From assembly GCF_019977735.1 (NCBI RefSeq), contig NZ_AP025018.1, positions 10,730,580-10,794,579 on the forward strand: a stretch of DNA of 64,000 bases. The letters are read 5' to 3'. The first letter of the stretch is position 1; every line of letters begins with the position of its first letter. The notes under the pieces were generated by a model. It saw only the letters and a list, made by a program, of their open reading frames with translations. It did no database searches and had not been told where the DNA came from. The DNA is from Calothrix sp. PCC 7716. GTDB lineage: Bacteria; Cyanobacteriota; Cyanobacteriia; Cyanobacteriales; Nostocaceae. The position numbers and the translations under genes were made by a program. This document shows, in pieces, positions 1 through 64,000 of the stretch.

Positions 1-1
1 C

Positions 2-637
2 ATCAAAAAAGGCTACACTAATTTAAGATTAGGAATGTTTCTGGAAGTAGCTACAACGTTTGGCGCCATACTGGGAGCTTTAATAGCTACTTTTGTCTCC
101 GTAAAAGCATTAACTATTGTATTGGCAATTATTTTACTTTACTCTGCTTATCTTTCACAGCAACCCAAACTCGAAAATCCAGAAAACGACTTATCTAACC
201 CAGTCGCAGAATATTTACAACTTAACGGAACTTACCCAACACCGGATGGACTAATGTCTTATCAAGTCAACTCCGTTACGGGTGGCTTTAGCGTTATGTT
301 TGTTGCAGGTATAATTTCTGGTTTACTTGGCATTGGTTCGGGTGCGTTCAAAGTATTGGCAATGGACCAAGTAATGCGTATCCCATTCAAAGTATCAACA
401 ACCACAAGTAATTTTATGATAAGTGTAACCGCAGCAGCATCTGCGGGAGTTTACCTGGCGCGCGGATATATTGACCCAGGATTATCAATGCCAGTAATGC
501 TGGGTGTTTTACCTGGTGCTTTTTTAGGCGCCAGAGTGTTAGTAGGTGCAAAGACTCAAGTTTTAAGAATAGTCTTTAGCTTTGTATTAGTAGCAATGGC
601 TTTAAAAATGGTATACAACAGTCTGGTTGGGGTGTAA
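2..637 (+). CDS. TauE/SafE-family sulfite/anion permease, 3' part
   Basis: The reading frame is open to the left edge, so the N-terminal part of the gene is outside the window; the first internal Met is at 35. About 212 residues are visible against 250-280 for the family. The text is strongly hydrophobic with several membrane segments, and has the family's repeated glycine-rich helices (GLLGIGSGAFKV and GVLPGAFLGARV). The soluble stretch PKLENPENDLSNP between helices is a loop. TauE/SafE proteins are inner-membrane exporters or importers of sulfite, sulfoacetate or other small organosulfur anions; substrate cannot be read here. The next gene starts 3 bp after the stop and encodes DUF1634, a common partner of this family, so the two are probably cotranscribed. 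Confidence 0.88.
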   Translation: MKKGYTNLRLGMFLEVATTFGAILGALIATFVSVKALTIVLAIILLYSAYLSQQPKLENPENDLSNPVAEYLQLNGTYPTPDGLMSYQVNSVTGGFSVMFVAGIISGLLGIGSGAFKVLAMDQVMRIPFKVSTTTSNFMISVTAAASAGVYLARGYIDPGLSMPVMLGVLPGAFLGARVLVGAKTQVLRIVFSFVLVAMALKMVYNSLVGV

Positions 638-640
638 AAA

Positions 641-1144
641 ATGGATAACTTAGATTTAAATACTAGCTGGTTTTCGTCAACATCAGAAGAAATAGGTACA
701 CTACAGCTACAACCAGAAGAACAAGACAGTGACATTGCTGCATTACAAAAACAGCAAACCATTAAAATTGAGAAACCAGAAAGCGAGCAAAAATTAGAAG
801 CTTTGCTGAGTAACTTACTAAAATATGGTGTTCTACTAGCCAGTGCAGTAGTATTATTTGGCGGTATAATTTATTTGGTAAACTACGGCTCTGAAACTAT
901 TACATACCGCTTCTTTTACGGAGAGCCAGAAAGATTATGTTCTCCAGTAGGTATAATAAAAGCAGTATTAGATGGTTACAGCGATGCCGTAATTCAGCTT
1001 GGCTTACTAATACTAGTATCCATACCGGTTATCCGAGTAGTAATTTCTTTATTCACCTTCCTAAAACTACGAGACTTTACTTACTTCTTCATATCCTTAC
1101 TCGTTTTAGGCGCCTTAACATATAGCCTAATAATAGCCCCCTAA
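641..1144 (+). CDS. DUF1634 membrane protein, partner of TauE/SafE permease
   Basis: 167 residues. A hydrophilic, acidic/Gln-rich N-terminus of about 60 residues is followed by three predicted membrane segments (about 62-84, 113-138 and 143-165), the DUF1634 layout. The glycine-rich first helix (VLFGGIIYLVNYG) and the SIPVIRVVISLF helix are typical. DUF1634 genes are usually found directly after TauE/SafE permease genes, as here (3-bp gap), which suggests a subunit or accessory of that transporter. The biochemical role is not known. The N-terminal cytosolic extension is longer than in many members. A perfect hairpin at 1165-1188 lies just after the stop. Confidence 0.85.
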   Translation: MDNLDLNTSWFSSTSEEIGTLQLQPEEQDSDIAALQKQQTIKIEKPESEQKLEALLSNLLKYGVLLASAVVLFGGIIYLVNYGSETITYRFFYGEPERLCSPVGIIKAVLDGYSDAVIQLGLLILVSIPVIRVVISLFTFLKLRDFTYFFISLLVLGALTYSLIIAP

Positions 1145-1164
1145 ATCTTGTGAAACTGTCTTGT

Positions 1165-1188
1165 GGAGCAGGCATCCCTGCCTGCTCC
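1165..1188. terminator. Hairpin between convergent genes, likely bidirectional terminator
   Basis: A perfect 10-bp stem (GGAGCAGGCA / TGCCTGCTCC) with a TCCC loop lies between two convergent stop codons (1144 and 1194). A close relative, GGGACAGGCA-GGGA-TGCCTGTTCC, lies at 2803-2826. The sequence is therefore also a member of a dispersed palindromic repeat family. No strong U-tract is seen on either side. Confidence 0.6.
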
Positions 1189-1193
1189 CCCTC

Positions 1194-1997
1194 TTATTTC
1201 ATAAACTGACCAACATCAAACTTCAAATCACCACCATTAACAATCTTCGGCAACTGACCATCCCACTTATCAACAGTTTGCTTCCGAATAATATCAGGCG
1301 TTAAATTCTCTTTTATCAACCTTTGTGCTTCCGCTTCACCCCTAGCCAAATTTACCTTAGCTTCAGCTTCCTTAATAGCCTTAAGTGCAACATAGTCTGC
1401 GCGCTTTGCATCTTGTTCAGCAACTTGTTTCGCTTCAACAGCATCCATAAACCTATCAGAAAAATGAACATGCACAAGCGAAATATCATCAACATTAATG
1501 TGATAACTAGTTAGTCGTGTAGTTAACAACTCATCAACACCAGCTTTCACCTCACTACGCTTAGTAATTATTTCCTCCGCAGTATACTGTGCCATTACAG
1601 CCTTTAACACCTCTTCAACCGCAGGATTAATAATTTTATCAATAATTTGAACTTCATCACCTATCTGTTGATAGATGATATTCACCTCTTCTGGTACTAT
1701 GTGCCAATTCAAAGCTACATCAGTATATACTTCCTGCAAATCCTTTGAAGATGCTTCAGCGGATATTTCTTGCTTTTCAACTCGGACGCTCAAATTTTTA
1801 ACAGTATTAACCAGAGGAATAATAAAATGAATACCTTCAGAAAGAATCTTATCTTCAACTCGCCCAAAATACATTAGTACTCCCCGCTCCCCAGCTTGAA
1901 CAAAAGCAAAGGGGAAAAAAATTATACCTATCAACGCCAAAGTCAAAATTATTCTAATTGTTTTGTTAAAAGTCTTCTTATTATGCATAATCAACAT
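1194..1997 (-). CDS. Prohibitin-like SPFH/Band 7 membrane protein
   Basis: 267 residues from the ATG at 1997; the frame is open to a TTG at 2027 and a second ATG lies at 1988, so the start is uncertain by a few codons. One N-terminal membrane helix (IILTLALIGIIFFPFAFVQAG) is followed by an SPFH/Band 7 domain (GERGVLMYFGRV, EGIHFIIPLVNTV, VRVEKQEISAEASSKD) and a C-terminal Ala/Glu-rich coiled coil (AKRADYVALKAIKEAEAKVNLARGE, split here by eye into heptads). Prohibitin-family proteins form large ring or cage oligomers in membranes, often with AAA proteases, and act in membrane quality control. It is single and convergent with the DUF1634 gene. A second, much larger SPFH protein lies at 6337-8493. 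Confidence 0.85.
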   Translation of the reverse strand: MLIMHNKKTFNKTIRIILTLALIGIIFFPFAFVQAGERGVLMYFGRVEDKILSEGIHFIIPLVNTVKNLSVRVEKQEISAEASSKDLQEVYTDVALNWHIVPEEVNIIYQQIGDEVQIIDKIINPAVEEVLKAVMAQYTAEEIITKRSEVKAGVDELLTTRLTSYHINVDDISLVHVHFSDRFMDAVEAKQVAEQDAKRADYVALKAIKEAEAKVNLARGEAEAQRLIKENLTPDIIRKQTVDKWDGQLPKIVNGGDLKFDVGQFMK

Positions 1998-2366
1998 CTT
2001 TAAGCGAATATCAAGATTCCATGACAATAATCTAAAGTTAGCAACTGTAGCTTCTTAATGTTAAGAAATATGTCGATAAGTTTAAATACCCATTTACATT
2101 ATCGAATGAGGTAAATTTAATAATTTTATAATCACAGCAACAATCAATAATCGTTTATTTACAAGGGCTGTCTCCTTAGAATATACGATATATACAACTT
2201 CTTTACAATTTTTATAGATTTGCCAAATCCCCACTTATCAAGTAGGGTTTATAAATTTATAAATTTGGCAACCTTAAGACCTATTGATTTCTCAGATACA
2301 ACGTTTTAACGTACTACTTATGAGCCACGAACACTAACAGTTTGTTTTTGTGCAGGAAATAAAGCC
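1998..2366. other. Divergent intergenic region between SPFH and Cys-rich genes
   Basis: This AT-rich stretch of 369 bp must hold the promoters of both flanking divergent genes. I see an imperfect inverted pair TTGCCAAAT (near 2219) and ATTTGGCAA (near 2263), and a weak Shine-Dalgarno AGGAA about 12 bp before the ATG at 2367. No ORF or RNA gene is evident. Confidence 0.4.
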
Positions 2367-2771
2367 ATGATGATTACAGAAAAAGTAATTTCCGAAATCG
2401 AAGCTTGTAAACAAGTATGTGTCGAATGCCAAGACACTTGTATTGAAACTCTCAACTATTGCAAATCGGTTGACAGGAAGTCGATGAATATGAGCTTGAT
2501 GTGTATGATGCGTGACTGCGCTGAGATGTGCATGATGTGCGTTAATTTGATTGTAGATGGTTCAGAATTTATGGGTCGCACCTGCCAATTATGTGCGGAG
2601 ATGTGCATTAGTACTGCTATAGCTTGCGAAGCTGTGGGTAATGATGCGAAACTTCAACACTGTGCTAATATTTGTCGTCAGTGCGCTGAGTCTTGTAAAA
2701 TTATGTGTTTTAAATCAAGTTCTTACTTCCGTAGAGAAAATAATCTATCTTTAGATAGTTTAAATATTTAA
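2367..2771 (+). CDS. Four-helix bundle copper-binding (Csp/DUF326-like) protein
   Basis: 134 residues with 18 cysteines, mostly as CxxC or CxxxC pairs facing one side of predicted helices (CKQVCVECQDTC, CMMRDCAEMCMMC, CQLCAEMC, CANICRQCAESC), plus several Met-rich patches. This is the pattern of the Csp/DUF326 four-helix bundle, which stores many Cu(I) ions inside the bundle through Cys thiolates. There is no signal peptide, so it is most likely cytosolic, like Csp3. Roles in copper storage or detoxification are known for the family and inferred here. Two ATGs are adjacent (2367 and 2370). It is transcribed alone, divergently from the prohibitin-like gene, and followed by a hairpin at 2803-2826. 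Confidence 0.85.
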   Translation: MMITEKVISEIEACKQVCVECQDTCIETLNYCKSVDRKSMNMSLMCMMRDCAEMCMMCVNLIVDGSEFMGRTCQLCAEMCISTAIACEAVGNDAKLQHCANICRQCAESCKIMCFKSSSYFRRENNLSLDSLNI

Positions 2772-2802
2772 TATTATTAAATTCTTTGGAATCTTTTTGT
2801 TT

Positions 2803-2826
2803 GGGACAGGCAGGGATGCCTGTTCC
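2803..2826 (+). terminator. Hairpin after the copper-binding gene
   Basis: A 10-bp stem with one G-T pair and a GGGA loop, 31 bp after the stop codon. It is the same repeat family as the hairpin at 1165-1188. The 13-bp tandem repeat starts in its right arm, so it may also be the seed from which that repeat expanded. Confidence 0.5.
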
Positions 2827-2911
2827 ACAATCTGGTTCTACAATCTGGTTCTACAATTTGGTTCTACAATTTGGTTCTACAATTTGGTTCTACAATTTGG
2901 TTCTACAATTT
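2821..2911. repeat. Tandem 13-bp repeat, seven copies
   Basis: Seven head-to-tail copies of GGTTCTACAATTT occur at 2821, 2834, 2847, 2860, 2873, 2886 and 2899. The first is diverged (TGTTCCACAATCT) and a 5-bp partial copy follows. The last four are identical. The period is not a multiple of three, so the array is not built as protein. It reaches into the 3' end of the HAD hydrolase gene and supplies that gene's stop codon (2903-2905). Confidence 0.95.
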
Positions 2912-3712
2912 GGTTTTGGAAAGTAAAGCTGCTGTGCGGGCTGGGGTTAAATCTTGGACGTTGCAAAAAACAACTTCGGCGCCTGCATTTATTAATAATT
3001 CTGCATAAGCTTCGCGTCGTGAGGGTGTTTTTTGGACATGAGGTGGTAGTACACCAACACCAATAAACTTGCGCTGTGGTTCAAGTTCTCTTGCTTTAAT
3101 AACGGTATACATATCAGCTACTGTGTCACCTACATATATAACGGTGTTACTCGTATTGCTTTGTTCGGCTTCTAAGCGCCTAACTGTATCAAATAATCCT
3201 TTAGGGTCTGGTTTACCTGGTGCGTCTTCCATTGCTAATAGTACAGGTGCTTTTAAACCAAGCCGTTTTTCTAACACATAATTTGCCGAACCACGAGTCG
3301 CGCCGCTAAAAAATCCCCATAAAATACCAGATGACGTTAAATGTTCTAAATATGTGGGATGCAGTAACAATGGCTCATCACAAATATAGCCATTCCAGTT
3401 GTCAGGGTCTGTACCTCTGTAACGCGACTGAAAAAATGCTACTATTGTTTGATAGTCTAATTGGACTTGATGACGGTGTTTTCCTTGAGCTTCAAAGTGT
3501 CGAAATACTAACTCCTGTGAAGCTTCCCAATCATTATTCCAAATGCCTTCCGATTTAAGTTTATCAATATCTACTGGTGTTGGACGATACGCAAAATCTG
3601 TAAAATGCTCGACAGTATCAGCTAAGGCACGACGGTAGGAACCACCAACATCGCGGATAACGCCATCGATATCAAAAACAATAATAGCGTTTACTGGGGA
3701 TTGTTCAGTCAT
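2903..3712 (-). CDS. HAD-superfamily hydrolase (TIGR01548-like)
   Basis: 269 residues with the HAD phosphohydrolase motifs in order: motif I FDIDGVIRDV (nucleophile Asp near residue 13, second Asp two residues on), motif II Ser/Thr in FFSGATRG, motif III Lys in GKPDPKG, and motif IV YVGDTVADM. A helical cap of about 80 residues sits between motifs I and II, as in subfamily IA. The size and the phrase GGSYRRALADTV fit the TIGR01548 cyanobacterial group, whose substrate is not known to me. The last codons and the stop fall in the 13-bp tandem repeat, so the C-terminal residues may be recent. It is divergent from the PSRP-3 gene. Confidence 0.85.
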   Translation of the reverse strand: MTEQSPVNAIIVFDIDGVIRDVGGSYRRALADTVEHFTDFAYRPTPVDIDKLKSEGIWNNDWEASQELVFRHFEAQGKHRHQVQLDYQTIVAFFQSRYRGTDPDNWNGYICDEPLLLHPTYLEHLTSSGILWGFFSGATRGSANYVLEKRLGLKAPVLLAMEDAPGKPDPKGLFDTVRRLEAEQSNTSNTVIYVGDTVADMYTVIKARELEPQRKFIGVGVLPPHVQKTPSRREAYAELLINAGAEVVFCNVQDLTPARTAALLSKTKL

Positions 3713-3872
3713 GGAATGTGAGTCGCGTTCAAAAGTTCCTGAACTACTTTATCTTAATTTTTTAGCTGTGCGAGTCTAATTCTTTATAATGATTTGCTCA
3801 AGTGGTGAATTATTAAGTTAAAATAGGCAATCGTCTGTCTGATTGATTGTAAAGTTCGCCCGGATGCGTCCC

Positions 3873-3877
3873 GGAGG
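3873..3877 (+). promoter_or_regulatory. Shine-Dalgarno GGAGG that sets a TTG start
   Basis: GGAGG at 3873-3877 lies 5 bp before TTG at 3883. The codon just upstream in the same frame (3880-3882) is TGA, so no earlier start is possible and the TTG is the only start that keeps the conserved N-terminus. Confidence 0.8.
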
Positions 3878-3882
3878 TGTGA

Positions 3883-4182
3883 TTGTCCAAATTTCTCTTA
3901 AAGATTCTCTGGTTAGATGAGAATGTAGCCCTAGCAGTTGACCAAATTGTGGGCAAAGGCACGAGTCCCTTGACAAAGTACTTCTTTTGGCCCAGAAATG
4001 ATGCCTGGGAAGAACTAAAAAAAGAACTAGAGTCTAAACACTGGATTACAGATGTAGATAGAGTCGAGTTACTCAACAAAGCTACAGAAGTAATTAACTA
4101 CTGGCAAGAAGAAGGCAAAAATCGACCTATGGGTGAAGCTCAGTTGAAATTTCCTGAAGTCACCTTCACTGGTAGCGCTTGA
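3883..4182 (+). CDS. 30S ribosomal protein PSRP-3/Ycf65
   Basis: 99 residues starting with TTG. The sequence matches the PSRP-3 (Ycf65, cS23) family from end to end: [36 protein letters not shown], then [22 protein letters not shown] split over one helix. This small protein is a component of the 30S subunit in cyanobacteria and plastids and is absent from most other bacteria, so it is a good lineage marker. The C-terminal tail [11 protein letters not shown] is short. The start is fixed by an in-frame TGA immediately upstream and a GGAGG at good spacing. It is convergent with the kinase-WD40 gene, with a hairpin between them. Confidence 0.93.
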
Positions 4183-4206
4183 TATAAGGCCGTTTCCTGA
4201 AACGTT

Positions 4207-4252
4207 TGTAGAGACGCGATTTATCGCGTCTTTACATCATCGCGTCTCTACA
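4207..4252. terminator. Nested inverted repeat between convergent genes
   Basis: TGTAGAGACGCGAT (4207-4220) pairs either with ATCGCGTC just after it (4223-4230, 2-bp loop) or with ATCGCGTCTCTACA (4239-4252). Two alternative hairpins are thus possible. This GTAGAGACGCGAT family is a dispersed repeat in cyanobacterial genomes. Its place between the stops at 4182 and 4254 suits a bidirectional terminator. Confidence 0.6.
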
Positions 4253-4253
4253 T

Positions 4254-5990
4254 CTAATGGGAAATATCTAATTCCCAAATTTTAATTGTTTTATCCTTAC
4301 TACCACTAACGATAGTTTGTGTCTCAAAGTTAGCAATGGCAACGCTTGTAACAGAATCTGTATGACCTGAAAGGGTGATTACTTCTTCAGTGTTGCTAAC
4401 TTGCCACAGCTTAACTGTTTTATCTTTACTAGCGCTTATTAATATTTTTCCATCAGAACTAAATACTAGTGCTGTAATTGACCAAGAATGTCCTGTAAGT
4501 GTAGCGAATTCTTCACCAGTATCTACATTCCATAGTTTGATGGTGTTATCATCGCTACCTGTAGCTAAAATTTTCCCATCTGGACTAAATGCTACGGCAG
4601 TAACCGCCCATGTATGACTCGATAATATATTAGATAGTGAATATAGTAATAAAGAATCGGCGCCATTTTTCCACAAGCGAACTGTTTTATCAAAGCTTGC
4701 ACTAGCTAAATTACCATCTGCACTAAATGTGACTGCACTGACTTGAAGCTTATGTCCAGTTAGTACACCAAATTCTTTACCTGTAATCACATCCCAAAAT
4801 CTAATCGTTTTATCCCAGCTTCCACTAGCCAATATCTCTCCATTTGGATGAAATGCCACTGACTTAACGACATGTTGATGTCCTACCAAGGTATAAATTT
4901 CTTTATAATCTTGATTCCATAATTTGATGGTTTTATCATCGCTACCTGTTGCCAATATTTGAGCATCAGGACTAAATGCTACTGATGTAACTGGTTTATT
5001 ATGACCGTGAAGTGTATGTAATAATTGTTGTGTTTTCAGTTGTGTTTTACAATCCCATATACATACATCTTTGTTACTATGGGTACTCGCAATAATATTC
5101 TTATCCAAACAAACTGCAACTGCGTTTACTTCTGAAGTCGAATGTATAGTTTTATGCTCTGCAGGCGCCTGCCAACTTTGTTCATGCGTAGTATATGCTG
5201 AAATACCCATCATCATTAATACTTCATCAACTGACATAAAACGCTGATTTATATCTTGGTTGATAAGCTTATCAAGAATATTACCCAACCTCGCACTAAT
5301 AGGTGTTTGTAAATAATAGCGCCATGCCCATTGATTATTTGCGGTATCATATAAATCAAAAGGTCTTACTTGGGTTAGTAAATAAATACAAGTAACACCC
5401 AAACTGTAAAGGTCACTGCTAAATATTGGTTTAGATAAAGCAACCTCTGGCGCCGTATATTCTGGACTACCTGTAATAATGTTATTAGCTTGATAATAAG
5501 CAGCAGCTACTTGAGAAGCAGCAAAATCAACTAAAACAAAATCTTGGCTGCCATTCCTACATATAATATTTTCTGGCTTAATGTCACAATGAATTAATTT
5601 ATAACTATGTACTAATTTTAAAGTGGTTAAAATATCTGTCAGTATTTGCCAAATTTTATTTTCGCTTAAAGCCCCTTGTTCTGCGAGTAATGTATTTAAA
5701 TTTATACCTTCAATATATTCAAATATTAAATAGATACAATCGTTGCCGCAGTGGTAATCTATTAACTTAGGAATTTGAGAAGACTTGCTTAAGTGTTGTA
5801 ATATTTGTAACTTATGTTCAAAGTTTCTTGGTTGTGGTGATAATATTTTTTGAATGACGCAAGGTATAAAAGGATATTCTTCTTCGTTAACGGCGAAAAA
5901 AGTTTGTGTATATTTACCGTAACTAATTAGCTTAAATAAACGGTATGCGGGTTCTAAAAAAATCGGCAGTACTACATTAGAATCGTACAT
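4254..5990 (-). CDS. Hanks-type Ser/Thr kinase with C-terminal WD40 propeller
   Basis: 578 residues. The kinase domain covers about 15-265: glycine loop ISYGKYTQTFFAV, likely ATP-binding Lys48, catalytic loop HCDIKPEN (134-141, HCD instead of HRD), VDFAAS (DFG replaced by DFA, 155-157), and GSPEYTAPEVA with the SDLYSLGV helix. After a linker, seven WD40 repeats fill about 290-578, each ending in a [KR][LIF]W-type strand, enough to close one seven-bladed propeller. Kinase-WD40 fusions are a cyanobacterial speciality; the propeller is thought to bind partners or substrates. No membrane segment is seen, so it is cytosolic. A good Shine-Dalgarno AAAGGAG precedes the ATG. It is probably active, since Lys, catalytic Asp, Asn and the Mg Asp are kept. 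Confidence 0.9.
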   Translation of the reverse strand: MYDSNVVLPIFLEPAYRLFKLISYGKYTQTFFAVNEEEYPFIPCVIQKILSPQPRNFEHKLQILQHLSKSSQIPKLIDYHCGNDCIYLIFEYIEGINLNTLLAEQGALSENKIWQILTDILTTLKLVHSYKLIHCDIKPENIICRNGSQDFVLVDFAASQVAAAYYQANNIITGSPEYTAPEVALSKPIFSSDLYSLGVTCIYLLTQVRPFDLYDTANNQWAWRYYLQTPISARLGNILDKLINQDINQRFMSVDEVLMMMGISAYTTHEQSWQAPAEHKTIHSTSEVNAVAVCLDKNIIASTHSNKDVCIWDCKTQLKTQQLLHTLHGHNKPVTSVAFSPDAQILATGSDDKTIKLWNQDYKEIYTLVGHQHVVKSVAFHPNGEILASGSWDKTIRFWDVITGKEFGVLTGHKLQVSAVTFSADGNLASASFDKTVRLWKNGADSLLLYSLSNILSSHTWAVTAVAFSPDGKILATGSDDNTIKLWNVDTGEEFATLTGHSWSITALVFSSDGKILISASKDKTVKLWQVSNTEEVITLSGHTDSVTSVAIANFETQTIVSGSKDKTIKIWELDISH

Positions 5991-6065
5991 TTAAACTCCT
6001 TTCTTTGTAGACTTTTTGTATTTAAATAATATTTTCGCCAATTTTTTTAGAAATGTAAAATATAG

Positions 6066-6333
6066 AATCCCCCCAACCCCCCTTAATAAGGGGGGCTTAA
6101 AATTCACTCTTTTTTCCCCCCTTCTTAAGGGGGCTTAAAATTCACTCTTTTTTCCCCCCTTCTTAAGGGGGCTTAAAATTGACTCTTTTTTCCCCCCTTC
6201 TTAAGGGGGCTTAAAATTGACTCTTTTTCCCCCCTTCTTAAGGGGGCTTAAAATTGACTCTTTTTCCCCCCTTCTTAAGGGGGCTTAAAATTGACTCTTT
6301 TTCCCCCCCTTATTAAGGGGGGTGAGGGGGGAT
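6066..6333. repeat. Array of seven C-rich/G-rich hairpin units
   Basis: This gene-free stretch is filled by a repeat element. It opens with AATCCCCCCAACCCCCC and closes with GGGGGGTGAGGGGGGATC, near mirror images. Between them are seven hairpins of the form CCCCCC-TTcTTAA-GGGGG(G), spaced by CTTAAAATT[C/G]ACTCTTTTT, with a unit length of 37-38 bp. The five middle units are almost identical. The same element with only two hairpins lies at 22102-22182, so this copy looks expanded internally. It may stop transcription from the downstream-facing genes, but both neighbours read in the minus direction through or away from it. Confidence 0.9.
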
Positions 6334-6336
6334 CTC

Positions 6337-8493
6337 TTATTGACTATCTGTTGGAATATCAAGATTTAAAGGTATATGAGCATTTCCGTTAACATTCTTC
6401 GGCGCCATTACAGGCACTCTAGGATAAATTGGTTGGGTGCTTGTGCTACCATTTTGCTTGGTGCTGGTTTGGTTCCATAAAATCATGGATAGTAAACCGT
6501 CAACTAAACCATTGGCGCCACCACTGTTACTACCAACTAATATATCGGGTATTAAACGGACGTTACTTTCACCCACTATTTGCATCATTTGCATTGCGGT
6601 GTAACCATTTTCGCCTAGTGCTTCTACACCTGCACGGTATGTTTCTGCTTTCGCGTTACCTGTGGCACGGATACCTTCAGCTTCAGCTATGGCTTTTAGT
6701 TTAATCGATTCCGCTTCACCAGTCGCTTCTTGAATTCTGGCATTAGCTTTTAATTGAGCAATTTTAACTCCTTCTTCAGATGTAACTAATGAGTCTTGAA
6801 TATCTGCTAATGATGTTTCTCTTACCAACATCTGACGCTGAGTTTGCGCCATTTGTTGAACTTCGTAGGTTTTACGTTGTTCTTCAGCAATTTTTCGGTC
6901 GGTAAGTGTATGCATTAACTCTGGTGGTGGAGTAATTAAACCTATCAAAGAGTCTACTGCTTGAACATCATACGCACGTAAAGCTGATTTGACGTATTCT
7001 GATGCTTCGACTTGACGCTCGCTCCGGGCAATTAAAAAATCTAAAATTGTATACTCTTGAGCGGAGTTACGGAAATAGTTTCCAACTATTGGACGTAGTA
7101 CTTGGTCAATGACGTTTTGCATTGAACCTAAGCGGGATATGACTTTGGGTGCATCACTGGCGCCGATATGAATAATTTGGAATATTTCTAAATCAAAGGT
7201 AAAACCATCAAACGATAATAGTTTCAACGCTGTGAGTTTACTATCATAGCCGTGTTGACCCATGATTCTATCGGTAAAGTTTAAGACGATATTAGTCGTT
7301 GGCACTAACTCGACTTTCATTACTTTAGTATTTAAAGGATGTTTACCAGGATATAACGGCTCTACCCATACACCTTTATGTCCTTGGTTCACCAACTGAC
7401 CATGAGTAAACGAGGCGCCACTAACATCTTCTTGTTCTTTACCTACGAAAGAAATAACCACTCCCACATAACCGATAGGTATTTCGGTCATTGGTACTTG
7501 TTCAACGTTTACAAGCCAGGGGTTAAGATTCCACGAACCCGATAATAATACCTGCTCTTGCAAACCCCTTTGTCCACCACCATCTAGAAACCTCTGACCG
7601 TTTTGAAAGTTATCGTGTCCAGGAATTGTATGTCCGGCTATCTCTCCTGTCCGAATAGGTGAACCATCTAAAGTTGTAACAATCCCAACTTTTTCTGGCT
7701 CTATCTGATATATACGTAACTGCTCCGCGCGCATCTCATGCTGATTAGCATTACTTGCCGTAATTACTTTAAACAAAGCAGTATTTATACGGTAAGTACC
7801 TGCAGTTAAAAAACCGATTTGTCGTCCTTTTTCTCCACCGTTCAGCAAAAACTTACGCGCGTCTTGAAAGTTATCGGAATCAACTATTTTACCCAAGATT
7901 CTCTCAGGTGGTACTTGTGAACCATCAGCAGCGACTATGAGGGCAATTTCACCTTGCGGCACCATTACTACAGCTTCTTTTTTCACAGAAAATTGCCAAG
8001 GGAAATAACCCCAATGCCAACCAGGCGCCAGAGTATCTGCCTGCAAACCAGCTTCACCATTAAGAGCAATTAACCGACCAGGGGGAAGTCCTTTTCCAGA
8101 AACAGCGAATTTTTTAACAACAATTCCAACTTCGCGTTCACCAATCACTACCAGTCCGCCAAAGAACAACGGCACAAAAATAACCAAACCGCCAACTACA
8201 GCAATAGGAATTAAACCCCAACCAAGACTCATTTGCAACTGGCTAGTTTTAAGTGTTTTTACTGTTAAAACTTGATTTTCGGTCGCAGGCGCCGTTACAT
8301 TTGTCGTTACCGACTTAGTAACATTACCAACGTTATTATATTCGACTTGATTAACCGATTTATTAACTTGATTAACTTGGGCGCCAGCAACACTAACGCT
8401 ACCAGCAACTGCCAAAGAAGCCGCAACCGATGCAACGAAACTAAGTATTTTACTTGACTTACGCTTACGACTAATGCTTTGTAAGGTTCTCAT
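6337..8493 (-). CDS. Large flotillin-like SPFH-domain protein
   Basis: 718 residues from the ATG at 8493, chosen because it begins a signal-peptide-like stretch (RTLQSISRKRKSSK, then a hydrophobic Ala/Val run) and has GAGGG upstream; the frame stays open to an ATG at 8580 with no ribosome site. A second hydrophobic segment follows at about 92-118 (IPIAVVGGLVIFVPLFFGG), then VVIGEREVGIVVKKF opening the SPFH region. A long insert with repeated G(K/E)IVDSDNFQDARKFL-type motifs precedes the C-terminal flotillin-like coiled coil (AEAEGIRATGNAKAETY). Flotillin-type proteins scaffold membrane microdomains. It is the second SPFH protein within 7 kb. The C-terminal tail is Pro/Asn-rich. Confidence 0.82.
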   Translation of the reverse strand: MRTLQSISRKRKSSKILSFVASVAASLAVAGSVSVAGAQVNQVNKSVNQVEYNNVGNVTKSVTTNVTAPATENQVLTVKTLKTSQLQMSLGWGLIPIAVVGGLVIFVPLFFGGLVVIGEREVGIVVKKFAVSGKGLPPGRLIALNGEAGLQADTLAPGWHWGYFPWQFSVKKEAVVMVPQGEIALIVAADGSQVPPERILGKIVDSDNFQDARKFLLNGGEKGRQIGFLTAGTYRINTALFKVITASNANQHEMRAEQLRIYQIEPEKVGIVTTLDGSPIRTGEIAGHTIPGHDNFQNGQRFLDGGGQRGLQEQVLLSGSWNLNPWLVNVEQVPMTEIPIGYVGVVISFVGKEQEDVSGASFTHGQLVNQGHKGVWVEPLYPGKHPLNTKVMKVELVPTTNIVLNFTDRIMGQHGYDSKLTALKLLSFDGFTFDLEIFQIIHIGASDAPKVISRLGSMQNVIDQVLRPIVGNYFRNSAQEYTILDFLIARSERQVEASEYVKSALRAYDVQAVDSLIGLITPPPELMHTLTDRKIAEEQRKTYEVQQMAQTQRQMLVRETSLADIQDSLVTSEEGVKIAQLKANARIQEATGEAESIKLKAIAEAEGIRATGNAKAETYRAGVEALGENGYTAMQMMQIVGESNVRLIPDILVGSNSGGANGLVDGLLSMILWNQTSTKQNGSTSTQPIYPRVPVMAPKNVNGNAHIPLNLDIPTDSQ

Positions 8494-8919
8494 AGATTTT
8501 GCCCTCTGGGCAATAAGTATCTTACCTATTACTTCCCGTCCACCCAGGTGAGTTTCTGCATTCGTTACAAAACTTAACATTCTGACTTAAGAGCCGAAAA
8601 ATGCGAATAATCGCTTAAATCTTCCTTATTCTTTCCTTTAAGTGCATTTACTGAACACAAGAGAATAAAACAATGCCATATTGTGTAAAGACACTATAAA
8701 TGCAAAATAAAGTATAAACATATACAAATTTTGTATATGTCTAACCTAATATAAAGCATTTATCCGTTACATCCCTTCGGGTTCGCCACTTTGGCGGGAC
8801 GGAAGCCGACACCCTTCGGGTTCGCCAGTTTGGCGGGACGGAAGCCGACACCGCCAACTGGACTCACCGCCAAGTGGTCTCACCGTTAAATCCGTTGCCA
8901 ATTTTTATACAGCACTACC
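8494..8919. other. Divergent promoter region of SPFH gene and regulatory cluster
   Basis: The first ~90 bp are open in the SPFH frame. 8581-8770 is AT-rich and presumably holds promoters for both directions. The remainder carries the 39-bp direct repeat and short CGCCAACTGG/CGCCAAGTGG motifs up to about 8882. I see no gene or RNA. Confidence 0.4.
8773..8850. repeat. Two tandem copies of a 39-bp GC-rich unit
   Basis: Copies at 8773-8811 and 8812-8850 differ by one base. Each contains the hairpin CGCCA-(C/G)TT-TGGCG and starts with CCCTTCGGG. Related CGCCAACTGG and CGCCAAGTGG stubs follow. The unit is much richer in GC than its surroundings and resembles cyanobacterial short tandemly repeated elements. 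It lies 70 bp upstream of the regulatory cluster. Confidence 0.9.
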
Positions 8920-9498
8920 ATGACGCAGATTTTCGGGGACTTCATAGAAAAACCACAGACTAAAAAAAAATTAATGTTGGAGTTTCTGCTTGATTCAATA
9001 TCGGTGCAGGAATTTTGGCGAAATAATGATTACGTAGCAAATTTTATTGCTGACTTTTTGACGACCCTTATTACTAAAAACGGTTCCGAAGTCAGTGATT
9101 TAAAACGTCACGCAGAAATTAAAAGTGCCACTAGCTATATTGCTAATGAACTTTTAGAAAATGCCGTCAAGTACTCACATCAAGCTTCGCAAATACCTAT
9201 TAAAATCAAATTATATTCTAACAAAGGTAAAACTCAGTTCTTTATTACAAATAGCTTGAGTCACCTGCGGTCGGCAAATCTTCAGGGCATTATTTATCAA
9301 CTATCAAATAATAACCATGAAGAGTTATATTTAAATCAGTTAGAAAAGAATATTGATGATGAATATAGTTTTAAGTCTGGGCTAGGTTTTTTAAGCATGA
9401 TCAATGACTATTCGGCAAAGCTTGCTTGGAAGTTTGAGCCAGTCCCTGATAAACCAGCAATTATGATTGTGACGACAATGGTTGAATTTACTATGTAA
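8920..9498 (+). CDS. DUF6272/slr1658-like regulator, SiaB-type ATPase-like, copy 1
   Basis: 192 residues, no membrane segment. The centre carries SATSYIANELLENAVKYS, which resembles the N-box helix of GHKL/HATPase folds, and the C-terminal half has SGLGFLSMINDYSAKLAWKF, where the GLG can be read as a G-box. These features and the neighbours fit DUF6272, the family of the SiaB kinase in the Pseudomonas Sia partner-switching system, and the cyanobacterial slr1658 group. The inferred role is an anti-sigma-antagonist kinase or a switch protein acting with the STAS-like proteins and PP2C phosphatases encoded downstream. The next gene is its paralogue. No Shine-Dalgarno is evident before the ATG. 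Confidence 0.7.
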   Translation: MTQIFGDFIEKPQTKKKLMLEFLLDSISVQEFWRNNDYVANFIADFLTTLITKNGSEVSDLKRHAEIKSATSYIANELLENAVKYSHQASQIPIKIKLYSNKGKTQFFITNSLSHLRSANLQGIIYQLSNNNHEELYLNQLEKNIDDEYSFKSGLGFLSMINDYSAKLAWKFEPVPDKPAIMIVTTMVEFTM

Positions 9499-9530
9499 GG
9501 TAAAAATTATTTAAACTAAGTAAGATAGAT

Positions 9531-10106
9531 ATGAAAGAGATATTTGGATATTACGTTGACAAACCACTTAATAACGACCAATTAACGGTCAAATTCTCAC
9601 CGTCTTCTATTTCGATAAAAGACCGCTGGAAAAATAATGGGCTATCCGCAGATTTTATGGCGGATTATTTGACTACTTTTTTCCCTAAAGATGATAGCGA
9701 TGTTGGCGCCCAAAAGCAAGTTGAAATTAAAAGTACTGCAAGCTATATTGCAAATGAGTTATTAGAAAACTCCATGAAGTACTGTGATTACAGCGTGCGA
9801 TTACCTATTACAATTCAGCTTCAACTCGATGCTGACCAAATTAGATTTTTTGTCACTAACAGCATAAATAAAGACTCTATCGAAGGATTTAAAAATTTTA
9901 TTGAAGAGTTAGTAGTTGCTGACCCACAGGAACTATATTTTAATCAGTTAGAAAAAAATGCCGAAAATCCAGATAATACAGCTTCTGGTTTAGGTTTACT
10001 GAGCATGATTAATGATTATTCAGCAATGCTGGGTTGGAAATTTGAAATTATTCAGGAAAAACCAGAAATACTTGCTGTAACTACAATGGTACAAGTAAGT
10101 ATCTAG
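9531..10106 (+). CDS. DUF6272/slr1658-like regulator, copy 2
   Basis: 191 residues, colinear with the preceding protein from start (IFGYYVDKP versus IFGDFIEKP) to end (TTMVQVSI versus TTMVEFTM). The N-box-like helix (STASYIANELLENSMKYC) and the SGLGLLSMINDYSAMLGWKF segment are best conserved, while the middle loop after TNS is diverged. The gene starts 32 bp after copy 1 stops, so this is a tandem duplication that has diverged. Role as for copy 1: probable kinase-like or adaptor component of a partner switch; two copies could serve the two STAS-like proteins that follow. Confidence 0.7.
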   Translation: MKEIFGYYVDKPLNNDQLTVKFSPSSISIKDRWKNNGLSADFMADYLTTFFPKDDSDVGAQKQVEIKSTASYIANELLENSMKYCDYSVRLPITIQLQLDADQIRFFVTNSINKDSIEGFKNFIEELVVADPQELYFNQLEKNAENPDNTASGLGLLSMINDYSAMLGWKFEIIQEKPEILAVTTMVQVSI

Positions 10107-10162
10107 ATTTACATACGATTTTTTTGATTTTTAATCATTTATTTATTGCACGAATCAAAACT

Positions 10163-10507
10163 ATGGAAATTTTAGGCGATAACTATAAAGTTTGCTACGA
10201 AACTACTTCTGCAACCATTAACTTTCATGGTAGTTTACGTTTGAATGGAATGGAAGAATATGCACCCATTCTTAAATTATTAAATGATGTAGTTGATAGC
10301 AACCCAGCACGAATTACGCTCAACTTAATGCATCTCGATTTTTTGAACAGTTCCGGTATTACCATGCTATCTAAGTTTGTGATTGGAATGCGAACCAACA
10401 AAAGTATGCATATGATGATTCTTGGCGCCAATTCAATTCCTTGGCAAAGTAAGTTACTCAAAAACTTACAAAAATTAATGCCAAATTTAAATTTGAAAAT
10501 GGTTTAG
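10163..10507 (+). CDS. slr1659-like STAS-type regulator, copy 1
   Basis: 114 residues from the ATG at 10163. An upstream TTG at 10124 would add 13 residues, but the paralogue begins at the equivalent of this ATG (MEILGDNYKV versus MLKIQGDNYHV). The pattern is STAS-like: an edge strand, then ITLNLMHLDFLNSSGITMLSKFVI, in which the Ser-Ser after the Asn sits where anti-sigma-factor antagonists are phosphorylated (compare SpoIIAA DxSG). Small soluble protein. Likely the phosphorylated switch component, dephosphorylated by the PP2C enzymes encoded downstream and phosphorylated by the DUF6272 proteins upstream; this is inferred from family and order. Confidence 0.75.
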   Translation: MEILGDNYKVCYETTSATINFHGSLRLNGMEEYAPILKLLNDVVDSNPARITLNLMHLDFLNSSGITMLSKFVIGMRTNKSMHMMILGANSIPWQSKLLKNLQKLMPNLNLKMV

Positions 10508-10551
10508 TTAAGATTATTTTAATATTTATATCAGGTTGCAGGTGCATAATT

Positions 10552-10899
10552 ATGTTGAAGATTCAGGGTGACAACTACCATGTGTGGTACGAAGAAACAA
10601 ATAAAACAGTTCATTTTGAGGGGACATTAAGGTTAAGAACAGTAGCAGAGTATTCTCCAATCATACAGTTACTTAGTAACGTTGTGAATAACCCAACAAA
10701 TCTAGTTAACTTAAATTTTAAAAGTTTATATGCTCTAAATAGTTCTGGAATTAGTATGCTTTCCAAATTTGTTATAGATATAAGAGATAAATCGAAATTG
10801 CAAGTAATCATTAAAGCGTCAAATAACATAAATTGGCAACCAAAAGCATTAAAAAATTTACAAAGATTAATGCCAAATTTAATATTAAAATATGAATAA
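10552..10899 (+). CDS. slr1659-like STAS-type regulator, copy 2
   Basis: 115 residues, colinear with the preceding protein and sharing LNSSGI(T/S)MLSKFVI, LKNLQ(K/R)LMPNL and the start. It has the same putative phospho-Ser in NSSGI. The gene begins 44 bp after copy 1 stops and ends 12 bp before the first phosphatase, so translation of phosphatase and STAS protein may be coupled. The two copies differ most in the first helix and in strand 2, the region where STAS proteins contact their partners, which suggests they serve different targets. Confidence 0.75.
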   Translation: MLKIQGDNYHVWYEETNKTVHFEGTLRLRTVAEYSPIIQLLSNVVNNPTNLVNLNFKSLYALNSSGISMLSKFVIDIRDKSKLQVIIKASNNINWQPKALKNLQRLMPNLILKYE

Positions 10900-10911
10900 A
10901 GTTTTCAACAT

Positions 10912-12969
10912 ATGAAACAACTACAAAAAGTATTTCGTCCGGCGATTACTTTAATGAATCGCCTTAAGTATCCACAGAAATTTACTTTAATTAGTAGCAT
11001 TTTTGTACTACCGTTAAGTTTAGTAATGTATTTACTAATTTCAGAAATACAATCACGAAATGATTTTGCAGAAAAGGAAAAAATTGGTAACACTTACCTA
11101 CGTCCTTTGCGTCAGCTATGGTCAGATGTTTCACTTGCACAAATTACTAACAACGACCAAGCAAAACAAAATGAGTTAAAAGAACTTAAAGCAAGAATTA
11201 ATAATCAGATGCAGTCATTAGAGGATGTTGATAAAAAATATGGCAATATCTTACTAACGACTACTAAATTTAGCTCAATAAAAGAAAAATGGCGCCAAAT
11301 AGAAAATCAAAGTAATGATAACATAGAAGAGAAAAATCAAACATACAATACGCTACGACAAGAAATCGATGAGTTAAGGAACAAAGTTGGAGACCAATCT
11401 AACTTAATTCTTGACCCTGACATAGATAGTTACTATTTAATGGATGCAACTTTGTTAAAGCTGCCCGAAATGCAGTATATTTTAACAGACATTCAGCTTA
11501 TAACTCAAAAAAGTATCCTAACTAAACAAGATACGGTTGAATCACGTATCAAGTTAATAAAATACTTAGCAAAACTCGAAGGATATAATAGCGAGTTAAA
11601 GAAAAACATGCAGAATGCATTTAAATTTAATCCTGCTGGAAATACACGTCCAAAGCTTGAAAAGTTTTTAAATGAATATACTAATAAAATTGACTTACTT
11701 ATTGATACAACAATACCTTTAACTGAAAATAGTAGTACTTTAAGTAGCCAAGTATTTTACACAGCGGCAGCAGATAACTTAAAACTAAGCTATATTCTTT
11801 GGGATAAAGCAATTGTTGAATTAGATGTGCTTTTGCAAAACCGTATTAATGGTTTTGTACAGAGGCAGTTATTACTATGCGCTTTTGTCTCAATCATTTT
11901 AATATTAGTATTGTATTTATACATTGCGTTTTATCTAGGTGTAAGACAAACAGTATCTAGCTTGAGTGCAGCATCAAAACAAATGATTAATGGAACTGTC
12001 ACCGAAAGCATTATCTTAGAAAACCGCGATGAATTAGCAGAAGTTGTCAAGTCATTTAACGATATCGCACTTGCTTTAGTTAAAGCCAACAAAGAAGTCA
12101 ACCTTTTGAACCAATGCCTAACCGATGAAAATATTCGTATGGGCGCCGAATTAGAGGTAACTAGTAAACTTCAAAAAATGATTTTACCACCAAAGCACGA
12201 ACTGGAACAGATACCAGATTTAGAAATAGCTGGGTTCATGCTTTCTGCTACCGAAGTAGGTGGTGACTACTATGATGTAATTTACCACAACGGCAAAGTA
12301 AAAATTGGAATTGGTGACGTTACCGGACATGGACTAGAAAGTGGTGTGTTAATGATAATGGTTCAGACGGCAGTACGTACCTTATTAGAACATAACGAAA
12401 CCGACCCCAAAAAATTCCTCGATACTCTCAACCGCACTATTTACCAAAACGTGCAGCGAATGAACTCAGATAAAAACATGACGCTGTGCTTACTCGACTA
12501 CGAAAATGGTAAAGTTCGAGTATCAGGACAACATGAAGAAATGCTCGTTGTTCGACGTGGTGGTTTAGTACAAAGAGTCGATACAGTTGATTTAGGTTTT
12601 CCAATTGGTTTAGAAGAAGAAATTTCTGATTTTATTGGTTATGCAGATATTCAACTATATCCAAATGATGTTGTAGTTCTTTATACAGATGGTGTTACCG
12701 AAGCTGAAAATCCTGAAGGGGAGTTATATGGCATTGCGCGTTTAACAGAAATAATCAAAGAAAACTGGCAACATTCAGCTCATGACATTAAACAATCTAT
12801 AGTTGATGACCTATATGAATATATGGGACAAGGAAAACTTTTAGATGATATTACTCTAGTAGTTTTGAAACGCAAACAATCGGAATCATCAAACAAATTA
12901 ATAAAAGATGATGTAGATCAAAATTTAGAACCTGAAACATCGGCAAAGCTAACACATACGTTGGTATAA
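10912..12969 (+). CDS. Membrane SpoIIE/PP2C phosphatase with HAMP domain, copy 1
   Basis: 685 residues. Membrane helix 1 at about 24-46, a ~270-residue extracytoplasmic helical sensor domain, helix 2 near 318-340, HAMP about 345-395, a short coiled coil, then the SpoIIE/PP2C catalytic domain about 430-665. Metal-binding motifs are intact: VGGDYYDV (from 449), GDVTGHG (468), YTDGVTEA (591) and DDITLVVL (near 645). Family members dephosphorylate Ser/Thr on STAS-type antagonists to release them. The gene sits 12 bp after a STAS-like gene, its likely substrate. An acidic 35-residue tail follows the catalytic domain and is absent from copy 2. A matching catalytic fragment lies at 12998-13075. Confidence 0.9.
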   Translation: MKQLQKVFRPAITLMNRLKYPQKFTLISSIFVLPLSLVMYLLISEIQSRNDFAEKEKIGNTYLRPLRQLWSDVSLAQITNNDQAKQNELKELKARINNQMQSLEDVDKKYGNILLTTTKFSSIKEKWRQIENQSNDNIEEKNQTYNTLRQEIDELRNKVGDQSNLILDPDIDSYYLMDATLLKLPEMQYILTDIQLITQKSILTKQDTVESRIKLIKYLAKLEGYNSELKKNMQNAFKFNPAGNTRPKLEKFLNEYTNKIDLLIDTTIPLTENSSTLSSQVFYTAAADNLKLSYILWDKAIVELDVLLQNRINGFVQRQLLLCAFVSIILILVLYLYIAFYLGVRQTVSSLSAASKQMINGTVTESIILENRDELAEVVKSFNDIALALVKANKEVNLLNQCLTDENIRMGAELEVTSKLQKMILPPKHELEQIPDLEIAGFMLSATEVGGDYYDVIYHNGKVKIGIGDVTGHGLESGVLMIMVQTAVRTLLEHNETDPKKFLDTLNRTIYQNVQRMNSDKNMTLCLLDYENGKVRVSGQHEEMLVVRRGGLVQRVDTVDLGFPIGLEEEISDFIGYADIQLYPNDVVVLYTDGVTEAENPEGELYGIARLTEIIKENWQHSAHDIKQSIVDDLYEYMGQGKLLDDITLVVLKRKQSESSNKLIKDDVDQNLEPETSAKLTHTLV

Positions 12970-12997
12970 AAGTATTTAAACGTCTGTAAATAGTTGT

Positions 12998-13075
12998 GAA
13001 GTTGGTGGAGATTACTATGATGTAATTTACCATAACGGTAAAGTCAAAATAGGTATTGGTGACGTTACCGGACAT
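12998..13075 (+). pseudogene. Relic of a third SpoIIE/PP2C phosphatase catalytic core
   Basis: 26 codons that translate exactly as the metal-binding core of copy 1 (from E-V-GGDYYD to GDVTGH, its nucleotides 12253-12330). The relic differs from copy 1 at eight bases, all third positions and all synonymous. Against copy 2 it has four amino-acid changes. Nothing similar is seen before it, and after CAT the match stops. It lies in the 158-bp gap between the two phosphatase genes and has no start or continuation, so it is a leftover of a formerly functional paralogue. Confidence 0.9.
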
Positions 13076-13127
13076 GTTAAGGTGCAGTCGTCAATAAAAA
13101 CAGAAATCGAAAAGGTTATTTCTACCA

Positions 13128-14684
13128 ATGAAAAACTTTAAATTAAATTCATCATACTTAACTAAGTTTATAGCCTCAAACTTCATGCTCGTGATTGGAG
13201 TTGCTATCATTATTAGCATGATGTTAATTGCTTCTGTTGGTTGGAACGTTTGGAATATGCATAGCGATTTCAAAACAGTTGTTTCAACAGAATTTCAATT
13301 ACAAAGCTTGAGCGGTAAAATTATTCATCTTGATGAAGTTTTAACAATGTCTGCTCGCGTGGCTGCTAGTACAGGTGATTTAGAATGGGAAAAACGTTAT
13401 AAAAAGTTTGAACCCGAACTAGATGCAGCGATTAAAAAAGTCATTCAAATTGCTCCTGAAGTTCAAGCAGCTAATGCTTCTGAAACTGATGCAGCAAATA
13501 TTAAATTAGTTCAAATGGAGCAGCAAGCATTTGAATTAGTACGTAAAAACAAATCTCAAGAAGCTCTAAATTTGCTTAATAGTCAAAATTACAACACTCA
13601 AAAGCAAATTTATGCAAATGGCATGACTAAAACGACTACTGCATTAAATACTAGGATTCAATCAAACCTTGAATCTTACAGACAGCGTTTATTTTTGTCT
13701 AGTTTATTCTGTATTATTAGCTTTCCAATTCTTACATTAGCGTGGCTAGCTGTTTTTGGCTTAGTAAAATGGTATATTACTCAACGTCAGCGTGCAGAGA
13801 ATGCGCTACATTTTGCGAAAGCTGAACTTGAACAAGTTAACACAACATTAGAAACTAAAGTTGAAGAGCGAACCTTTGAACTTGAAGCAGCAAATGTAAA
13901 GATAGTTGGACTTAACGAGTCATTAAACAAAGAGAATGTTCGCATGAAAACAGAGTTGGACTTAACAAGACAAGTTCAACAAACCATTTTACCTAAACAA
14001 GAAGAACTAGCACAAATTAAAAACTTAGATATTGTCGGTTTTATGCAACCTGCTACTGAAATTGGTGGTGACTATTATGATATAATCTCCCACGATGGAA
14101 AAGTAAAAATTGGCATTGGCGACGTTACTGGACATGGTTTGGAAAGTGGAATGTTAATGCTTATGGTGCAAACCGCAGTACGTACTCTTTTAGAAAATAA
14201 CGAAACTAATCCCCAAAAGTTTTTAAATACTTTGAATCGAGCGATTTATAATAATGTACAGCGAATGGAGTCTGATAAAAATATGACTCTTTGTTTGTTA
14301 GATTATAATAATGGAAAAGTACGAGTTTACGGACAACATGAAGAGGTTATAATCATTCGTAGAGGAGGAATGTTACAACGAATTGATACAACAGATTTAG
14401 GATTCGCAATTGGTTTAGAAGAAGAAATTAGCCATCTTGTGGCTTACGCTGATATACAATTATTACCAGATGATGTAATTGTCCTTTATACCGATGGTAT
14501 TACAGAAGCTGAAGATATAAACGGCGCCTTATACGGATTGAAGCGATTAATACAAGTCATTAAAGAAAATTGGCAACTATGTGCAGAAGAAATTAAACAA
14601 GCTATTATTCAAGACTTGTGGGAATTTATCGGCGCCAAACAGCTTTTAGACGATGTAACATTAGTTGTACTGAAACAAAAATAA
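13128..14684 (+). CDS. Membrane SpoIIE/PP2C phosphatase, copy 2
   Basis: 518 residues. Membrane helix 1 about 16-38, an extracytoplasmic helical domain of only ~150 residues that resembles the four-helix sensor of chemoreceptors, helix 2 about 186-210, a coiled coil (RAENALHFAKAELEQ, ETKVEERTFELEAA), then the SpoIIE/PP2C domain with GGDYYD (312), GDVTGHG (331), YTDGITEA (454) and DDVTLV (508). The catalytic half is very close to that of copy 1, but the sensor half is unrelated and no clear HAMP is seen. The two enzymes thus probably feed different external signals into the same partner switch. Last gene of the co-directional cluster. Confidence 0.9.
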   Translation: MKNFKLNSSYLTKFIASNFMLVIGVAIIISMMLIASVGWNVWNMHSDFKTVVSTEFQLQSLSGKIIHLDEVLTMSARVAASTGDLEWEKRYKKFEPELDAAIKKVIQIAPEVQAANASETDAANIKLVQMEQQAFELVRKNKSQEALNLLNSQNYNTQKQIYANGMTKTTTALNTRIQSNLESYRQRLFLSSLFCIISFPILTLAWLAVFGLVKWYITQRQRAENALHFAKAELEQVNTTLETKVEERTFELEAANVKIVGLNESLNKENVRMKTELDLTRQVQQTILPKQEELAQIKNLDIVGFMQPATEIGGDYYDIISHDGKVKIGIGDVTGHGLESGMLMLMVQTAVRTLLENNETNPQKFLNTLNRAIYNNVQRMESDKNMTLCLLDYNNGKVRVYGQHEEVIIIRRGGMLQRIDTTDLGFAIGLEEEISHLVAYADIQLLPDDVIVLYTDGITEAEDINGALYGLKRLIQVIKENWQLCAEEIKQAIIQDLWEFIGAKQLLDDVTLVVLKQK

Positions 14685-14694
14685 TAACTTTATG

Positions 14695-14769
14695 TGTCAT
14701 TCTGAGCGAAGCGAAGAATCTTAAAAGTTTAAATACTTTAATAGATGCTTCACTCCGTTCAGCATGACA
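14695..14769. repeat. Imperfect palindromic dispersed repeat
   Basis: TGTCATTCTGAGCG at the left pairs with CGTTCAGCATGACA at the right, with internal GAAGCGAAGAATC and GATGCTTCACTCC as a second pairing block. This is the widespread bacterial repeat that opens with GTCATTCTGAGCGAAG. It fills the gap between the convergent phosphatase and atpC genes and could act as a terminator. Confidence 0.8.
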
Positions 14770-14779
14770 ATTAAAAAAA

Positions 14780-15193
14780 TTATACCATACCACCAGCAGC
14801 TTGAAAACGAGCGCGCGCACGTTTAAAAGCTTGAGTAGCTTGAATTGTTGCCTGTTTATCGTCAGCAGAAACAGAGTTTAGACGAGTTTGAGCTTCGTTA
14901 AATGCAGAACGTGCTTCTTCTAAGTTGATTTTATCGCCACGTTCGCCACCATTAACGAGAATCGTAACTTCGTCTTCTTCAACTTCCACAAAACCACCTT
15001 GCAAAGCTATAGCTACCCAAGGTTGATTTTTGCTAGGACGCACACGCATTACACCTGTATCTAACGCAGATAAAAGTGGCGCGTGTCCAGTAAGAATACC
15101 TAGTTGTCCAGTTGTACTAGGCAAAATTACTTCTTCAGCAGAAGCATCCCAGACTGTTTTATCTGGAGAAAGTACACGAACGGTTAAAGTCAT
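14780..15193 (-). CDS. atpC: ATP synthase F1 epsilon subunit
   Basis: 137 residues, full length. The N-terminal beta-barrel shows the family text ([44 protein letters not shown] split over two strands, [15 protein letters not shown]), and the C-terminal helical hairpin holds [12 protein letters not shown]. Epsilon is part of the central rotor stalk and an inhibitor of wasteful ATP hydrolysis. It follows atpD by 59 bp on the same strand, the standard cyanobacterial and plastid atpB/E arrangement, separate from the larger atp operon. Confidence 0.97.
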
Positions 15194-15252
15194 AGATTTT
15201 CGTCAATTTTATATTAATGTATGGGCGGGCTTTCATAAACCCACCCTTACGA

Positions 15253-17239
<1,987 letters not shown>

Positions 17240-18058
17240 ATGAACTACGTATCGGCACGGCAATATTTTTATCAAGAGATTCAGCAAGCTGATGAAAATA
17301 TAGACTTAGCCAAAGCAGCTTTATATATAGCGACTGAAGAGTACCCCGACTTGGACTGTGACGAGTATCTCAACGCATTGGATACAATGGCATTTGAGCT
17401 ACAGCAACGTTTACCAGACACGCGGTATCCAATGCGAGTAGTTAAATGTATTAACGAATACTTGTACGGTGATTTAGGATTTGCAGGTAACACCGAAAAC
17501 TATTATGACCCGCGCAACAGCTTTTTGAATGACGTAATCGAGCGGCGCCTGGGAATTCCAATTACATTAGCGCTAGTATATTTAGAAGTCGCGCGTCGTG
17601 TAGATTTTCCAATGGTGGGAGTGGGAATGCCGGGACATTTTTTGATACGTCCAGATATTCCTGATATGGACATATATATAGATACTTTCCATGAGGGTGA
17701 AATATTATTCCCGCAAGATTGCGAGTTGCGGTTGAGCCAAATTTATCAGCAACCCGTACAGTTACAACCCGAACATCTACCAAGGGTGACAAAAGCTCAG
17801 TTTTTGATACGGTTGCTATCGAATTTAAAACATATTTATTTGAACAAGCAGGAATTAGAACTTGCTTTAGCAGCAGTCGAACGAATTTTACTAGTGGCGC
17901 CAGATTCAATCATCGATACTCGCGACCGTGGTTTACTATCTTACCAACTAGGACGCTTTACACAAGCTACACAAGATTTAGAAACTTATTTGTACCGTAC
18001 ACCCGACGCACGCGATGCTTCAGTAATTCGGCGCCTACTTTTAAAGTTAAAAGGGTAA
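17240..18058 (+). CDS. SirB1-family transglutaminase-like/TPR protein
   Basis: 272 residues. The first ~180 residues carry the SirB1/transglutaminase-like region (RNSFLNDVIERRLGIPITLALVYLEVARR split here: RLGIPITLALVYLEVARR, then GVGMPGHFLIRP and IYIDTFHEGEIL). The C-terminal ~85 residues are TPR-like helices (LLSNLKHIYLNKQELELALAA, DRGLLSYQLGRFTQA). The usual transglutaminase Cys is not visible at the expected place; the HFL and D-F pairs remain, which is common in this family. Molecular function is unknown; homologues are widespread in cyanobacteria. Transcribed alone. Confidence 0.85.
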   Translation: MNYVSARQYFYQEIQQADENIDLAKAALYIATEEYPDLDCDEYLNALDTMAFELQQRLPDTRYPMRVVKCINEYLYGDLGFAGNTENYYDPRNSFLNDVIERRLGIPITLALVYLEVARRVDFPMVGVGMPGHFLIRPDIPDMDIYIDTFHEGEILFPQDCELRLSQIYQQPVQLQPEHLPRVTKAQFLIRLLSNLKHIYLNKQELELALAAVERILLVAPDSIIDTRDRGLLSYQLGRFTQATQDLETYLYRTPDARDASVIRRLLLKLKG

Positions 18059-18136
18059 CTTTGAGTAACAATACTGAATATATTTTATGGCTAGTAGTCT
18101 GTGTCATAAGTTTTGGTGTGTAGGCGCCTCTCGTAT

Positions 18137-18153
18137 GGTGGGCACTGCCCACC
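18137..18153. repeat. GGTGGGCA-C-TGCCCACC palindrome
   Basis: A perfect 8-bp inverted repeat around one C. Identical copies occur at 18137-18153 and 63428-63444, and a degenerate one near 63691-63709. They bracket the secretion locus at both ends, but the family is a common dispersed cyanobacterial repeat, so the bracketing may be chance. Confidence 0.85.
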
Positions 18154-18357
18154 CTACAACAACCCAAAATTAATGACACGAACCACTAGCTTGAGCAAAT
18201 GTCTTTCTGCATATAACAACAGTACTTATACGCAAATCAGTAGAACTAACAATCAGTGAATATACGTATACTTACTGATGACAGATATACGCTTAATTAG
18301 ACAGGATGTGCAAGGGAAATCACATAATTGCTCTCTATTTCCTGCCACATACTCGAT

Positions 18358-19116
18358 ATGGCTCACATCCAACTTGGTAATGAAATTGTTACAGCCACAG
18401 AAGTTATTCCGCTGTTGGCTGCCTATCAATTACTCCCGCAGTTACAGCGCGAACTAATTATAGATAAAGTTATCGCCGATATAGAATTAACGCCTGAAGA
18501 GAAAAATAATACTATTTTCACATTTTATAAAAATAATCAAATCACCACACCTGAGACGCTTAATGGTGTACTTCAACGCTATGCCATGACAGTAGAACAG
18601 TTGGAAGTATTAGCCACAAAACAACTACGGGTTGAAAAATTCAAGCAGGCAACCTGGGGAGGAACACTTCAACAAAACTTTCTTCAATTTAAACCCCAGT
18701 TGGATAAAGTTGTATATTCCCTGCTGCGTACCCAAGATATGGAAACAGCACAAGAGTTGTACTTTCGTATAAAAGCAGAAGAACAAAGCTTTGCCGACTG
18801 CGCGCGGGAGTTTTCACAAGGACAAGAAGCAGCTACTGGAGGTTTAATTGGACCAATACCCTTATCACAACCACATCCAATAATTGCTCAAAAACTTTCC
18901 ATCTCAACACAAGGGCAGTTATGGACACCTATGAAGCTAGAAAACTGGTACATAATTCTACGTTTAGAGAAACTGATACCAGCGCAGTTAGATGAAGCGA
19001 CTAGTGCAATGCTACTTAACCATTTGTTTGAAAAATGGCTAGGTGAACAACTCCAACAAAACCCTATTTCCATTCAAGATACACAAAATACATTAAATAG
19101 TATTTTAACTATATAA
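18358..19116 (+). CDS. PpiC-type peptidyl-prolyl isomerase of the secretion locus
   Basis: 252 residues from the ATG at 18358; a TTG 30 bp upstream is less likely. There is no signal peptide. The N-terminal half is helical (SurA-like, VIPLLAAYQLLPQLQRELI), and the C-terminal half is a parvulin-type domain (about 120-225): LLRTQDMETAQELYFRIK, FADCAREFSQG, ATGGLIGPIPLSQ. It ends 7 bp before the ABC exporter starts, so the two are cotranscribed. Such PPIases often sit before HlyB/HlyD genes in cyanobacteria. As a cytosolic protein it may keep the very large substrates unfolded or assist their export; this is inferred from position. Confidence 0.85.
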   Translation: MAHIQLGNEIVTATEVIPLLAAYQLLPQLQRELIIDKVIADIELTPEEKNNTIFTFYKNNQITTPETLNGVLQRYAMTVEQLEVLATKQLRVEKFKQATWGGTLQQNFLQFKPQLDKVVYSLLRTQDMETAQELYFRIKAEEQSFADCAREFSQGQEAATGGLIGPIPLSQPHPIIAQKLSISTQGQLWTPMKLENWYIILRLEKLIPAQLDEATSAMLLNHLFEKWLGEQLQQNPISIQDTQNTLNSILTI

Positions 19117-19123
19117 CAAAAGA

Positions 19124-22093
19124 ATGATATCAAATTCTACCACTATAATTGACTTTCTAGCTGCGACTCCTCCTTTCGATAGGATGAACATAGCTGATAT
19201 TGAAGAACTTGCTAAAAAACTTTTACCATTACGTTATCGAATGGGGCAAGCCATAGTTGTCAAAGATAATTTGCCCGCAAAAATAGCTATTCTTTACACT
19301 GGACAAGCACGCTTATTGGGATATCCTTTAGATGTTCCAGCACCTGATACATTAGAACGCCTTAAACCTGGTGCTTTGTGCGGCGCCGTTAGCATAATTA
19401 GAGGTGTAGCGTGCGAGACAGTAATTTCCTCAGTAGAGTCCGTTTGTCTCACCCTAAGTACAACAGATTTTCAAGACTTATTATCTAAGCAACCCCAAGT
19501 TGCCGAGTATTTTCGCTCGTATCATAGTCTAATTGAAATATACGATTTAATAGCGAAAGAACTTCAGCGTCGAGGTAAAGTAGTAGACAATTTAAAAGAA
19601 CTCGCTACGACCGCTGCAAATAATTCAACTGTTCTTAACCTTGCCGCAGGAAAAATTCCACTTTCGCAGTTAGACCCCAACTTGTTATGGCTAGTTAGTA
19701 GTGGTGACTCTAATTATCCAGTCGGCGCCAACATAATTTTGGATAATCAGGATTATATTCAGTCTACTGGAAATGGAATTCGCCTGATTGGGTTTACTGA
19801 CCCAACTTTATCATTTAAGCAAGCTGAAACCATTTCGCCAGATATTTCGGTAGAAGAAAATTCTTGGCAAGATATTCCTTTTGCTCCCGAAAAACCCGAA
19901 GCAGCACCGACCAAAACCAGTAAACAGCAAGTAAAATACCCATTTGTTCGCGGTCGTGGACCAGTTGATGCAACACTTGCTTGTCTCCACATGCTTTCAC
20001 AATATTGGGAAATACCCTGGAGAAGGGATGTTTTACATCGCGCGCTGTCGAACAGCTATAAGCGGACAGGTAAAGTATCTATAGAATTGTGTGGAGGACT
20101 AGCTGAGTTGATAGGCATAAAAGCGCAACTAGTACAAGCACCAGCAGTTGCCATATCTCAACTCCCCACTCCAGTGCTTATTCCATATCTTGATACTTAT
20201 GCAATTATTTTCAGTTCATCCGAAAAAGAATTAACCCTCGCTATCCCCGAACAAGGTATTGTTAGTAAAAAAACTAAAGATTTTGTAGAAAGTTGGGGAG
20301 AAGAAGGACAAGTATTATTACTACAATCTACACCTGAAACTCCTAAAAAACGATTTGGCTTAAGTTGGTTTTTACCAGCAATTAAAAAGCATAAAGTTGT
20401 ATTAATCGAAGTATTTATCGCTTCCTTATTTGTACAGCTACTCGGATTAGGCAACCCATTAGTTACTCAAGTAATTATAGATAAAGTAATTATTCAAAAC
20501 GGCGCCAATACGTTAAATGTATTAGGGTTTGTTTTAATTGCAATGGCATTTATTGAGGGAATAATCACCTGGTTACGTACAAACTTATTTGCCGATACTA
20601 CAAACCGTATAGATTTATCTTTAGGAAGTGAAGTTATTGACCATTTATTAAGACTACCACTACGCTATTTTGAAAAACGTCCAGTTGGGGAAATATCTTC
20701 TAGAATAAACGAGTTAGAGAACATACGTTCGTTTCTGACAGGTACTGCTCTTACCGTTGTACTTGATGCCATTTTCTCGGTCATTTATATAGCAGTGATG
20801 ATATTTTATAGTTGGTTGCTAACTCTTGTCGCACTAGCAACCGTACCGTTATTTGCTATATTAACATTTATATTTGCTCCAATTGTTCGTAGCCAAACTC
20901 GAACTAAAGCTGAAAAAAATGCTGAAACTCAATCATATCTAGTCGAAGTTGTATCGGGTATTCAAACTGTTAAAGCTCAAAATATTGAACTCAATTCTAG
21001 ATGGCAGTGGCAGCAGCGTTACGGGAAGTATATTAGTGCCAGTTTTGATAATGTACTAACTAGTAATACTGCAAGCTCTCTAAGCAACTTTCTAAATAAA
21101 TTATCTAACTTATTATTACTGTGGGTAGGCGCCTATCTTGTACTTCAAGGAGAAATTACCCTTGGAGAACTTATAGCATTTAGAATTATAGCTGGATATG
21201 TTACCAGTCCATTATTGCGATTAATTCAACTTTGGCAAAACTTCCAAGAAACAGCACTATCACTAGAACGATTAGCAGATATTCTCGATACTCCCCAAGA
21301 ATCAGAACTAGCTGGTAAAAGTAATATTCCTATGCCAGTTATTAAAGGGCAAGTACGTTACGAAAATGTTACCTTTAGCTTTGCCAAATCTCCAAATCCT
21401 CAACTAAATAACATCTCAGTTGAAATTCCCGCAGGTGCATTTATTGGAGTAGTTGGACAAAGTGGCGCCGGAAAAAGTACCTTAACCAAACTTATCCCCC
21501 GACTCTACGAACTTGATGCAGGCAGAATTTTAATTGACGGATATGACATCAGTAAAGTTGAGTTATATTCGCTACGTCAACAAATCGGGATGGTGCTACA
21601 AGACACTCTTCTATTTGATACCACAGTTCAAGAAAATATTGCTTTAACAATGCCCGATGCCACTCCCGAAGAAATTGTCGATGCAGCTAAAATTGCCTGC
21701 GCGCATGATTTCATAATGAGCTTGCCCAATGGATATAACACGCGCGTTGGTGAAAGAGGAGCAGCATTATCTGGTGGACAAAGACAAAGAATTGCAATCG
21801 CACGTACTGTACTACAAAATCCACCGCTGTTAATTCTTGACGAAGCAACCAGCGCACTTGACTACGCGACCGAACGGCAGGTGTGCTTAAATCTACAAAT
21901 CGCATTTAAAGGACGCACGGTCTTATTTATTACGCACCGTCTAGCAACAATCCAAAATGCTGACATAATCTTAATGATGAACGCTGGAAAAATTGCAGAA
22001 CAAGGTACTCATAGTCAATTAATGGCAATGAAAGGACTTTATTACTGCTTATCTCAACAACAACAAGCCTCAGAAAATATAATAACTGTTTAA
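19124..22093 (+). CDS. HlyB-like ABC exporter with cNMP-binding-like and C39-like domains
   Basis: 989 residues. About 1-150 is a cyclic-nucleotide-binding-like domain, although the usual Arg of its phosphate cassette is not evident in CGAVSIIRGVACETV. About 270-400 is a C39-peptidase-like domain in which the usual DCGAACL reads DATLACL and the usual HFVVL reads YAIIF, so catalytic Cys and His are both lost, as in HlyB's C39-like domain. About 420-700 is the six-helix membrane domain and about 735-985 the nucleotide-binding domain: Walker A GQSGAGKST, signature LSGGQRQRIAIAR, Walker B LLILDEATSALD, H-loop ITHRL. Type I exporters of this kind secrete uncleaved RTX-like proteins. Downstream lie HlyD and two giant candidate substrates. 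Confidence 0.93.
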   Translation: MISNSTTIIDFLAATPPFDRMNIADIEELAKKLLPLRYRMGQAIVVKDNLPAKIAILYTGQARLLGYPLDVPAPDTLERLKPGALCGAVSIIRGVACETVISSVESVCLTLSTTDFQDLLSKQPQVAEYFRSYHSLIEIYDLIAKELQRRGKVVDNLKELATTAANNSTVLNLAAGKIPLSQLDPNLLWLVSSGDSNYPVGANIILDNQDYIQSTGNGIRLIGFTDPTLSFKQAETISPDISVEENSWQDIPFAPEKPEAAPTKTSKQQVKYPFVRGRGPVDATLACLHMLSQYWEIPWRRDVLHRALSNSYKRTGKVSIELCGGLAELIGIKAQLVQAPAVAISQLPTPVLIPYLDTYAIIFSSSEKELTLAIPEQGIVSKKTKDFVESWGEEGQVLLLQSTPETPKKRFGLSWFLPAIKKHKVVLIEVFIASLFVQLLGLGNPLVTQVIIDKVIIQNGANTLNVLGFVLIAMAFIEGIITWLRTNLFADTTNRIDLSLGSEVIDHLLRLPLRYFEKRPVGEISSRINELENIRSFLTGTALTVVLDAIFSVIYIAVMIFYSWLLTLVALATVPLFAILTFIFAPIVRSQTRTKAEKNAETQSYLVEVVSGIQTVKAQNIELNSRWQWQQRYGKYISASFDNVLTSNTASSLSNFLNKLSNLLLLWVGAYLVLQGEITLGELIAFRIIAGYVTSPLLRLIQLWQNFQETALSLERLADILDTPQESELAGKSNIPMPVIKGQVRYENVTFSFAKSPNPQLNNISVEIPAGAFIGVVGQSGAGKSTLTKLIPRLYELDAGRILIDGYDISKVELYSLRQQIGMVLQDTLLFDTTVQENIALTMPDATPEEIVDAAKIACAHDFIMSLPNGYNTRVGERGAALSGGQRQRIAIARTVLQNPPLLILDEATSALDYATERQVCLNLQIAFKGRTVLFITHRLATIQNADIILMMNAGKIAEQGTHSQLMAMKGLYYCLSQQQQASENIITV

Positions 22094-22101
22094 CACTCTT
22101 T

Positions 22102-22182
22102 AATCCCCCCTGCCCCCCTTAATAAGGGGGGGAAAAAGAGAGAGTTTAAAGCCCCCCTTATTAAGGGGGGTTGGGGGGGATT
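22102..22182. repeat. C-rich/G-rich palindromic element, two-hairpin form
   Basis: AATCCCCCC-TG-CCCCCCTTAATAAGGGGG… at the left is mirrored by CCCCCCTTATTAAGGGGGG-TT-GGGGGGATT at the right, around GAAAAAGAGAGAGTTTAAAG. It lies between the exporter and hlyD genes, so it would fold in the operon mRNA. The ends match those of the seven-hairpin array at 6066-6333. Confidence 0.9.
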
Positions 22183-22213
22183 AATATTTTACTAACAACC
22201 ACATTAACTACTT

Positions 22214-23776
22214 ATGAATTCTAATAGTAACGGGAAAGCAGATTTTTCTCAAAGTTCAATAATTTCAACGCAGGAATTAAATGCAAAACTACCCCAAAGC
22301 GCAGAAGAAATTCAACAAAAACCACTTAGTTCTGCAATCAGACACGTTCCTAAATTTGAGCAACCTGTTGTCTTAAAACAACCTCGTAAATGGTCGCGCG
22401 CTATACTATGGGGATTAATGCTGGCAACAACTGGTACAGTAATATGGGCAAACATCGCCAAAATAGAAGAAGCTGTTTCTGCTACTGGAAAACTTGAACC
22501 ATCCGGTGCCACAAAAGATGTGCAGGCGCCTATTGGTGGAGTAGTTAAAGATATATTTGTTGAGGATGGTGAGCTAGTAAAAGCGGGAGATAAATTAATT
22601 GTACTTGACAACACAACCGCCAAAGCACAATTAGAGTCATTACAAAAAATCCGTACCTCTCTAGCTCAAGAAAACCAGTTTTATACTGCTCAGTTACGCG
22701 GAGAATCGGTTAACTCATCCACAATCCTACTTCCTAGCTCAATTCTAGATTTAACAAAAAGTCGTGCTGCATTAGTCGCAGAAAATCAAGTTTATCGCAG
22801 CCAGCTTAATGGTGTTGCCGCAGGTCAACTAACTCTTGAACAACGCGAACGCATTTCTGGAACCCAAATTGAACTAAATGCGCGAGTTGCAGCAGCTTCT
22901 TTAGAAATTGACCAGCTTCGGCGCCAGCTAGAACAAACTGACATCCGTATTGCTGCTACAAAAGATACGCTAAAAATGAATCAAGGAATATTAAATAACA
23001 TTTCAGGGCTAGCAAAACAAGGCGCCATATCGCAACTACAATTTCTTAAACAACAGGAAGAAGTGCGAAACGCTCAATCTCAACTCGACCAGCTAACAAA
23101 AGAGAAATTTAAATTACAGGCAGAAATTGCTGAAGGGCAAGCAAAATTACAAAACACTACAGCAGTTTCTCGTAAAGATTGGCTAGACCGAATTGCTGAA
23201 AATGCCAAACGTATCGCTGAAATTGACAGTCAAATGAATAAATCGATTGTCGAGAATAGCAAACGGATGGCGGAAATAGATTCACAAATCAGCCAAGCAA
23301 AAATGAATCTTAAATATCAGGTAATAACGGCGCCTGTTAATGGTACAGTGTTTGAACTCAAAGCAAAATCTTCTGGGTTCGTAGTTACTGGTAGCGAACC
23401 AATTTTAAAAGTAGTACCCACAGATAAACTTATTGCTAAAGTTTTTATTACCAATAAAGATATTGGTTTTGTCAAAGAAGGAATGACCGTTGATGTCAGA
23501 ATTGACTCATTTCCGTTTAGCGAATTTGGTGATATTAAAGGTAAACTTGTGTCGATAGGTTCAGATGCACTACCACCAGACCAAATTTATCCCTTCTATA
23601 GATTTCCTGCAAAAGTAGAACTTCAAACTCAAAATTTAAAAGTTAATGAACGCAATATAGCTTTACAGTCCGGGATGGGAGTAAGTACGAATATCAAGAT
23701 TAGAGATAGAACTGTAATGAGTATATTTGCTGATATGTTTAGCTCTAGTGTTGAAAGTCTGAAGAACGTGCGGTAA
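22214..23776 (+). CDS. HlyD-family periplasmic adaptor
   Basis: 520 residues. A ~60-residue cytosolic Gln/Pro-rich start is followed by one membrane helix (about 62-80) and a biotinyl-lipoyl half-motif (GKLEPSGATKDVQAPIGG, VKDIFVEDGELVKAGDKL). A long helical hairpin of roughly 250 residues follows (heptads around AISQLQFLKQQEEVRNAQSQ), then the second lipoyl half (VITAPVNGTVFEL) and the beta-barrel (VRIDSFPFSEFGDIKGKLVSIGSDAL). HlyD proteins bridge the inner-membrane ABC exporter and an outer-membrane TolC-type channel. The hairpin is long, suited to a direct tip contact with TolC. Same operon direction as the exporter, but separated by the 81-bp palindromic element. No TolC gene is in the window. 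Confidence 0.92.
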   Translation: MNSNSNGKADFSQSSIISTQELNAKLPQSAEEIQQKPLSSAIRHVPKFEQPVVLKQPRKWSRAILWGLMLATTGTVIWANIAKIEEAVSATGKLEPSGATKDVQAPIGGVVKDIFVEDGELVKAGDKLIVLDNTTAKAQLESLQKIRTSLAQENQFYTAQLRGESVNSSTILLPSSILDLTKSRAALVAENQVYRSQLNGVAAGQLTLEQRERISGTQIELNARVAAASLEIDQLRRQLEQTDIRIAATKDTLKMNQGILNNISGLAKQGAISQLQFLKQQEEVRNAQSQLDQLTKEKFKLQAEIAEGQAKLQNTTAVSRKDWLDRIAENAKRIAEIDSQMNKSIVENSKRMAEIDSQISQAKMNLKYQVITAPVNGTVFELKAKSSGFVVTGSEPILKVVPTDKLIAKVFITNKDIGFVKEGMTVDVRIDSFPFSEFGDIKGKLVSIGSDALPPDQIYPFYRFPAKVELQTQNLKVNERNIALQSGMGVSTNIKIRDRTVMSIFADMFSSSVESLKNVR

Positions 23777-23886
23777 AAGTCTAGCCTCGGCTCAGTAGCT
23801 TACGAGAAAAAACTCTTCTACATATATCTACTGGTGTATATTTACGTAATGTTTCGGATGTCATAGCTGTCAAGGCGATGAAATAC

Positions 23887-23913
23887 TTGACTTAATGGAA
23901 GCTGTGTTACATT
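23887..23913 (+). promoter_or_regulatory. Possible sigma-70-type promoter before first small gene
   Basis: TTGACT at 23887-23892 and TACATT at 23908-23913 are separated by 15 bp, slightly short of the optimum. It would start a transcript about 45 bp before the ATG at 23966. Weak evidence. Confidence 0.25.
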
Positions 23914-23965
23914 AACGCTTCTTCCACTACGGGTTAATTTGTAAAGAAAATAAGAAAAAAATCCA

Positions 23966-24238
23966 ATGGCAAAGGTTAAACAGAAAGTCTATTTGGTTAG
24001 TGAGCAACAGCGTGACGCATTACTTAACTACCTATTAAACCGTCCATATCGTGAAGTTGCGGGTGGAGTTCAGTTTTTGACAAATGCACCTACAACCGTT
24101 CTCAACTTAGAAGTTCCTGAAGAAGAATCCCTCGGTATGTCAGAGCCACAGCAATCTCCAGTTAGCGAAGAACAAGAGCCTAAACTGGAAATGGCGCCTA
24201 CCGCTCCTGAGCAATACGCTGTTTTTAGTCCCGCTTAA
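23966..24238 (+). CDS. Small conserved protein of the secretion locus, copy 1
   Basis: 90 residues, family not recognised. Residues 1-55 (MAKVKQKVYLVSEQQRDAL…, RPYREVAGGVQFL, LNLEVPEEES) are basic-to-neutral and probably fold as one helix flanked by strands. Residues 56-82 are Glu/Pro/Gln-rich and look disordered. It ends with the hydrophobic motif YAVFSPA. No signal peptide, membrane segment or Cys. It sits between the export machinery and the giant exoprotein, with its own 190-bp leader, and has a paralogue 292 bp downstream. Being kept next to type I secretion substrates suggests a chaperone, export pilot or regulator, but this is inference from position only. Confidence 0.8.
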   Translation: MAKVKQKVYLVSEQQRDALLNYLLNRPYREVAGGVQFLTNAPTTVLNLEVPEEESLGMSEPQQSPVSEEQEPKLEMAPTAPEQYAVFSPA

Positions 24239-24273
24239 TACTATTGTTATTAAATTATTAATACGGCTTACTT

Positions 24274-24315
24274 ATTCCCGTTTTCTTCTAGGAGGCGGGA
24301 ATTTACAGTTTTTAA
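24274..24315 (+). terminator. Possible terminator or attenuator after first small gene
   Basis: ATTCCCG (24274-24280) pairs with CGGGAAT (24296-24302) around a 15-base loop, followed by TTACAGTTTTT. The stem is short (7 bp). It lies 36 bp after the stop at 24238. The 292-bp gap to the next small gene otherwise shows only AT-rich sequence with a TATAAT at 24477-24482, 48 bp before that gene's ATG. Confidence 0.4.
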
Positions 24316-24530
24316 AATATTGTTAAATTAGATATTTTCAGTATTCACACTTAAGAAAAGTGTTTTTTTATATTTATTTATAACTAATATATTTACTTAT
24401 TTATTTATTAAATAGGTTGTTACACTGATTACACTTGTATATTAGTAGTGAAATAATATATTTGTCTAAGATAATCTATAATTTAAGACTTATCCAACAA
24501 TTTAGCTGATTAAAAAAGGATAGATACATT

Positions 24531-24800
24531 ATGTCAAAGGTAAAGCAGAAGGTATACTTGGTAACAGAGCAACAACGTGATGCGTTGTTGGATTATCTTC
24601 TAAGCCGCCCGTACCGTGAGGTTGCTGGTGGAGTCCAATTTCTAAGCAATGCTCCTAATACTATTTTAGACCTAGAAGTTCCTGAAGATGAGTCTGCAAA
24701 TATGCCTCTCCAACAAAAGTCAACAGCAGAAGCAGACCAAGCTCTACTAGAAGCATCTACTACTCCCGCTGAAGAATTCGCTGTTCTAAGTCGAGTTTAA
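24531..24800 (+). CDS. Small conserved protein of the secretion locus, copy 2
   Basis: 89 residues, paralogue of the protein at 23966-24238. By eye, 46 of the first 55 residues are identical (shared KVKQKVYLV, EQQRDALL, RPYREVAGGVQFL, NAP, LEVPE). The Gln/Ala/Glu-rich linker is not conserved, but the closing motif is again aromatic-Ala-Val (FAVLSRV against YAVFSPA). Conserved ends joined by a free linker suggest two binding points. An AAAGGA lies about 12 bp before the ATG. The two copies may match the two large exoproteins that follow, one each. Function not known to me. Confidence 0.8.
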   Translation: MSKVKQKVYLVTEQQRDALLDYLLSRPYREVAGGVQFLSNAPNTILDLEVPEDESANMPLQQKSTAEADQALLEASTTPAEEFAVLSRV

Positions 24801-24918
24801 CGTCCAATAGATTCCCGATAACTTGTATGCGCGTTGAGAATCTGGGACTTCATAAATGATTTGTTAATTCTCATCAATTTTAAATAATCAGGTTTTCCAT
24901 CAATATCAATGCATTTAA

Positions 24919-24946
24919 GCCTCTAAGAACATTTGTTCTAAGGGGC
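24919..24946 (+). promoter_or_regulatory. Hairpin in the leader of the giant gene
   Basis: GCCTCTAAGAACA pairs with TGTTCTAAGGGGC through 13 positions with one A-A mismatch and one G-T pair, with a 2-base loop. It lies 150 bp before the ATG at 25096, in a 295-bp gap with no gene. No U-tract follows, so a regulatory or mRNA-stabilising leader is more likely than a terminator. Confidence 0.4.
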
Positions 24947-25095
24947 AAATATTGCAAGGCAAGAAATTTAAGACAGCTTCACAAAGCATTTATTACACCC
25001 ACTAATTGTTTTAACTTTTCACAGATGTTAAGTGGAAAGTCAGATTAATCGTCAAATTTTAAACACCAAGTATTATAAAAAAATCGGTTGCAGCA

Positions 25096-28000
25096 ATGGA
25101 TACTAATAATAACCCCATCTTTGAAGCTCAAAATCAGCCAATTCAGCCTAATCCTTTAGAAGTTCAATCTTTACCATTAGGTATTTCGGCGCCAAATCGT
25201 TTGCATGAGGGTGTGAGTTTACCCTTGGCGCCAACACTTTTAGAGCCATCTCAGTTTGAGTTGGTGGAAGGATTCGGAGTAAATCTTATATACACGGTTG
25301 GAAAAAAAGATTTACTATCAAGTACTCACAGTAGAGATATTTTATCTCTTAATGTGGATGGTCTGATTGCCGGTACTCTTCAACCTGGGGATTCATTAAT
25401 GAATCCAACGGCTACTTTACTTACATCGCCGAAAAGTGAAATTATCTTTATTGATGCAGGGGTTGAGGATTACCAGCAAATTGTTACTTCCATAAATCCA
25501 TTCGCTGAGGTAGTTCTTCTTGATGGTAATCTTGATGGGGTAACTCAAATTAGTCAAATATTAAGCGAACGTCAGAATCTTAGTAGCGTTCATATCGTTT
25601 CCCACGGCGATGATGCAAAGCTACAGTTGGGTACGACCTCGTTGACTAACGGTAATTTGGAACAGTACGCGCGCCAAATTCAAGGATGGAGTTCATCACT
25701 TAGTGACACAGCAGATATTCTCATCTATGGATGTGATGTTGTTAGGAGTGAAGACGGCAAAGAATTTATTCGTCAATTTAGCCAACTTACAGGCGCCGAT
25801 GTTGCTGCATCCGATGACTTAACTGGTTCCAACACACTTGGTGGAGATTGGCAGCTTGAATATTCGATTGGTTCGATTGAGTCAAAGACTATAGAGAGTG
25901 ATTATCGTCATCTACTTTCAACATCGATGACGATTCAGAATATTTACGATGCGTGGCGTTCTGGTAATCTCCCTAGTTTAAATACAGTCAACTTAACGCT
26001 TGATGGTAATTCAGTTCTGAATGGTGACTTTACGGTTGCTTCTAACACCTCAGAATTGCTTAAGCTAACTGGCGCCAATATTAGTTCCTTCGTAGGTACA
26101 GGACTTAGCACTGGTGATACAACTGATGATAAAGGTCTAAATATTACTGGTGGTAGTTTAGATTTAACTATCAACGCTGACAATACCTACACATATTCTT
26201 TATCCGGACAAGGCGGATTAACTAACGTTGTAGGATTAACCTTATCTGTAGATAATGCAAAAGCTAGTGGTACTCAAACTGGTACAACTGTTGAACTAAC
26301 AAATTTTGACTTAGGAGTTGGAAACGTCACTCGTCTATTTGGTGACAGTCTTTTCTACAATTTAGAAAATAACCAGCTTTCGTTTGCAACAACTAATGCA
26401 TCAGCCAACGTTGGTAACGGCGCAAATACCCAAAATACATCCGATGATGCCCTTTTAGCAATAACCAACGCCAGCTTTAATATTTCTAGTGACGGACAAG
26501 ATTATAGCTACGCTATTAGCCAAGGTAGTGCATCCTTAAATGGAATAGGTAACCTATCGCTGTCTGTTGGTAATGTTACAGCAACAGGTAATTTATCCAA
26601 CATCTCGCTTCAACTCAGTAATTACGCATTGGGTATAGATAGTATTGCCCAGTTAAGCGGCACCACTCTTGATGTCACCGTTCAAAATAGTAATGGTAGT
26701 CAAATTAGTTTAAGTGCTAACAATGTTTCTGCTTTTGCTGGTTATGGCGCCGACTCTAAGAGTAAAGTTGATGATATTGGGTTAGAAATTAACAACGCTG
26801 GCTTGAATTTACAGTTAAATGCTGATAAAAGTTACTCTTACAGTTTAAATAGCGGCGCTCTTGCAGTTCGCGGTATTGATGGATTAATGTTGTCTGCTGA
26901 TACTATTAACGCAGCAGGTAATAGTACAACAAATAGTTTCAATCTTAGTCTTACCAACGCGGAAGTTGGTTTAGCTAACGCTGTTAGTTTCAGTGGTGCT
27001 TCTTTAGAATTTAAAGTAGAAAAAACAGGTACAGATAGCATCATTTCTTTGTTAGGTCAAGATTTATCTACCTTGATTGGCGATAACAAAGGCACTATCA
27101 CTAACAGCGATGACACTGGTTTAGTTATTGCTAATGCGGATTTAAATTTAAGTATAAATGCGGATAATACTTATAGTTATAACTTAAATAATGCCGACAT
27201 TTCCGTTCGTGGTATTGATGGGTTTACTGTTGAAGCTAATAATGTAAATGCAAGCGGGAACGAGTCGAGCGATTTTAGCATCAAACTTGAAGACGCTAAA
27301 TTAGGTTTAGGTAGTCTTGCTTACCTAAGTGGTGCCGCTATCGAGCTTAATCTGAAAGGAACTGGCGCCAATCGAACAGTTTTGTTTACAGGTAAAAATC
27401 TATCAGCGTTTGCTGGTTATGGAGCAGATAATGACCAGCAAAATGATGATATTGGTTTGGCGATTAGTAGCGCTGACTTAGAATTAATACTGAATTCAAA
27501 TAATACTTATAGCTATAATTTAAGTAGTAGCTTAGTAGCAACTCGTGGAATTAGTGGATTAGAAGTTTCTGCGAGTTATATATTAGCTCAAGGCAACCAA
27601 GATAATATTAAATTCAGCCTAAATAACAGTAAGTTAGGTTTCGGTAATCTTATTAAACTCAGCGGAGCTAAAATTGAATTCGCAGTCGAAAAAGTTGGTG
27701 TCAATAAAAATATTACATTTAAAGGTCGAAATTTATCCGCTTTTGCTGGTTATGGAGCAGCTACTGGCGAAGAAACTGATGATATTGGCTTTGTAATTAG
27801 CGATGCTGACTTAGAATTATTACTCAATGCCGATAGTAAATATACTTATAATCTCGAAACTAGCGCGATTGAAACGCGCGGGATACCTGGATTTAATTTA
27901 GATGTTGACTCTGCCAAGCTTATTGGTGATAAAGATAAACTTTCTATAAATACTAAAGCTTTTGAATTAGCTTTAGCTTCGGTTGCAAAGGTAAAAGGCG

Positions 28001-31000
28001 ATGCGCTTTCACTCAAGATAGAAAACAGTAATATAGATATTAGTACTACTAATGCTTCTGCTTTAATTGGCTATGGTGCAAACACCGAGATAACTAGCGA
28101 TGATATTGGCATCTCGGTTAAAAACGCAACCTTTAATGCTAATGTTCAAAATAATAAAAATTATAGCTATACAATCAACCAAGCTAATGGTGCATTAGTT
28201 GGTGTTGATGGAGTCACTTTAGAAATTAATCAAATTGATATAACTGGCAACCAAAGTCAAACTACTGTAAAAACAGGTAGCTTTGAACTAGGATTAAAAG
28301 ACGTAGGTTATATCAAGGGTGAAGGTCTAGCATATGACCCTTCAGAAAACCTCACAGAACCTCTGCGTATAGCTGCCAAAAATATTCAAGCATTTGTTGG
28401 CGTTGGTGGTGGTACCAGTCAAGAATCAGGTATTAAATTAACTGATGGCACATTAGGGCTAGTTGTATACAAAGACGGTGAGAAAAACTATGCCTTAATT
28501 GCTAGCGGTAAAGCAGGATTAATTGGTGTTCAAGATTTAACGTTAGATGGGGAGTTAGCTGTCCGTATTAACCGCACGGGTAAAGCAATTAATGAAACAA
28601 TTGGATTGGGTGATGGTAGTTCTGTTGACGTTATCTTTACTGAGGAACAGAAAAACCAACTCCGGGTTGAAGGTCTAGTAGATGCAAATGTTACAGGCAA
28701 TCTAGCTTTTGGTGGTAAATTCTCGATGGAGTGGTTTAACGGTGAAACTCCTGGCGCCACTAACCAAAGTTCAAATATTGCAGCAAATAACTTTAGCTTA
28801 GATAAGCATAAAACTACTATAGACGAAGCGTTCTATCAAGAACTACGTTCTAAGTTAGCCACTGAAAAAGCACGCTTAGAAGCAGAAAATTCTACAGTAA
28901 AATCTATTAATGCTGTAGTAGATAGCTTTGCATTTAATGAAGACCGAGTTGATGTTGAGCGCAATTATCTAATTTTAGATAAACCTCATAACTTTGTAAC
29001 TGGGCAGAAAGTTATTTACACAGCAGGTAGCGGCAATCAAGTTATTGGTGGTTTAGTTGAAGGTCAAGAATACTATATTCTAACTGTTAACGACCGGACT
29101 ATTCAACTAACTTCAACATTGGGGGGTGCAGCAATTGACTTAACAAGCGCTAGTGTTGGCAATCACCAATTAAGTGAAGTTATCGATTTTGGCGCCACAA
29201 ATAGCATCAACGTAGATTTGAAAGAAAATCTAATTCTATTTAGTCAACCCCACGGTCTAACTGATTTGAACCAAGTCGTATATGATGCTGGTACAAATCA
29301 AGCGATTGGTGGATTAGAAAACGGTAAAATTTATACAGTTGAAGTCGTAAGTCCCACATCAGTACGCTTACGTTCTTTGCAAGGAAATTTAATAGTTGAT
29401 TTAACGAACGATAGTTTTGGAGAACATTCTCTACGTCCAGTTATCACATTTCCAACAGAAAATCAACCCAGCAGCGTTGACACTAACAAAGACACAATTA
29501 ATTTTGCTGGTTCGCACTATCTGCAAACAGGCGATAAAATTCAGTATTATGACCCTATTAATGGCGACCCGATAGGCGGTACTTTTAGTTCGCTACAAAC
29601 TGCGACAGAAGTACATTCATTCTATGTAATTAGAGTTAACGATAATACGATTAAGCTTGCCAAAACCCGTACTGATGCATTGGCAAATCGTGGTTTAAAT
29701 TTAACAACTCCTGGAACCGGGTCACAAACAATGACCCTAATTGAACGTTATGCAGGTGGTATTGAAGACCGTAGTCATTTAGATTTCCAACAAAAGTCAA
29801 CAATTACATTTGTAAATAAAACTACAATTAAGCTCAACTACAACCACAGTTTGACAACTGGTCAAGCAGTTATGTTACAGCTTGACCCAAATGCCGCTGA
29901 CCCAAGTTCACCAATTAATGGATTAACGGCAATTGCTTATTCGACTAACCCACAGGTCTATAGTGTTGCCCATGAAAATGTTTACTATGTCAAGATAACT
30001 TCAAAAGGTAATCTACAATTTGCTAGGTCAAAAGAAGATTTAGAAAACAATCAATTTATTGCCCTAAGTAAACCTAGTGATGGTTCTGCTTTCCGCTTAA
30101 TGCCGACATGGACTTTTGTATCAGATGGAAAGCAAACAGTCGATGTTCAACAAGATACGATTAATTTTACATCGCCTCATAACTTCAGCGATGGTACCGA
30201 AGTTCGATATGAATTCGATGCGGGTAATACTGCAATTAGTGGATTAAATAGTGGTAGTACTTATTACATTAAACGTATTAGCAATACTGCGATTCAATTA
30301 ACAGCAACCCTAAGTGGCGCCGCAATAAATCTCACTAGTGATGGCAAAGGAAATCATCGCTTTGTCCAAACTCCAAGTGTATTTACACCAACGAATAATA
30401 TCAAAGTTGACGTTGATACGAACGAGATTTTTCTACCCACATCTGCGAATTTAGAAGTTGGCGCCGCTGTCCAATATAATTCTGCTAACCAAGCTATTGG
30501 TGGTTTAGAAGAAGGTAAGATTTACTACGTAGTTGCTAAAAACGGTAATGCAATCAAATTTGCTGCAACAGTTGGTGGTAGTGTAATTGATTTAACTAGT
30601 GCAGGTGGCGCCGGCAACCATCGCTTTACCCTCACAGGAGTGGAATTTACTGCCAATAACGACACCGCATCAAAACGTAGTGCAGAAGCATTAGCGTTAG
30701 CACAAAGACTGAGCAATGATTTAGGTATACAAGTCACTTTAACAGCAGGAAATATTACCTCCGTTAATGACCCCAACGCAACAACTAATATTATTGATGC
30801 TGGGCGTAAGGTTGCTATACGTGATGTTGCTGTTATTTACGACGAGAAACAGTTAGAAACAAGCAAGCTATTAATCGGTATAAATGATGCCTATGCTTTC
30901 ATGGGTACTGACTACGGGACTGCGAATGAAACAGGAGTCAAAATTAGCGATGCCAATTTGGGACTTGCCCTTTATAAGACAATAGACCATCGTCAGGGAG

Positions 31001-34000
31001 CTACATCACAACCGATGGGTTACGCTTTGACAGGAAATGGAGCGGGTGCATTAGTCGGGGTAGATAGCTTAAAATTACAAGGTAATTTAGCGGTTCAACT
31101 TAACCGTAGTGGACAAGCAGTAGATGAAACTATTGTCACACCGGGTGGTTCTATTGCGTTAAAGTTCGCTACTCCAGATAACATCACGCAAATTAACGGT
31201 GCAGCGAACTTAGATGTTGCTGGTTTAGTCGGATTATCAGGTAATTTCAGCTTCCAACAGGTCAATGGTAAAACGGAAATTACAGGTAAAGATATTACCA
31301 CCTTTGTTGGTCGTGGTGCAGATACTCCAGAAATTAGCGATGATATTGGTTTAAAACTAACTCAAGCCAATTTTGATCTAGCTTTAAATTCTGATAAGTC
31401 TTACAATTACAACTTGAAAAATGCCAACTTTGAAGTTGTTGGTATAAATGGATTAACTTTATCTGCTACCTCAGTTAGTGCTACAGGCGATAATACAGGT
31501 GATATTTTTAACTTAAGCCTAGGTACCGCAGCTTTAGATTTAGGTGGTCTTTTAAATTTAAATAGCGATGCTCTACAGTTTAAACTACAAAAGAGCGGCG
31601 CCGAAAAAACTATCTCTTTTAGTGGCAAAAATATATCAACATTCGTCGGTTATGGTTCAGAAACTTCAGATATTAGCGATGATGTTGGGTTAGAAATTAG
31701 CAATGCTGACATTGATATACTGTTTAATCCCGATAAAACTTATAGCTACAGTTTGCTTAATGGCATAGTAAAAGCTCGTGGGATTAATGGATTTAATATT
31801 AGTGGCGAAAAAGTTAATGTTATCGGCGACCAAGATAATACATCTGTAACTACAGAAAACTTCGCTTTAGGTTTAGGCGGATTTGCTAGCATTACTGGTT
31901 CATCACTGCTATTTAAGTCAGAGAAAACAGCAAACGCCAAGAAATATACTTTCAGCGCAAACGGAATTTCTAGTTTAATTGGAAATGGCGCCAATACTAC
32001 CGATACAAGTGATGATTTAGGGCTATCCTTATCAGGTGCGGGACTAGGTATCACCCTCAATAGCGATAAAACTTATACATATAATCTTACTAATGCGAAC
32101 GCTACACTCGTCGGTGTAAATGGTTTAGTTCTTGATGCGAAGGGAGTCAATGCATCGGGTGATAATACCAGCACCAACGTAAATATTAATAGCTTTGAAT
32201 TTGCTGCTGGCGATAATGCAAGAATTTCTGGCGCCGCATTAACCTTCACAAAGAACGCGAATCAAATTAGCTTCAGTGGTAGTAATATTAATGCCTTAGT
32301 TGGAAATGGCGCCAGCACAACTGATATAAGTGATGACCAAGGTTTATCTTTATCTGGTGCAGGATTAAGCGTTATCCTTAACAGCGATAAGACTTACAGC
32401 TACAACTTAACTAATGCGAACGCAGCATTGGTTGGCGTAACAGGTTTAACCCTCGATGCCAAAGCGGTTAATGCAAATGGCGATAACACCAATACCAACG
32501 TCAGTATTGGTAGCTTTGAATTTGCTGCTGGCAACAACGCACGAATTTCTGGTACTGCACTAGTCTTCACCAAAAACACAAATCAAATTAGCTTCAGTGG
32601 TAGCAATATTAATGCCTTGGTTGGGAATGGTGTCAGCACAACTGATACCAACGATGACCAAGGGTTATCTCTATCTGGTGCAGGTTTAAATGTTATCCTT
32701 AACAGCGATAAGACTTATAGTTACAACTTAACTAATGCGAACGCTGCACTAGTAGGTGTAACAGGTTTAACCCTCGATGCCAAAGCGGTTAGTGCAAATG
32801 GCGATAACACCAATACCAACGTCAGTATTGGTAGCTTTGAATTTGCTGCTGGCAACAACGCAAGAATTTCTGGTTCTGCATTAACCTTCACCAAAAACAC
32901 AAATCAAATTAGCTTTAGTGGTAGCAATATTAATGCCTTGGTTGGAAATGGTGCTAACACCACTGATACAAGTGACGACCAAGGTTTATCTTTATCTGGT
33001 GCTGGTTTAAGCGTTGTCCTCAACAGCGATAAAACTTACAATTACAACTTAACTAATGCGAATGCTGCACTCGTCGGTGTAAATGGTTTAGTTCTTGATG
33101 CCAAGGGAGTTAACGCATCGGGTGATAATAACAGCACTAACGTAAATATAAATTCCTTTGAATTTGCTGCTGGCAACAACGCAAGAATTTCTGGTGCTGC
33201 ATTAACCTTCACAAAGAACGCAAATCAAATTAGCTTCAGTGGTAGCAATATTAATGCCTTAGTTGGAAATGGAGTTAGCACAACTGATGTAACCGACGAT
33301 CAAGGTTTATCTTTATCTGGTGCAGGATTAAGCGTTATCCTTAACAGCGATAAGACTTACAGCTACAACTTAGCTAATGCGAATGCTGCACTCGTCGGTG
33401 TAAATGGTTTAGTTCTTGATGCCAAGGGAGTTAATGCATCAGGTGATAATACCAGCACCAACGTGAATATAAATTCCTTTGAATTCGCTGCTGGCAACAA
33501 CGCAAGAATTTCTGGTGCTGCATTAACCTTCACAAAGAACGCAAATCAAATTAGCTTCAGTGGTAGCAATATTAATGCCTTAGTTGGAAACGGTGTTAGC
33601 ACAACTGATGTAACCGACGATCAAGGACTATCGCTCTCAGGTGCGGGTTTAAATGTTATCCTCAACAGCGATAAGACTTATTCTTACAACCTCACAAACG
33701 CAAACGCTGCACTTGTTGGTGTGACAGGACTCACTCTTGATGCAAAAGGAGTCAACGCAAGTGGCGATAACACCAACAGCAATGTCAATATTGGTAGCTT
33801 TGAATTTGCTGCTGGCAACAATGCGCGAATTTCTGGTACTGCACTAACCTTCACCAAAAACGCAAGCCAAATTAGCTTCAGTGGCAACAACATTAATGCC
33901 TTGATTGGGAATGGTGTCAGCACAACTGATACCAACGATGACCAAGGGTTATCCCTATCTGGTGCAGGTTTAAGTGTTATCCTCAACAGCGATAAAACTT

Positions 34001-37000
34001 ATTCTTACAATCTCACGAACGCAAACGCTGCACTTGTTGGTGTAACGGGTCTAACCCTCGATGCAAAAGGAGTCAACGCAAGTGGTGACAATACTAGCAC
34101 CAACGTCAATATTGGCAGCTTTGAATTTGCTGCTGGTGACAACGCGCGAATTTATGGTAATGCGCTAACCTTCACCAAAAACGCAAGCCAAATTAGCTTT
34201 AGTGGCAACAACATTAATGCTCTAGTTGGTAATGGTGTTAGCACAACTGATACAACAGATGACCAAGGATTATCTCTATCTAGTGCAGGTTTAAGTGTTA
34301 CCCTCAACAGCGATAAAACTTACAATTACAACTTAGCTAATGCGAATGCTGCACTCGTCGGTGTAAATGGTTTAGTTCTTGATGCCAAGGGAGTTAATGC
34401 ATCAGGTGATAATACCAGCACCAACGTGAATATAAATTCCTTTGAATTCGCTGCGGGTAATAATGCAAGAATTTCTGGTTCTGCATTAACCTTCACAAAG
34501 AACGCAAATCAAATTAGCTTCAGTGGCAGTAATATTAATGCCTTAGTTGGAAACGGAGTTAGCACAACCGACATAAGTGATGACCAAGGGTTATCTCTAT
34601 CAGGTGCTGGATTGAGTGTTATCCTCAACAGCGATAAAACTTACAGCTACAACTTAGCTAATGCGAACGCTGCATTGGTTGGAGTAACCGGACTCACCCT
34701 TGATGCTAAAGGAGTTAACGCATCGGGTGATAATAACAGCACCAACGTCAATATAAATTCCTTTGAATTTGCTGCTGGTAATAATGCAAGACTCTCTGGC
34801 ACTGCGCTGACCTTTAGCAAGAACGCAAATCAAATTAGTTTTAGCGGCAGTAATATTAATGCCTTAGTTGGAAACGGAGTTAGCACAACCGACATAAGTG
34901 ATGACCAAGGATTATCCCTATCAGATGCGGGGTTAAGCGTTATCCTTAACAGCGATAAAACTTATAGTTACAACTTAGCTAATGCAAATGCTGCACTAGT
35001 TGGTGTAACGGGTCTAACCCTTGATGCAAAAGGAGTCAGTGCAAGTGGTGACAATACTAGCACCAACGTCAATATTAATTCGTTTGAGTTTGCTGCTGGC
35101 AATAATGCGCGAATTTCTGGTACTGCCTTAACCTTCACCAAAAATGCAAGTCAAATTAACTTTAGTGGTAGTAATATTAATGCCTTAGTTGGAAATGGCG
35201 CCAGCACCACCGATACAAGTGATGACCAAGGATTATCCCTCTCAGGTGCGGGGTTAAATGTTATCCTCAACAGCGATAAAACTTATTCTTATAACCTCAC
35301 AAATGCAAACGCTGCACTCGTTGGTGTAACTGGATTGGTTCTCGATGCGAAAGGAGTTAGCGCAACTGGCGATAATACAAACACCAACGTTAATATTAAT
35401 TCGTTTGAGTTTGCTGCTGGCAATAATGCGCGAATTTCTGGTACTGCCTTAACCTTCACCAAAAATGCAAGTCAAATTAACTTTAGTGGTAGTAATATTA
35501 ATGCCTTAGTTGGAAATGGCGCCAGCACCACTGATACAAGTGACGACCAAGGTTTATCTTTATCTGGTGCTGGTTTAAGCGTTATTCTCAACAGCGATAA
35601 AACTTACAATTACAACTTAGCTAATGCAAACGCTGCATTGGTTGGAGTAACCGGACTCACCCTTGATGCTAAAGGAGTTAACGCATCGGGTGATAATAAC
35701 AGCACCAACGTGAATATAAATTCCTTTGAATTCGCTGCTGGCAACAACGCAAGAATTTCTGGTTCTGCATTAACCTTCACCAAAAACACAAATCAAATTA
35801 GCTTCAGTGGTAGCAATATTAATGCCTTGGTTGGAAATGGTGCTAACACCACTGATACAAGTGACGACCAAGGTTTATCTTTATCTGGTGCTGGTTTAAG
35901 CGTTATTCTCAACAGCGATAAAACTTATTCTTATAACCTCACAAATGCAAACGCTGCACTCGTTGGTGTAACTGGATTGGTTCTCGATGCCAAAGGAGTT
36001 AGCGCAAGTGGCGACAATACAACCACCAACGTTAATATTGGCAGCTTTGAATTTGCTGCTGGTAACAACGCAAGACTCTCTGGCGCCGCATTAACCTTCA
36101 CCAAAAATGCAAGTCAAATTAGTTTCAGTGGTAATAATATTAATGCCCTAGTTGGAAATGGCGCCAACACTACTGACACCAACGACGACCAAGGATTATC
36201 GCTATCAGGTGCAGGATTAAGCGTTGTTCTCAACAGCGATAAAACTTATAGTTACAACTTAGCTAATGCGAATGCTGCACTCGTCGGTGTAAATGGTTTA
36301 GTTCTTGATGCCAAGGGAGTTAACGCATCGGGTGATAATAACAGCACTAACGTAAATATAAATTCCTTTGAATTCGCTGCTGGCAACAACGCAAGAATTT
36401 CTGGTTCTGCATTAACCTTCACCAAAAACACAAATCAAATTAGCTTCAGTGGTAGCAATATTAATGCCTTGGTTGGTAATGGCGCCAGCACAACCGATAC
36501 AAGCGATGACCAAGGTTTATCTCTATCTGGTGCAGGTTTAAGCGTTGTCCTCAACAGCGATAAAACTTACAATTACAACTTAACTAATGCGAACGCTGCA
36601 CTTGTTGGCGTAACAGGACTCACCCTTGACGCAAAAGGAGTCAGCGCAACTGGCGATAATACTAGTAGCAATGTCAACATCAATTCCTTTGAATTCGCTG
36701 CTGGTAACAATGCACGACTTTCTGGTTCTGCGTTAACCTTTACCAAAAATGCAAATCAAATTAGCTTCAACGGTAGTAATATAAATGCCTTAGTCGGAAA
36801 TGGTGCCAGCACGACCGATACAAGTGATGACCAAGGGCTATCTCTCTCCGGTGCGGGATTAAATGTTATCCTCAACAGCGATAAGACTTACAGCTACAAT
36901 CTCACAAACGCTAATGCTGCTTTAGTCGGTGTAAATGGTTTAGTACTAGAAGCCAAAGGAGTTAACGCAAGTGGTGATAACACCAGCACCAATGTCAATA

Positions 37001-40000
37001 TTGGTAGCTTTGACTTTTCTGCTGGTAACAACGCAAGAATCTCTGGTACTGCGCTAACCTTCACCAAAAATGCAAGTCAAATTAGTTTTAGTGGCAACAA
37101 CATTAATGCCTTAGTTGGAAATGGCGCCAGCACTACTGATACAAGTGATGACCAAGGAATATCTCTATCAGGTGCGGGGTTAAATGTTACCCTCAACAGC
37201 GATAAAACTTATTCTTACAACCTGACTAATGCTTCGGCTGCATTGGTTGGTGTAACTGGACTGGTGCTTGATGCTAAAGGAGTGAGTGCAAGTGGCGATA
37301 ACACCAGCACCAATGTCAATATTAGTAGCTTTGAATTTGCTGCTGGTAACAACGCAAAACTCTCTGGCGCCGCATTAACCTTCACCAAAAATGCAAGTCA
37401 AATTAGTTTCAGTGGTAATAATATTAATGCCCTAGTTGGAAATGGCACCAGCACCACCGATACAAGCGACGACCAAGGGTTATCTCTATCTGGTGCAGCA
37501 CTAAGTGTCACCCTCAATAGCGATAAAACTTACAGCTACGGCTTAACGAATGCTTCGGCTGCACTAGTAGGTGTAACAGGACTCACGCTTGATGCCAAAG
37601 GAATTAGTGCAACAGGTGACAATACCAGCACCAATGTCAATATTAGTAGCTTTGAATTTGCTGCTGGTAACAACGCAAGACTTTCTGGCGCCGCATTAAC
37701 CTTTACCAAGAATGCAAATCAAATTAGTTTCAGTGGTAATAATATCAGTGCCTTAGTCGGAAATGGCGCCAGCACCACCGACACAAGCGATGATCAAGGG
37801 CTATCTCTATCAGGCGCAGGACTAAGCGTTATCCTTAACAGTAATAAGACTTACAGTTACAACTTAACTAATGCAAATGCTGCGCTTGTAGGTGTCAATG
37901 GTCTAACTCTAAGCGCAACAAATATTTCCGCTTCTGGCGACCGAGACAATACTAATGTCTCAATCGGTAAGTTTACTCTCGGTATAGGTAATGCAGCGAG
38001 ATTAGAAGGTAATGCTCTAACCTTTACCAAGAATGCCAACCAAATTAGCTTTAGTGGTAACGATATCAGCGCTCTAGTTGGAAACGGTGCCAGCACTACT
38101 GATACCAGTGATGACCAAGGTCTATCTTTATCTGGCGCCGCACTCTCGCTTAACCTCAACACAGATAAGACCTACAACTACGATCTCAGTAACGCAAATG
38201 TTGCGCTGGTTGGTATCGATGGAATCACCTTAAGTGCTAATCAAGTTTCAGCGACAGGCACCCAAGACAGCACTGATGTCAATATTGATGAGTTTACTTT
38301 GGTTGTTGGCAATGCCGCACGAATTTCTGGTAATGCTTTAACCTTTACCAAGAACTCTAACGAAATAAGTTTTAGTGGTGGCAATATAAGTGCCCTAATT
38401 GGTAATGGCGCCAGCACTGCTAGTACTAATGATGATCAAGGATTGTTGTTATCGAATGCATCTTTTATAGTCAATATCAACAGTAATAGTACTTATGCAT
38501 ATGAAATTTTCGACGCTGATGCTGGAATAGTTGGTGTTCAAGGACTTCAATTAGAGGCGAAAAATATCACTGCGGCTGGTGACCAAAATGATACCAACGT
38601 ATCTATAGGCACATTCAGTTTGGTTGCTGGAAATGCTGCGAGATTCTCAGGTGATACCCTTACCTTTACCAAGAACGCAAACCAAATTAGTTTTAGTGGA
38701 CAAAATATTAATGCTTTAGTTGGTAATGGCGCCAGCACGGATGATATTAACGATGACCAAGGTTTATCTTTATCTGGTGCGGCGATTAATGTAAGTGTTA
38801 ATCCTGACAAGACTTACAGCTACAGTCTCAGTAATGCGAATGCTGCGATAGTTGGTGTAAATGGACTTACATTAAGTGCTAGCAACATTTCTGCAAACGG
38901 TACTCAAGATAACACTAATGTTTCAATTGGTGAGTTTAATCTAGGTGTTGGAAACGTAGCGCGAATCTCCGGTAGCTCTCTCAGCTTTACTAAGAATGCT
39001 GATCAAATTAGCTTCGGTGGTAGCGATATTAACGCTTTAATCGGTAATGGTGCTGCTACAGATGATGTCAACGATGATCAAGGTTTACTCGTGTCGGGTG
39101 CGGAACTTAGTGTAATTCTTAACTCTGACAAGACTTATAGCTACGAACTTCGTAACGCCAATGCTGGTTTAGTTGGTATTGATGGGTTAACTTTATCTGC
39201 TACTGGTATAAATGCAGGTGGTAATAATAATCGAACCGATGTATCAATTACCGAGTTTGAACTAGGACTGGGTAGCATAGCCCAACTTTCTGGTCAAAAT
39301 CTCAGTTTTGTGTCGGAACAAAACGCTGATAACACTAAGCTATTAATGGCTGCTTCCAACATATCAGCTTTTGTGGGAACTGGATTTGGAACCGGAAGTG
39401 CAATGGGAGTCAAGCTCGAAAGTGCTTCTTTGGCAACGGCACTTTACAGAAGTAATAACCAAAGTACCTATGCTTTAGAAGTTGATGGTAGTGCATCTGT
39501 AATTGGAATTTCTGACTTAACCCTAGCTGGTAACTTAAAGCTTGTTGCGAACAACACAGGTAAAGCAGTTAACGAAACAATTACTTTAAGTGATGGTACA
39601 ACTAAAACCCTTGCGTTTACTGAAGCCGAAGCAAATCTTACTCGTATACAGGGACGCACAGATATTAACATCGCAGGGTTTGCTGCTGCAAAAGGCGATG
39701 TATTGATTGAGAAAAATACCATCGTTGATGCTTCGGGCAACAGTACTCGTCTGCTTGTAGGCGCCACCAATGTAACTGCGTTTATGGGCAGCAACTACGG
39801 CAGTGCAAACGCAGTGGGAGTTGAGGTTAAAGACGGTAAGCTGGGTTTAGTAATAGAACGTAGCGGTAATGCACCTTCCACATACGCCTTTAGTACTGAA
39901 GGGACTGCTGCCTTAATTGGTGTAAATAATGTCACTCTTAACGGTAACATCGCGCTTGAAGTTAACCGTATGGGTAAGGCTGTAAGTGAAATTATTAAGA

Positions 40001-43000
40001 CATCAAGTGGCGAAGTTAACATTGCATTTACTGAAACAGAGGGCAATATTACCCAAGCATCTGGTCGCTTGAATTTGGGTGTTAGTGGCTTTGCTGAACT
40101 CTCTGGTGATTTTGCAATTACTAAAACTCAAAATATTTTGAATATCGGCGCCACAAATGTAAATGCTTTTGTTGGTGCAAACGGAACTGGTGTACAAGTA
40201 GATGATGCGGCACTAGGTATGATTGTTTACACCGACCGCACCACTTCCAACTATGCCCTTAGTGCTAGTGGTAGTGCATCTCTAATAGGTATTAATGATG
40301 TCACTCTCAAAGGTAACTTAGACCTGCAAGTTAATCGTACAGGCGCCGCAGTTAACGAAACTATCTCAGTTGCGGGTCAAGATATTAAACTCAACTTTGC
40401 AACTGGCGCCGAGGTAACTCAAATAAAAGGCAAAGCAAATCTAAATGTTGGTGACTTTATAGCACTCAACGGAACTATAAGCGTTGAAAAAACAGCTAAT
40501 ACAGTTAATAACGTTACCGAAACTCAGTTATTAATAGGTGCAACTGATGTAAATGCCTTTGTTGGCTCTGGTTATGGTACAAATAAAGCTGCGGGAGTTG
40601 AAATTAAAAACGGCAAGCTAGGGTTAGTAATAGAAAGCGAGCGCAACAACACTACTAACGCAGTCACCAAAGGTTACGCACTCAAAGGAAGTGGTAGTGT
40701 AGGCATTGTTGGTATCAACGAACTTTCTGTGAGTGGCGATGTTGATATTGCAATTAACCGAATGCAAGTTCCTGTAAACGCTACTATTAACACAGATAAT
40801 GGCGCCGTCAACGTTAACTTTGCTGATGCATCACCAGTTACAGATATTAAAGGTAGCAACGTTAACTTGGGTATTGCTTCTGGGGTTGTGCGTGCGTCTG
40901 GTAATTTTGGTATGACCAAAACTACTACCGCAGAAGGCGCCAAACTACTGATAGGTATGGCAAATGTGAACGCATTTGTTGGTAGTGGTGATTCGGGTAT
41001 TAAATTAAGCGATGGTAATTTAGGTTTAGCAATCTTCTCAAATGGTGTAACCAGCAACTATGCTGTTGTTGCCAACGGTAAAGGTGAGTTTACAGGTATA
41101 GATGAACTCACAATTAAAGATACTCAATTAGAAGTCCGCATCAACCGCACTGGTAAAACAGTTAATGAATTAGTTGATGTTGGTGGTGGTAAAAACGTTG
41201 AAATCATTTTTGGTCAAGGTCAAGAAAATCAGCGTCGCGTAGAAGGTACAATTAACGCGAATGTCGCCAATGCCCTCGCATTTGGTGGTGATTTCTCGAT
41301 GGAATGGTTCACCGAGCAAACTCCAGGTCAGAAAAACTTAACTTCTAACGTTACAGATAATAACCTCACTCTGTCAAAAGACCAAACCGCTATTGATGAA
41401 ACGCTATATCAACAGTTACGCTCTAGTCTTGCTGCCGAAAAAGCTCGTTTAGAAGAAAGTAAGTCTACGATTAATTCGATTACTGCTACTGTTAATGGGT
41501 TTGCCTTTAACGAAGATAGAGTAGATATTGCCCTCGACCGTTTGGTAATGGATAAACCACATGGTTTAGTGAACGGACAAAAGGTTGTTTACAACTCTGG
41601 TAGTGGTAACACAGCAATTGGTGGTTTAGTTGACGGTCAAGAATACTTTGTCATCGTTGTTAATAATAATATTGTCCAACTAGCAACAACACTTGGTGGA
41701 CAAGCTGTAGACTTAACTAGTGCCAGCAAAGGTATGCACCAATTACGCCAAGTTATGGAATTTGGCGCCACCAATGCAATTACTGTTGACGTACAAAAAG
41801 AGCAAATATTATTTAGCAATTCTCACCAACTAACTAACGGTAGCTTAGTACGCTACGAAGCTGGACAAAATAATGTTATCGGTGGTTTACGTAACAACGG
41901 TTTATATAAAGTCGAAGTTGTAAATGCGACAACTGTTACACTTCGCGATAGCCAAACTAATGCGGTTATTGACTTAACATCCGGTAGTTTCGGTCAACAT
42001 GCACTGCGTCCAGTTACAACTACCGCAACCGAGAATAACATCAACGTTGATGTAGATAAAGAACAAATCCACTTCCCAAATAATCACAATTTAGCTAACG
42101 GTGCATTAGTACGTTACGATGCTAAAGGTAATACTGCAATTGGTGGTTTAATAGATGGCGCCTCCTATTACGTCAAATCAATTGATAGCAAAACCATACA
42201 ATTATCTGCAACAATTAATGGCGCCGCAATTAATTTAACTAGTGATAGCTTCGGTGAACATGCACTTGTTCTTCAAAAGTCTCTCACCTTTGACACTGAA
42301 AATAAACCAGGCAATGTAAATATTACTGACAATACCATTACATTTGCTGGTAAACACTTATTGCAAACAGGGGATAAAATTGATTACCATTACCCTGATG
42401 ACGGCAGTGCTGTAGGTGGTACATTTGATACCTTAAGCCAGCAATATGATAAATTTCCGTACTACGTTATCCGTGTAAACGATACAACAATTAAACTAGC
42501 TAAAACTCGTGCCCAAGCACAAGCTGGTCAAGCAATAGACATAACAAATCCTGGTTCTGGTACACAAACCCTAACACTGATTGAACGCAATAACGAAAAT
42601 CGCGACCATTTAAAATTCCGTGAAGTTGGTAGTATATCAGTAACAAACCAAACAATTAAGCTAAACTACGCGCACAATTTAGAAACAGGACAAGCAGTTG
42701 TCTTCCAGCTTGATTCTACATATTCTGAGCGTTCGCCATTACTTGGAATTACCCCAGATATTTACTCAATGGGGCAATCTCAAGTCTATGACTCAACCGT
42801 AGCTGAGACATATTTTGTTAAACGTATTAGTGCTACAGAAATCAGACTTGCCAAAACACTCGATGATTTAAATAACAATCGTTTTATTAACGTTAGTAAA
42901 AATGAATCGAGTCCAAGAGCAACTTATCGCTTCATGCCCATCAATCACTTTAGCTCTCAAGGTAAGCAAGTGGTGGATGTGCAAAACGACCAAATCACAA

Positions 43001-46000
43001 TTGCATCCAGTCATGGTTTAAGTGATGGCGCCTTAGTTCGCTACGAAGTTGACGCAGGTCTAACAGCAATTGGCGGTTTAACAAATGGCGCCAACTACTA
43101 TATCAAACGCATCAGCGACACTGTAATACAACTCAGTACTACACAAGGTGGCGCCATAATAGATATTACCAGCGGTGGTATAGGCAATCACAGATTCCTA
43201 GCTTCTAATAATATTGCTAGCTTCAACGCTAAAAACACCATTCGAGTAGATGTTAATCAAGATCAAATTAACTTTGCTGCCAACCACAACTTTAAAGACG
43301 GCGCCCAAATTCGTTATGAAGTTGATGCAAATCAAAAAGCAATCGGTGGTTTAACTACTGGCTCTACTTATTATGTCAAACGTGTTAGCGATACTGCTAT
43401 TCAACTAACCTCAACATTAGGTGGAGCAGTAATTAATATTACTAGTGACGGTAAAGGCAATCATCGATTTATTGAAAGCGGTACAGTCTTTACTCCAGAA
43501 AACCGCATTACTGTAGATGTTGAAGCTAACGCAATTATTCTTCCTGCACCTGTAGATTTAAAGGTTGGCGAGAAAATTGAATATCGTGCCAGTGGACAAG
43601 CAATTGGTGGTTTAACAGATGGCGCCACCTATTACATCATCAGTAACCAGGGTACAGCATTGCGGCTAGCTACAACACCAGGCGGAAATGCAATTGATTT
43701 AACGAGTGCTGGTGGCGCCGGTAATCATCGCTTTATCCGTGCAGGAGTTGATTTTGCTGCAAATAATGATGTTGCCCAAGAACGACGCGCGCAAGCTCTG
43801 ACCCTTGAACAACGTCTCAGCAACGACTTGGGTGTAACGATTAAACTAACTGCAGGTAATGCGACCTCTACAAATGACATAACTGCTACAAACAACACAA
43901 TTAGTGCAGGTCGTAAAGTCAGCTTCAGTAATATCACCGCTAATTACGACGAACAGCAATTAGGAAGCACTAAGTTACTAGCAGGTATCACAAATGGCTA
44001 TGCCTTTATGGGTACTGGTTACGGTACTGCACAAGAAACTGGTGTCAAGATTAGCAACACTAACCTCGGTTTAGCATTATATAAAACTATTGACTACAAA
44101 CTTGCTGCTAACCAACAAGCAAAGATGACTTATGCGCTAGTTGGAGAAGGTAAAGCCGAATTAGTTGGTGTTGATGATGTCACTGTCAAAGGTAATTTAG
44201 CCGTTCAAGTTAACCGCACTGGCAAGGTTGTCAATGAAACAATTACTACACCAGGTGGAGAAATCAAACTAGCGCTTGATGCAACAAATAGAATTAGCGT
44301 TATGGGCGCCGCCGAAATAGATATTAAAGGTATCGCCGCAGCATCTGGTAACTTTGGTATCGACCATACAAGCACTACCAATGGCACCGTTACAACTTCT
44401 AAATTGGTAATTGGCGCCACTAACGTTAATGCTTTTGTTGGTTCAGGTTACAAAACTGCTGATGAACTTGGTGTTAAGCTGACCGATGGCAAGTTGGGCA
44501 TGGTGCTTAACAAAGTTAATGATACTGCCGCAGCCCAGCAAGCACCAGCTAAATATGCTCTGGAAATTGGTGGAACAGCTAGCGTAGTTGGTATTCCTGG
44601 TTTGAGCTTGGAAGGTGCGATGGAAGCGCGCATCAACCGCACTGGTGGAGCAGTTAATGAAACCGTCAATGTTGGGAATGGGCAGACTGTAATAGTTAAC
44701 TTCGGCGCCACAGAAGGTACACTTACTAGCATCGAAGGTTCCGCTCGTCTCAAAGCAGCTAATATCCTAGATGCATCAGGTAAATTTGTTTTAGGAATTG
44801 GCGAACCACAACAAAATGGTCGCAGACCAATTGATATCAAAGCTACAGACGTTTCTACCTTTGTTGGTATTGGTGCAAACACACCTGATACTAGCGATGA
44901 TGTTGGCGCCAAATTAACCAATGCCGACTTTAACTTCACTCTCAATGCTGATAATACTTACAAGTACAATATTAATAATGCCGATATTGCCTTAGTTGGT
45001 ATTGACTCACTTAACTTTACAGGTAAAGCCAGCGCAACAGGCGACAATAAGAGCATTAGTGTTAAGCTCAACAATTTAAATCTCAATGTCTCCGATTATG
45101 CAAGACTAAGCGGTGATTTTGATTTCTCCGTCTCCTCAGATAATGGCACTCAAATTATTAACTTGGGTGCAACTAATGCTTCTGCCTTTATCGGTACTGG
45201 CGCCAAAACACCACAAACCACTGATGATGTTGGCTTAAATATTAGCCAAGTCAATGGCAGTTTACAAATTCGCAAACCTCAAAATGGTAACAAGTACACC
45301 GCTTATTCAATAGCAGGAGATATTCAACTTGCTGGTATAAATGGTTTAACGTTAGGTGGAAAAGTTAGCGCGCAATACAACGAGGCGCCTTTCAATACAG
45401 TACTTGGAGGTAAGACCCTTGCTGCTGGTATCAATGAAGTTAGCGGTACTGGATTAAGTTTAGGTATAACAGGTTTACAAGGTCTCAATAGTGCCATCAG
45501 TGCTGATGTTGTCTTTAAAGTTCGTCAATCAGATGGCGCCATCTTAGCTGGTGCAACAAATGTTACCGCTCAAATTAGCATAAACAGCCCGACTATAGAG
45601 GGAAAAACCGAATCTGGCACATTAACAGGAAAGATAGAAAATGGCACATTAGGACTAGTGGTATTATCAGATGGTACATACGGTCTGAAAGGTTTGGGAC
45701 GAGCTAGTGTCACATTAAGCCCATTAATTGTTGGTGGTGACATTGGCATCGAAGCAGTAAAAAGCGGTGCCAAAGCCATTAAAGAAACAATCAGTGTTGG
45801 AAACCAATCTATCGGTATTGACTTTGCGAACAATCAGAATTTTGTAAAATTCACCACAGATAAGCTCTTTATTGACCTTATCTTGACAGATGAAATCAAA
45901 AATGCCATACGCACCGGAGCAACAACGCTTGATGGTGTGAAGCAAGGATTAGTACCTAAATACGATAGCAATGGAAACTTACTCTCTGGTAATGAAAGCT

Positions 46001-49000
46001 TCCTTTCTACTCCTATCCCCATTGCAAACACAAGCCTTGATAAAATTTTAGGAGTTAGCAGTTATCTTTCGCTGGGAACTTATGTCAATAAATATTTAGA
46101 TACTTCTTTAACTGACCTCAAGGCTAGTAACTATACTCTTTTAGGCTTGATGGGATACCTCAAGAAAGAATGGTTGCCAACTTTGCCAGTTTATGAAGGA
46201 CTAGATTTTGTTTACAACAAAGATAATAAGACTATAGAGCTTAAGTACAAATCAAATGCAAATTACAAAACCAGCTTAGATTTTGAGCTTGGTCAAGAAG
46301 CCCAGCAATTTGGACTAGAGTTATCTGGTAAATCAACAGTTGAGCTAGCAGTTGGCGCCGATATCGACTTTGGGTTGACAATTGGATGGAACCAAGGGTT
46401 TAAATCTGACTTTACAATTAACAATATTGGATTTAATGCTACTGCTGATACTAAAAACCTTGTATTAGGCGCCTACTTCGGTCCTTTAGAAGCAAGTCTG
46501 GGTTCCTATGATATCGGCAAGGAAAAAGGACAAGTATCGCTAGCTTTAGGAGGAAACTTAAGCTACACCGACCACGATAATGATCTAGAAACTGCCAAGC
46601 AATTTAACTTCGATGTTACAAACGGTGGCACTATTGACGTGACTTTACCGTTCTACGCATCCTTAGCTGGAAGAGATTTGGCGCCTGGTGTAGTACCGAA
46701 GGTATTCTTAAAAGGAGAGGTATTTACCAAAGACGCTCAAGGTAATTTAGGGGCTGGTAGCTTAAAGTTAACTCATCAAGACTTTGATAAACTTCTTAAT
46801 TTCCGTAACTTTGGCATAGTCGATGTATTGCTAATGTTCAAGGATGTTGTATCTTGGGCAGAGCAATATAAAGACTACGAGGTCATGAAGACATCTATTC
46901 CTTTTGTTGATTTTTCATTAGGTGATGCGCTTAACTTTGCCTCTGCTATTAACGATAATGTCCTCTCAAAAATTGACTTCTACAAACCACGTGTAGACTT
47001 GCTTTCTGGTAATGGTGCTTCTTTAACAGATGCTACAGTCAACAACATACCAGTTAAAAGGCTCACTGCTGGTACTAACTTCGATACAAAATATTTAGGC
47101 AAATTTGTAACTCTTGAAGGTATTGGTATCTATCGAATTACTACGGTTAATGGCAGTACTTTAGACTTGACCGAAGTTGCTGATGATCAAACAGTCTTAT
47201 TTAAAACTGTAAGCAACCCTAACTTCGGCAGCGTTAAGTTCGTCATTCACGAAAAACAACAGCTAATTCGTTCCTATCAAGAATTAATTGTTGCAATTAA
47301 TAAATCTGGTATTCTTCCTGTTAGCGTCAACCTTGAATACGACCCAATTGAAAATACCTTTACAATTCCCTTTGGCTTCAAACAAAATTTACCAGTGTTT
47401 AATAATATCGGGTTAAATTTTGGTGTAAATCTTGGAGAACTATCGCTGTCTAGCAATTCCAAAGCTGCGCTCAATGCTAATGTCAATGGTCGTGCGGATA
47501 TCATTATTGATTTTGATAAACCGATGACTGATGGCAACGGTAATCCTAGTACAGGTATTGGCTTATACCTAGATAAAGTCAAGCTAGAAGGTGGCGTAAG
47601 TCTTGATATTAATGACTTGGAAGTTGCCGCTAAACTTGGTTTCTTAGGCTTGACGGCAGGAGGTGCAGGTACAGGTTCAGCAGTTCATGTTGGCGCCTCT
47701 ATCGCTACTGGTTTAAATGGGCGCCAAGATTTTGTAAAACTTTTGGAAGGTGATTTAAGACAAGCTTTCTATCTTGACTTTAAAGGTGATGCTTACGCAA
47801 GATTAAAAGGTTTAAAAGTCGATGCTGGTTTCGGTGGTATAAATATTTCCAAAGATGTGGAACTTGGTGTATACCTACCTAACTTGCTCAAACCATCTGG
47901 TACTCAAGTTGTAACTCAACCTCTCGGTCAACCTTTTGATCTTAAGGCTCAAATAGCAAGTGGCAAGCTGAAAAACGAAGGTACCGTTGTAGTATTACCT
48001 GATGTCTCACAACTGCTCAGTCTCAAGAACCTAAGCTTCGAGCAGATTATGAGCGGTATCCGTGCAGGCATAAAATTTGTAGATAACTCACTTGCTGAAC
48101 AGCCTTTCTACACCAGCGCAATTCCTGTTATTGACCGCTCACTCAAAGACACTTTCAAATTCCTTGACGATTTAACGGCAAAAATTGACAATATCGCCAA
48201 AAACCCTGCTGGTGCATTACAAGAGGTAGAGTCAAAGATTGAATCTTTACTGGGAATCACTGATGATAATACCCTTAACCCGTGGAAACAGAAATTCTCT
48301 CTCTTCCTAGAGAATAATACTTTGAATGTGCATATGGGTTGGGAGGCACTGTTCTCTAGTAAATTTGGTTTTAGCCTCGACTTAGAAAGTCTCAAAGCAA
48401 TTTCTGGTAACTCGGCAGCAGCAGCACTTGATGCTATCAGTTCTTTAGTTGATGTTGGCGCCAGTGGCAAAGTAACCTTAGAAGCGATAGCCAAACTTAA
48501 CTTTGATATTGGTATTAGTCTCGATAGCTTAAAGTCAGGAAAACCAGATATTTTCCTCTACGACTACAATAAAGCCACAGGAAGAGGAACTTATGGACAG
48601 ATTGGCGCGCGCTTAGAAGGTAGAGATTTAGAGTTAGGCTTTAAAGTTGGTCCAATCAATATTGGCACTAAGGGTGGCACGGCAGTTTTAGATGCTGACG
48701 GAGATATTAACACCAAAGACTACGCAGGATTAATTATTGGTATTGACCAAAAATCGGGAACTCGCACGGATGATGGTCGCTTTTACATTGGTGATGAGAG
48801 CTTCGGCAATAACCTTGATGCTAAATTAGTCGGTGGTTTTGATGTGACTCTACCAGTTTTCATTGATTTTGCCGGCTTCAAAACCAACCTCAAAGACCCT
48901 CTAAGCATTCGTACTAATAAAGTATATGGAGACCAAGGTGTAACTCAACTATTTAAGCATCTTGCTAAGTCTCCAGATAGGGGAGCGGCAAATCCAATTG

Positions 49001-52000
49001 AAATGACTTTCCCGGATATTCGGGGAGCATTTAGCCTCCTGGGTGGTAACTTCTCCATTCTTTCTATCCTTAACGACCCGTCTATTGTTATCGATGGTGT
49101 TGACACAGCAGTTGGTAGTTTAGAGCATATTCTTGACTCTAACCTGGCTCAAAAAATTCCTTTACTTGGTGATAAACTAGCCCGCGCGGCAGCATTCCTA
49201 CGAGATATTCGTCAAGGAGTAATTAGTGACCTTCGCCAAAAACTTGATGGCAAAGGCAAAGTAATTGAAATTCTGCAAAAAACGTTATATGACGTTCTTG
49301 GGCCAAGCCAACTTAACCTTCTGCTCGATATAAATAAAGACAATCAAATTAATGCTGCCGACGTTGAAGTAGCCTGGTACGACGCAAAAGGAAACAAGCT
49401 CAAAAATTGGCAAGTAGGTGGTGATTTACCAACCGATGCCAATGGCAAACTGGCAGATGCTATCCAATTCAATTTGAAACTTGGTGGCACAATTTTCGGC
49501 GCCGGTATCGATTTGCCTTTAGACTTTGAACTTCCTGGCTTTAGCTTAGATGTTGACGGTGGTTTGAGTTTAGATATGGGCTGGAGCTTTGATTTCGGCT
49601 TTGGCTTGAGTGTTAGTGATACCTTCTACGTTGCCACCAATAAAGACGCTAACGATAAGGAAATTGAGCTTAATATCAGCGCGTTCCTTGATGGTGATAC
49701 AAATACTCGCAGCACTCCTCAAAATGCAGAAGTCTTCAAAGCTAACGGTAAGCTTCTCTTCTTAGGAGCGCAACTCGAAGACAAGCGACCCAACGGCAAA
49801 GCTAGTGGTGTTTACGGTGGATTATCTTTAGATGTTATCGGTGACGAGCGTGGTCGTTTAACGTTTAATCGTCTTCTTTCTGGTTCACTATCGAATTTAT
49901 TTAAAGTAGACTTTGGTGTGAAAGCAGACCTCAGTCTTCAAACAACTTTAGAAATCGTCGGAGCGCAAGGACTTCCTCGTTTAAGAGGAGATATTGAAGC
50001 TAAGTGGGATTGGCAAGTTGGCAAAGCCTTTACATCACCTGGCATTGGTATCAATAACCTGCAAGTTGACTTAGGTAGTTATGTTGGGAACTTCCTGCAA
50101 CCAATTGCCGAAAAAATTCGGGATACTATCAAACCTTTAGAACCAGTAATAGATACTTTTACTAAACCAATTGGTGGGCTTAACAAGTTTATTAGTGACC
50201 CAACGCTGAAGGGTTTAATAAATTTGATGCTCAAAATTAAAGGTCGTCCGCCAATTGACTGGTCTTTCCTTGAAGAAGCCAAGCAGATGCTTAAATTTGC
50301 TGAGGAAATAGCTAAATTTGATAAATCTAATAGTTGGTTGTCTTTAGGAAGCATCAAGGGACTTGGGACTCAGGCGCCAACCTCTATTCAAGCAACGAAC
50401 CAAACTTCATCAACACTCGGAAATTTAGAGACAACATTACAAAACAATACCCGTCAGCAGTCCAAACCCAGCGGTACTTTAAAAACACCACGCTCTGGTT
50501 TCCAAGTCATACCTTACCTCAAGGACATTAAAAACTGGATGAATCTTCTCAGTGGTAAGGATGCAACTTTATTTACTTACGAGCTACCTCTACTTGAATT
50601 TAGACAAGACCTCGAAGTTTTATTATTTAGCTATGGTATTCCTAAGCTTGCTTCCTTCAATGTTTATGCAACAGCAGGATTATCAGCAATCGCCGATTTA
50701 GGCTTTGGTTATGATACTTACGGTATTCGTCAAGCCATTAACACAGGCAATCCGCTTTATGCCTTAGATGGTTTGTACATCATGGACTTTGATAAAAATG
50801 GTAAGGATAAGCCAGAGTTTAAGTTTGATGGCTACATCGGGCTAAAAGGTTCAATAGATGTTGCCGTAGTTGAGGCAGGTGTTGAGGGTCGAATTGGCGT
50901 AGAGGTTAATGTCGATATGCAGGATATAGCCAAATCAGTTCTTAGTAAGGACGCAAGTGGTTATGTTACTGGTCAAACTTGGGTGAGTGATGGCAAAATT
51001 CGTGGGTCTGAACTTTACACAATGGTGACTTATGAACCGAGCGCAAGCAATCTCTATGGTTTAGGAAACTTATTTAACATCGACGGCAAGGTTTACGCTA
51101 GTGCTAACGCTTTTATCGACCCAGTTTTACTTGATTCGTACACAGTTGAGCTATTCAAAACAACATTATTCGATTTCCAATACAAAGCTCCTAATGTCCA
51201 ACCAAAACTCGCAACAGTAGAAAATGGCGTACTGTACCTCAACGCTGGCAGACGCGCGCAAAACCGGAAATATGGTAATACTCAAGATGGTGGCGAAACA
51301 TACTATATGTACACTGACAAAGCCACTGGCAAAATTGGTATTGAATATGACGGATACTACCAAACCTTCGATAACGTTAGCAAAATCGTTGGTTATGGCG
51401 GCGCCGGAAATGATACATTCGATGCGTCTCGTCTCAACGGTGTCGAAGTGGAATTCTACGGTGATGATGGTGATGACACCTTAATTGCTGGTACTGGCAA
51501 AGCAACGCTTTTTGGTAATGCTGGTAACGATACCCTTGATGCTTCCAGAAGTATTTTGGCTGCGTTACTAGATGGTGGCGATGGTGACGATATTATGAAG
51601 GGTGGTATTGGTGCCGATATTCTCAGAGGTGGTAATGGTAATGATAATCTCAGCGGTGGTGATGGCGATGACCTTCTTGATGGGGGTGACGGTGCCGACT
51701 CGTTAAGCGGTGACAAAGGTAACGACAAATATATCCTTGAAGAGAACTTTAGCCGCGACCGTTGGAACGATGGTGATGATAAGAGTGTTTATGACTTCTC
51801 AAATATCAAGAAAAACCTAAATATCTATATCAGCCAACTTAGTATGGTTGTTAAGCAAGAAGGTAGTGATAGCGAACTTAAAGTTACTGGTAGTAACTCC
51901 GTAACAGCCTTAGACAATCTGAAATTAGGTTCGGGAGATGACACTATTGTTATCGGGCGCCGCAGTCTCACTCAGAAACTAACAATAGATGGTGGTGGTG

Positions 52001-54939
52001 GTAATAACAAACTTATTGTCGATGATGTCGGTACTGAAATTGGTATCCTCGACGATAAGACCATAAAAGGTTTAGGAATGGGAGGCAGCATTGAGTACAG
52101 TAATTTTGGTTATGTAGATATTCAACTTGGTTCCAACACTGACAAGTTTACAATCAACACTACCCATACAGGTTTAACTAAACTAAACACTGGTGATGGC
52201 GCCGATGAAGTAACTGTTAATACTACACTTGGGGAAACATTCATCGATACAGGGAACGATGCAGATACTGTCATCATCAAAAACACTCAGGCAGTAACCA
52301 AAATTAATACTGGCGAGAGCAATGATAAAGTCTACATCCAGCGCATTAGTGCCGAAACAACAATAGAGCTTGGAACAGGAAATGATATTGTAAATGTTGG
52401 CAATTTACTCAATCTAGTTGATGATATTTCTGCCAAGCTAACTATTACTGGAGGAACAAAAGCACAAACTTCAACAGTAGAAGAAATAGATAGCCTTTAT
52501 GTCAATGACTTTGCTGATACCAAAGATAATACTGGTATCCTCACAAGCTCATTAATAACTGGTTTAGGAATGAAGGGTCAAATCAACTACAGTGAGCTTG
52601 AAGATATTAACATTTTATTTGGTACTGGCGCCGATTTAATGACTATCGAAAGCACCCACAAAGACAGAACATTTATCAGCACAAATATAGGTAGTGACAG
52701 TGTTAATGTCAAAACAATTGCGGGTGAAACTACCGTTCTTCTAGGCTCTGGCGATGACACGATAAACGTTAAAAACGACAGTAAAAAAGTAGATGATATT
52801 TCTGCTGCGCTTATTGTCTCTGGTGGTATTGGTATCGACGTAATAAATATCGATGACTCTGGTGATACTATTGACAACACAGCTATACTAAATGACACTG
52901 TAATGTCTGGCTTAGGCATGAACGGAGAAGTTAACTATGGCAGTTTCGAGGACTTAAATATCTCATTTGGTTCTGGTAGTGACATTCTTAGCATTGAAGG
53001 TACGCACAAGCAATCAACATATATCACTACTGGTAAAGGTAGCGATGCAGTTTATGTCGAAGCAATATCGGGTGAAACTACCGTACTTCTCGGCGCCGAT
53101 GACGATACATTAAATGTTGGCAACAAGAGCCAAAAAGCAGATGATATCTCAGCAACGCTTATAGTCTCCGGTGGTAGCGGTGTTAATACATTAAATATCG
53201 ATGACTCTGGTGATAAAACCGACAACACAGCCGTTGTAAATGACGCTTTAGTGACTGGCTTGGGCATGAACGGTGAAGTTAATTACGGTAGCTTCGAGAG
53301 CTTAGACGTAACAACAGGTTCTGGAAGTGACATTCTCAGCATCGAAAGTACCCACCAGAAATTAACATATATCAATACTGGTAAAGGTAGTGATGCGGTT
53401 AATATTGAGAGTATATCTGGTGAAACTACTGTACTTCTTGGCGCCGATAATGACACATTAAATGTTAGCAACAAGAACCAAAAAGCCGATGATATTTCCA
53501 CAACACTTATAGTTTCTGGTGGTAGCGGTGTTGATACATTAAATATCGATGACTCTGGCGATACTATTGACAACACGGCAGTTATTAACGACGCCTTAAT
53601 CACTGGCTTAGGTATGAATGGCGAAGTTAACTACGGTAGCTTTGAAAGTTTAGATGTAACTATGGGTTCAGGAAGTGACATTCTTAGTATCGAAAGTACC
53701 CACAAGCAGCTAACTTATATCAATACTGGTAAAGGTAGTGATATGGTTAATGTCGAGAGTATATCAGGTGAAACTACTGTACTTCTCGGCGCCGATGATG
53801 ACACATTAAATGTTAGTAACAAGAGCCAAAAAGCTGATGATATCTCAGCAGCACTTATAGTTTCCGGTGGTATTGGTATCGATATATTAAATATCGATGA
53901 CTCTGGTGATACTACTGATAACACAGCAGTTGTAAACGATGCCTTAATAACTGGGTTAGGCATGAATGGCGAGATTAACTACGGCAGTTTCGAGAACTTA
54001 GATGTAATAATGGGTTCTGGTAGTGATATTCTCAGCATCGAAAGTACGCACCAACAATCAACATATATCAATACTGGTAAAGGTAGTGATATGGTTAACG
54101 CCGAAACGATATCTGGTGAAACTAGTGTACTTCTTGGCGCCGATAATGACACATTGAATGTTGCTAACAAGAGCCAAAAAACTGATGATATCTCAGCAGC
54201 GCTTATCGTCTCTGGTGGTATTGGTATCGATACATTAAATATCGATGACTCTGGTGATAATATCGACAACACAGTCGTTGTAAACGACGCTTTGATAGCT
54301 GGTTTAGGCATGAACGGTGAAGTTAATTACGGCAGCTTCGAGAGCTTAGATATACTAACGGGTTCAGGAAATGACATTCTCAGTATTGAAAGCACATACC
54401 AGCAATTAACCTATATCAGTACTGGTCAAGGTAGCGATACAGTTAACGTCGAAGCGATATTGGGTGAAACTAACGTACTTCTTGGCGCCGGGGATGATAC
54501 ATTAAATATCGGAAACAAAAACCAAAAAGCTGATGATATCTCAACAGCGCTTATAGTTTCCGGTGGTATAGGGACTGATACATTAAATGTCAATGACTCT
54601 GGTGATATCCAAGATAATACAGCCGTTCTGAATTACGCTTTGCTTACTGGTTTAGGTATGAATGGTGAAATTAACTACGGTAGCTTTGAAGAACTAAGCA
54701 TTGGTCTAGGTTCTGGTCGGGATATGATTACTATCGAAAGTACCCACAAACAAGAAACTACTATTACCACAGGTGCAGGTAGTGATGCAGTGATGGTAGA
54801 AAAAATAAATGGTCAAACAAGTATTTACACTGGTGCAAGTCTCGATATAAATACAGAACTTAGCGAAGACTTCATTACTATCAAAGACCTCAGTTTACTT
54901 TCGGCTCAACTTCTAGTCGATAAGAAACAAAAGAACTAA
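25096..54939 (+). CDS. Giant DUF4347/RTX repeat exoprotein, 9,947 aa
   Basis: One uninterrupted frame of 29.8 kb, about 1 MDa. Order: DUF4347 (about 116-275) with SHG (His170) and YGC (Cys213); seven or eight diverged ~107-residue beta repeats (to ~1100); composite block A (~1110-2055); main array of ~25 repeats of 107 residues (~2065-4750), about 18 nearly identical; five or so repeats with NETI motifs; block B (~5300-6425); a unique beta-rich region (~6720-8700); RTX nonapeptides GGxGxDxLx (~8765-8885); and a C-terminal array of 116-residue repeats (~9110-9920). There is no Sec signal, as expected for type I secretion. Cys213 is the only cysteine I find. The composition is Asn/Gly/Ala/Asp-rich. 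Likely a surface or matrix adhesin secreted by the HlyB/HlyD pair upstream; that role is inferred. Confidence 0.92.
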   Translation: MDTNNNPIFEAQNQPIQPNPLEVQSLPLGISAPNRLHEGVSLPLAPTLLEPSQFELVEGFGVNLIYTVGKKDLLSSTHSRDILSLNVDGLIAGTLQPGDSLMNPTATLLTSPKSEIIFIDAGVEDYQQIVTSINPFAEVVLLDGNLDGVTQISQILSERQNLSSVHIVSHGDDAKLQLGTTSLTNGNLEQYARQIQGWSSSLSDTADILIYGCDVVRSEDGKEFIRQFSQLTGADVAASDDLTGSNTLGGDWQLEYSIGSIESKTIESDYRHLLSTSMTIQNIYDAWRSGNLPSLNTVNLTLDGNSVLNGDFTVASNTSELLKLTGANISSFVGTGLSTGDTTDDKGLNITGGSLDLTINADNTYTYSLSGQGGLTNVVGLTLSVDNAKASGTQTGTTVELTNFDLGVGNVTRLFGDSLFYNLENNQLSFATTNASANVGNGANTQNTSDDALLAITNASFNISSDGQDYSYAISQGSASLNGIGNLSLSVGNVTATGNLSNISLQLSNYALGIDSIAQLSGTTLDVTVQNSNGSQISLSANNVSAFAGYGADSKSKVDDIGLEINNAGLNLQLNADKSYSYSLNSGALAVRGIDGLMLSADTINAAGNSTTNSFNLSLTNAEVGLANAVSFSGASLEFKVEKTGTDSIISLLGQDLSTLIGDNKGTITNSDDTGLVIANADLNLSINADNTYSYNLNNADISVRGIDGFTVEANNVNASGNESSDFSIKLEDAKLGLGSLAYLSGAAIELNLKGTGANRTVLFTGKNLSAFAGYGADNDQQNDDIGLAISSADLELILNSNNTYSYNLSSSLVATRGISGLEVSASYILAQGNQDNIKFSLNNSKLGFGNLIKLSGAKIEFAVEKVGVNKNITFKGRNLSAFAGYGAATGEETDDIGFVISDADLELLLNADSKYTYNLETSAIETRGIPGFNLDVDSAKLIGDKDKLSINTKAFELALASVAKVKGDALSLKIENSNIDISTTNASALIGYGANTEITSDDIGISVKNATFNANVQNNKNYSYTINQANGALVGVDGVTLEINQIDITGNQSQTTVKTGSFELGLKDVGYIKGEGLAYDPSENLTEPLRIAAKNIQAFVGVGGGTSQESGIKLTDGTLGLVVYKDGEKNYALIASGKAGLIGVQDLTLDGELAVRINRTGKAINETIGLGDGSSVDVIFTEEQKNQLRVEGLVDANVTGNLAFGGKFSMEWFNGETPGATNQSSNIAANNFSLDKHKTTIDEAFYQELRSKLATEKARLEAENSTVKSINAVVDSFAFNEDRVDVERNYLILDKPHNFVTGQKVIYTAGSGNQVIGGLVEGQEYYILTVNDRTIQLTSTLGGAAIDLTSASVGNHQLSEVIDFGATNSINVDLKENLILFSQPHGLTDLNQVVYDAGTNQAIGGLENGKIYTVEVVSPTSVRLRSLQGNLIVDLTNDSFGEHSLRPVITFPTENQPSSVDTNKDTINFAGSHYLQTGDKIQYYDPINGDPIGGTFSSLQTATEVHSFYVIRVNDNTIKLAKTRTDALANRGLNLTTPGTGSQTMTLIERYAGGIEDRSHLDFQQKSTITFVNKTTIKLNYNHSLTTGQAVMLQLDPNAADPSSPINGLTAIAYSTNPQVYSVAHENVYYVKITSKGNLQFARSKEDLENNQFIALSKPSDGSAFRLMPTWTFVSDGKQTVDVQQDTINFTSPHNFSDGTEVRYEFDAGNTAISGLNSGSTYYIKRISNTAIQLTATLSGAAINLTSDGKGNHRFVQTPSVFTPTNNIKVDVDTNEIFLPTSANLEVGAAVQYNSANQAIGGLEEGKIYYVVAKNGNAIKFAATVGGSVIDLTSAGGAGNHRFTLTGVEFTANNDTASKRSAEALALAQRLSNDLGIQVTLTAGNITSVNDPNATTNIIDAGRKVAIRDVAVIYDEKQLETSKLLIGINDAYAFMGTDYGTANETGVKISDANLGLALYKTIDHRQGATSQPMGYALTGNGAGALVGVDSLKLQGNLAVQLNRSGQAVDETIVTPGGSIALKFATPDNITQINGAANLDVAGLVGLSGNFSFQQVNGKTEITGKDITTFVGRGADTPEISDDIGLKLTQANFDLALNSDKSYNYNLKNANFEVVGINGLTLSATSVSATGDNTGDIFNLSLGTAALDLGGLLNLNSDALQFKLQKSGAEKTISFSGKNISTFVGYGSETSDISDDVGLEISNADIDILFNPDKTYSYSLLNGIVKARGINGFNISGEKVNVIGDQDNTSVTTENFALGLGGFASITGSSLLFKSEKTANAKKYTFSANGISSLIGNGANTTDTSDDLGLSLSGAGLGITLNSDKTYTYNLTNANATLVGVNGLVLDAKGVNASGDNTSTNVNINSFEFAAGDNARISGAALTFTKNANQISFSGSNINALVGNGASTTDISDDQGLSLSGAGLSVILNSDKTYSYNLTNANAALVGVTGLTLDAKAVNANGDNTNTNVSIGSFEFAAGNNARISGTALVFTKNTNQISFSGSNINALVGNGVSTTDTNDDQGLSLSGAGLNVILNSDKTYSYNLTNANAALVGVTGLTLDAKAVSANGDNTNTNVSIGSFEFAAGNNARISGSALTFTKNTNQISFSGSNINALVGNGANTTDTSDDQGLSLSGAGLSVVLNSDKTYNYNLTNANAALVGVNGLVLDAKGVNASGDNNSTNVNINSFEFAAGNNARISGAALTFTKNANQISFSGSNINALVGNGVSTTDVTDDQGLSLSGAGLSVILNSDKTYSYNLANANAALVGVNGLVLDAKGVNASGDNTSTNVNINSFEFAAGNNARISGAALTFTKNANQISFSGSNINALVGNGVSTTDVTDDQGLSLSGAGLNVILNSDKTYSYNLTNANAALVGVTGLTLDAKGVNASGDNTNSNVNIGSFEFAAGNNARISGTALTFTKNASQISFSGNNINALIGNGVSTTDTNDDQGLSLSGAGLSVILNSDKTYSYNLTNANAALVGVTGLTLDAKGVNASGDNTSTNVNIGSFEFAAGDNARIYGNALTFTKNASQISFSGNNINALVGNGVSTTDTTDDQGLSLSSAGLSVTLNSDKTYNYNLANANAALVGVNGLVLDAKGVNASGDNTSTNVNINSFEFAAGNNARISGSALTFTKNANQISFSGSNINALVGNGVSTTDISDDQGLSLSGAGLSVILNSDKTYSYNLANANAALVGVTGLTLDAKGVNASGDNNSTNVNINSFEFAAGNNARLSGTALTFSKNANQISFSGSNINALVGNGVSTTDISDDQGLSLSDAGLSVILNSDKTYSYNLANANAALVGVTGLTLDAKGVSASGDNTSTNVNINSFEFAAGNNARISGTALTFTKNASQINFSGSNINALVGNGASTTDTSDDQGLSLSGAGLNVILNSDKTYSYNLTNANAALVGVTGLVLDAKGVSATGDNTNTNVNINSFEFAAGNNARISGTALTFTKNASQINFSGSNINALVGNGASTTDTSDDQGLSLSGAGLSVILNSDKTYNYNLANANAALVGVTGLTLDAKGVNASGDNNSTNVNINSFEFAAGNNARISGSALTFTKNTNQISFSGSNINALVGNGANTTDTSDDQGLSLSGAGLSVILNSDKTYSYNLTNANAALVGVTGLVLDAKGVSASGDNTTTNVNIGSFEFAAGNNARLSGAALTFTKNASQISFSGNNINALVGNGANTTDTNDDQGLSLSGAGLSVVLNSDKTYSYNLANANAALVGVNGLVLDAKGVNASGDNNSTNVNINSFEFAAGNNARISGSALTFTKNTNQISFSGSNINALVGNGASTTDTSDDQGLSLSGAGLSVVLNSDKTYNYNLTNANAALVGVTGLTLDAKGVSATGDNTSSNVNINSFEFAAGNNARLSGSALTFTKNANQISFNGSNINALVGNGASTTDTSDDQGLSLSGAGLNVILNSDKTYSYNLTNANAALVGVNGLVLEAKGVNASGDNTSTNVNIGSFDFSAGNNARISGTALTFTKNASQISFSGNNINALVGNGASTTDTSDDQGISLSGAGLNVTLNSDKTYSYNLTNASAALVGVTGLVLDAKGVSASGDNTSTNVNISSFEFAAGNNAKLSGAALTFTKNASQISFSGNNINALVGNGTSTTDTSDDQGLSLSGAALSVTLNSDKTYSYGLTNASAALVGVTGLTLDAKGISATGDNTSTNVNISSFEFAAGNNARLSGAALTFTKNANQISFSGNNISALVGNGASTTDTSDDQGLSLSGAGLSVILNSNKTYSYNLTNANAALVGVNGLTLSATNISASGDRDNTNVSIGKFTLGIGNAARLEGNALTFTKNANQISFSGNDISALVGNGASTTDTSDDQGLSLSGAALSLNLNTDKTYNYDLSNANVALVGIDGITLSANQVSATGTQDSTDVNIDEFTLVVGNAARISGNALTFTKNSNEISFSGGNISALIGNGASTASTNDDQGLLLSNASFIVNINSNSTYAYEIFDADAGIVGVQGLQLEAKNITAAGDQNDTNVSIGTFSLVAGNAARFSGDTLTFTKNANQISFSGQNINALVGNGASTDDINDDQGLSLSGAAINVSVNPDKTYSYSLSNANAAIVGVNGLTLSASNISANGTQDNTNVSIGEFNLGVGNVARISGSSLSFTKNADQISFGGSDINALIGNGAATDDVNDDQGLLVSGAELSVILNSDKTYSYELRNANAGLVGIDGLTLSATGINAGGNNNRTDVSITEFELGLGSIAQLSGQNLSFVSEQNADNTKLLMAASNISAFVGTGFGTGSAMGVKLESASLATALYRSNNQSTYALEVDGSASVIGISDLTLAGNLKLVANNTGKAVNETITLSDGTTKTLAFTEAEANLTRIQGRTDINIAGFAAAKGDVLIEKNTIVDASGNSTRLLVGATNVTAFMGSNYGSANAVGVEVKDGKLGLVIERSGNAPSTYAFSTEGTAALIGVNNVTLNGNIALEVNRMGKAVSEIIKTSSGEVNIAFTETEGNITQASGRLNLGVSGFAELSGDFAITKTQNILNIGATNVNAFVGANGTGVQVDDAALGMIVYTDRTTSNYALSASGSASLIGINDVTLKGNLDLQVNRTGAAVNETISVAGQDIKLNFATGAEVTQIKGKANLNVGDFIALNGTISVEKTANTVNNVTETQLLIGATDVNAFVGSGYGTNKAAGVEIKNGKLGLVIESERNNTTNAVTKGYALKGSGSVGIVGINELSVSGDVDIAINRMQVPVNATINTDNGAVNVNFADASPVTDIKGSNVNLGIASGVVRASGNFGMTKTTTAEGAKLLIGMANVNAFVGSGDSGIKLSDGNLGLAIFSNGVTSNYAVVANGKGEFTGIDELTIKDTQLEVRINRTGKTVNELVDVGGGKNVEIIFGQGQENQRRVEGTINANVANALAFGGDFSMEWFTEQTPGQKNLTSNVTDNNLTLSKDQTAIDETLYQQLRSSLAAEKARLEESKSTINSITATVNGFAFNEDRVDIALDRLVMDKPHGLVNGQKVVYNSGSGNTAIGGLVDGQEYFVIVVNNNIVQLATTLGGQAVDLTSASKGMHQLRQVMEFGATNAITVDVQKEQILFSNSHQLTNGSLVRYEAGQNNVIGGLRNNGLYKVEVVNATTVTLRDSQTNAVIDLTSGSFGQHALRPVTTTATENNINVDVDKEQIHFPNNHNLANGALVRYDAKGNTAIGGLIDGASYYVKSIDSKTIQLSATINGAAINLTSDSFGEHALVLQKSLTFDTENKPGNVNITDNTITFAGKHLLQTGDKIDYHYPDDGSAVGGTFDTLSQQYDKFPYYVIRVNDTTIKLAKTRAQAQAGQAIDITNPGSGTQTLTLIERNNENRDHLKFREVGSISVTNQTIKLNYAHNLETGQAVVFQLDSTYSERSPLLGITPDIYSMGQSQVYDSTVAETYFVKRISATEIRLAKTLDDLNNNRFINVSKNESSPRATYRFMPINHFSSQGKQVVDVQNDQITIASSHGLSDGALVRYEVDAGLTAIGGLTNGANYYIKRISDTVIQLSTTQGGAIIDITSGGIGNHRFLASNNIASFNAKNTIRVDVNQDQINFAANHNFKDGAQIRYEVDANQKAIGGLTTGSTYYVKRVSDTAIQLTSTLGGAVINITSDGKGNHRFIESGTVFTPENRITVDVEANAIILPAPVDLKVGEKIEYRASGQAIGGLTDGATYYIISNQGTALRLATTPGGNAIDLTSAGGAGNHRFIRAGVDFAANNDVAQERRAQALTLEQRLSNDLGVTIKLTAGNATSTNDITATNNTISAGRKVSFSNITANYDEQQLGSTKLLAGITNGYAFMGTGYGTAQETGVKISNTNLGLALYKTIDYKLAANQQAKMTYALVGEGKAELVGVDDVTVKGNLAVQVNRTGKVVNETITTPGGEIKLALDATNRISVMGAAEIDIKGIAAASGNFGIDHTSTTNGTVTTSKLVIGATNVNAFVGSGYKTADELGVKLTDGKLGMVLNKVNDTAAAQQAPAKYALEIGGTASVVGIPGLSLEGAMEARINRTGGAVNETVNVGNGQTVIVNFGATEGTLTSIEGSARLKAANILDASGKFVLGIGEPQQNGRRPIDIKATDVSTFVGIGANTPDTSDDVGAKLTNADFNFTLNADNTYKYNINNADIALVGIDSLNFTGKASATGDNKSISVKLNNLNLNVSDYARLSGDFDFSVSSDNGTQIINLGATNASAFIGTGAKTPQTTDDVGLNISQVNGSLQIRKPQNGNKYTAYSIAGDIQLAGINGLTLGGKVSAQYNEAPFNTVLGGKTLAAGINEVSGTGLSLGITGLQGLNSAISADVVFKVRQSDGAILAGATNVTAQISINSPTIEGKTESGTLTGKIENGTLGLVVLSDGTYGLKGLGRASVTLSPLIVGGDIGIEAVKSGAKAIKETISVGNQSIGIDFANNQNFVKFTTDKLFIDLILTDEIKNAIRTGATTLDGVKQGLVPKYDSNGNLLSGNESFLSTPIPIANTSLDKILGVSSYLSLGTYVNKYLDTSLTDLKASNYTLLGLMGYLKKEWLPTLPVYEGLDFVYNKDNKTIELKYKSNANYKTSLDFELGQEAQQFGLELSGKSTVELAVGADIDFGLTIGWNQGFKSDFTINNIGFNATADTKNLVLGAYFGPLEASLGSYDIGKEKGQVSLALGGNLSYTDHDNDLETAKQFNFDVTNGGTIDVTLPFYASLAGRDLAPGVVPKVFLKGEVFTKDAQGNLGAGSLKLTHQDFDKLLNFRNFGIVDVLLMFKDVVSWAEQYKDYEVMKTSIPFVDFSLGDALNFASAINDNVLSKIDFYKPRVDLLSGNGASLTDATVNNIPVKRLTAGTNFDTKYLGKFVTLEGIGIYRITTVNGSTLDLTEVADDQTVLFKTVSNPNFGSVKFVIHEKQQLIRSYQELIVAINKSGILPVSVNLEYDPIENTFTIPFGFKQNLPVFNNIGLNFGVNLGELSLSSNSKAALNANVNGRADIIIDFDKPMTDGNGNPSTGIGLYLDKVKLEGGVSLDINDLEVAAKLGFLGLTAGGAGTGSAVHVGASIATGLNGRQDFVKLLEGDLRQAFYLDFKGDAYARLKGLKVDAGFGGINISKDVELGVYLPNLLKPSGTQVVTQPLGQPFDLKAQIASGKLKNEGTVVVLPDVSQLLSLKNLSFEQIMSGIRAGIKFVDNSLAEQPFYTSAIPVIDRSLKDTFKFLDDLTAKIDNIAKNPAGALQEVESKIESLLGITDDNTLNPWKQKFSLFLENNTLNVHMGWEALFSSKFGFSLDLESLKAISGNSAAAALDAISSLVDVGASGKVTLEAIAKLNFDIGISLDSLKSGKPDIFLYDYNKATGRGTYGQIGARLEGRDLELGFKVGPINIGTKGGTAVLDADGDINTKDYAGLIIGIDQKSGTRTDDGRFYIGDESFGNNLDAKLVGGFDVTLPVFIDFAGFKTNLKDPLSIRTNKVYGDQGVTQLFKHLAKSPDRGAANPIEMTFPDIRGAFSLLGGNFSILSILNDPSIVIDGVDTAVGSLEHILDSNLAQKIPLLGDKLARAAAFLRDIRQGVISDLRQKLDGKGKVIEILQKTLYDVLGPSQLNLLLDINKDNQINAADVEVAWYDAKGNKLKNWQVGGDLPTDANGKLADAIQFNLKLGGTIFGAGIDLPLDFELPGFSLDVDGGLSLDMGWSFDFGFGLSVSDTFYVATNKDANDKEIELNISAFLDGDTNTRSTPQNAEVFKANGKLLFLGAQLEDKRPNGKASGVYGGLSLDVIGDERGRLTFNRLLSGSLSNLFKVDFGVKADLSLQTTLEIVGAQGLPRLRGDIEAKWDWQVGKAFTSPGIGINNLQVDLGSYVGNFLQPIAEKIRDTIKPLEPVIDTFTKPIGGLNKFISDPTLKGLINLMLKIKGRPPIDWSFLEEAKQMLKFAEEIAKFDKSNSWLSLGSIKGLGTQAPTSIQATNQTSSTLGNLETTLQNNTRQQSKPSGTLKTPRSGFQVIPYLKDIKNWMNLLSGKDATLFTYELPLLEFRQDLEVLLFSYGIPKLASFNVYATAGLSAIADLGFGYDTYGIRQAINTGNPLYALDGLYIMDFDKNGKDKPEFKFDGYIGLKGSIDVAVVEAGVEGRIGVEVNVDMQDIAKSVLSKDASGYVTGQTWVSDGKIRGSELYTMVTYEPSASNLYGLGNLFNIDGKVYASANAFIDPVLLDSYTVELFKTTLFDFQYKAPNVQPKLATVENGVLYLNAGRRAQNRKYGNTQDGGETYYMYTDKATGKIGIEYDGYYQTFDNVSKIVGYGGAGNDTFDASRLNGVEVEFYGDDGDDTLIAGTGKATLFGNAGNDTLDASRSILAALLDGGDGDDIMKGGIGADILRGGNGNDNLSGGDGDDLLDGGDGADSLSGDKGNDKYILEENFSRDRWNDGDDKSVYDFSNIKKNLNIYISQLSMVVKQEGSDSELKVTGSNSVTALDNLKLGSGDDTIVIGRRSLTQKLTIDGGGGNNKLIVDDVGTEIGILDDKTIKGLGMGGSIEYSNFGYVDIQLGSNTDKFTINTTHTGLTKLNTGDGADEVTVNTTLGETFIDTGNDADTVIIKNTQAVTKINTGESNDKVYIQRISAETTIELGTGNDIVNVGNLLNLVDDISAKLTITGGTKAQTSTVEEIDSLYVNDFADTKDNTGILTSSLITGLGMKGQINYSELEDINILFGTGADLMTIESTHKDRTFISTNIGSDSVNVKTIAGETTVLLGSGDDTINVKNDSKKVDDISAALIVSGGIGIDVINIDDSGDTIDNTAILNDTVMSGLGMNGEVNYGSFEDLNISFGSGSDILSIEGTHKQSTYITTGKGSDAVYVEAISGETTVLLGADDDTLNVGNKSQKADDISATLIVSGGSGVNTLNIDDSGDKTDNTAVVNDALVTGLGMNGEVNYGSFESLDVTTGSGSDILSIESTHQKLTYINTGKGSDAVNIESISGETTVLLGADNDTLNVSNKNQKADDISTTLIVSGGSGVDTLNIDDSGDTIDNTAVINDALITGLGMNGEVNYGSFESLDVTMGSGSDILSIESTHKQLTYINTGKGSDMVNVESISGETTVLLGADDDTLNVSNKSQKADDISAALIVSGGIGIDILNIDDSGDTTDNTAVVNDALITGLGMNGEINYGSFENLDVIMGSGSDILSIESTHQQSTYINTGKGSDMVNAETISGETSVLLGADNDTLNVANKSQKTDDISAALIVSGGIGIDTLNIDDSGDNIDNTVVVNDALIAGLGMNGEVNYGSFESLDILTGSGNDILSIESTYQQLTYISTGQGSDTVNVEAILGETNVLLGAGDDTLNIGNKNQKADDISTALIVSGGIGTDTLNVNDSGDIQDNTAVLNYALLTGLGMNGEINYGSFEELSIGLGSGRDMITIESTHKQETTITTGAGSDAVMVEKINGQTSIYTGASLDINTELSEDFITIKDLSLLSAQLLVDKKQKN
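25441..25920 (+). other. DUF4347 domain of the giant protein, clan CD-like motifs
   Basis: Residues ~116-275. It opens with IIFIDAGVEDYQQI, then a hydrophobic strand ending VHIVSHG (His170) and another ending ILIYGC (Cys213), 43 residues apart. The domain ends with LTGSNTLGGDWQLEYSIGS. The same order with 40-residue spacing is seen in the companion protein (His70, Cys110). DUF4347 as a family name is established; the peptidase-like reading is inference. Confidence 0.8.
28430..31260 (+). repeat. Composite block A in the giant gene
   Basis: It begins GIKLTDGTLGLVVY, passes through NRTGKAINETI, the helical linker LRSKLATEKARLEAENST, and six ~75-residue units (consensus VD…I.F…H.L..G..V.Y…AIGGL..G..YY…IQL..T..GA.I.LTS), and ends with VDSLKLQGNLAVQLNRSG. 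It is colinear with block B at 40995-44365. Confidence 0.9.
31290..39340 (+). repeat. Main array of ~25 107-aa (321-bp) repeats
   Basis: Each unit reads NINALVGNGASTTD…DDQGLSLSGAGL, NSDKTYSYNL.NANAALVGV.GL, then DAKGV.ASGDN, NSFEFAAGNNARISG.AL and FTKNANQISFSGS. The 321-bp period is exact, for example GAATTTCTG at 32222 and 32543. About 18 units from ~31,965 to ~37,860 are nearly identical; units on both sides are more diverged. Acidic DxSDD turns could bind calcium. I do not recognise the fold. Confidence 0.95.
40995..44365 (+). repeat. Composite block B in the giant gene
   Basis: Colinear with block A: GIKLSDGNLGLAIF, NRTGKTVNELV, LRSSLAAEKARLEESKST, then eight ~75-residue units, ending VDDVTVKGNLAVQVNRTG. 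The two extra units (NNINVDVDKEQIHF… and NTIRVDVNQDQINF…) account for most of its 0.5-kb greater length. Confidence 0.9.
51390..51750 (+). repeat. RTX calcium-binding nonapeptide tract
   Basis: GGAGNDTFD, GDDGDDTLI, GNAGNDTLD, GGDGDDIMK, GGIGADILR, GGNGNDNLS, GGDGDDLLD and GGDGADSLS, with KGNDKYIL closing the roll. This is the classical GGxGxDxUx repeat of type I secreted proteins, which folds on extracellular calcium. Confidence 0.95.
52420..54850 (+). repeat. C-terminal array of seven 116-aa (348-bp) repeats
   Basis: Units begin with DDISAALIVSGG at 52420, 52792, 53140, 53488, 53836, 54184 and 54532. The first spacing is 372 bp, the others exactly 348 bp. Each holds GLGMNGE(V/I)NYGSFE, GSGSDILSIESTH, TGKGSDAVNVE and GADDDTLNV motifs, typical of calcium-rich parallel beta-rolls. 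A more diverged unit precedes from ~51,960. The protein ends 38 residues after the last full motif without an obvious export signal. Confidence 0.95.
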
Positions 54940-54979
54940 TACTTCATATCAAAATATAATCTATCAAATCAAAACCTTG

Positions 54980-55014
54980 TAGAGACCGTAAAATTACGGT
55001 CTCTATATTTTTAA
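54980..55014 (+). terminator. Rho-independent terminator after the giant gene
   Basis: TAGAGACCGTAA (54980-54991) pairs perfectly with TTACGGTCTCTA (54994-55005), followed by TATTTTTAA. It lies 41 bp after the stop at 54939. The companion gene at 55224 therefore may need its own promoter in the remaining ~210 bp, which are AT-rich with no other clear signal. Confidence 0.8.
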
Positions 55015-55223
55015 TTGAGAGAATTTACTGAGGTTTAGACAATACTGAGTTGTTAAAATAACGATGTGCAATAAGTTCAAAAGCGTGTAAACACAATGCC
55101 TACTTAATAAGGCGCCTGTAAATGAAAAAGTAAAATCAATTTAGATTAGGTAACGTCTATACAATTATTTTCAATCATCAGTTAGTTAAATTTTAGATTT
55201 TCTTCATAAACAGTGAGTTCAAT

Positions 55224-58200
55224 ATGAAATTCAATCAATCTTCATCTTTTCAAGAAAAAAGCTCTGTCTTAGTATTCATAGATTCAAAAGTACAAAATTA
55301 TCAAAGTCTTATAAGTGGCATAAAGGCAGGCGCCAAAGCTTTTATTTTGCATCCAGAATTTGATGGAGTCGAGCAGATTACACAAACTCTATCTCAGTTT
55401 CCAAATGTTGAAAGTGTACACATTATCTCACACGGGGCGCCGGGAACACTTTATTTAGGTAGTACCGAATTAAGTTTAGATACTTTAGGAGGTCACACAA
55501 AAAAAATTAAAAAATGGTTTAATTCAGCTTCTACACTTCTTATTTATGGTTGTAATGTTGCAGCAGATGCAGGAACTGAGTTTTTAGAAAAATTACATCT
55601 ATTAACTAATGCTAATATATACGCTTCTAGCACTGCTGTTGGTAGCTCTGATTTAGATGGTAACTGGGATTTAGACGTTTGCTACAGTAAAAATACTTTA
55701 GATTTTCCTGGTCTAGTATTTCAACCTGAAGTGCTGGTAAATTATGCTGGAGTATTTGGAACAGGCGCCGATAAATACTATACTTACTATGATTCAAAAG
55801 AAGGTGCTAAGGGAACAGTTGCTTTTACAGATATTAGCACTACTGGCACCTTACAAACCCCAGCAATAAACCAGCAAACCTCAGCAATTGCTTTACCTTT
55901 TAGCTTTAATTTTTACGGTAACACTTTTAACAACGTAGTTATTGGCGAAAATGGTGGAATTGGGTTTAGAGATAGTAACACTGCTCAATTTCTCTTAACT
56001 AATAGTAATATTCCATCTACTGACTCTAGAATACTAAATAGCCTTCTCCCTTTCTGGGATGATTTAGATGCACAAATAAGTGGTTCTAATCGCACAGGAA
56101 AAATTTATACTAAATCAGATACTGACCGCTTTACTGTACAGTGGACTAACTTTAAAGATGAGGCTGATAATAATATAACTTTTCAGGTTGTGCTATACAA
56201 AGGCACTAATAATATTGATTTTATTTACTTAACACCTAATGATGGAAGTACTGCCAGTATAGGTCTAAACAAAGGTACATTAGAAGATGGTAAAGCTGTT
56301 GGTATTGCATACTCAGTTGATGCACCTGGTCTTAATGGCGTTACTTCTATCCGTTTCGTAACTGAACCTCAATTAAAAACTAATAATTTTCCAATTCAGG
56401 AAGGGCAGACAATCACTCTTTCTCCGAATTATTTTAATGCAACAGATGTTGACAATAGCATCGACCTGAGTAAAATTACATATACCATTAGCAATCTTTT
56501 AAATGGTGAATTTAGGCTCAATAGTAGCATTGTAACTACATTTACTCAAAAAGATATTAACGATGGAAAAGTTCAATTTATCCATGATGGTGGTGAAATT
56601 GCTCCATCTTTTAATATAAGTCTTAGCGATGGCAGCAACACTTCTAGTGCTAAAGCTGCAACTGTCAGCTTTACCAAGGTTAATGATAGTCCTGTACTCA
56701 CAGATTCAGCCACCTCTGTTGATTTTAATGAAAATGCGCTGAATGCGGCTGCTGCAATTATTAACAGCAGTAATATTATAGGCTTAATGGATGTAGATTC
56801 TACTGACTTTAATACAGGAAATCTCACTGTTAGTTATAGCAGTGGCGCCGCACCACAAGACCAACTTTCGGTTAGTAGCGGTAGCAATGGGATTACTGTA
56901 AGTGCAGAAAATGTTAGCTATAACGGAACTGTTTTCGGCAGCATTGATACTACTAATAATGGTGCTAGTGGCAAAAGCTTGGTTGTTACTTTTATTAGTA
57001 GTGCTGCTACCCCAACTGCGGTAAAAGCTTTAATCCAAAGTCTTACCTATCAAAACACTTCAGATATTCCTAACCCCAGCCGCACTATTTCAATTACAGT
57101 AAACGACGGTGATGGTGGAACTAGCGCTGCAATATCTAAAGTCATTAATGTTACTGCTGAAAACGATGCTCCTGTAAATACTGTCCCAACAGCGCAAACT
57201 ATCAACGAAGATGAAATTCTCACATTTATAGGCGCCAATTTAATCTCGGTAAGTGACCCAGATGCTGTAAACAATCCTGTCAAAGTTAAACTTGAAGCTA
57301 CTGGAGGTACTCTTAGTCTTAATGGTGTGGGTGGTTTAAACTTTGTTGGTGGTGCTGGTGATGGTCTTGATGATGCTACGCTCGAATTTACAGGTACGCT
57401 CACCAATATTAATGCAGCCTTAAATGGCATGAGCTTTAAGCCAACTGCTAATTATAACGGTGCCGCTTCAGTTCGGATAATCACAGACGATTTGGGTAAT
57501 AGCGGTGCTGGTCTTACTACTCCTAGCGACAAGATTGTTAACATTACTGTCAATGCCGTTAATGATGCACCTGTAAATACAGTACCAACAGCACAAACTG
57601 TTAAGGAAGACACTAATTTAGTCTTTAACAGCGCTAACAATAATTTGATTCGGGTTGACGACGTAGATGTAAATGAAAATCCTTCGGGAACTGTACAAGT
57701 CACTCTTTCTGTTGCTAAAGGAATTTTAACTTTAGCCTCAACAAATGGAATTACTTTTGCTACTGGTAATACCAATGATAAACCTAGTATAACTTTTACC
57801 GGAAAGCTAATTGACGTTAATAATGCTCTCAATGGTTTAACTTATCGTGGTAATGAAAATGCAAACGGCGCCGATAAGCTTACAATTATTACTTCTGATT
57901 TAGGTAATGTTGGCAGTGGTAGTACAAAGACCGATCAAAAATCAATCGACATTACTATAGATGCTGTTAATGATGCTCCTCTTAACACAGTACCATCAAC
58001 TCAAGCTGTCGAAGAAGATAAAGATTTAATATTCAGTACAGTTAAAGGTAACGCTATTACTGTTAGCGATGTAGATGTGAATGAAGGTACTGGTGAGTTA
58101 GAAGTTACATTATCTGTAACCAAAGGCACCTTGACTTTAGCTGACACTACAGGTTTAAGTTTCTTAGCAGGTAGTAGCAACAGCAAACCTAGTATTTCTG

Positions 58201-61200
58201 TTAAAGGAACACTGAGTGCAATTAATAAAGCACTAGATGGTTTAGCTTATCGAGGCAATTTGAACTATAACGGCGCCGATACCTTAAGTATTAATACTAG
58301 TGACTTGGGTAACAAAGGTGAAGGTGGAGTTCTTTTAGACAGTAAAACAGTAGCAATTAATGTAACTGCTGTTAATGATGCTCCAGTAAATATAGTTCCT
58401 GGACAGCAAACCGTTAAGGAAGACGAGAATTTAGTCTTCAATAGTGCAAATAAAAATGCAATTAGCGTCAGCGATATTGATATACCTGTAAATGCAGGGG
58501 ATATTCAAGTAGTTCTTTCTGTTACTGAAGGAAAACTAACTTTAGGACAAATAACAGGACTAAATGTACAAGGTAATAACACTAACTCTGTTACCTTAAA
58601 AGGTACGCAAACGAACATTAACAACGCTTTAGAAGGTTTAACTTATCTAGGTAATCAAGACTTTAATAGTGATGATATTCTGAAAATTGTCACTAGTGAT
58701 TTGGCTAATGTTGGTCTTGGTGGTGAACTAAGGAAAGAAGATACCGTTCAAATTAAAATTACGGCTGTCAATGATGCTCCTGAGACTATTGTTCCTACTA
58801 GTCAGAGCATAAACGAAGATACAGATTTAGCTTTAACTGGCGCCAATGCAATCAAAGTTAAAGACTTAGATGCGGGTGAAGGTACTGGTGAAGTCGAAGT
58901 TAAGCTTTCGGTAGGTAAAGGGATTTTAACTTTACAAAAGACGGATAGTTTGACTTTTGATGCTACCAATGGTGATGGAAAATCGAATGTTATCTTCCGA
59001 GGTAAAATCGCTGATATTAACATCGCTCTTGATAGCCTTGTTTATCGTGGAAATCTCAATGCTAACGGCGCCGAGACATTAACTGTTACAACTAGCGACT
59101 TGGGCAATACTGGAATTGGTGGTGTTTTAACTGACACAAAAAGTACACAAATTACTATCAACCCAGTCAACGATGACCCAATAAATACCGTTCCGACACA
59201 ACAAACCGTTGACGAAGACGTTAAATTAGTCTTTGATGCAGCCAATAAAAACGCTATAAGTATCGTTGATGTAGATGCAGTCGAAGGTACTGGTAGGGTT
59301 GAAGTTAAACTATCTGTAGGCAAAGGTCTATTAACTTTATCTAATACTTCTGACCTAACGTTTACAGAAGGTGATGGTGTTAGCGACTCTAAGCTCACTT
59401 TTACAGGCACTGTCGATAAAATCAACCAAGCTCTCAACGGTTTACTTTATCTTGGCAATCAAGATTCTAATAGTATTGGCAATAATGATGATACTCTAAC
59501 TATCATTACAAGCGACTTAGGAAATACTGGCATTGGCGGTATAAAAACAGATACCGATACTGTTACAATCAAGCGAAATGCCGTTAATGACGCACCTGTA
59601 AACACAGTTCCTGGTAATCAGAGCGTTGATGAAGATACAAATTTAGCTTTAACTGGCGCCAAAGCTATTCAAATTAAAGATATCGATGCTCTTGAAGGTA
59701 CTGGTATAGTTGAAGTTAAGCTATCGGTAGACAAAGGTACTTTAACTCTACAAAGTACTACAAATTTGACCTTTGATACGATTAACGGTAACGGTAAATC
59801 CACAGTAGTTTTTCGTGGTCAAGTAGCAGATATAAACACAGCTTTAAATACTCTTGTTTATCGCGGAAATCTGAACGTAAATGGCGCCGATACCTTAACT
59901 GTTATTACAAACGATTTGGGTAATACTGGTGCTGGTGGTGCTTTAACTGATACGGATAGTTTCCAAATTACTATCAACCCCGTCAACGATGCTCCTGTCA
60001 ATACCGTACCTGGCGCCCAAACTGTAAACGAAGACGAAGATTTAATCTTTAGCGGCGCCAAAAATAACCTCATCAGCATTGGTGATGTTGACGTAAACGA
60101 AGGAACGGGTGAGGTTGAAGTTACGCTTGCTGTTACTAAAGGCGTACTAACGCTTAAAGATACAACAGGTTTAACTTTTGCTGCTGGCACCACCAACGGC
60201 AAACCCCAAATGACTGTTAAGGGGAAAGTTGCGGATATCAATAAAGCTTTAGATGGTCTAGTTTACCGAGGCAATTTAAATTACAACGGTAATGATACTT
60301 TGACTATTACTACCAATGACTTAGGTAACACAGGTTCTGGTGGTATTTTAAAAGATGTTGATACCGTCCAAATTACATTAACTCCAGTTAACGACCCTCC
60401 AGTTAATGCTGAAATTCCAGGCGCCCAAACTATTAATGAAGATACGAGTCTTATTTTCAATTCTGCAAATAAAAACGCTATCAAAATTTCTGATGTAGAC
60501 GTAGACGGCGACCAAAATGGAGCAGTTGTTGATGTGCAAGTAACGCTTGCTGTCACCAAAGGTAAATTGACTTTAGCGCAAACTACGGGATTAACATTTG
60601 TAGAAGGAACTACTAATGGTAGCGCGACCGTAATAGTTACTGGTAGTGTAGAGAATATCAACAAAGCTATCGATGGTTTAGCTTACATAGGTAATCAAGA
60701 TTTCAACGGCGAAGATACACTTACTGTTAGTATCAATGACAAGAGTAACGGTGGTGCTGGTGAGCTATTTCAAAAAGACAGCGTAAAAATTAGTGTTAAA
60801 CCTATCAACGATGCACCTGTAAATACTGTTTCTAATAAGCAAAGCGTCAAAGAAGATACTGATTTAGCTTTCAATGCTGCTAACGGTAACAGTATTAGTA
60901 TCAATGATGTTGATGCCAACGAAGGAACTGGTGAAACTGAAGTTAAGCTGTCTGTCACTAAGGGTGTATTAACTCTTCAAGACACCACAGGGTTAACTTT
61001 TAAAGAAGGTAACGGCAAGGGCAACACCGTATTATCCTTTACGGGTAATCTGATAGATATCAACAAAGCACTAGCAAGCTTGACATATCGCGGTAATGAT
61101 AATTACCACGGTCAAGACACTTTAATTATCACTACCAACGATAAAGGTAATAGCGGTGATGGTGGTATTTTAACCGACACAGATAATATTGATATTACTG

Positions 61201-63419
61201 TCACTGCTGTTAATGACGCTCCTGTAAATACTGTACCTCAAAGCCAAAAAGTTGACGAAGACGAACAGTTAATTTTTAGCGCTCAAACAGGTAACGCTAT
61301 TAGTATCAGTGATGTAGATGCCAACGAAGGAACAGGAGAAGTCGAAGTAACGCTTGCTGTTAGTAAAGGTGTTTTAACCTTAAAGCAAGCCGCAGGACTA
61401 ACCTTCAAAACTGGAGATGGTAAACCAAATGCGAAGATGACTTTTACTGGCAAAGTAGAAGATATCAACAAAGCTTTAGAGGGCATTATTTACCAAGGTA
61501 ATAAAGATTACAGTGGTGAGGATAGTTTAACTATTACCACTAGCGACTTAGGTAATTTTGGCTCGGATATTCAAATCGACACAGATACTATTGGTATTAG
61601 TATTATTCCTGACACGGATGCTGATGGAATTAATAGCCCCACTGAAGAACTAGTTGCTCTGGAAATTGCCAAACAGAACCCTACTGACAATTATTTCAAG
61701 AATTTGAGCCAGAAAGCTTCTTCTGATGCGGGAGTTGTTGCTTTATTCGGTCAAGACGGCGCCAAGAAACCAATAGTCATAGCAATTAGCGAACAAGATC
61801 AAAAGCAACTTGGTGGAACTTCTGAAAAACCTGCTTTAATAGTTCACTCTGTAACAACTCAACGCTTTAATGATGCCATTTCAGACCCCATTGCTGTTTT
61901 TGATAGCAAAGACCTCAAAAAATCATCTCTAAAAAAATTGGCGCCTGTCTTGGATGTCATCAACTTTGGAGTAATGCCAAATTCAGCAATTAGTGAGGAG
62001 AGTTTACAGCAAAAAATCAAGGACGGTATTAAACAAAAACCTGTAAGAGTAGAAATTAAGCTACCTGATGAAGTTGATGATTTACCTGTAAATACAATTC
62101 TGAAGCGCAAATCTGATGGTACTCTGTATGATTTCCGCCGACAAGTTAACCCAAATCGCGGAAACTCAGATAATGATGTTTTAACAGGAGCAGTACTCCA
62201 AGACCGAAACCTTGATGGCAAAGCTGACTGGGCTGTTGTTTATCTTCAAGATGGTGAATGGGGTGACTCTGATGGTGTTGTTGATGTTCAAATTGGAAAC
62301 TCTCTAGTTGGCGCCAACTGGGATTTAGGAACCAGCCGTATCGAAGCTCGTTCGAGTCAAGATGGATTAAACTTCTACGGCAACCGTAGCTATGTTCAAT
62401 TTACTCTCGATAGTTTCTCTGGTGTCGAAGCTTCGTCCGTTGGAATGGCGCGCGTTCGCTTTGGTGCAGATGGGCAAATTATTGAAGTTAACGGCAAATC
62501 TGTTAAATCACTTGAAGAAGCCAAACAAGCAATTATTCAACGCGGTGAAACGCTGTTTGATAACTTAAGTAAGAAAAAAAATAACCCTGATATTGGGAAT
62601 CAAACTCGCACGGTTACTTTTGAAGAAGGAGAACAAGCAGTATTTTTTATAGTTAAGGGCACAAAAGACGAATTACTCTTTAGTGGTTTAAATTCCAAAC
62701 CCGTAGAGTTTTCGCTTTCCAGCCTTAATAATGGTGCGGCAATGATGACTGCTAGCAACGACGAGAGCGGACAAACAGCTAAGTTATCGCTAGCTAAGTT
62801 GTTTAATGTTAGTGCTAAAGTTTTAACTGCCGAAGAAGCGCGTCCTCAATTAGGTTTATTCGCAGTAGGTCAAAATCAAGCACAATTAAAAACCACTGAT
62901 GAATTAATCGACCTCAAATCTTCTGGAGCTTTCGACAGCAAGCAAGTAAAACTCAGCTTGTCACTCCAAAGAGAAGCCTTACATAACAACACTGCTTACT
63001 TGTTCCGAGTTGATGATGCGTCTGGCTCAATTCGAGACCCACTTACTGGTATGTTGCTTGACCCAACCGAAGGTTTAAGCGCAGAACAAAAACAGCGTTA
63101 TTTAGAACTGGCAACAACAGAGCGCTTAATTCAAGGCACAGAACTTCAAACACCAAACCAACAGACTCGAGAAATTTCTGTTAATCTAACGGGTGGTGAA
63201 TACTATGTACCATTCTTAGTTTCTAACGGCACGCTTTCTAGCATCAACAAAGATTTCAGTCGTATCCTTACACCATACTTAGGTATCAATAGCAACGGCG
63301 TAGACCACATTCGCAGCTTAGGTAATAACAAATTTGGCTTTGAGGACATAATTGGTGGTGGTGACCGCGACTATAATGACATGATTCTTTCAATCAAGCA
63401 AGTGCAAATCATGGGGTAA
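55224..63419 (+). CDS. DUF4347 / cadherin-like repeat / DUF4114 exoprotein, 2,731 aa
   Basis: DUF4347 at about 15-175 with SHG (His70) and YGC (Cys110); the only other cysteine I see is Cys153, in the same domain. About 190-385 is a NIDO-like beta domain (LPFSFNFYGNTFNNVVIGENGG). About 390-490 is one cadherin/CSPG-like repeat, then a series of ~135-residue repeats closing with NDAPVNTVP (to ~2130). Near 2130 is an EF-like DTDADGINSPTEE motif, then a region resembling a choice-of-anchor domain (DRNLDGKADWAVVYL, DGVVDVQIG). The C-terminus is DUF4114 (GFEDIIGGGDRDYNDMILSI). No Sec signal and no classical RTX tract. It shares its N-terminal domain with the giant upstream and is likely a second substrate of the same exporter; probable cell-surface or matrix protein. 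Confidence 0.9.
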   Translation: MKFNQSSSFQEKSSVLVFIDSKVQNYQSLISGIKAGAKAFILHPEFDGVEQITQTLSQFPNVESVHIISHGAPGTLYLGSTELSLDTLGGHTKKIKKWFNSASTLLIYGCNVAADAGTEFLEKLHLLTNANIYASSTAVGSSDLDGNWDLDVCYSKNTLDFPGLVFQPEVLVNYAGVFGTGADKYYTYYDSKEGAKGTVAFTDISTTGTLQTPAINQQTSAIALPFSFNFYGNTFNNVVIGENGGIGFRDSNTAQFLLTNSNIPSTDSRILNSLLPFWDDLDAQISGSNRTGKIYTKSDTDRFTVQWTNFKDEADNNITFQVVLYKGTNNIDFIYLTPNDGSTASIGLNKGTLEDGKAVGIAYSVDAPGLNGVTSIRFVTEPQLKTNNFPIQEGQTITLSPNYFNATDVDNSIDLSKITYTISNLLNGEFRLNSSIVTTFTQKDINDGKVQFIHDGGEIAPSFNISLSDGSNTSSAKAATVSFTKVNDSPVLTDSATSVDFNENALNAAAAIINSSNIIGLMDVDSTDFNTGNLTVSYSSGAAPQDQLSVSSGSNGITVSAENVSYNGTVFGSIDTTNNGASGKSLVVTFISSAATPTAVKALIQSLTYQNTSDIPNPSRTISITVNDGDGGTSAAISKVINVTAENDAPVNTVPTAQTINEDEILTFIGANLISVSDPDAVNNPVKVKLEATGGTLSLNGVGGLNFVGGAGDGLDDATLEFTGTLTNINAALNGMSFKPTANYNGAASVRIITDDLGNSGAGLTTPSDKIVNITVNAVNDAPVNTVPTAQTVKEDTNLVFNSANNNLIRVDDVDVNENPSGTVQVTLSVAKGILTLASTNGITFATGNTNDKPSITFTGKLIDVNNALNGLTYRGNENANGADKLTIITSDLGNVGSGSTKTDQKSIDITIDAVNDAPLNTVPSTQAVEEDKDLIFSTVKGNAITVSDVDVNEGTGELEVTLSVTKGTLTLADTTGLSFLAGSSNSKPSISVKGTLSAINKALDGLAYRGNLNYNGADTLSINTSDLGNKGEGGVLLDSKTVAINVTAVNDAPVNIVPGQQTVKEDENLVFNSANKNAISVSDIDIPVNAGDIQVVLSVTEGKLTLGQITGLNVQGNNTNSVTLKGTQTNINNALEGLTYLGNQDFNSDDILKIVTSDLANVGLGGELRKEDTVQIKITAVNDAPETIVPTSQSINEDTDLALTGANAIKVKDLDAGEGTGEVEVKLSVGKGILTLQKTDSLTFDATNGDGKSNVIFRGKIADINIALDSLVYRGNLNANGAETLTVTTSDLGNTGIGGVLTDTKSTQITINPVNDDPINTVPTQQTVDEDVKLVFDAANKNAISIVDVDAVEGTGRVEVKLSVGKGLLTLSNTSDLTFTEGDGVSDSKLTFTGTVDKINQALNGLLYLGNQDSNSIGNNDDTLTIITSDLGNTGIGGIKTDTDTVTIKRNAVNDAPVNTVPGNQSVDEDTNLALTGAKAIQIKDIDALEGTGIVEVKLSVDKGTLTLQSTTNLTFDTINGNGKSTVVFRGQVADINTALNTLVYRGNLNVNGADTLTVITNDLGNTGAGGALTDTDSFQITINPVNDAPVNTVPGAQTVNEDEDLIFSGAKNNLISIGDVDVNEGTGEVEVTLAVTKGVLTLKDTTGLTFAAGTTNGKPQMTVKGKVADINKALDGLVYRGNLNYNGNDTLTITTNDLGNTGSGGILKDVDTVQITLTPVNDPPVNAEIPGAQTINEDTSLIFNSANKNAIKISDVDVDGDQNGAVVDVQVTLAVTKGKLTLAQTTGLTFVEGTTNGSATVIVTGSVENINKAIDGLAYIGNQDFNGEDTLTVSINDKSNGGAGELFQKDSVKISVKPINDAPVNTVSNKQSVKEDTDLAFNAANGNSISINDVDANEGTGETEVKLSVTKGVLTLQDTTGLTFKEGNGKGNTVLSFTGNLIDINKALASLTYRGNDNYHGQDTLIITTNDKGNSGDGGILTDTDNIDITVTAVNDAPVNTVPQSQKVDEDEQLIFSAQTGNAISISDVDANEGTGEVEVTLAVSKGVLTLKQAAGLTFKTGDGKPNAKMTFTGKVEDINKALEGIIYQGNKDYSGEDSLTITTSDLGNFGSDIQIDTDTIGISIIPDTDADGINSPTEELVALEIAKQNPTDNYFKNLSQKASSDAGVVALFGQDGAKKPIVIAISEQDQKQLGGTSEKPALIVHSVTTQRFNDAISDPIAVFDSKDLKKSSLKKLAPVLDVINFGVMPNSAISEESLQQKIKDGIKQKPVRVEIKLPDEVDDLPVNTILKRKSDGTLYDFRRQVNPNRGNSDNDVLTGAVLQDRNLDGKADWAVVYLQDGEWGDSDGVVDVQIGNSLVGANWDLGTSRIEARSSQDGLNFYGNRSYVQFTLDSFSGVEASSVGMARVRFGADGQIIEVNGKSVKSLEEAKQAIIQRGETLFDNLSKKKNNPDIGNQTRTVTFEEGEQAVFFIVKGTKDELLFSGLNSKPVEFSLSSLNNGAAMMTASNDESGQTAKLSLAKLFNVSAKVLTAEEARPQLGLFAVGQNQAQLKTTDELIDLKSSGAFDSKQVKLSLSLQREALHNNTAYLFRVDDASGSIRDPLTGMLLDPTEGLSAEQKQRYLELATTERLIQGTELQTPNQQTREISVNLTGGEYYVPFLVSNGTLSSINKDFSRILTPYLGINSNGVDHIRSLGNNKFGFEDIIGGGDRDYNDMILSIKQVQIMG
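57165..61590 (+). repeat. Eleven cadherin-like ~135-aa repeats
   Basis: Units start with NDAPVNTVPxxQxVxEDxxL at about 57165, 57561, 57969, 58374, 58767, 59170, 59584, 59983, 60390, 60807 and 61212, a spacing of ~400 bp. Conserved internal blocks are DVDxNEGTGEVEVTLSVTKGVLTL, split by a turn after GTGE, and DINKALDGLxYRGNxNYNGxDTL. Asp/Glu at unit junctions fit calcium binding. Units are moderately diverged, unlike the near-identical array in the giant gene. Confidence 0.92.
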
Positions 63420-63427
63420 TTTTGTAC

Positions 63428-63444
63428 GGTGGGCACTGCCCACC
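63428..63444. repeat. GGTGGGCA-C-TGCCCACC palindrome, second copy
   Basis: Identical to 18137-18153. It starts 9 bp after the stop codon of the 2,731-aa gene and may stop transcription. The rest of the 289-bp gap to 63708 is AT-rich and contains a GGCGCC and a degenerate third copy near 63691. No gene is seen. Confidence 0.8.
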
Positions 63445-63708
63445 CAGCCCTTTCAACGCGAACTAGAGTACTACGAATTCTGCGCCTGAAACCCTTATTC
63501 TTGCGTCACCCACAAAGTAGGTTTTTTAGTTAACCACCCAATTTAATTACGAGAGCATATCAATTTTGTTCAATATGGCGCCATCTTAATTGTTCATTTT
63601 TTTGAAGAATATGCCGCAAGTCTTGTTGCTAGGAGGTTAATTGAACACGTATTTTAAGTCAATATTTTGGTACTAGTGTTCGCATTGAAAGGGCTGGCAC
63701 TGCCCACC

Positions 63709-64000
63709 CTACTTTATGCTCTCTGCAACTTGTTTAAGGCGCCTCAACTGCGCTTGCATATCCTGTTTGGTAAAGTTTTCGGCAAATATCTTAAAACCCC
63801 AACTAATAACAGGATTGGGTATTTGAAATTCAAATCTATTCAGTAAACATGTACCGTTGGGGTTTGGTTGACATTCCCAGCGGTCTTTGCCTTTAAGAAA
63901 TCCTTCAAAACCCCAAACTACTAGTCCTGGTTGTCGTTCCACAACTGTATTGTTTAACGTCGGCTTAATTAATGGCACTTCAATCACAAATTTACTCTTT
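63709..64000 (-). CDS. SRPBCC-like (START/cyclase) protein, C-terminal part
   Basis: The frame runs to the right edge, so the N-terminal part is outside the window; a GTG at 63987 is internal. About 97 residues are visible. The pattern is that of the last strands and long C-terminal helix of SRPBCC ligand-binding domains (VERQPGLVVWGFEGFLKG, NRFEFQIPNPVISWGFKIF, then MQAQLRRLKQVAESIK). Such proteins bind hydrophobic ligands; no specific substrate can be named. It is convergent with the exoprotein gene. Confidence 0.6.
   Translation of the reverse strand, partial: KSKFVIEVPLIKPTLNNTVVERQPGLVVWGFEGFLKGKDRWECQPNPNGTCLLNRFEFQIPNPVISWGFKIFAENFTKQDMQAQLRRLKQVAESIK

Follow-up and report, generated by a model that had tools for sequence, protein, structure and literature searches.

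On balance, DUF4347, the domain at the N-terminal end of large exported proteins, is read here as a self-cutting cysteine peptidase of clan CD (caspase-like). The starting point was a window, the whole stretch of 64,000 nucleotides of Calothrix sp. PCC 7716 that was analysed, in a genome of 12.37 Mb. Two DUF4347 proteins, referred to as the giant and the companion, are encoded in it (Table 1).

Table 1. Coordinates of features in the window and the basis of each assignment
Feature	Position	Strand	Basis
PpiC-type peptidyl-prolyl isomerase, immediately before the transporter gene	18328..19116	+	Pfam Rotamase, E 3.6e-9
Type I transporter: cNMP-binding, C39-like and ABC parts	19124..22093	+	Pfam, sequence
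HlyD-type membrane fusion protein	22214..23776	+	Pfam HlyD_3, E 9.8e-23
Giant exported protein, 9,947 aa, one Cys	25096..54939	+	Translation
DUF4347 domain (PF14252) of the giant plus boundary, aa 116-274	25441..25917	+	Pfam (aa 116-266), AF2 model
Giant SHG, putative catalytic His170	25600..25608	+	Sequence, family conservation
Giant YGC, putative nucleophile Cys213, sole Cys of the protein	25726..25734	+	Sequence, family conservation
Giant boundary motif YRHLL, aa 270-274, with the putative self-cut following Leu274	25903..25917	+	Sequence, motif frequency in the family
Companion exported protein, 2,731 aa, with DUF4347, cadherin-like domains and DUF4114 at the C-terminus	55224..63419	+	Pfam
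Companion SHG, His70	55428..55436	+	Sequence
Companion YGC, Cys110	55545..55553	+	Sequence
Companion boundary motif YAGVF, aa 174-178	55743..55757	+	Aligns with the last residues of the family

The two DUF4347 proteins of the window

PF14252 was matched in the giant at aa 116-266 (E 8.6e-57, 191.9 bits) and in the companion at aa 16-177 (E 8.7e-46, 156.1 bits), with a gathering cut-off of 24.6; the Pfam copy used lists DUF4347 as a domain of unknown function. The SHG and YGC pairs that the preliminary description had pointed out are present in both translations, with 43 residues from His170 to Cys213 in the giant and 40 from His70 to Cys110 in the companion. Its cysteine count was equally borne out: apart from Cys213 (codon 25732-25734) the giant has no Cys, where about 87 would be expected at the 8.7 per 1,000 residues of neighbouring reading frames in related loci, and the companion has one besides Cys110, namely Cys153. 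A second SHG of the giant, at residue 5972, has no Cys with it.

In a DUF4347 paralogue of the same genome (L006, 1471-2910; L007, C1:7371086-7373614), the domain is interrupted by a 350-aa reading frame on the opposite strand, which presumably resembles an IS605-type accessory protein.

Predicted fold and comparison with clan CD

Residues 100-300 of the giant were modelled with AF2 at a pLDDT of 90.7. The predicted fold contains a caspase-like sheet in which His and Cys end successive strands (63-69 followed by SHG at 70-72, and 103-112 followed by GC at 113-114, model numbering), the arrangement on which the preliminary description had staked its assignment. In clan CD the His precedes the Cys, each closes a hydrophobic strand, Gly follows the His and a small residue precedes the Cys; the same pattern was found in the giant sequence and in the model strands, with both residues kept in 131/138 family members. 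The alpha/beta fold, as predicted, is likewise the caspase-like fold of that clan. From the strand order and the alignment with Tce1 (see Discussion), the two side chains would lie near each other, and the assignment of His170 and Cys213 as a putative catalytic dyad is supported by family conservation, the predicted fold and the Tce1 alignment. DUF4347 is likely to be an active peptidase.

The closest solved relative of the domain is an injected effector. In the PDB profile search, 9qpe was matched with an E of 0.15 at first, of 0.001 with a 37-row set to which divergent members had been added, and of 0.0059 with an 86-row set. Structural matches include GPI transamidase and a legumain-type ligase; plain Foldseek with a second model returned flavodoxins, dehydrogenases and receptors mixed with caspases and legumains. 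No clan CD support came from hhalign, with a probability of 1.4% for DUF4347 against Peptidase_C14 and 0.5% against CHAT (29/30 sequences each) and 4.0% for a control with response regulators (30/30 sequences), all comparison sequences being from related genomes. In the CHAT alignment, which was not significant, the His and Cys of the two families did fall on each other. A scan of 34 members against NCBIfam yielded no consistent match.

Human ECT2L (PDB 11xu chain A1, residues 291-459) aligned over nearly the full DUF4347 profile with an E of 0.005; a second search gave 0.084 and a printed alignment without the His and Cys. By sequence comparison, ECT2L is possibly a dead animal member of the DUF4347 family.

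Conservation of the dyad and avoidance of cysteine

Conservation was counted on a set of PF14252 profile matches, collected from whole genomes and from 80 further stretches taken from match lists, with no Cys-containing pattern involved. Of the 146 domains in this set, 138 are occupied at both dyad positions and were kept (8 dropped). His is found in 131/138 and Cys in 135/138; the conservation of the pair, whose absence had been named beforehand as refuting the reading, holds to the extent that both stand together in 131 domains. Among the exceptions, L181, L191 and L225 have His replaced by Gln and Cys by Ser together, and L020, L220, L127 and L140 have lost His alone. A further set of 80 loci had been fetched with a YGC-containing pattern and so has the domain Cys by construction; it was not counted as conservation. 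Because the structural-looking profile residues Trp83, Trp137 and Gly129 are as conserved as the dyad, conservation by itself is no proof of catalysis.

The economy of cysteine is the stronger argument. Behind the domain, 87 proteins together have 63 Cys in 135,891 residues (0.46 per 1,000), against 8.7 per 1,000 in 381 neighbouring reading frames of at least 250 residues, and 60 of the 87 have none at all. These proteins come from the YGC pattern, which leaves the depletion outside the domain unaffected, and 22/87 end at a contig or locus edge.

Two proteins from Thermoplasmatota MAGs (L104, L114) carry the domain 448-450 residues in, after a hydrophobic N-terminal segment, and have 7 and 6 Cys in the following 3,300 residues, above what is usual in the set. 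In a small-genome cyanobacterium (G181), a reading frame of 10,753 aa (L136) has a DUF4347-like N-terminal match without SHG; its size recalls, on our assumption, the Synechococcus motility protein SwmB.

Position, passengers and export context

DUF4347 had been described as riding at the N-terminus, and this is its usual place in the set, with a median of 39 residues between the first possible start codon and the domain (87 proteins) and fewer than 20 residues before it in 22/86. A signal-like hydrophobic core was seen in 5/86 N-terminal extensions, two of the five being from archaeal MAGs. Within 540 residues behind the domain, Pfam recognised L-type lectin (9 of the 87 proteins), bacterial Ig (8) and Calx-beta (7) domains as passengers, and further cadherin-like, FG-GAP, GH18 and similar domains among the 25 of 53 families listed. 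The giant has no Pfam match in up to 540 residues after DUF4347.

Upstream of the giant lie genes for an isomerase, a type I transporter and an HlyD-type protein (Table 1). The C39-like part of the transporter reads DATLACL at the position where active C39 members have D-C-G, so by its sequence it is probably incapable of leader peptide cleavage. The combination of cNMP-binding, degenerate C39-like and ABC exporter parts is a hint that export may be under nucleotide control. Relatives of all three genes were found near DUF4347 genes in two other loci (L101, L102). A transporter or adaptor relative occurs in only 3/80 loci, many of which are short, and an adjoining transporter was rejected as a general rule.

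From residue 8768 onward the giant has 11 RTX-like GGxGxD motifs; the companion, with the same neighbours, has none, and at least 3 occur in 24/63 complete proteins. The giant combines an adjacent ABC exporter and HlyD with the lack of a Sec signal and RTX-type repeats near the C-terminus, as is typical of type I substrates. The earlier proposal that DUF4347 rides on type I substrates is supported in the window, where the exporter and HlyD lie upstream, and only partly elsewhere, given the counts of 24/63 and 3/80.

A conserved motif at the domain boundary

The domain ends in a motif of the form aromatic-x-x-hydrophobic-Leu/Phe. Its Tyr was found in 105 of the 107 unselected domains with a residue in that column; the other 31 of the 138, the giant included, have a gap there because the local match stops early. 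For the motif as a whole, a pool of 228/231 domains with at least 45 residues past the conserved Trp was used, which also draws on the loci from the YGC pattern and on those retrieved with a dyad-dead query. Of its dyad-intact domains 206/218 have the motif, of its dyad-dead ones 2/10 (112/122 and 2/7 in the profile-only subset). Fisher's exact test on the rows, which are not independent, gave 3e-8. By chance the motif appeared in 19/214, 15/213 and 13/207 downstream segments of equal width (6-9%) and in 20% of shuffled tails, so that the 2/10 in dyad-dead domains is about the chance level, though both lie within the usual position range.

The matched tails have Gly/Ser at P3 (66%), Val/Ile at P2 (70%), Leu (86%) or Phe (12%) at P1 and Ala/Pro at P1' (57%); the search motif itself partly dictates P5, P2 and P1 and has no bearing on P3 and P1'. 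After P1' conservation drops toward background. The boundary stands at one single spacing in 167/206 domains. It could be the ordinary last strand of the domain. Model confidence in the giant, by tens from model residue 161, runs 95, 83, 70 and 57, being high up to the motif and then falling, and across the boundary of L085 it runs 97, 80 and 49.

Of the 12 dyad-intact domains that do not have the motif as written, three (L095, L197, L211) are one residue off and four are divergent small-genome forms. The divergent members from small-genome cyanobacteria (L131-L134, L143, L144) retain the His and a WSC cysteine; L132-L134 and L143 do not have the motif.

A Gln/Ser lineage without dyad and motif

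With a Gln/Ser domain as query, 192 genomes of the taxonomic family of the window were searched. Six distinct Gln/Ser genes were obtained (L332-L337), three of which are the genes of L181, L191 and L225. The boundary motif is absent from every one of them, and in all six DUF4347 is followed by Peptidase_S8 (Pfam) with a fervidolysin-type prodomain. Five dyad-intact near relatives were scanned: GH18 chitinase follows in L015, L338 (with five residues between the DUF4347 and GH18 matches) and L341, a C-type lectin with cadherins in L339, and L340 gave no match.

A tree was calculated from 128/231 domains, comprising all dead or motif-less ones with more than 100 residues and every second one of the remainder. 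The six Gln/Ser domains form one clade next to the dyad-intact L015 (100/97), and dyad-dead domains occur in only three places; the program's own figure of three sets them against the motif-less rows alone. L127 and L140, also dyad-dead, are without the motif as well, whereas L020 and L220, two of four dyad-dead types, retain it; with dead domains in three places and the motif kept in these two, the co-loss of dyad and boundary amounts to one clear event. Most simply, dyad and cut site would both have become dispensable once the passenger brought a processing protease of its own, although the subtilase fusion may just be joined in another way.

Occurrence

DUF4347 was found by profile search in 74/292 sampled genomes of the phylum, and it also occurs in proteobacteria, other phyla and plasmids. 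In the same 292 genomes LapG was found once; the LapA-type retention module (NF033682) was above its cut-off in none, with weak matches in 13 and none in the genome of the window. An Escherichia coli plasmid (L362, 11773-24474) encodes an 'Ig-like' protein of about 4,460 aa with a DUF4347 head, an intact dyad and a YDGLL boundary, and Citrobacter and Hafnia plasmids were listed with matches of equal identity.

Discussion

Type I substrates leave the cell C-terminus first, so the folded DUF4347 head would come through the export channel last. In the proposed mechanism, a cut in cis would fall right behind the domain, after the Leu of the Y-x-[GS]-[VI]-L↓[A/P] boundary, and would part the head from the adhesin, lectin or enzyme that it carries; the passenger would thereby be matured, or a protein held in the channel let go. 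We infer the existence, place and timing of this cut, and lean towards a head that cuts itself off at the boundary. The preliminary description had offered self-processing or surface-anchoring as the role of the domain. The first has indirect backing, from the conservation of the boundary motif and from its absence in one lineage with a dead dyad; nothing was found in favour of the second.

Part of the family has been studied in Pseudomonas aeruginosa, where Tce1 (PA0256) and Tce2 (PA2372) are H3 type VI secretion effectors. For Tce1, which bears the DUF4347 label, a clan CD-like fold and a putative dyad are already in print (2026 paper, as far as its accessible text goes). PA0256/Tce1 was reported in 2021 to lower E. 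coli survival, and the domain is called uncharacterized in the accessible part of an mBio paper (PMC8262886). According to the accessible text of the 2026 paper, E. coli growth was not markedly altered by either Tce1 or Tce2, yeast was unaffected by Tce1, and Tce2 was toxic to yeast via its predicted active site, with no known target. Unlike the DUF4347 heads, the two are described there as small cargo loaded into Hcp, with no giant passenger; the consulted parts of the Tce1/Tce2 literature make no mention of a boundary motif or of type I export. Across the literature covered, in part as excerpts and with subscription journals mostly and bioRxiv wholly outside its scope, no peptidase role for adhesin-head DUF4347, no boundary motif and no dyad co-loss was found, nor a demonstrated substrate or cut of any DUF4347 protein.

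Against this background, an active clan CD peptidase acting in trans, on proteins of the cell surface or inside target cells in the way suggested for Tce1/Tce2, would make the giant a carrier. It would suit a domain whose closest solved relative is injected and whose Tce2 member needs its predicted active site for yeast toxicity, as far as that paper is accessible. We consider it unlikely, since most passengers with a Pfam match are enzymes or surface domains of the lectin, Ig, cadherin and similar kinds, and the boundary motif and dyad are gone together in the Gln/Ser lineage.

A His/Cys dyad with self-cleavage, as proposed here for DUF4347, is found in the C80 protease domains of MARTX and clostridial glucosylating toxins. 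As described in the consulted parts of two papers, C80 cleaves itself after Leu, with small residues favoured on both sides (PMC2900308; PMC2780291); a cut at the DUF4347 boundary would have Leu (86%) at P1 and Ala/Pro (57%) at P1', but mostly Val/Ile at P2. A weak Pfam similarity to C80 was found in 51/86 members (best E 1.6e-4), the giant remaining below the cut-off of 23.8 with 14.1 bits (E 0.057). C80 lies inside the toxin and cuts upstream of its own domain, whereas DUF4347 is N-terminal and its proposed cut lies behind it. C80 is activated by InsP6 through conserved Lys/Arg (PMC2900308, in the part consulted). No Lys/Arg is among the 30 most conserved DUF4347 columns, though a pocket of variable basic residues is possible, and the domain of the giant has 8 K+R against 24 D+E. 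Given the missed cut-off and the lack of a conserved basic pocket for InsP6, DUF4347 was not filed as C80; the description that suits it best is a clan CD family of its own that would act in the manner of a self-processing domain. The CHAT peptidases (SAVED-CHAT, Craspase TPR-CHAT) are intracellular defence proteases; they differ from DUF4347 in acting inside the cell, and the profile-profile comparison with cyanobacterial CHAT domains was not significant.

The idea of a release from the channel is modelled on LapA: LapG, a distinct protease, severs its N-terminal retention module, which frees the adhesin. In the accessible account of the LapA/LapG/LapD and DvhG systems (PMC13090378), the module is N-terminal on an adhesin and the cut falls right behind it, as proposed for DUF4347; there the protease is a separate periplasmic protein, whereas in DUF4347 it would be within the module. 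By this analogy, DUF4347 might unite retention module and LapG in one piece, as a caspase-like plug at the front of adhesins and enzymes exported by type I systems, which would lodge in the channel and cut itself after the boundary Leu to free the passenger. This fuller version is put forward tentatively, as one possibility.

A plug without proteolysis that, as in LapA, retains the N-terminus within the channel, with the dyad as a relic or for other chemistry, would also suit an N-terminal domain found in 74/292 genomes against 1/292 for LapG and 0/292 for LapA-type modules above cut-off. It is improbable nonetheless, because a relic would hardly retain its Cys in 135/138 domains while the proteins of the family avoid Cys elsewhere.

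PorU is an example of a transpeptidase. A transpeptidase of this kind, or like GPI transamidase or ligase-type legumain, both types being among the structural matches, would couple the passenger covalently to a surface acceptor; this is very improbable, since with the cut placed behind the head, the acyl-enzyme would stay with the head and the passenger would be the leaving group instead of the joined part. That the Cys serves in a disulphide or as a lipidation site in a faintly lipobox-like LIYGC, the clan CD look being chance, is scarcely credible and was rejected, as a single Cys cannot form an internal disulphide, this one lies within a folded domain of proteins mostly devoid of a Sec-like signal (signal-like core in 5/86), and His and Cys are lost together in the Gln/Ser lineage.

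If DUF4347 is a self-cutting head, the maturation or release of giants of about 10,000 residues without LapG would be explained, and cyanobacteria, nearly all LapG-less in the sample, would have their own control of adhesin release. The catalytic Cys and the cut site would be easily tested, and a self-removing tag would be conceivable. Type VI effector proteases, exported adhesins and perhaps, by a weak match, the dyad-less human ECT2L would then belong to one family.
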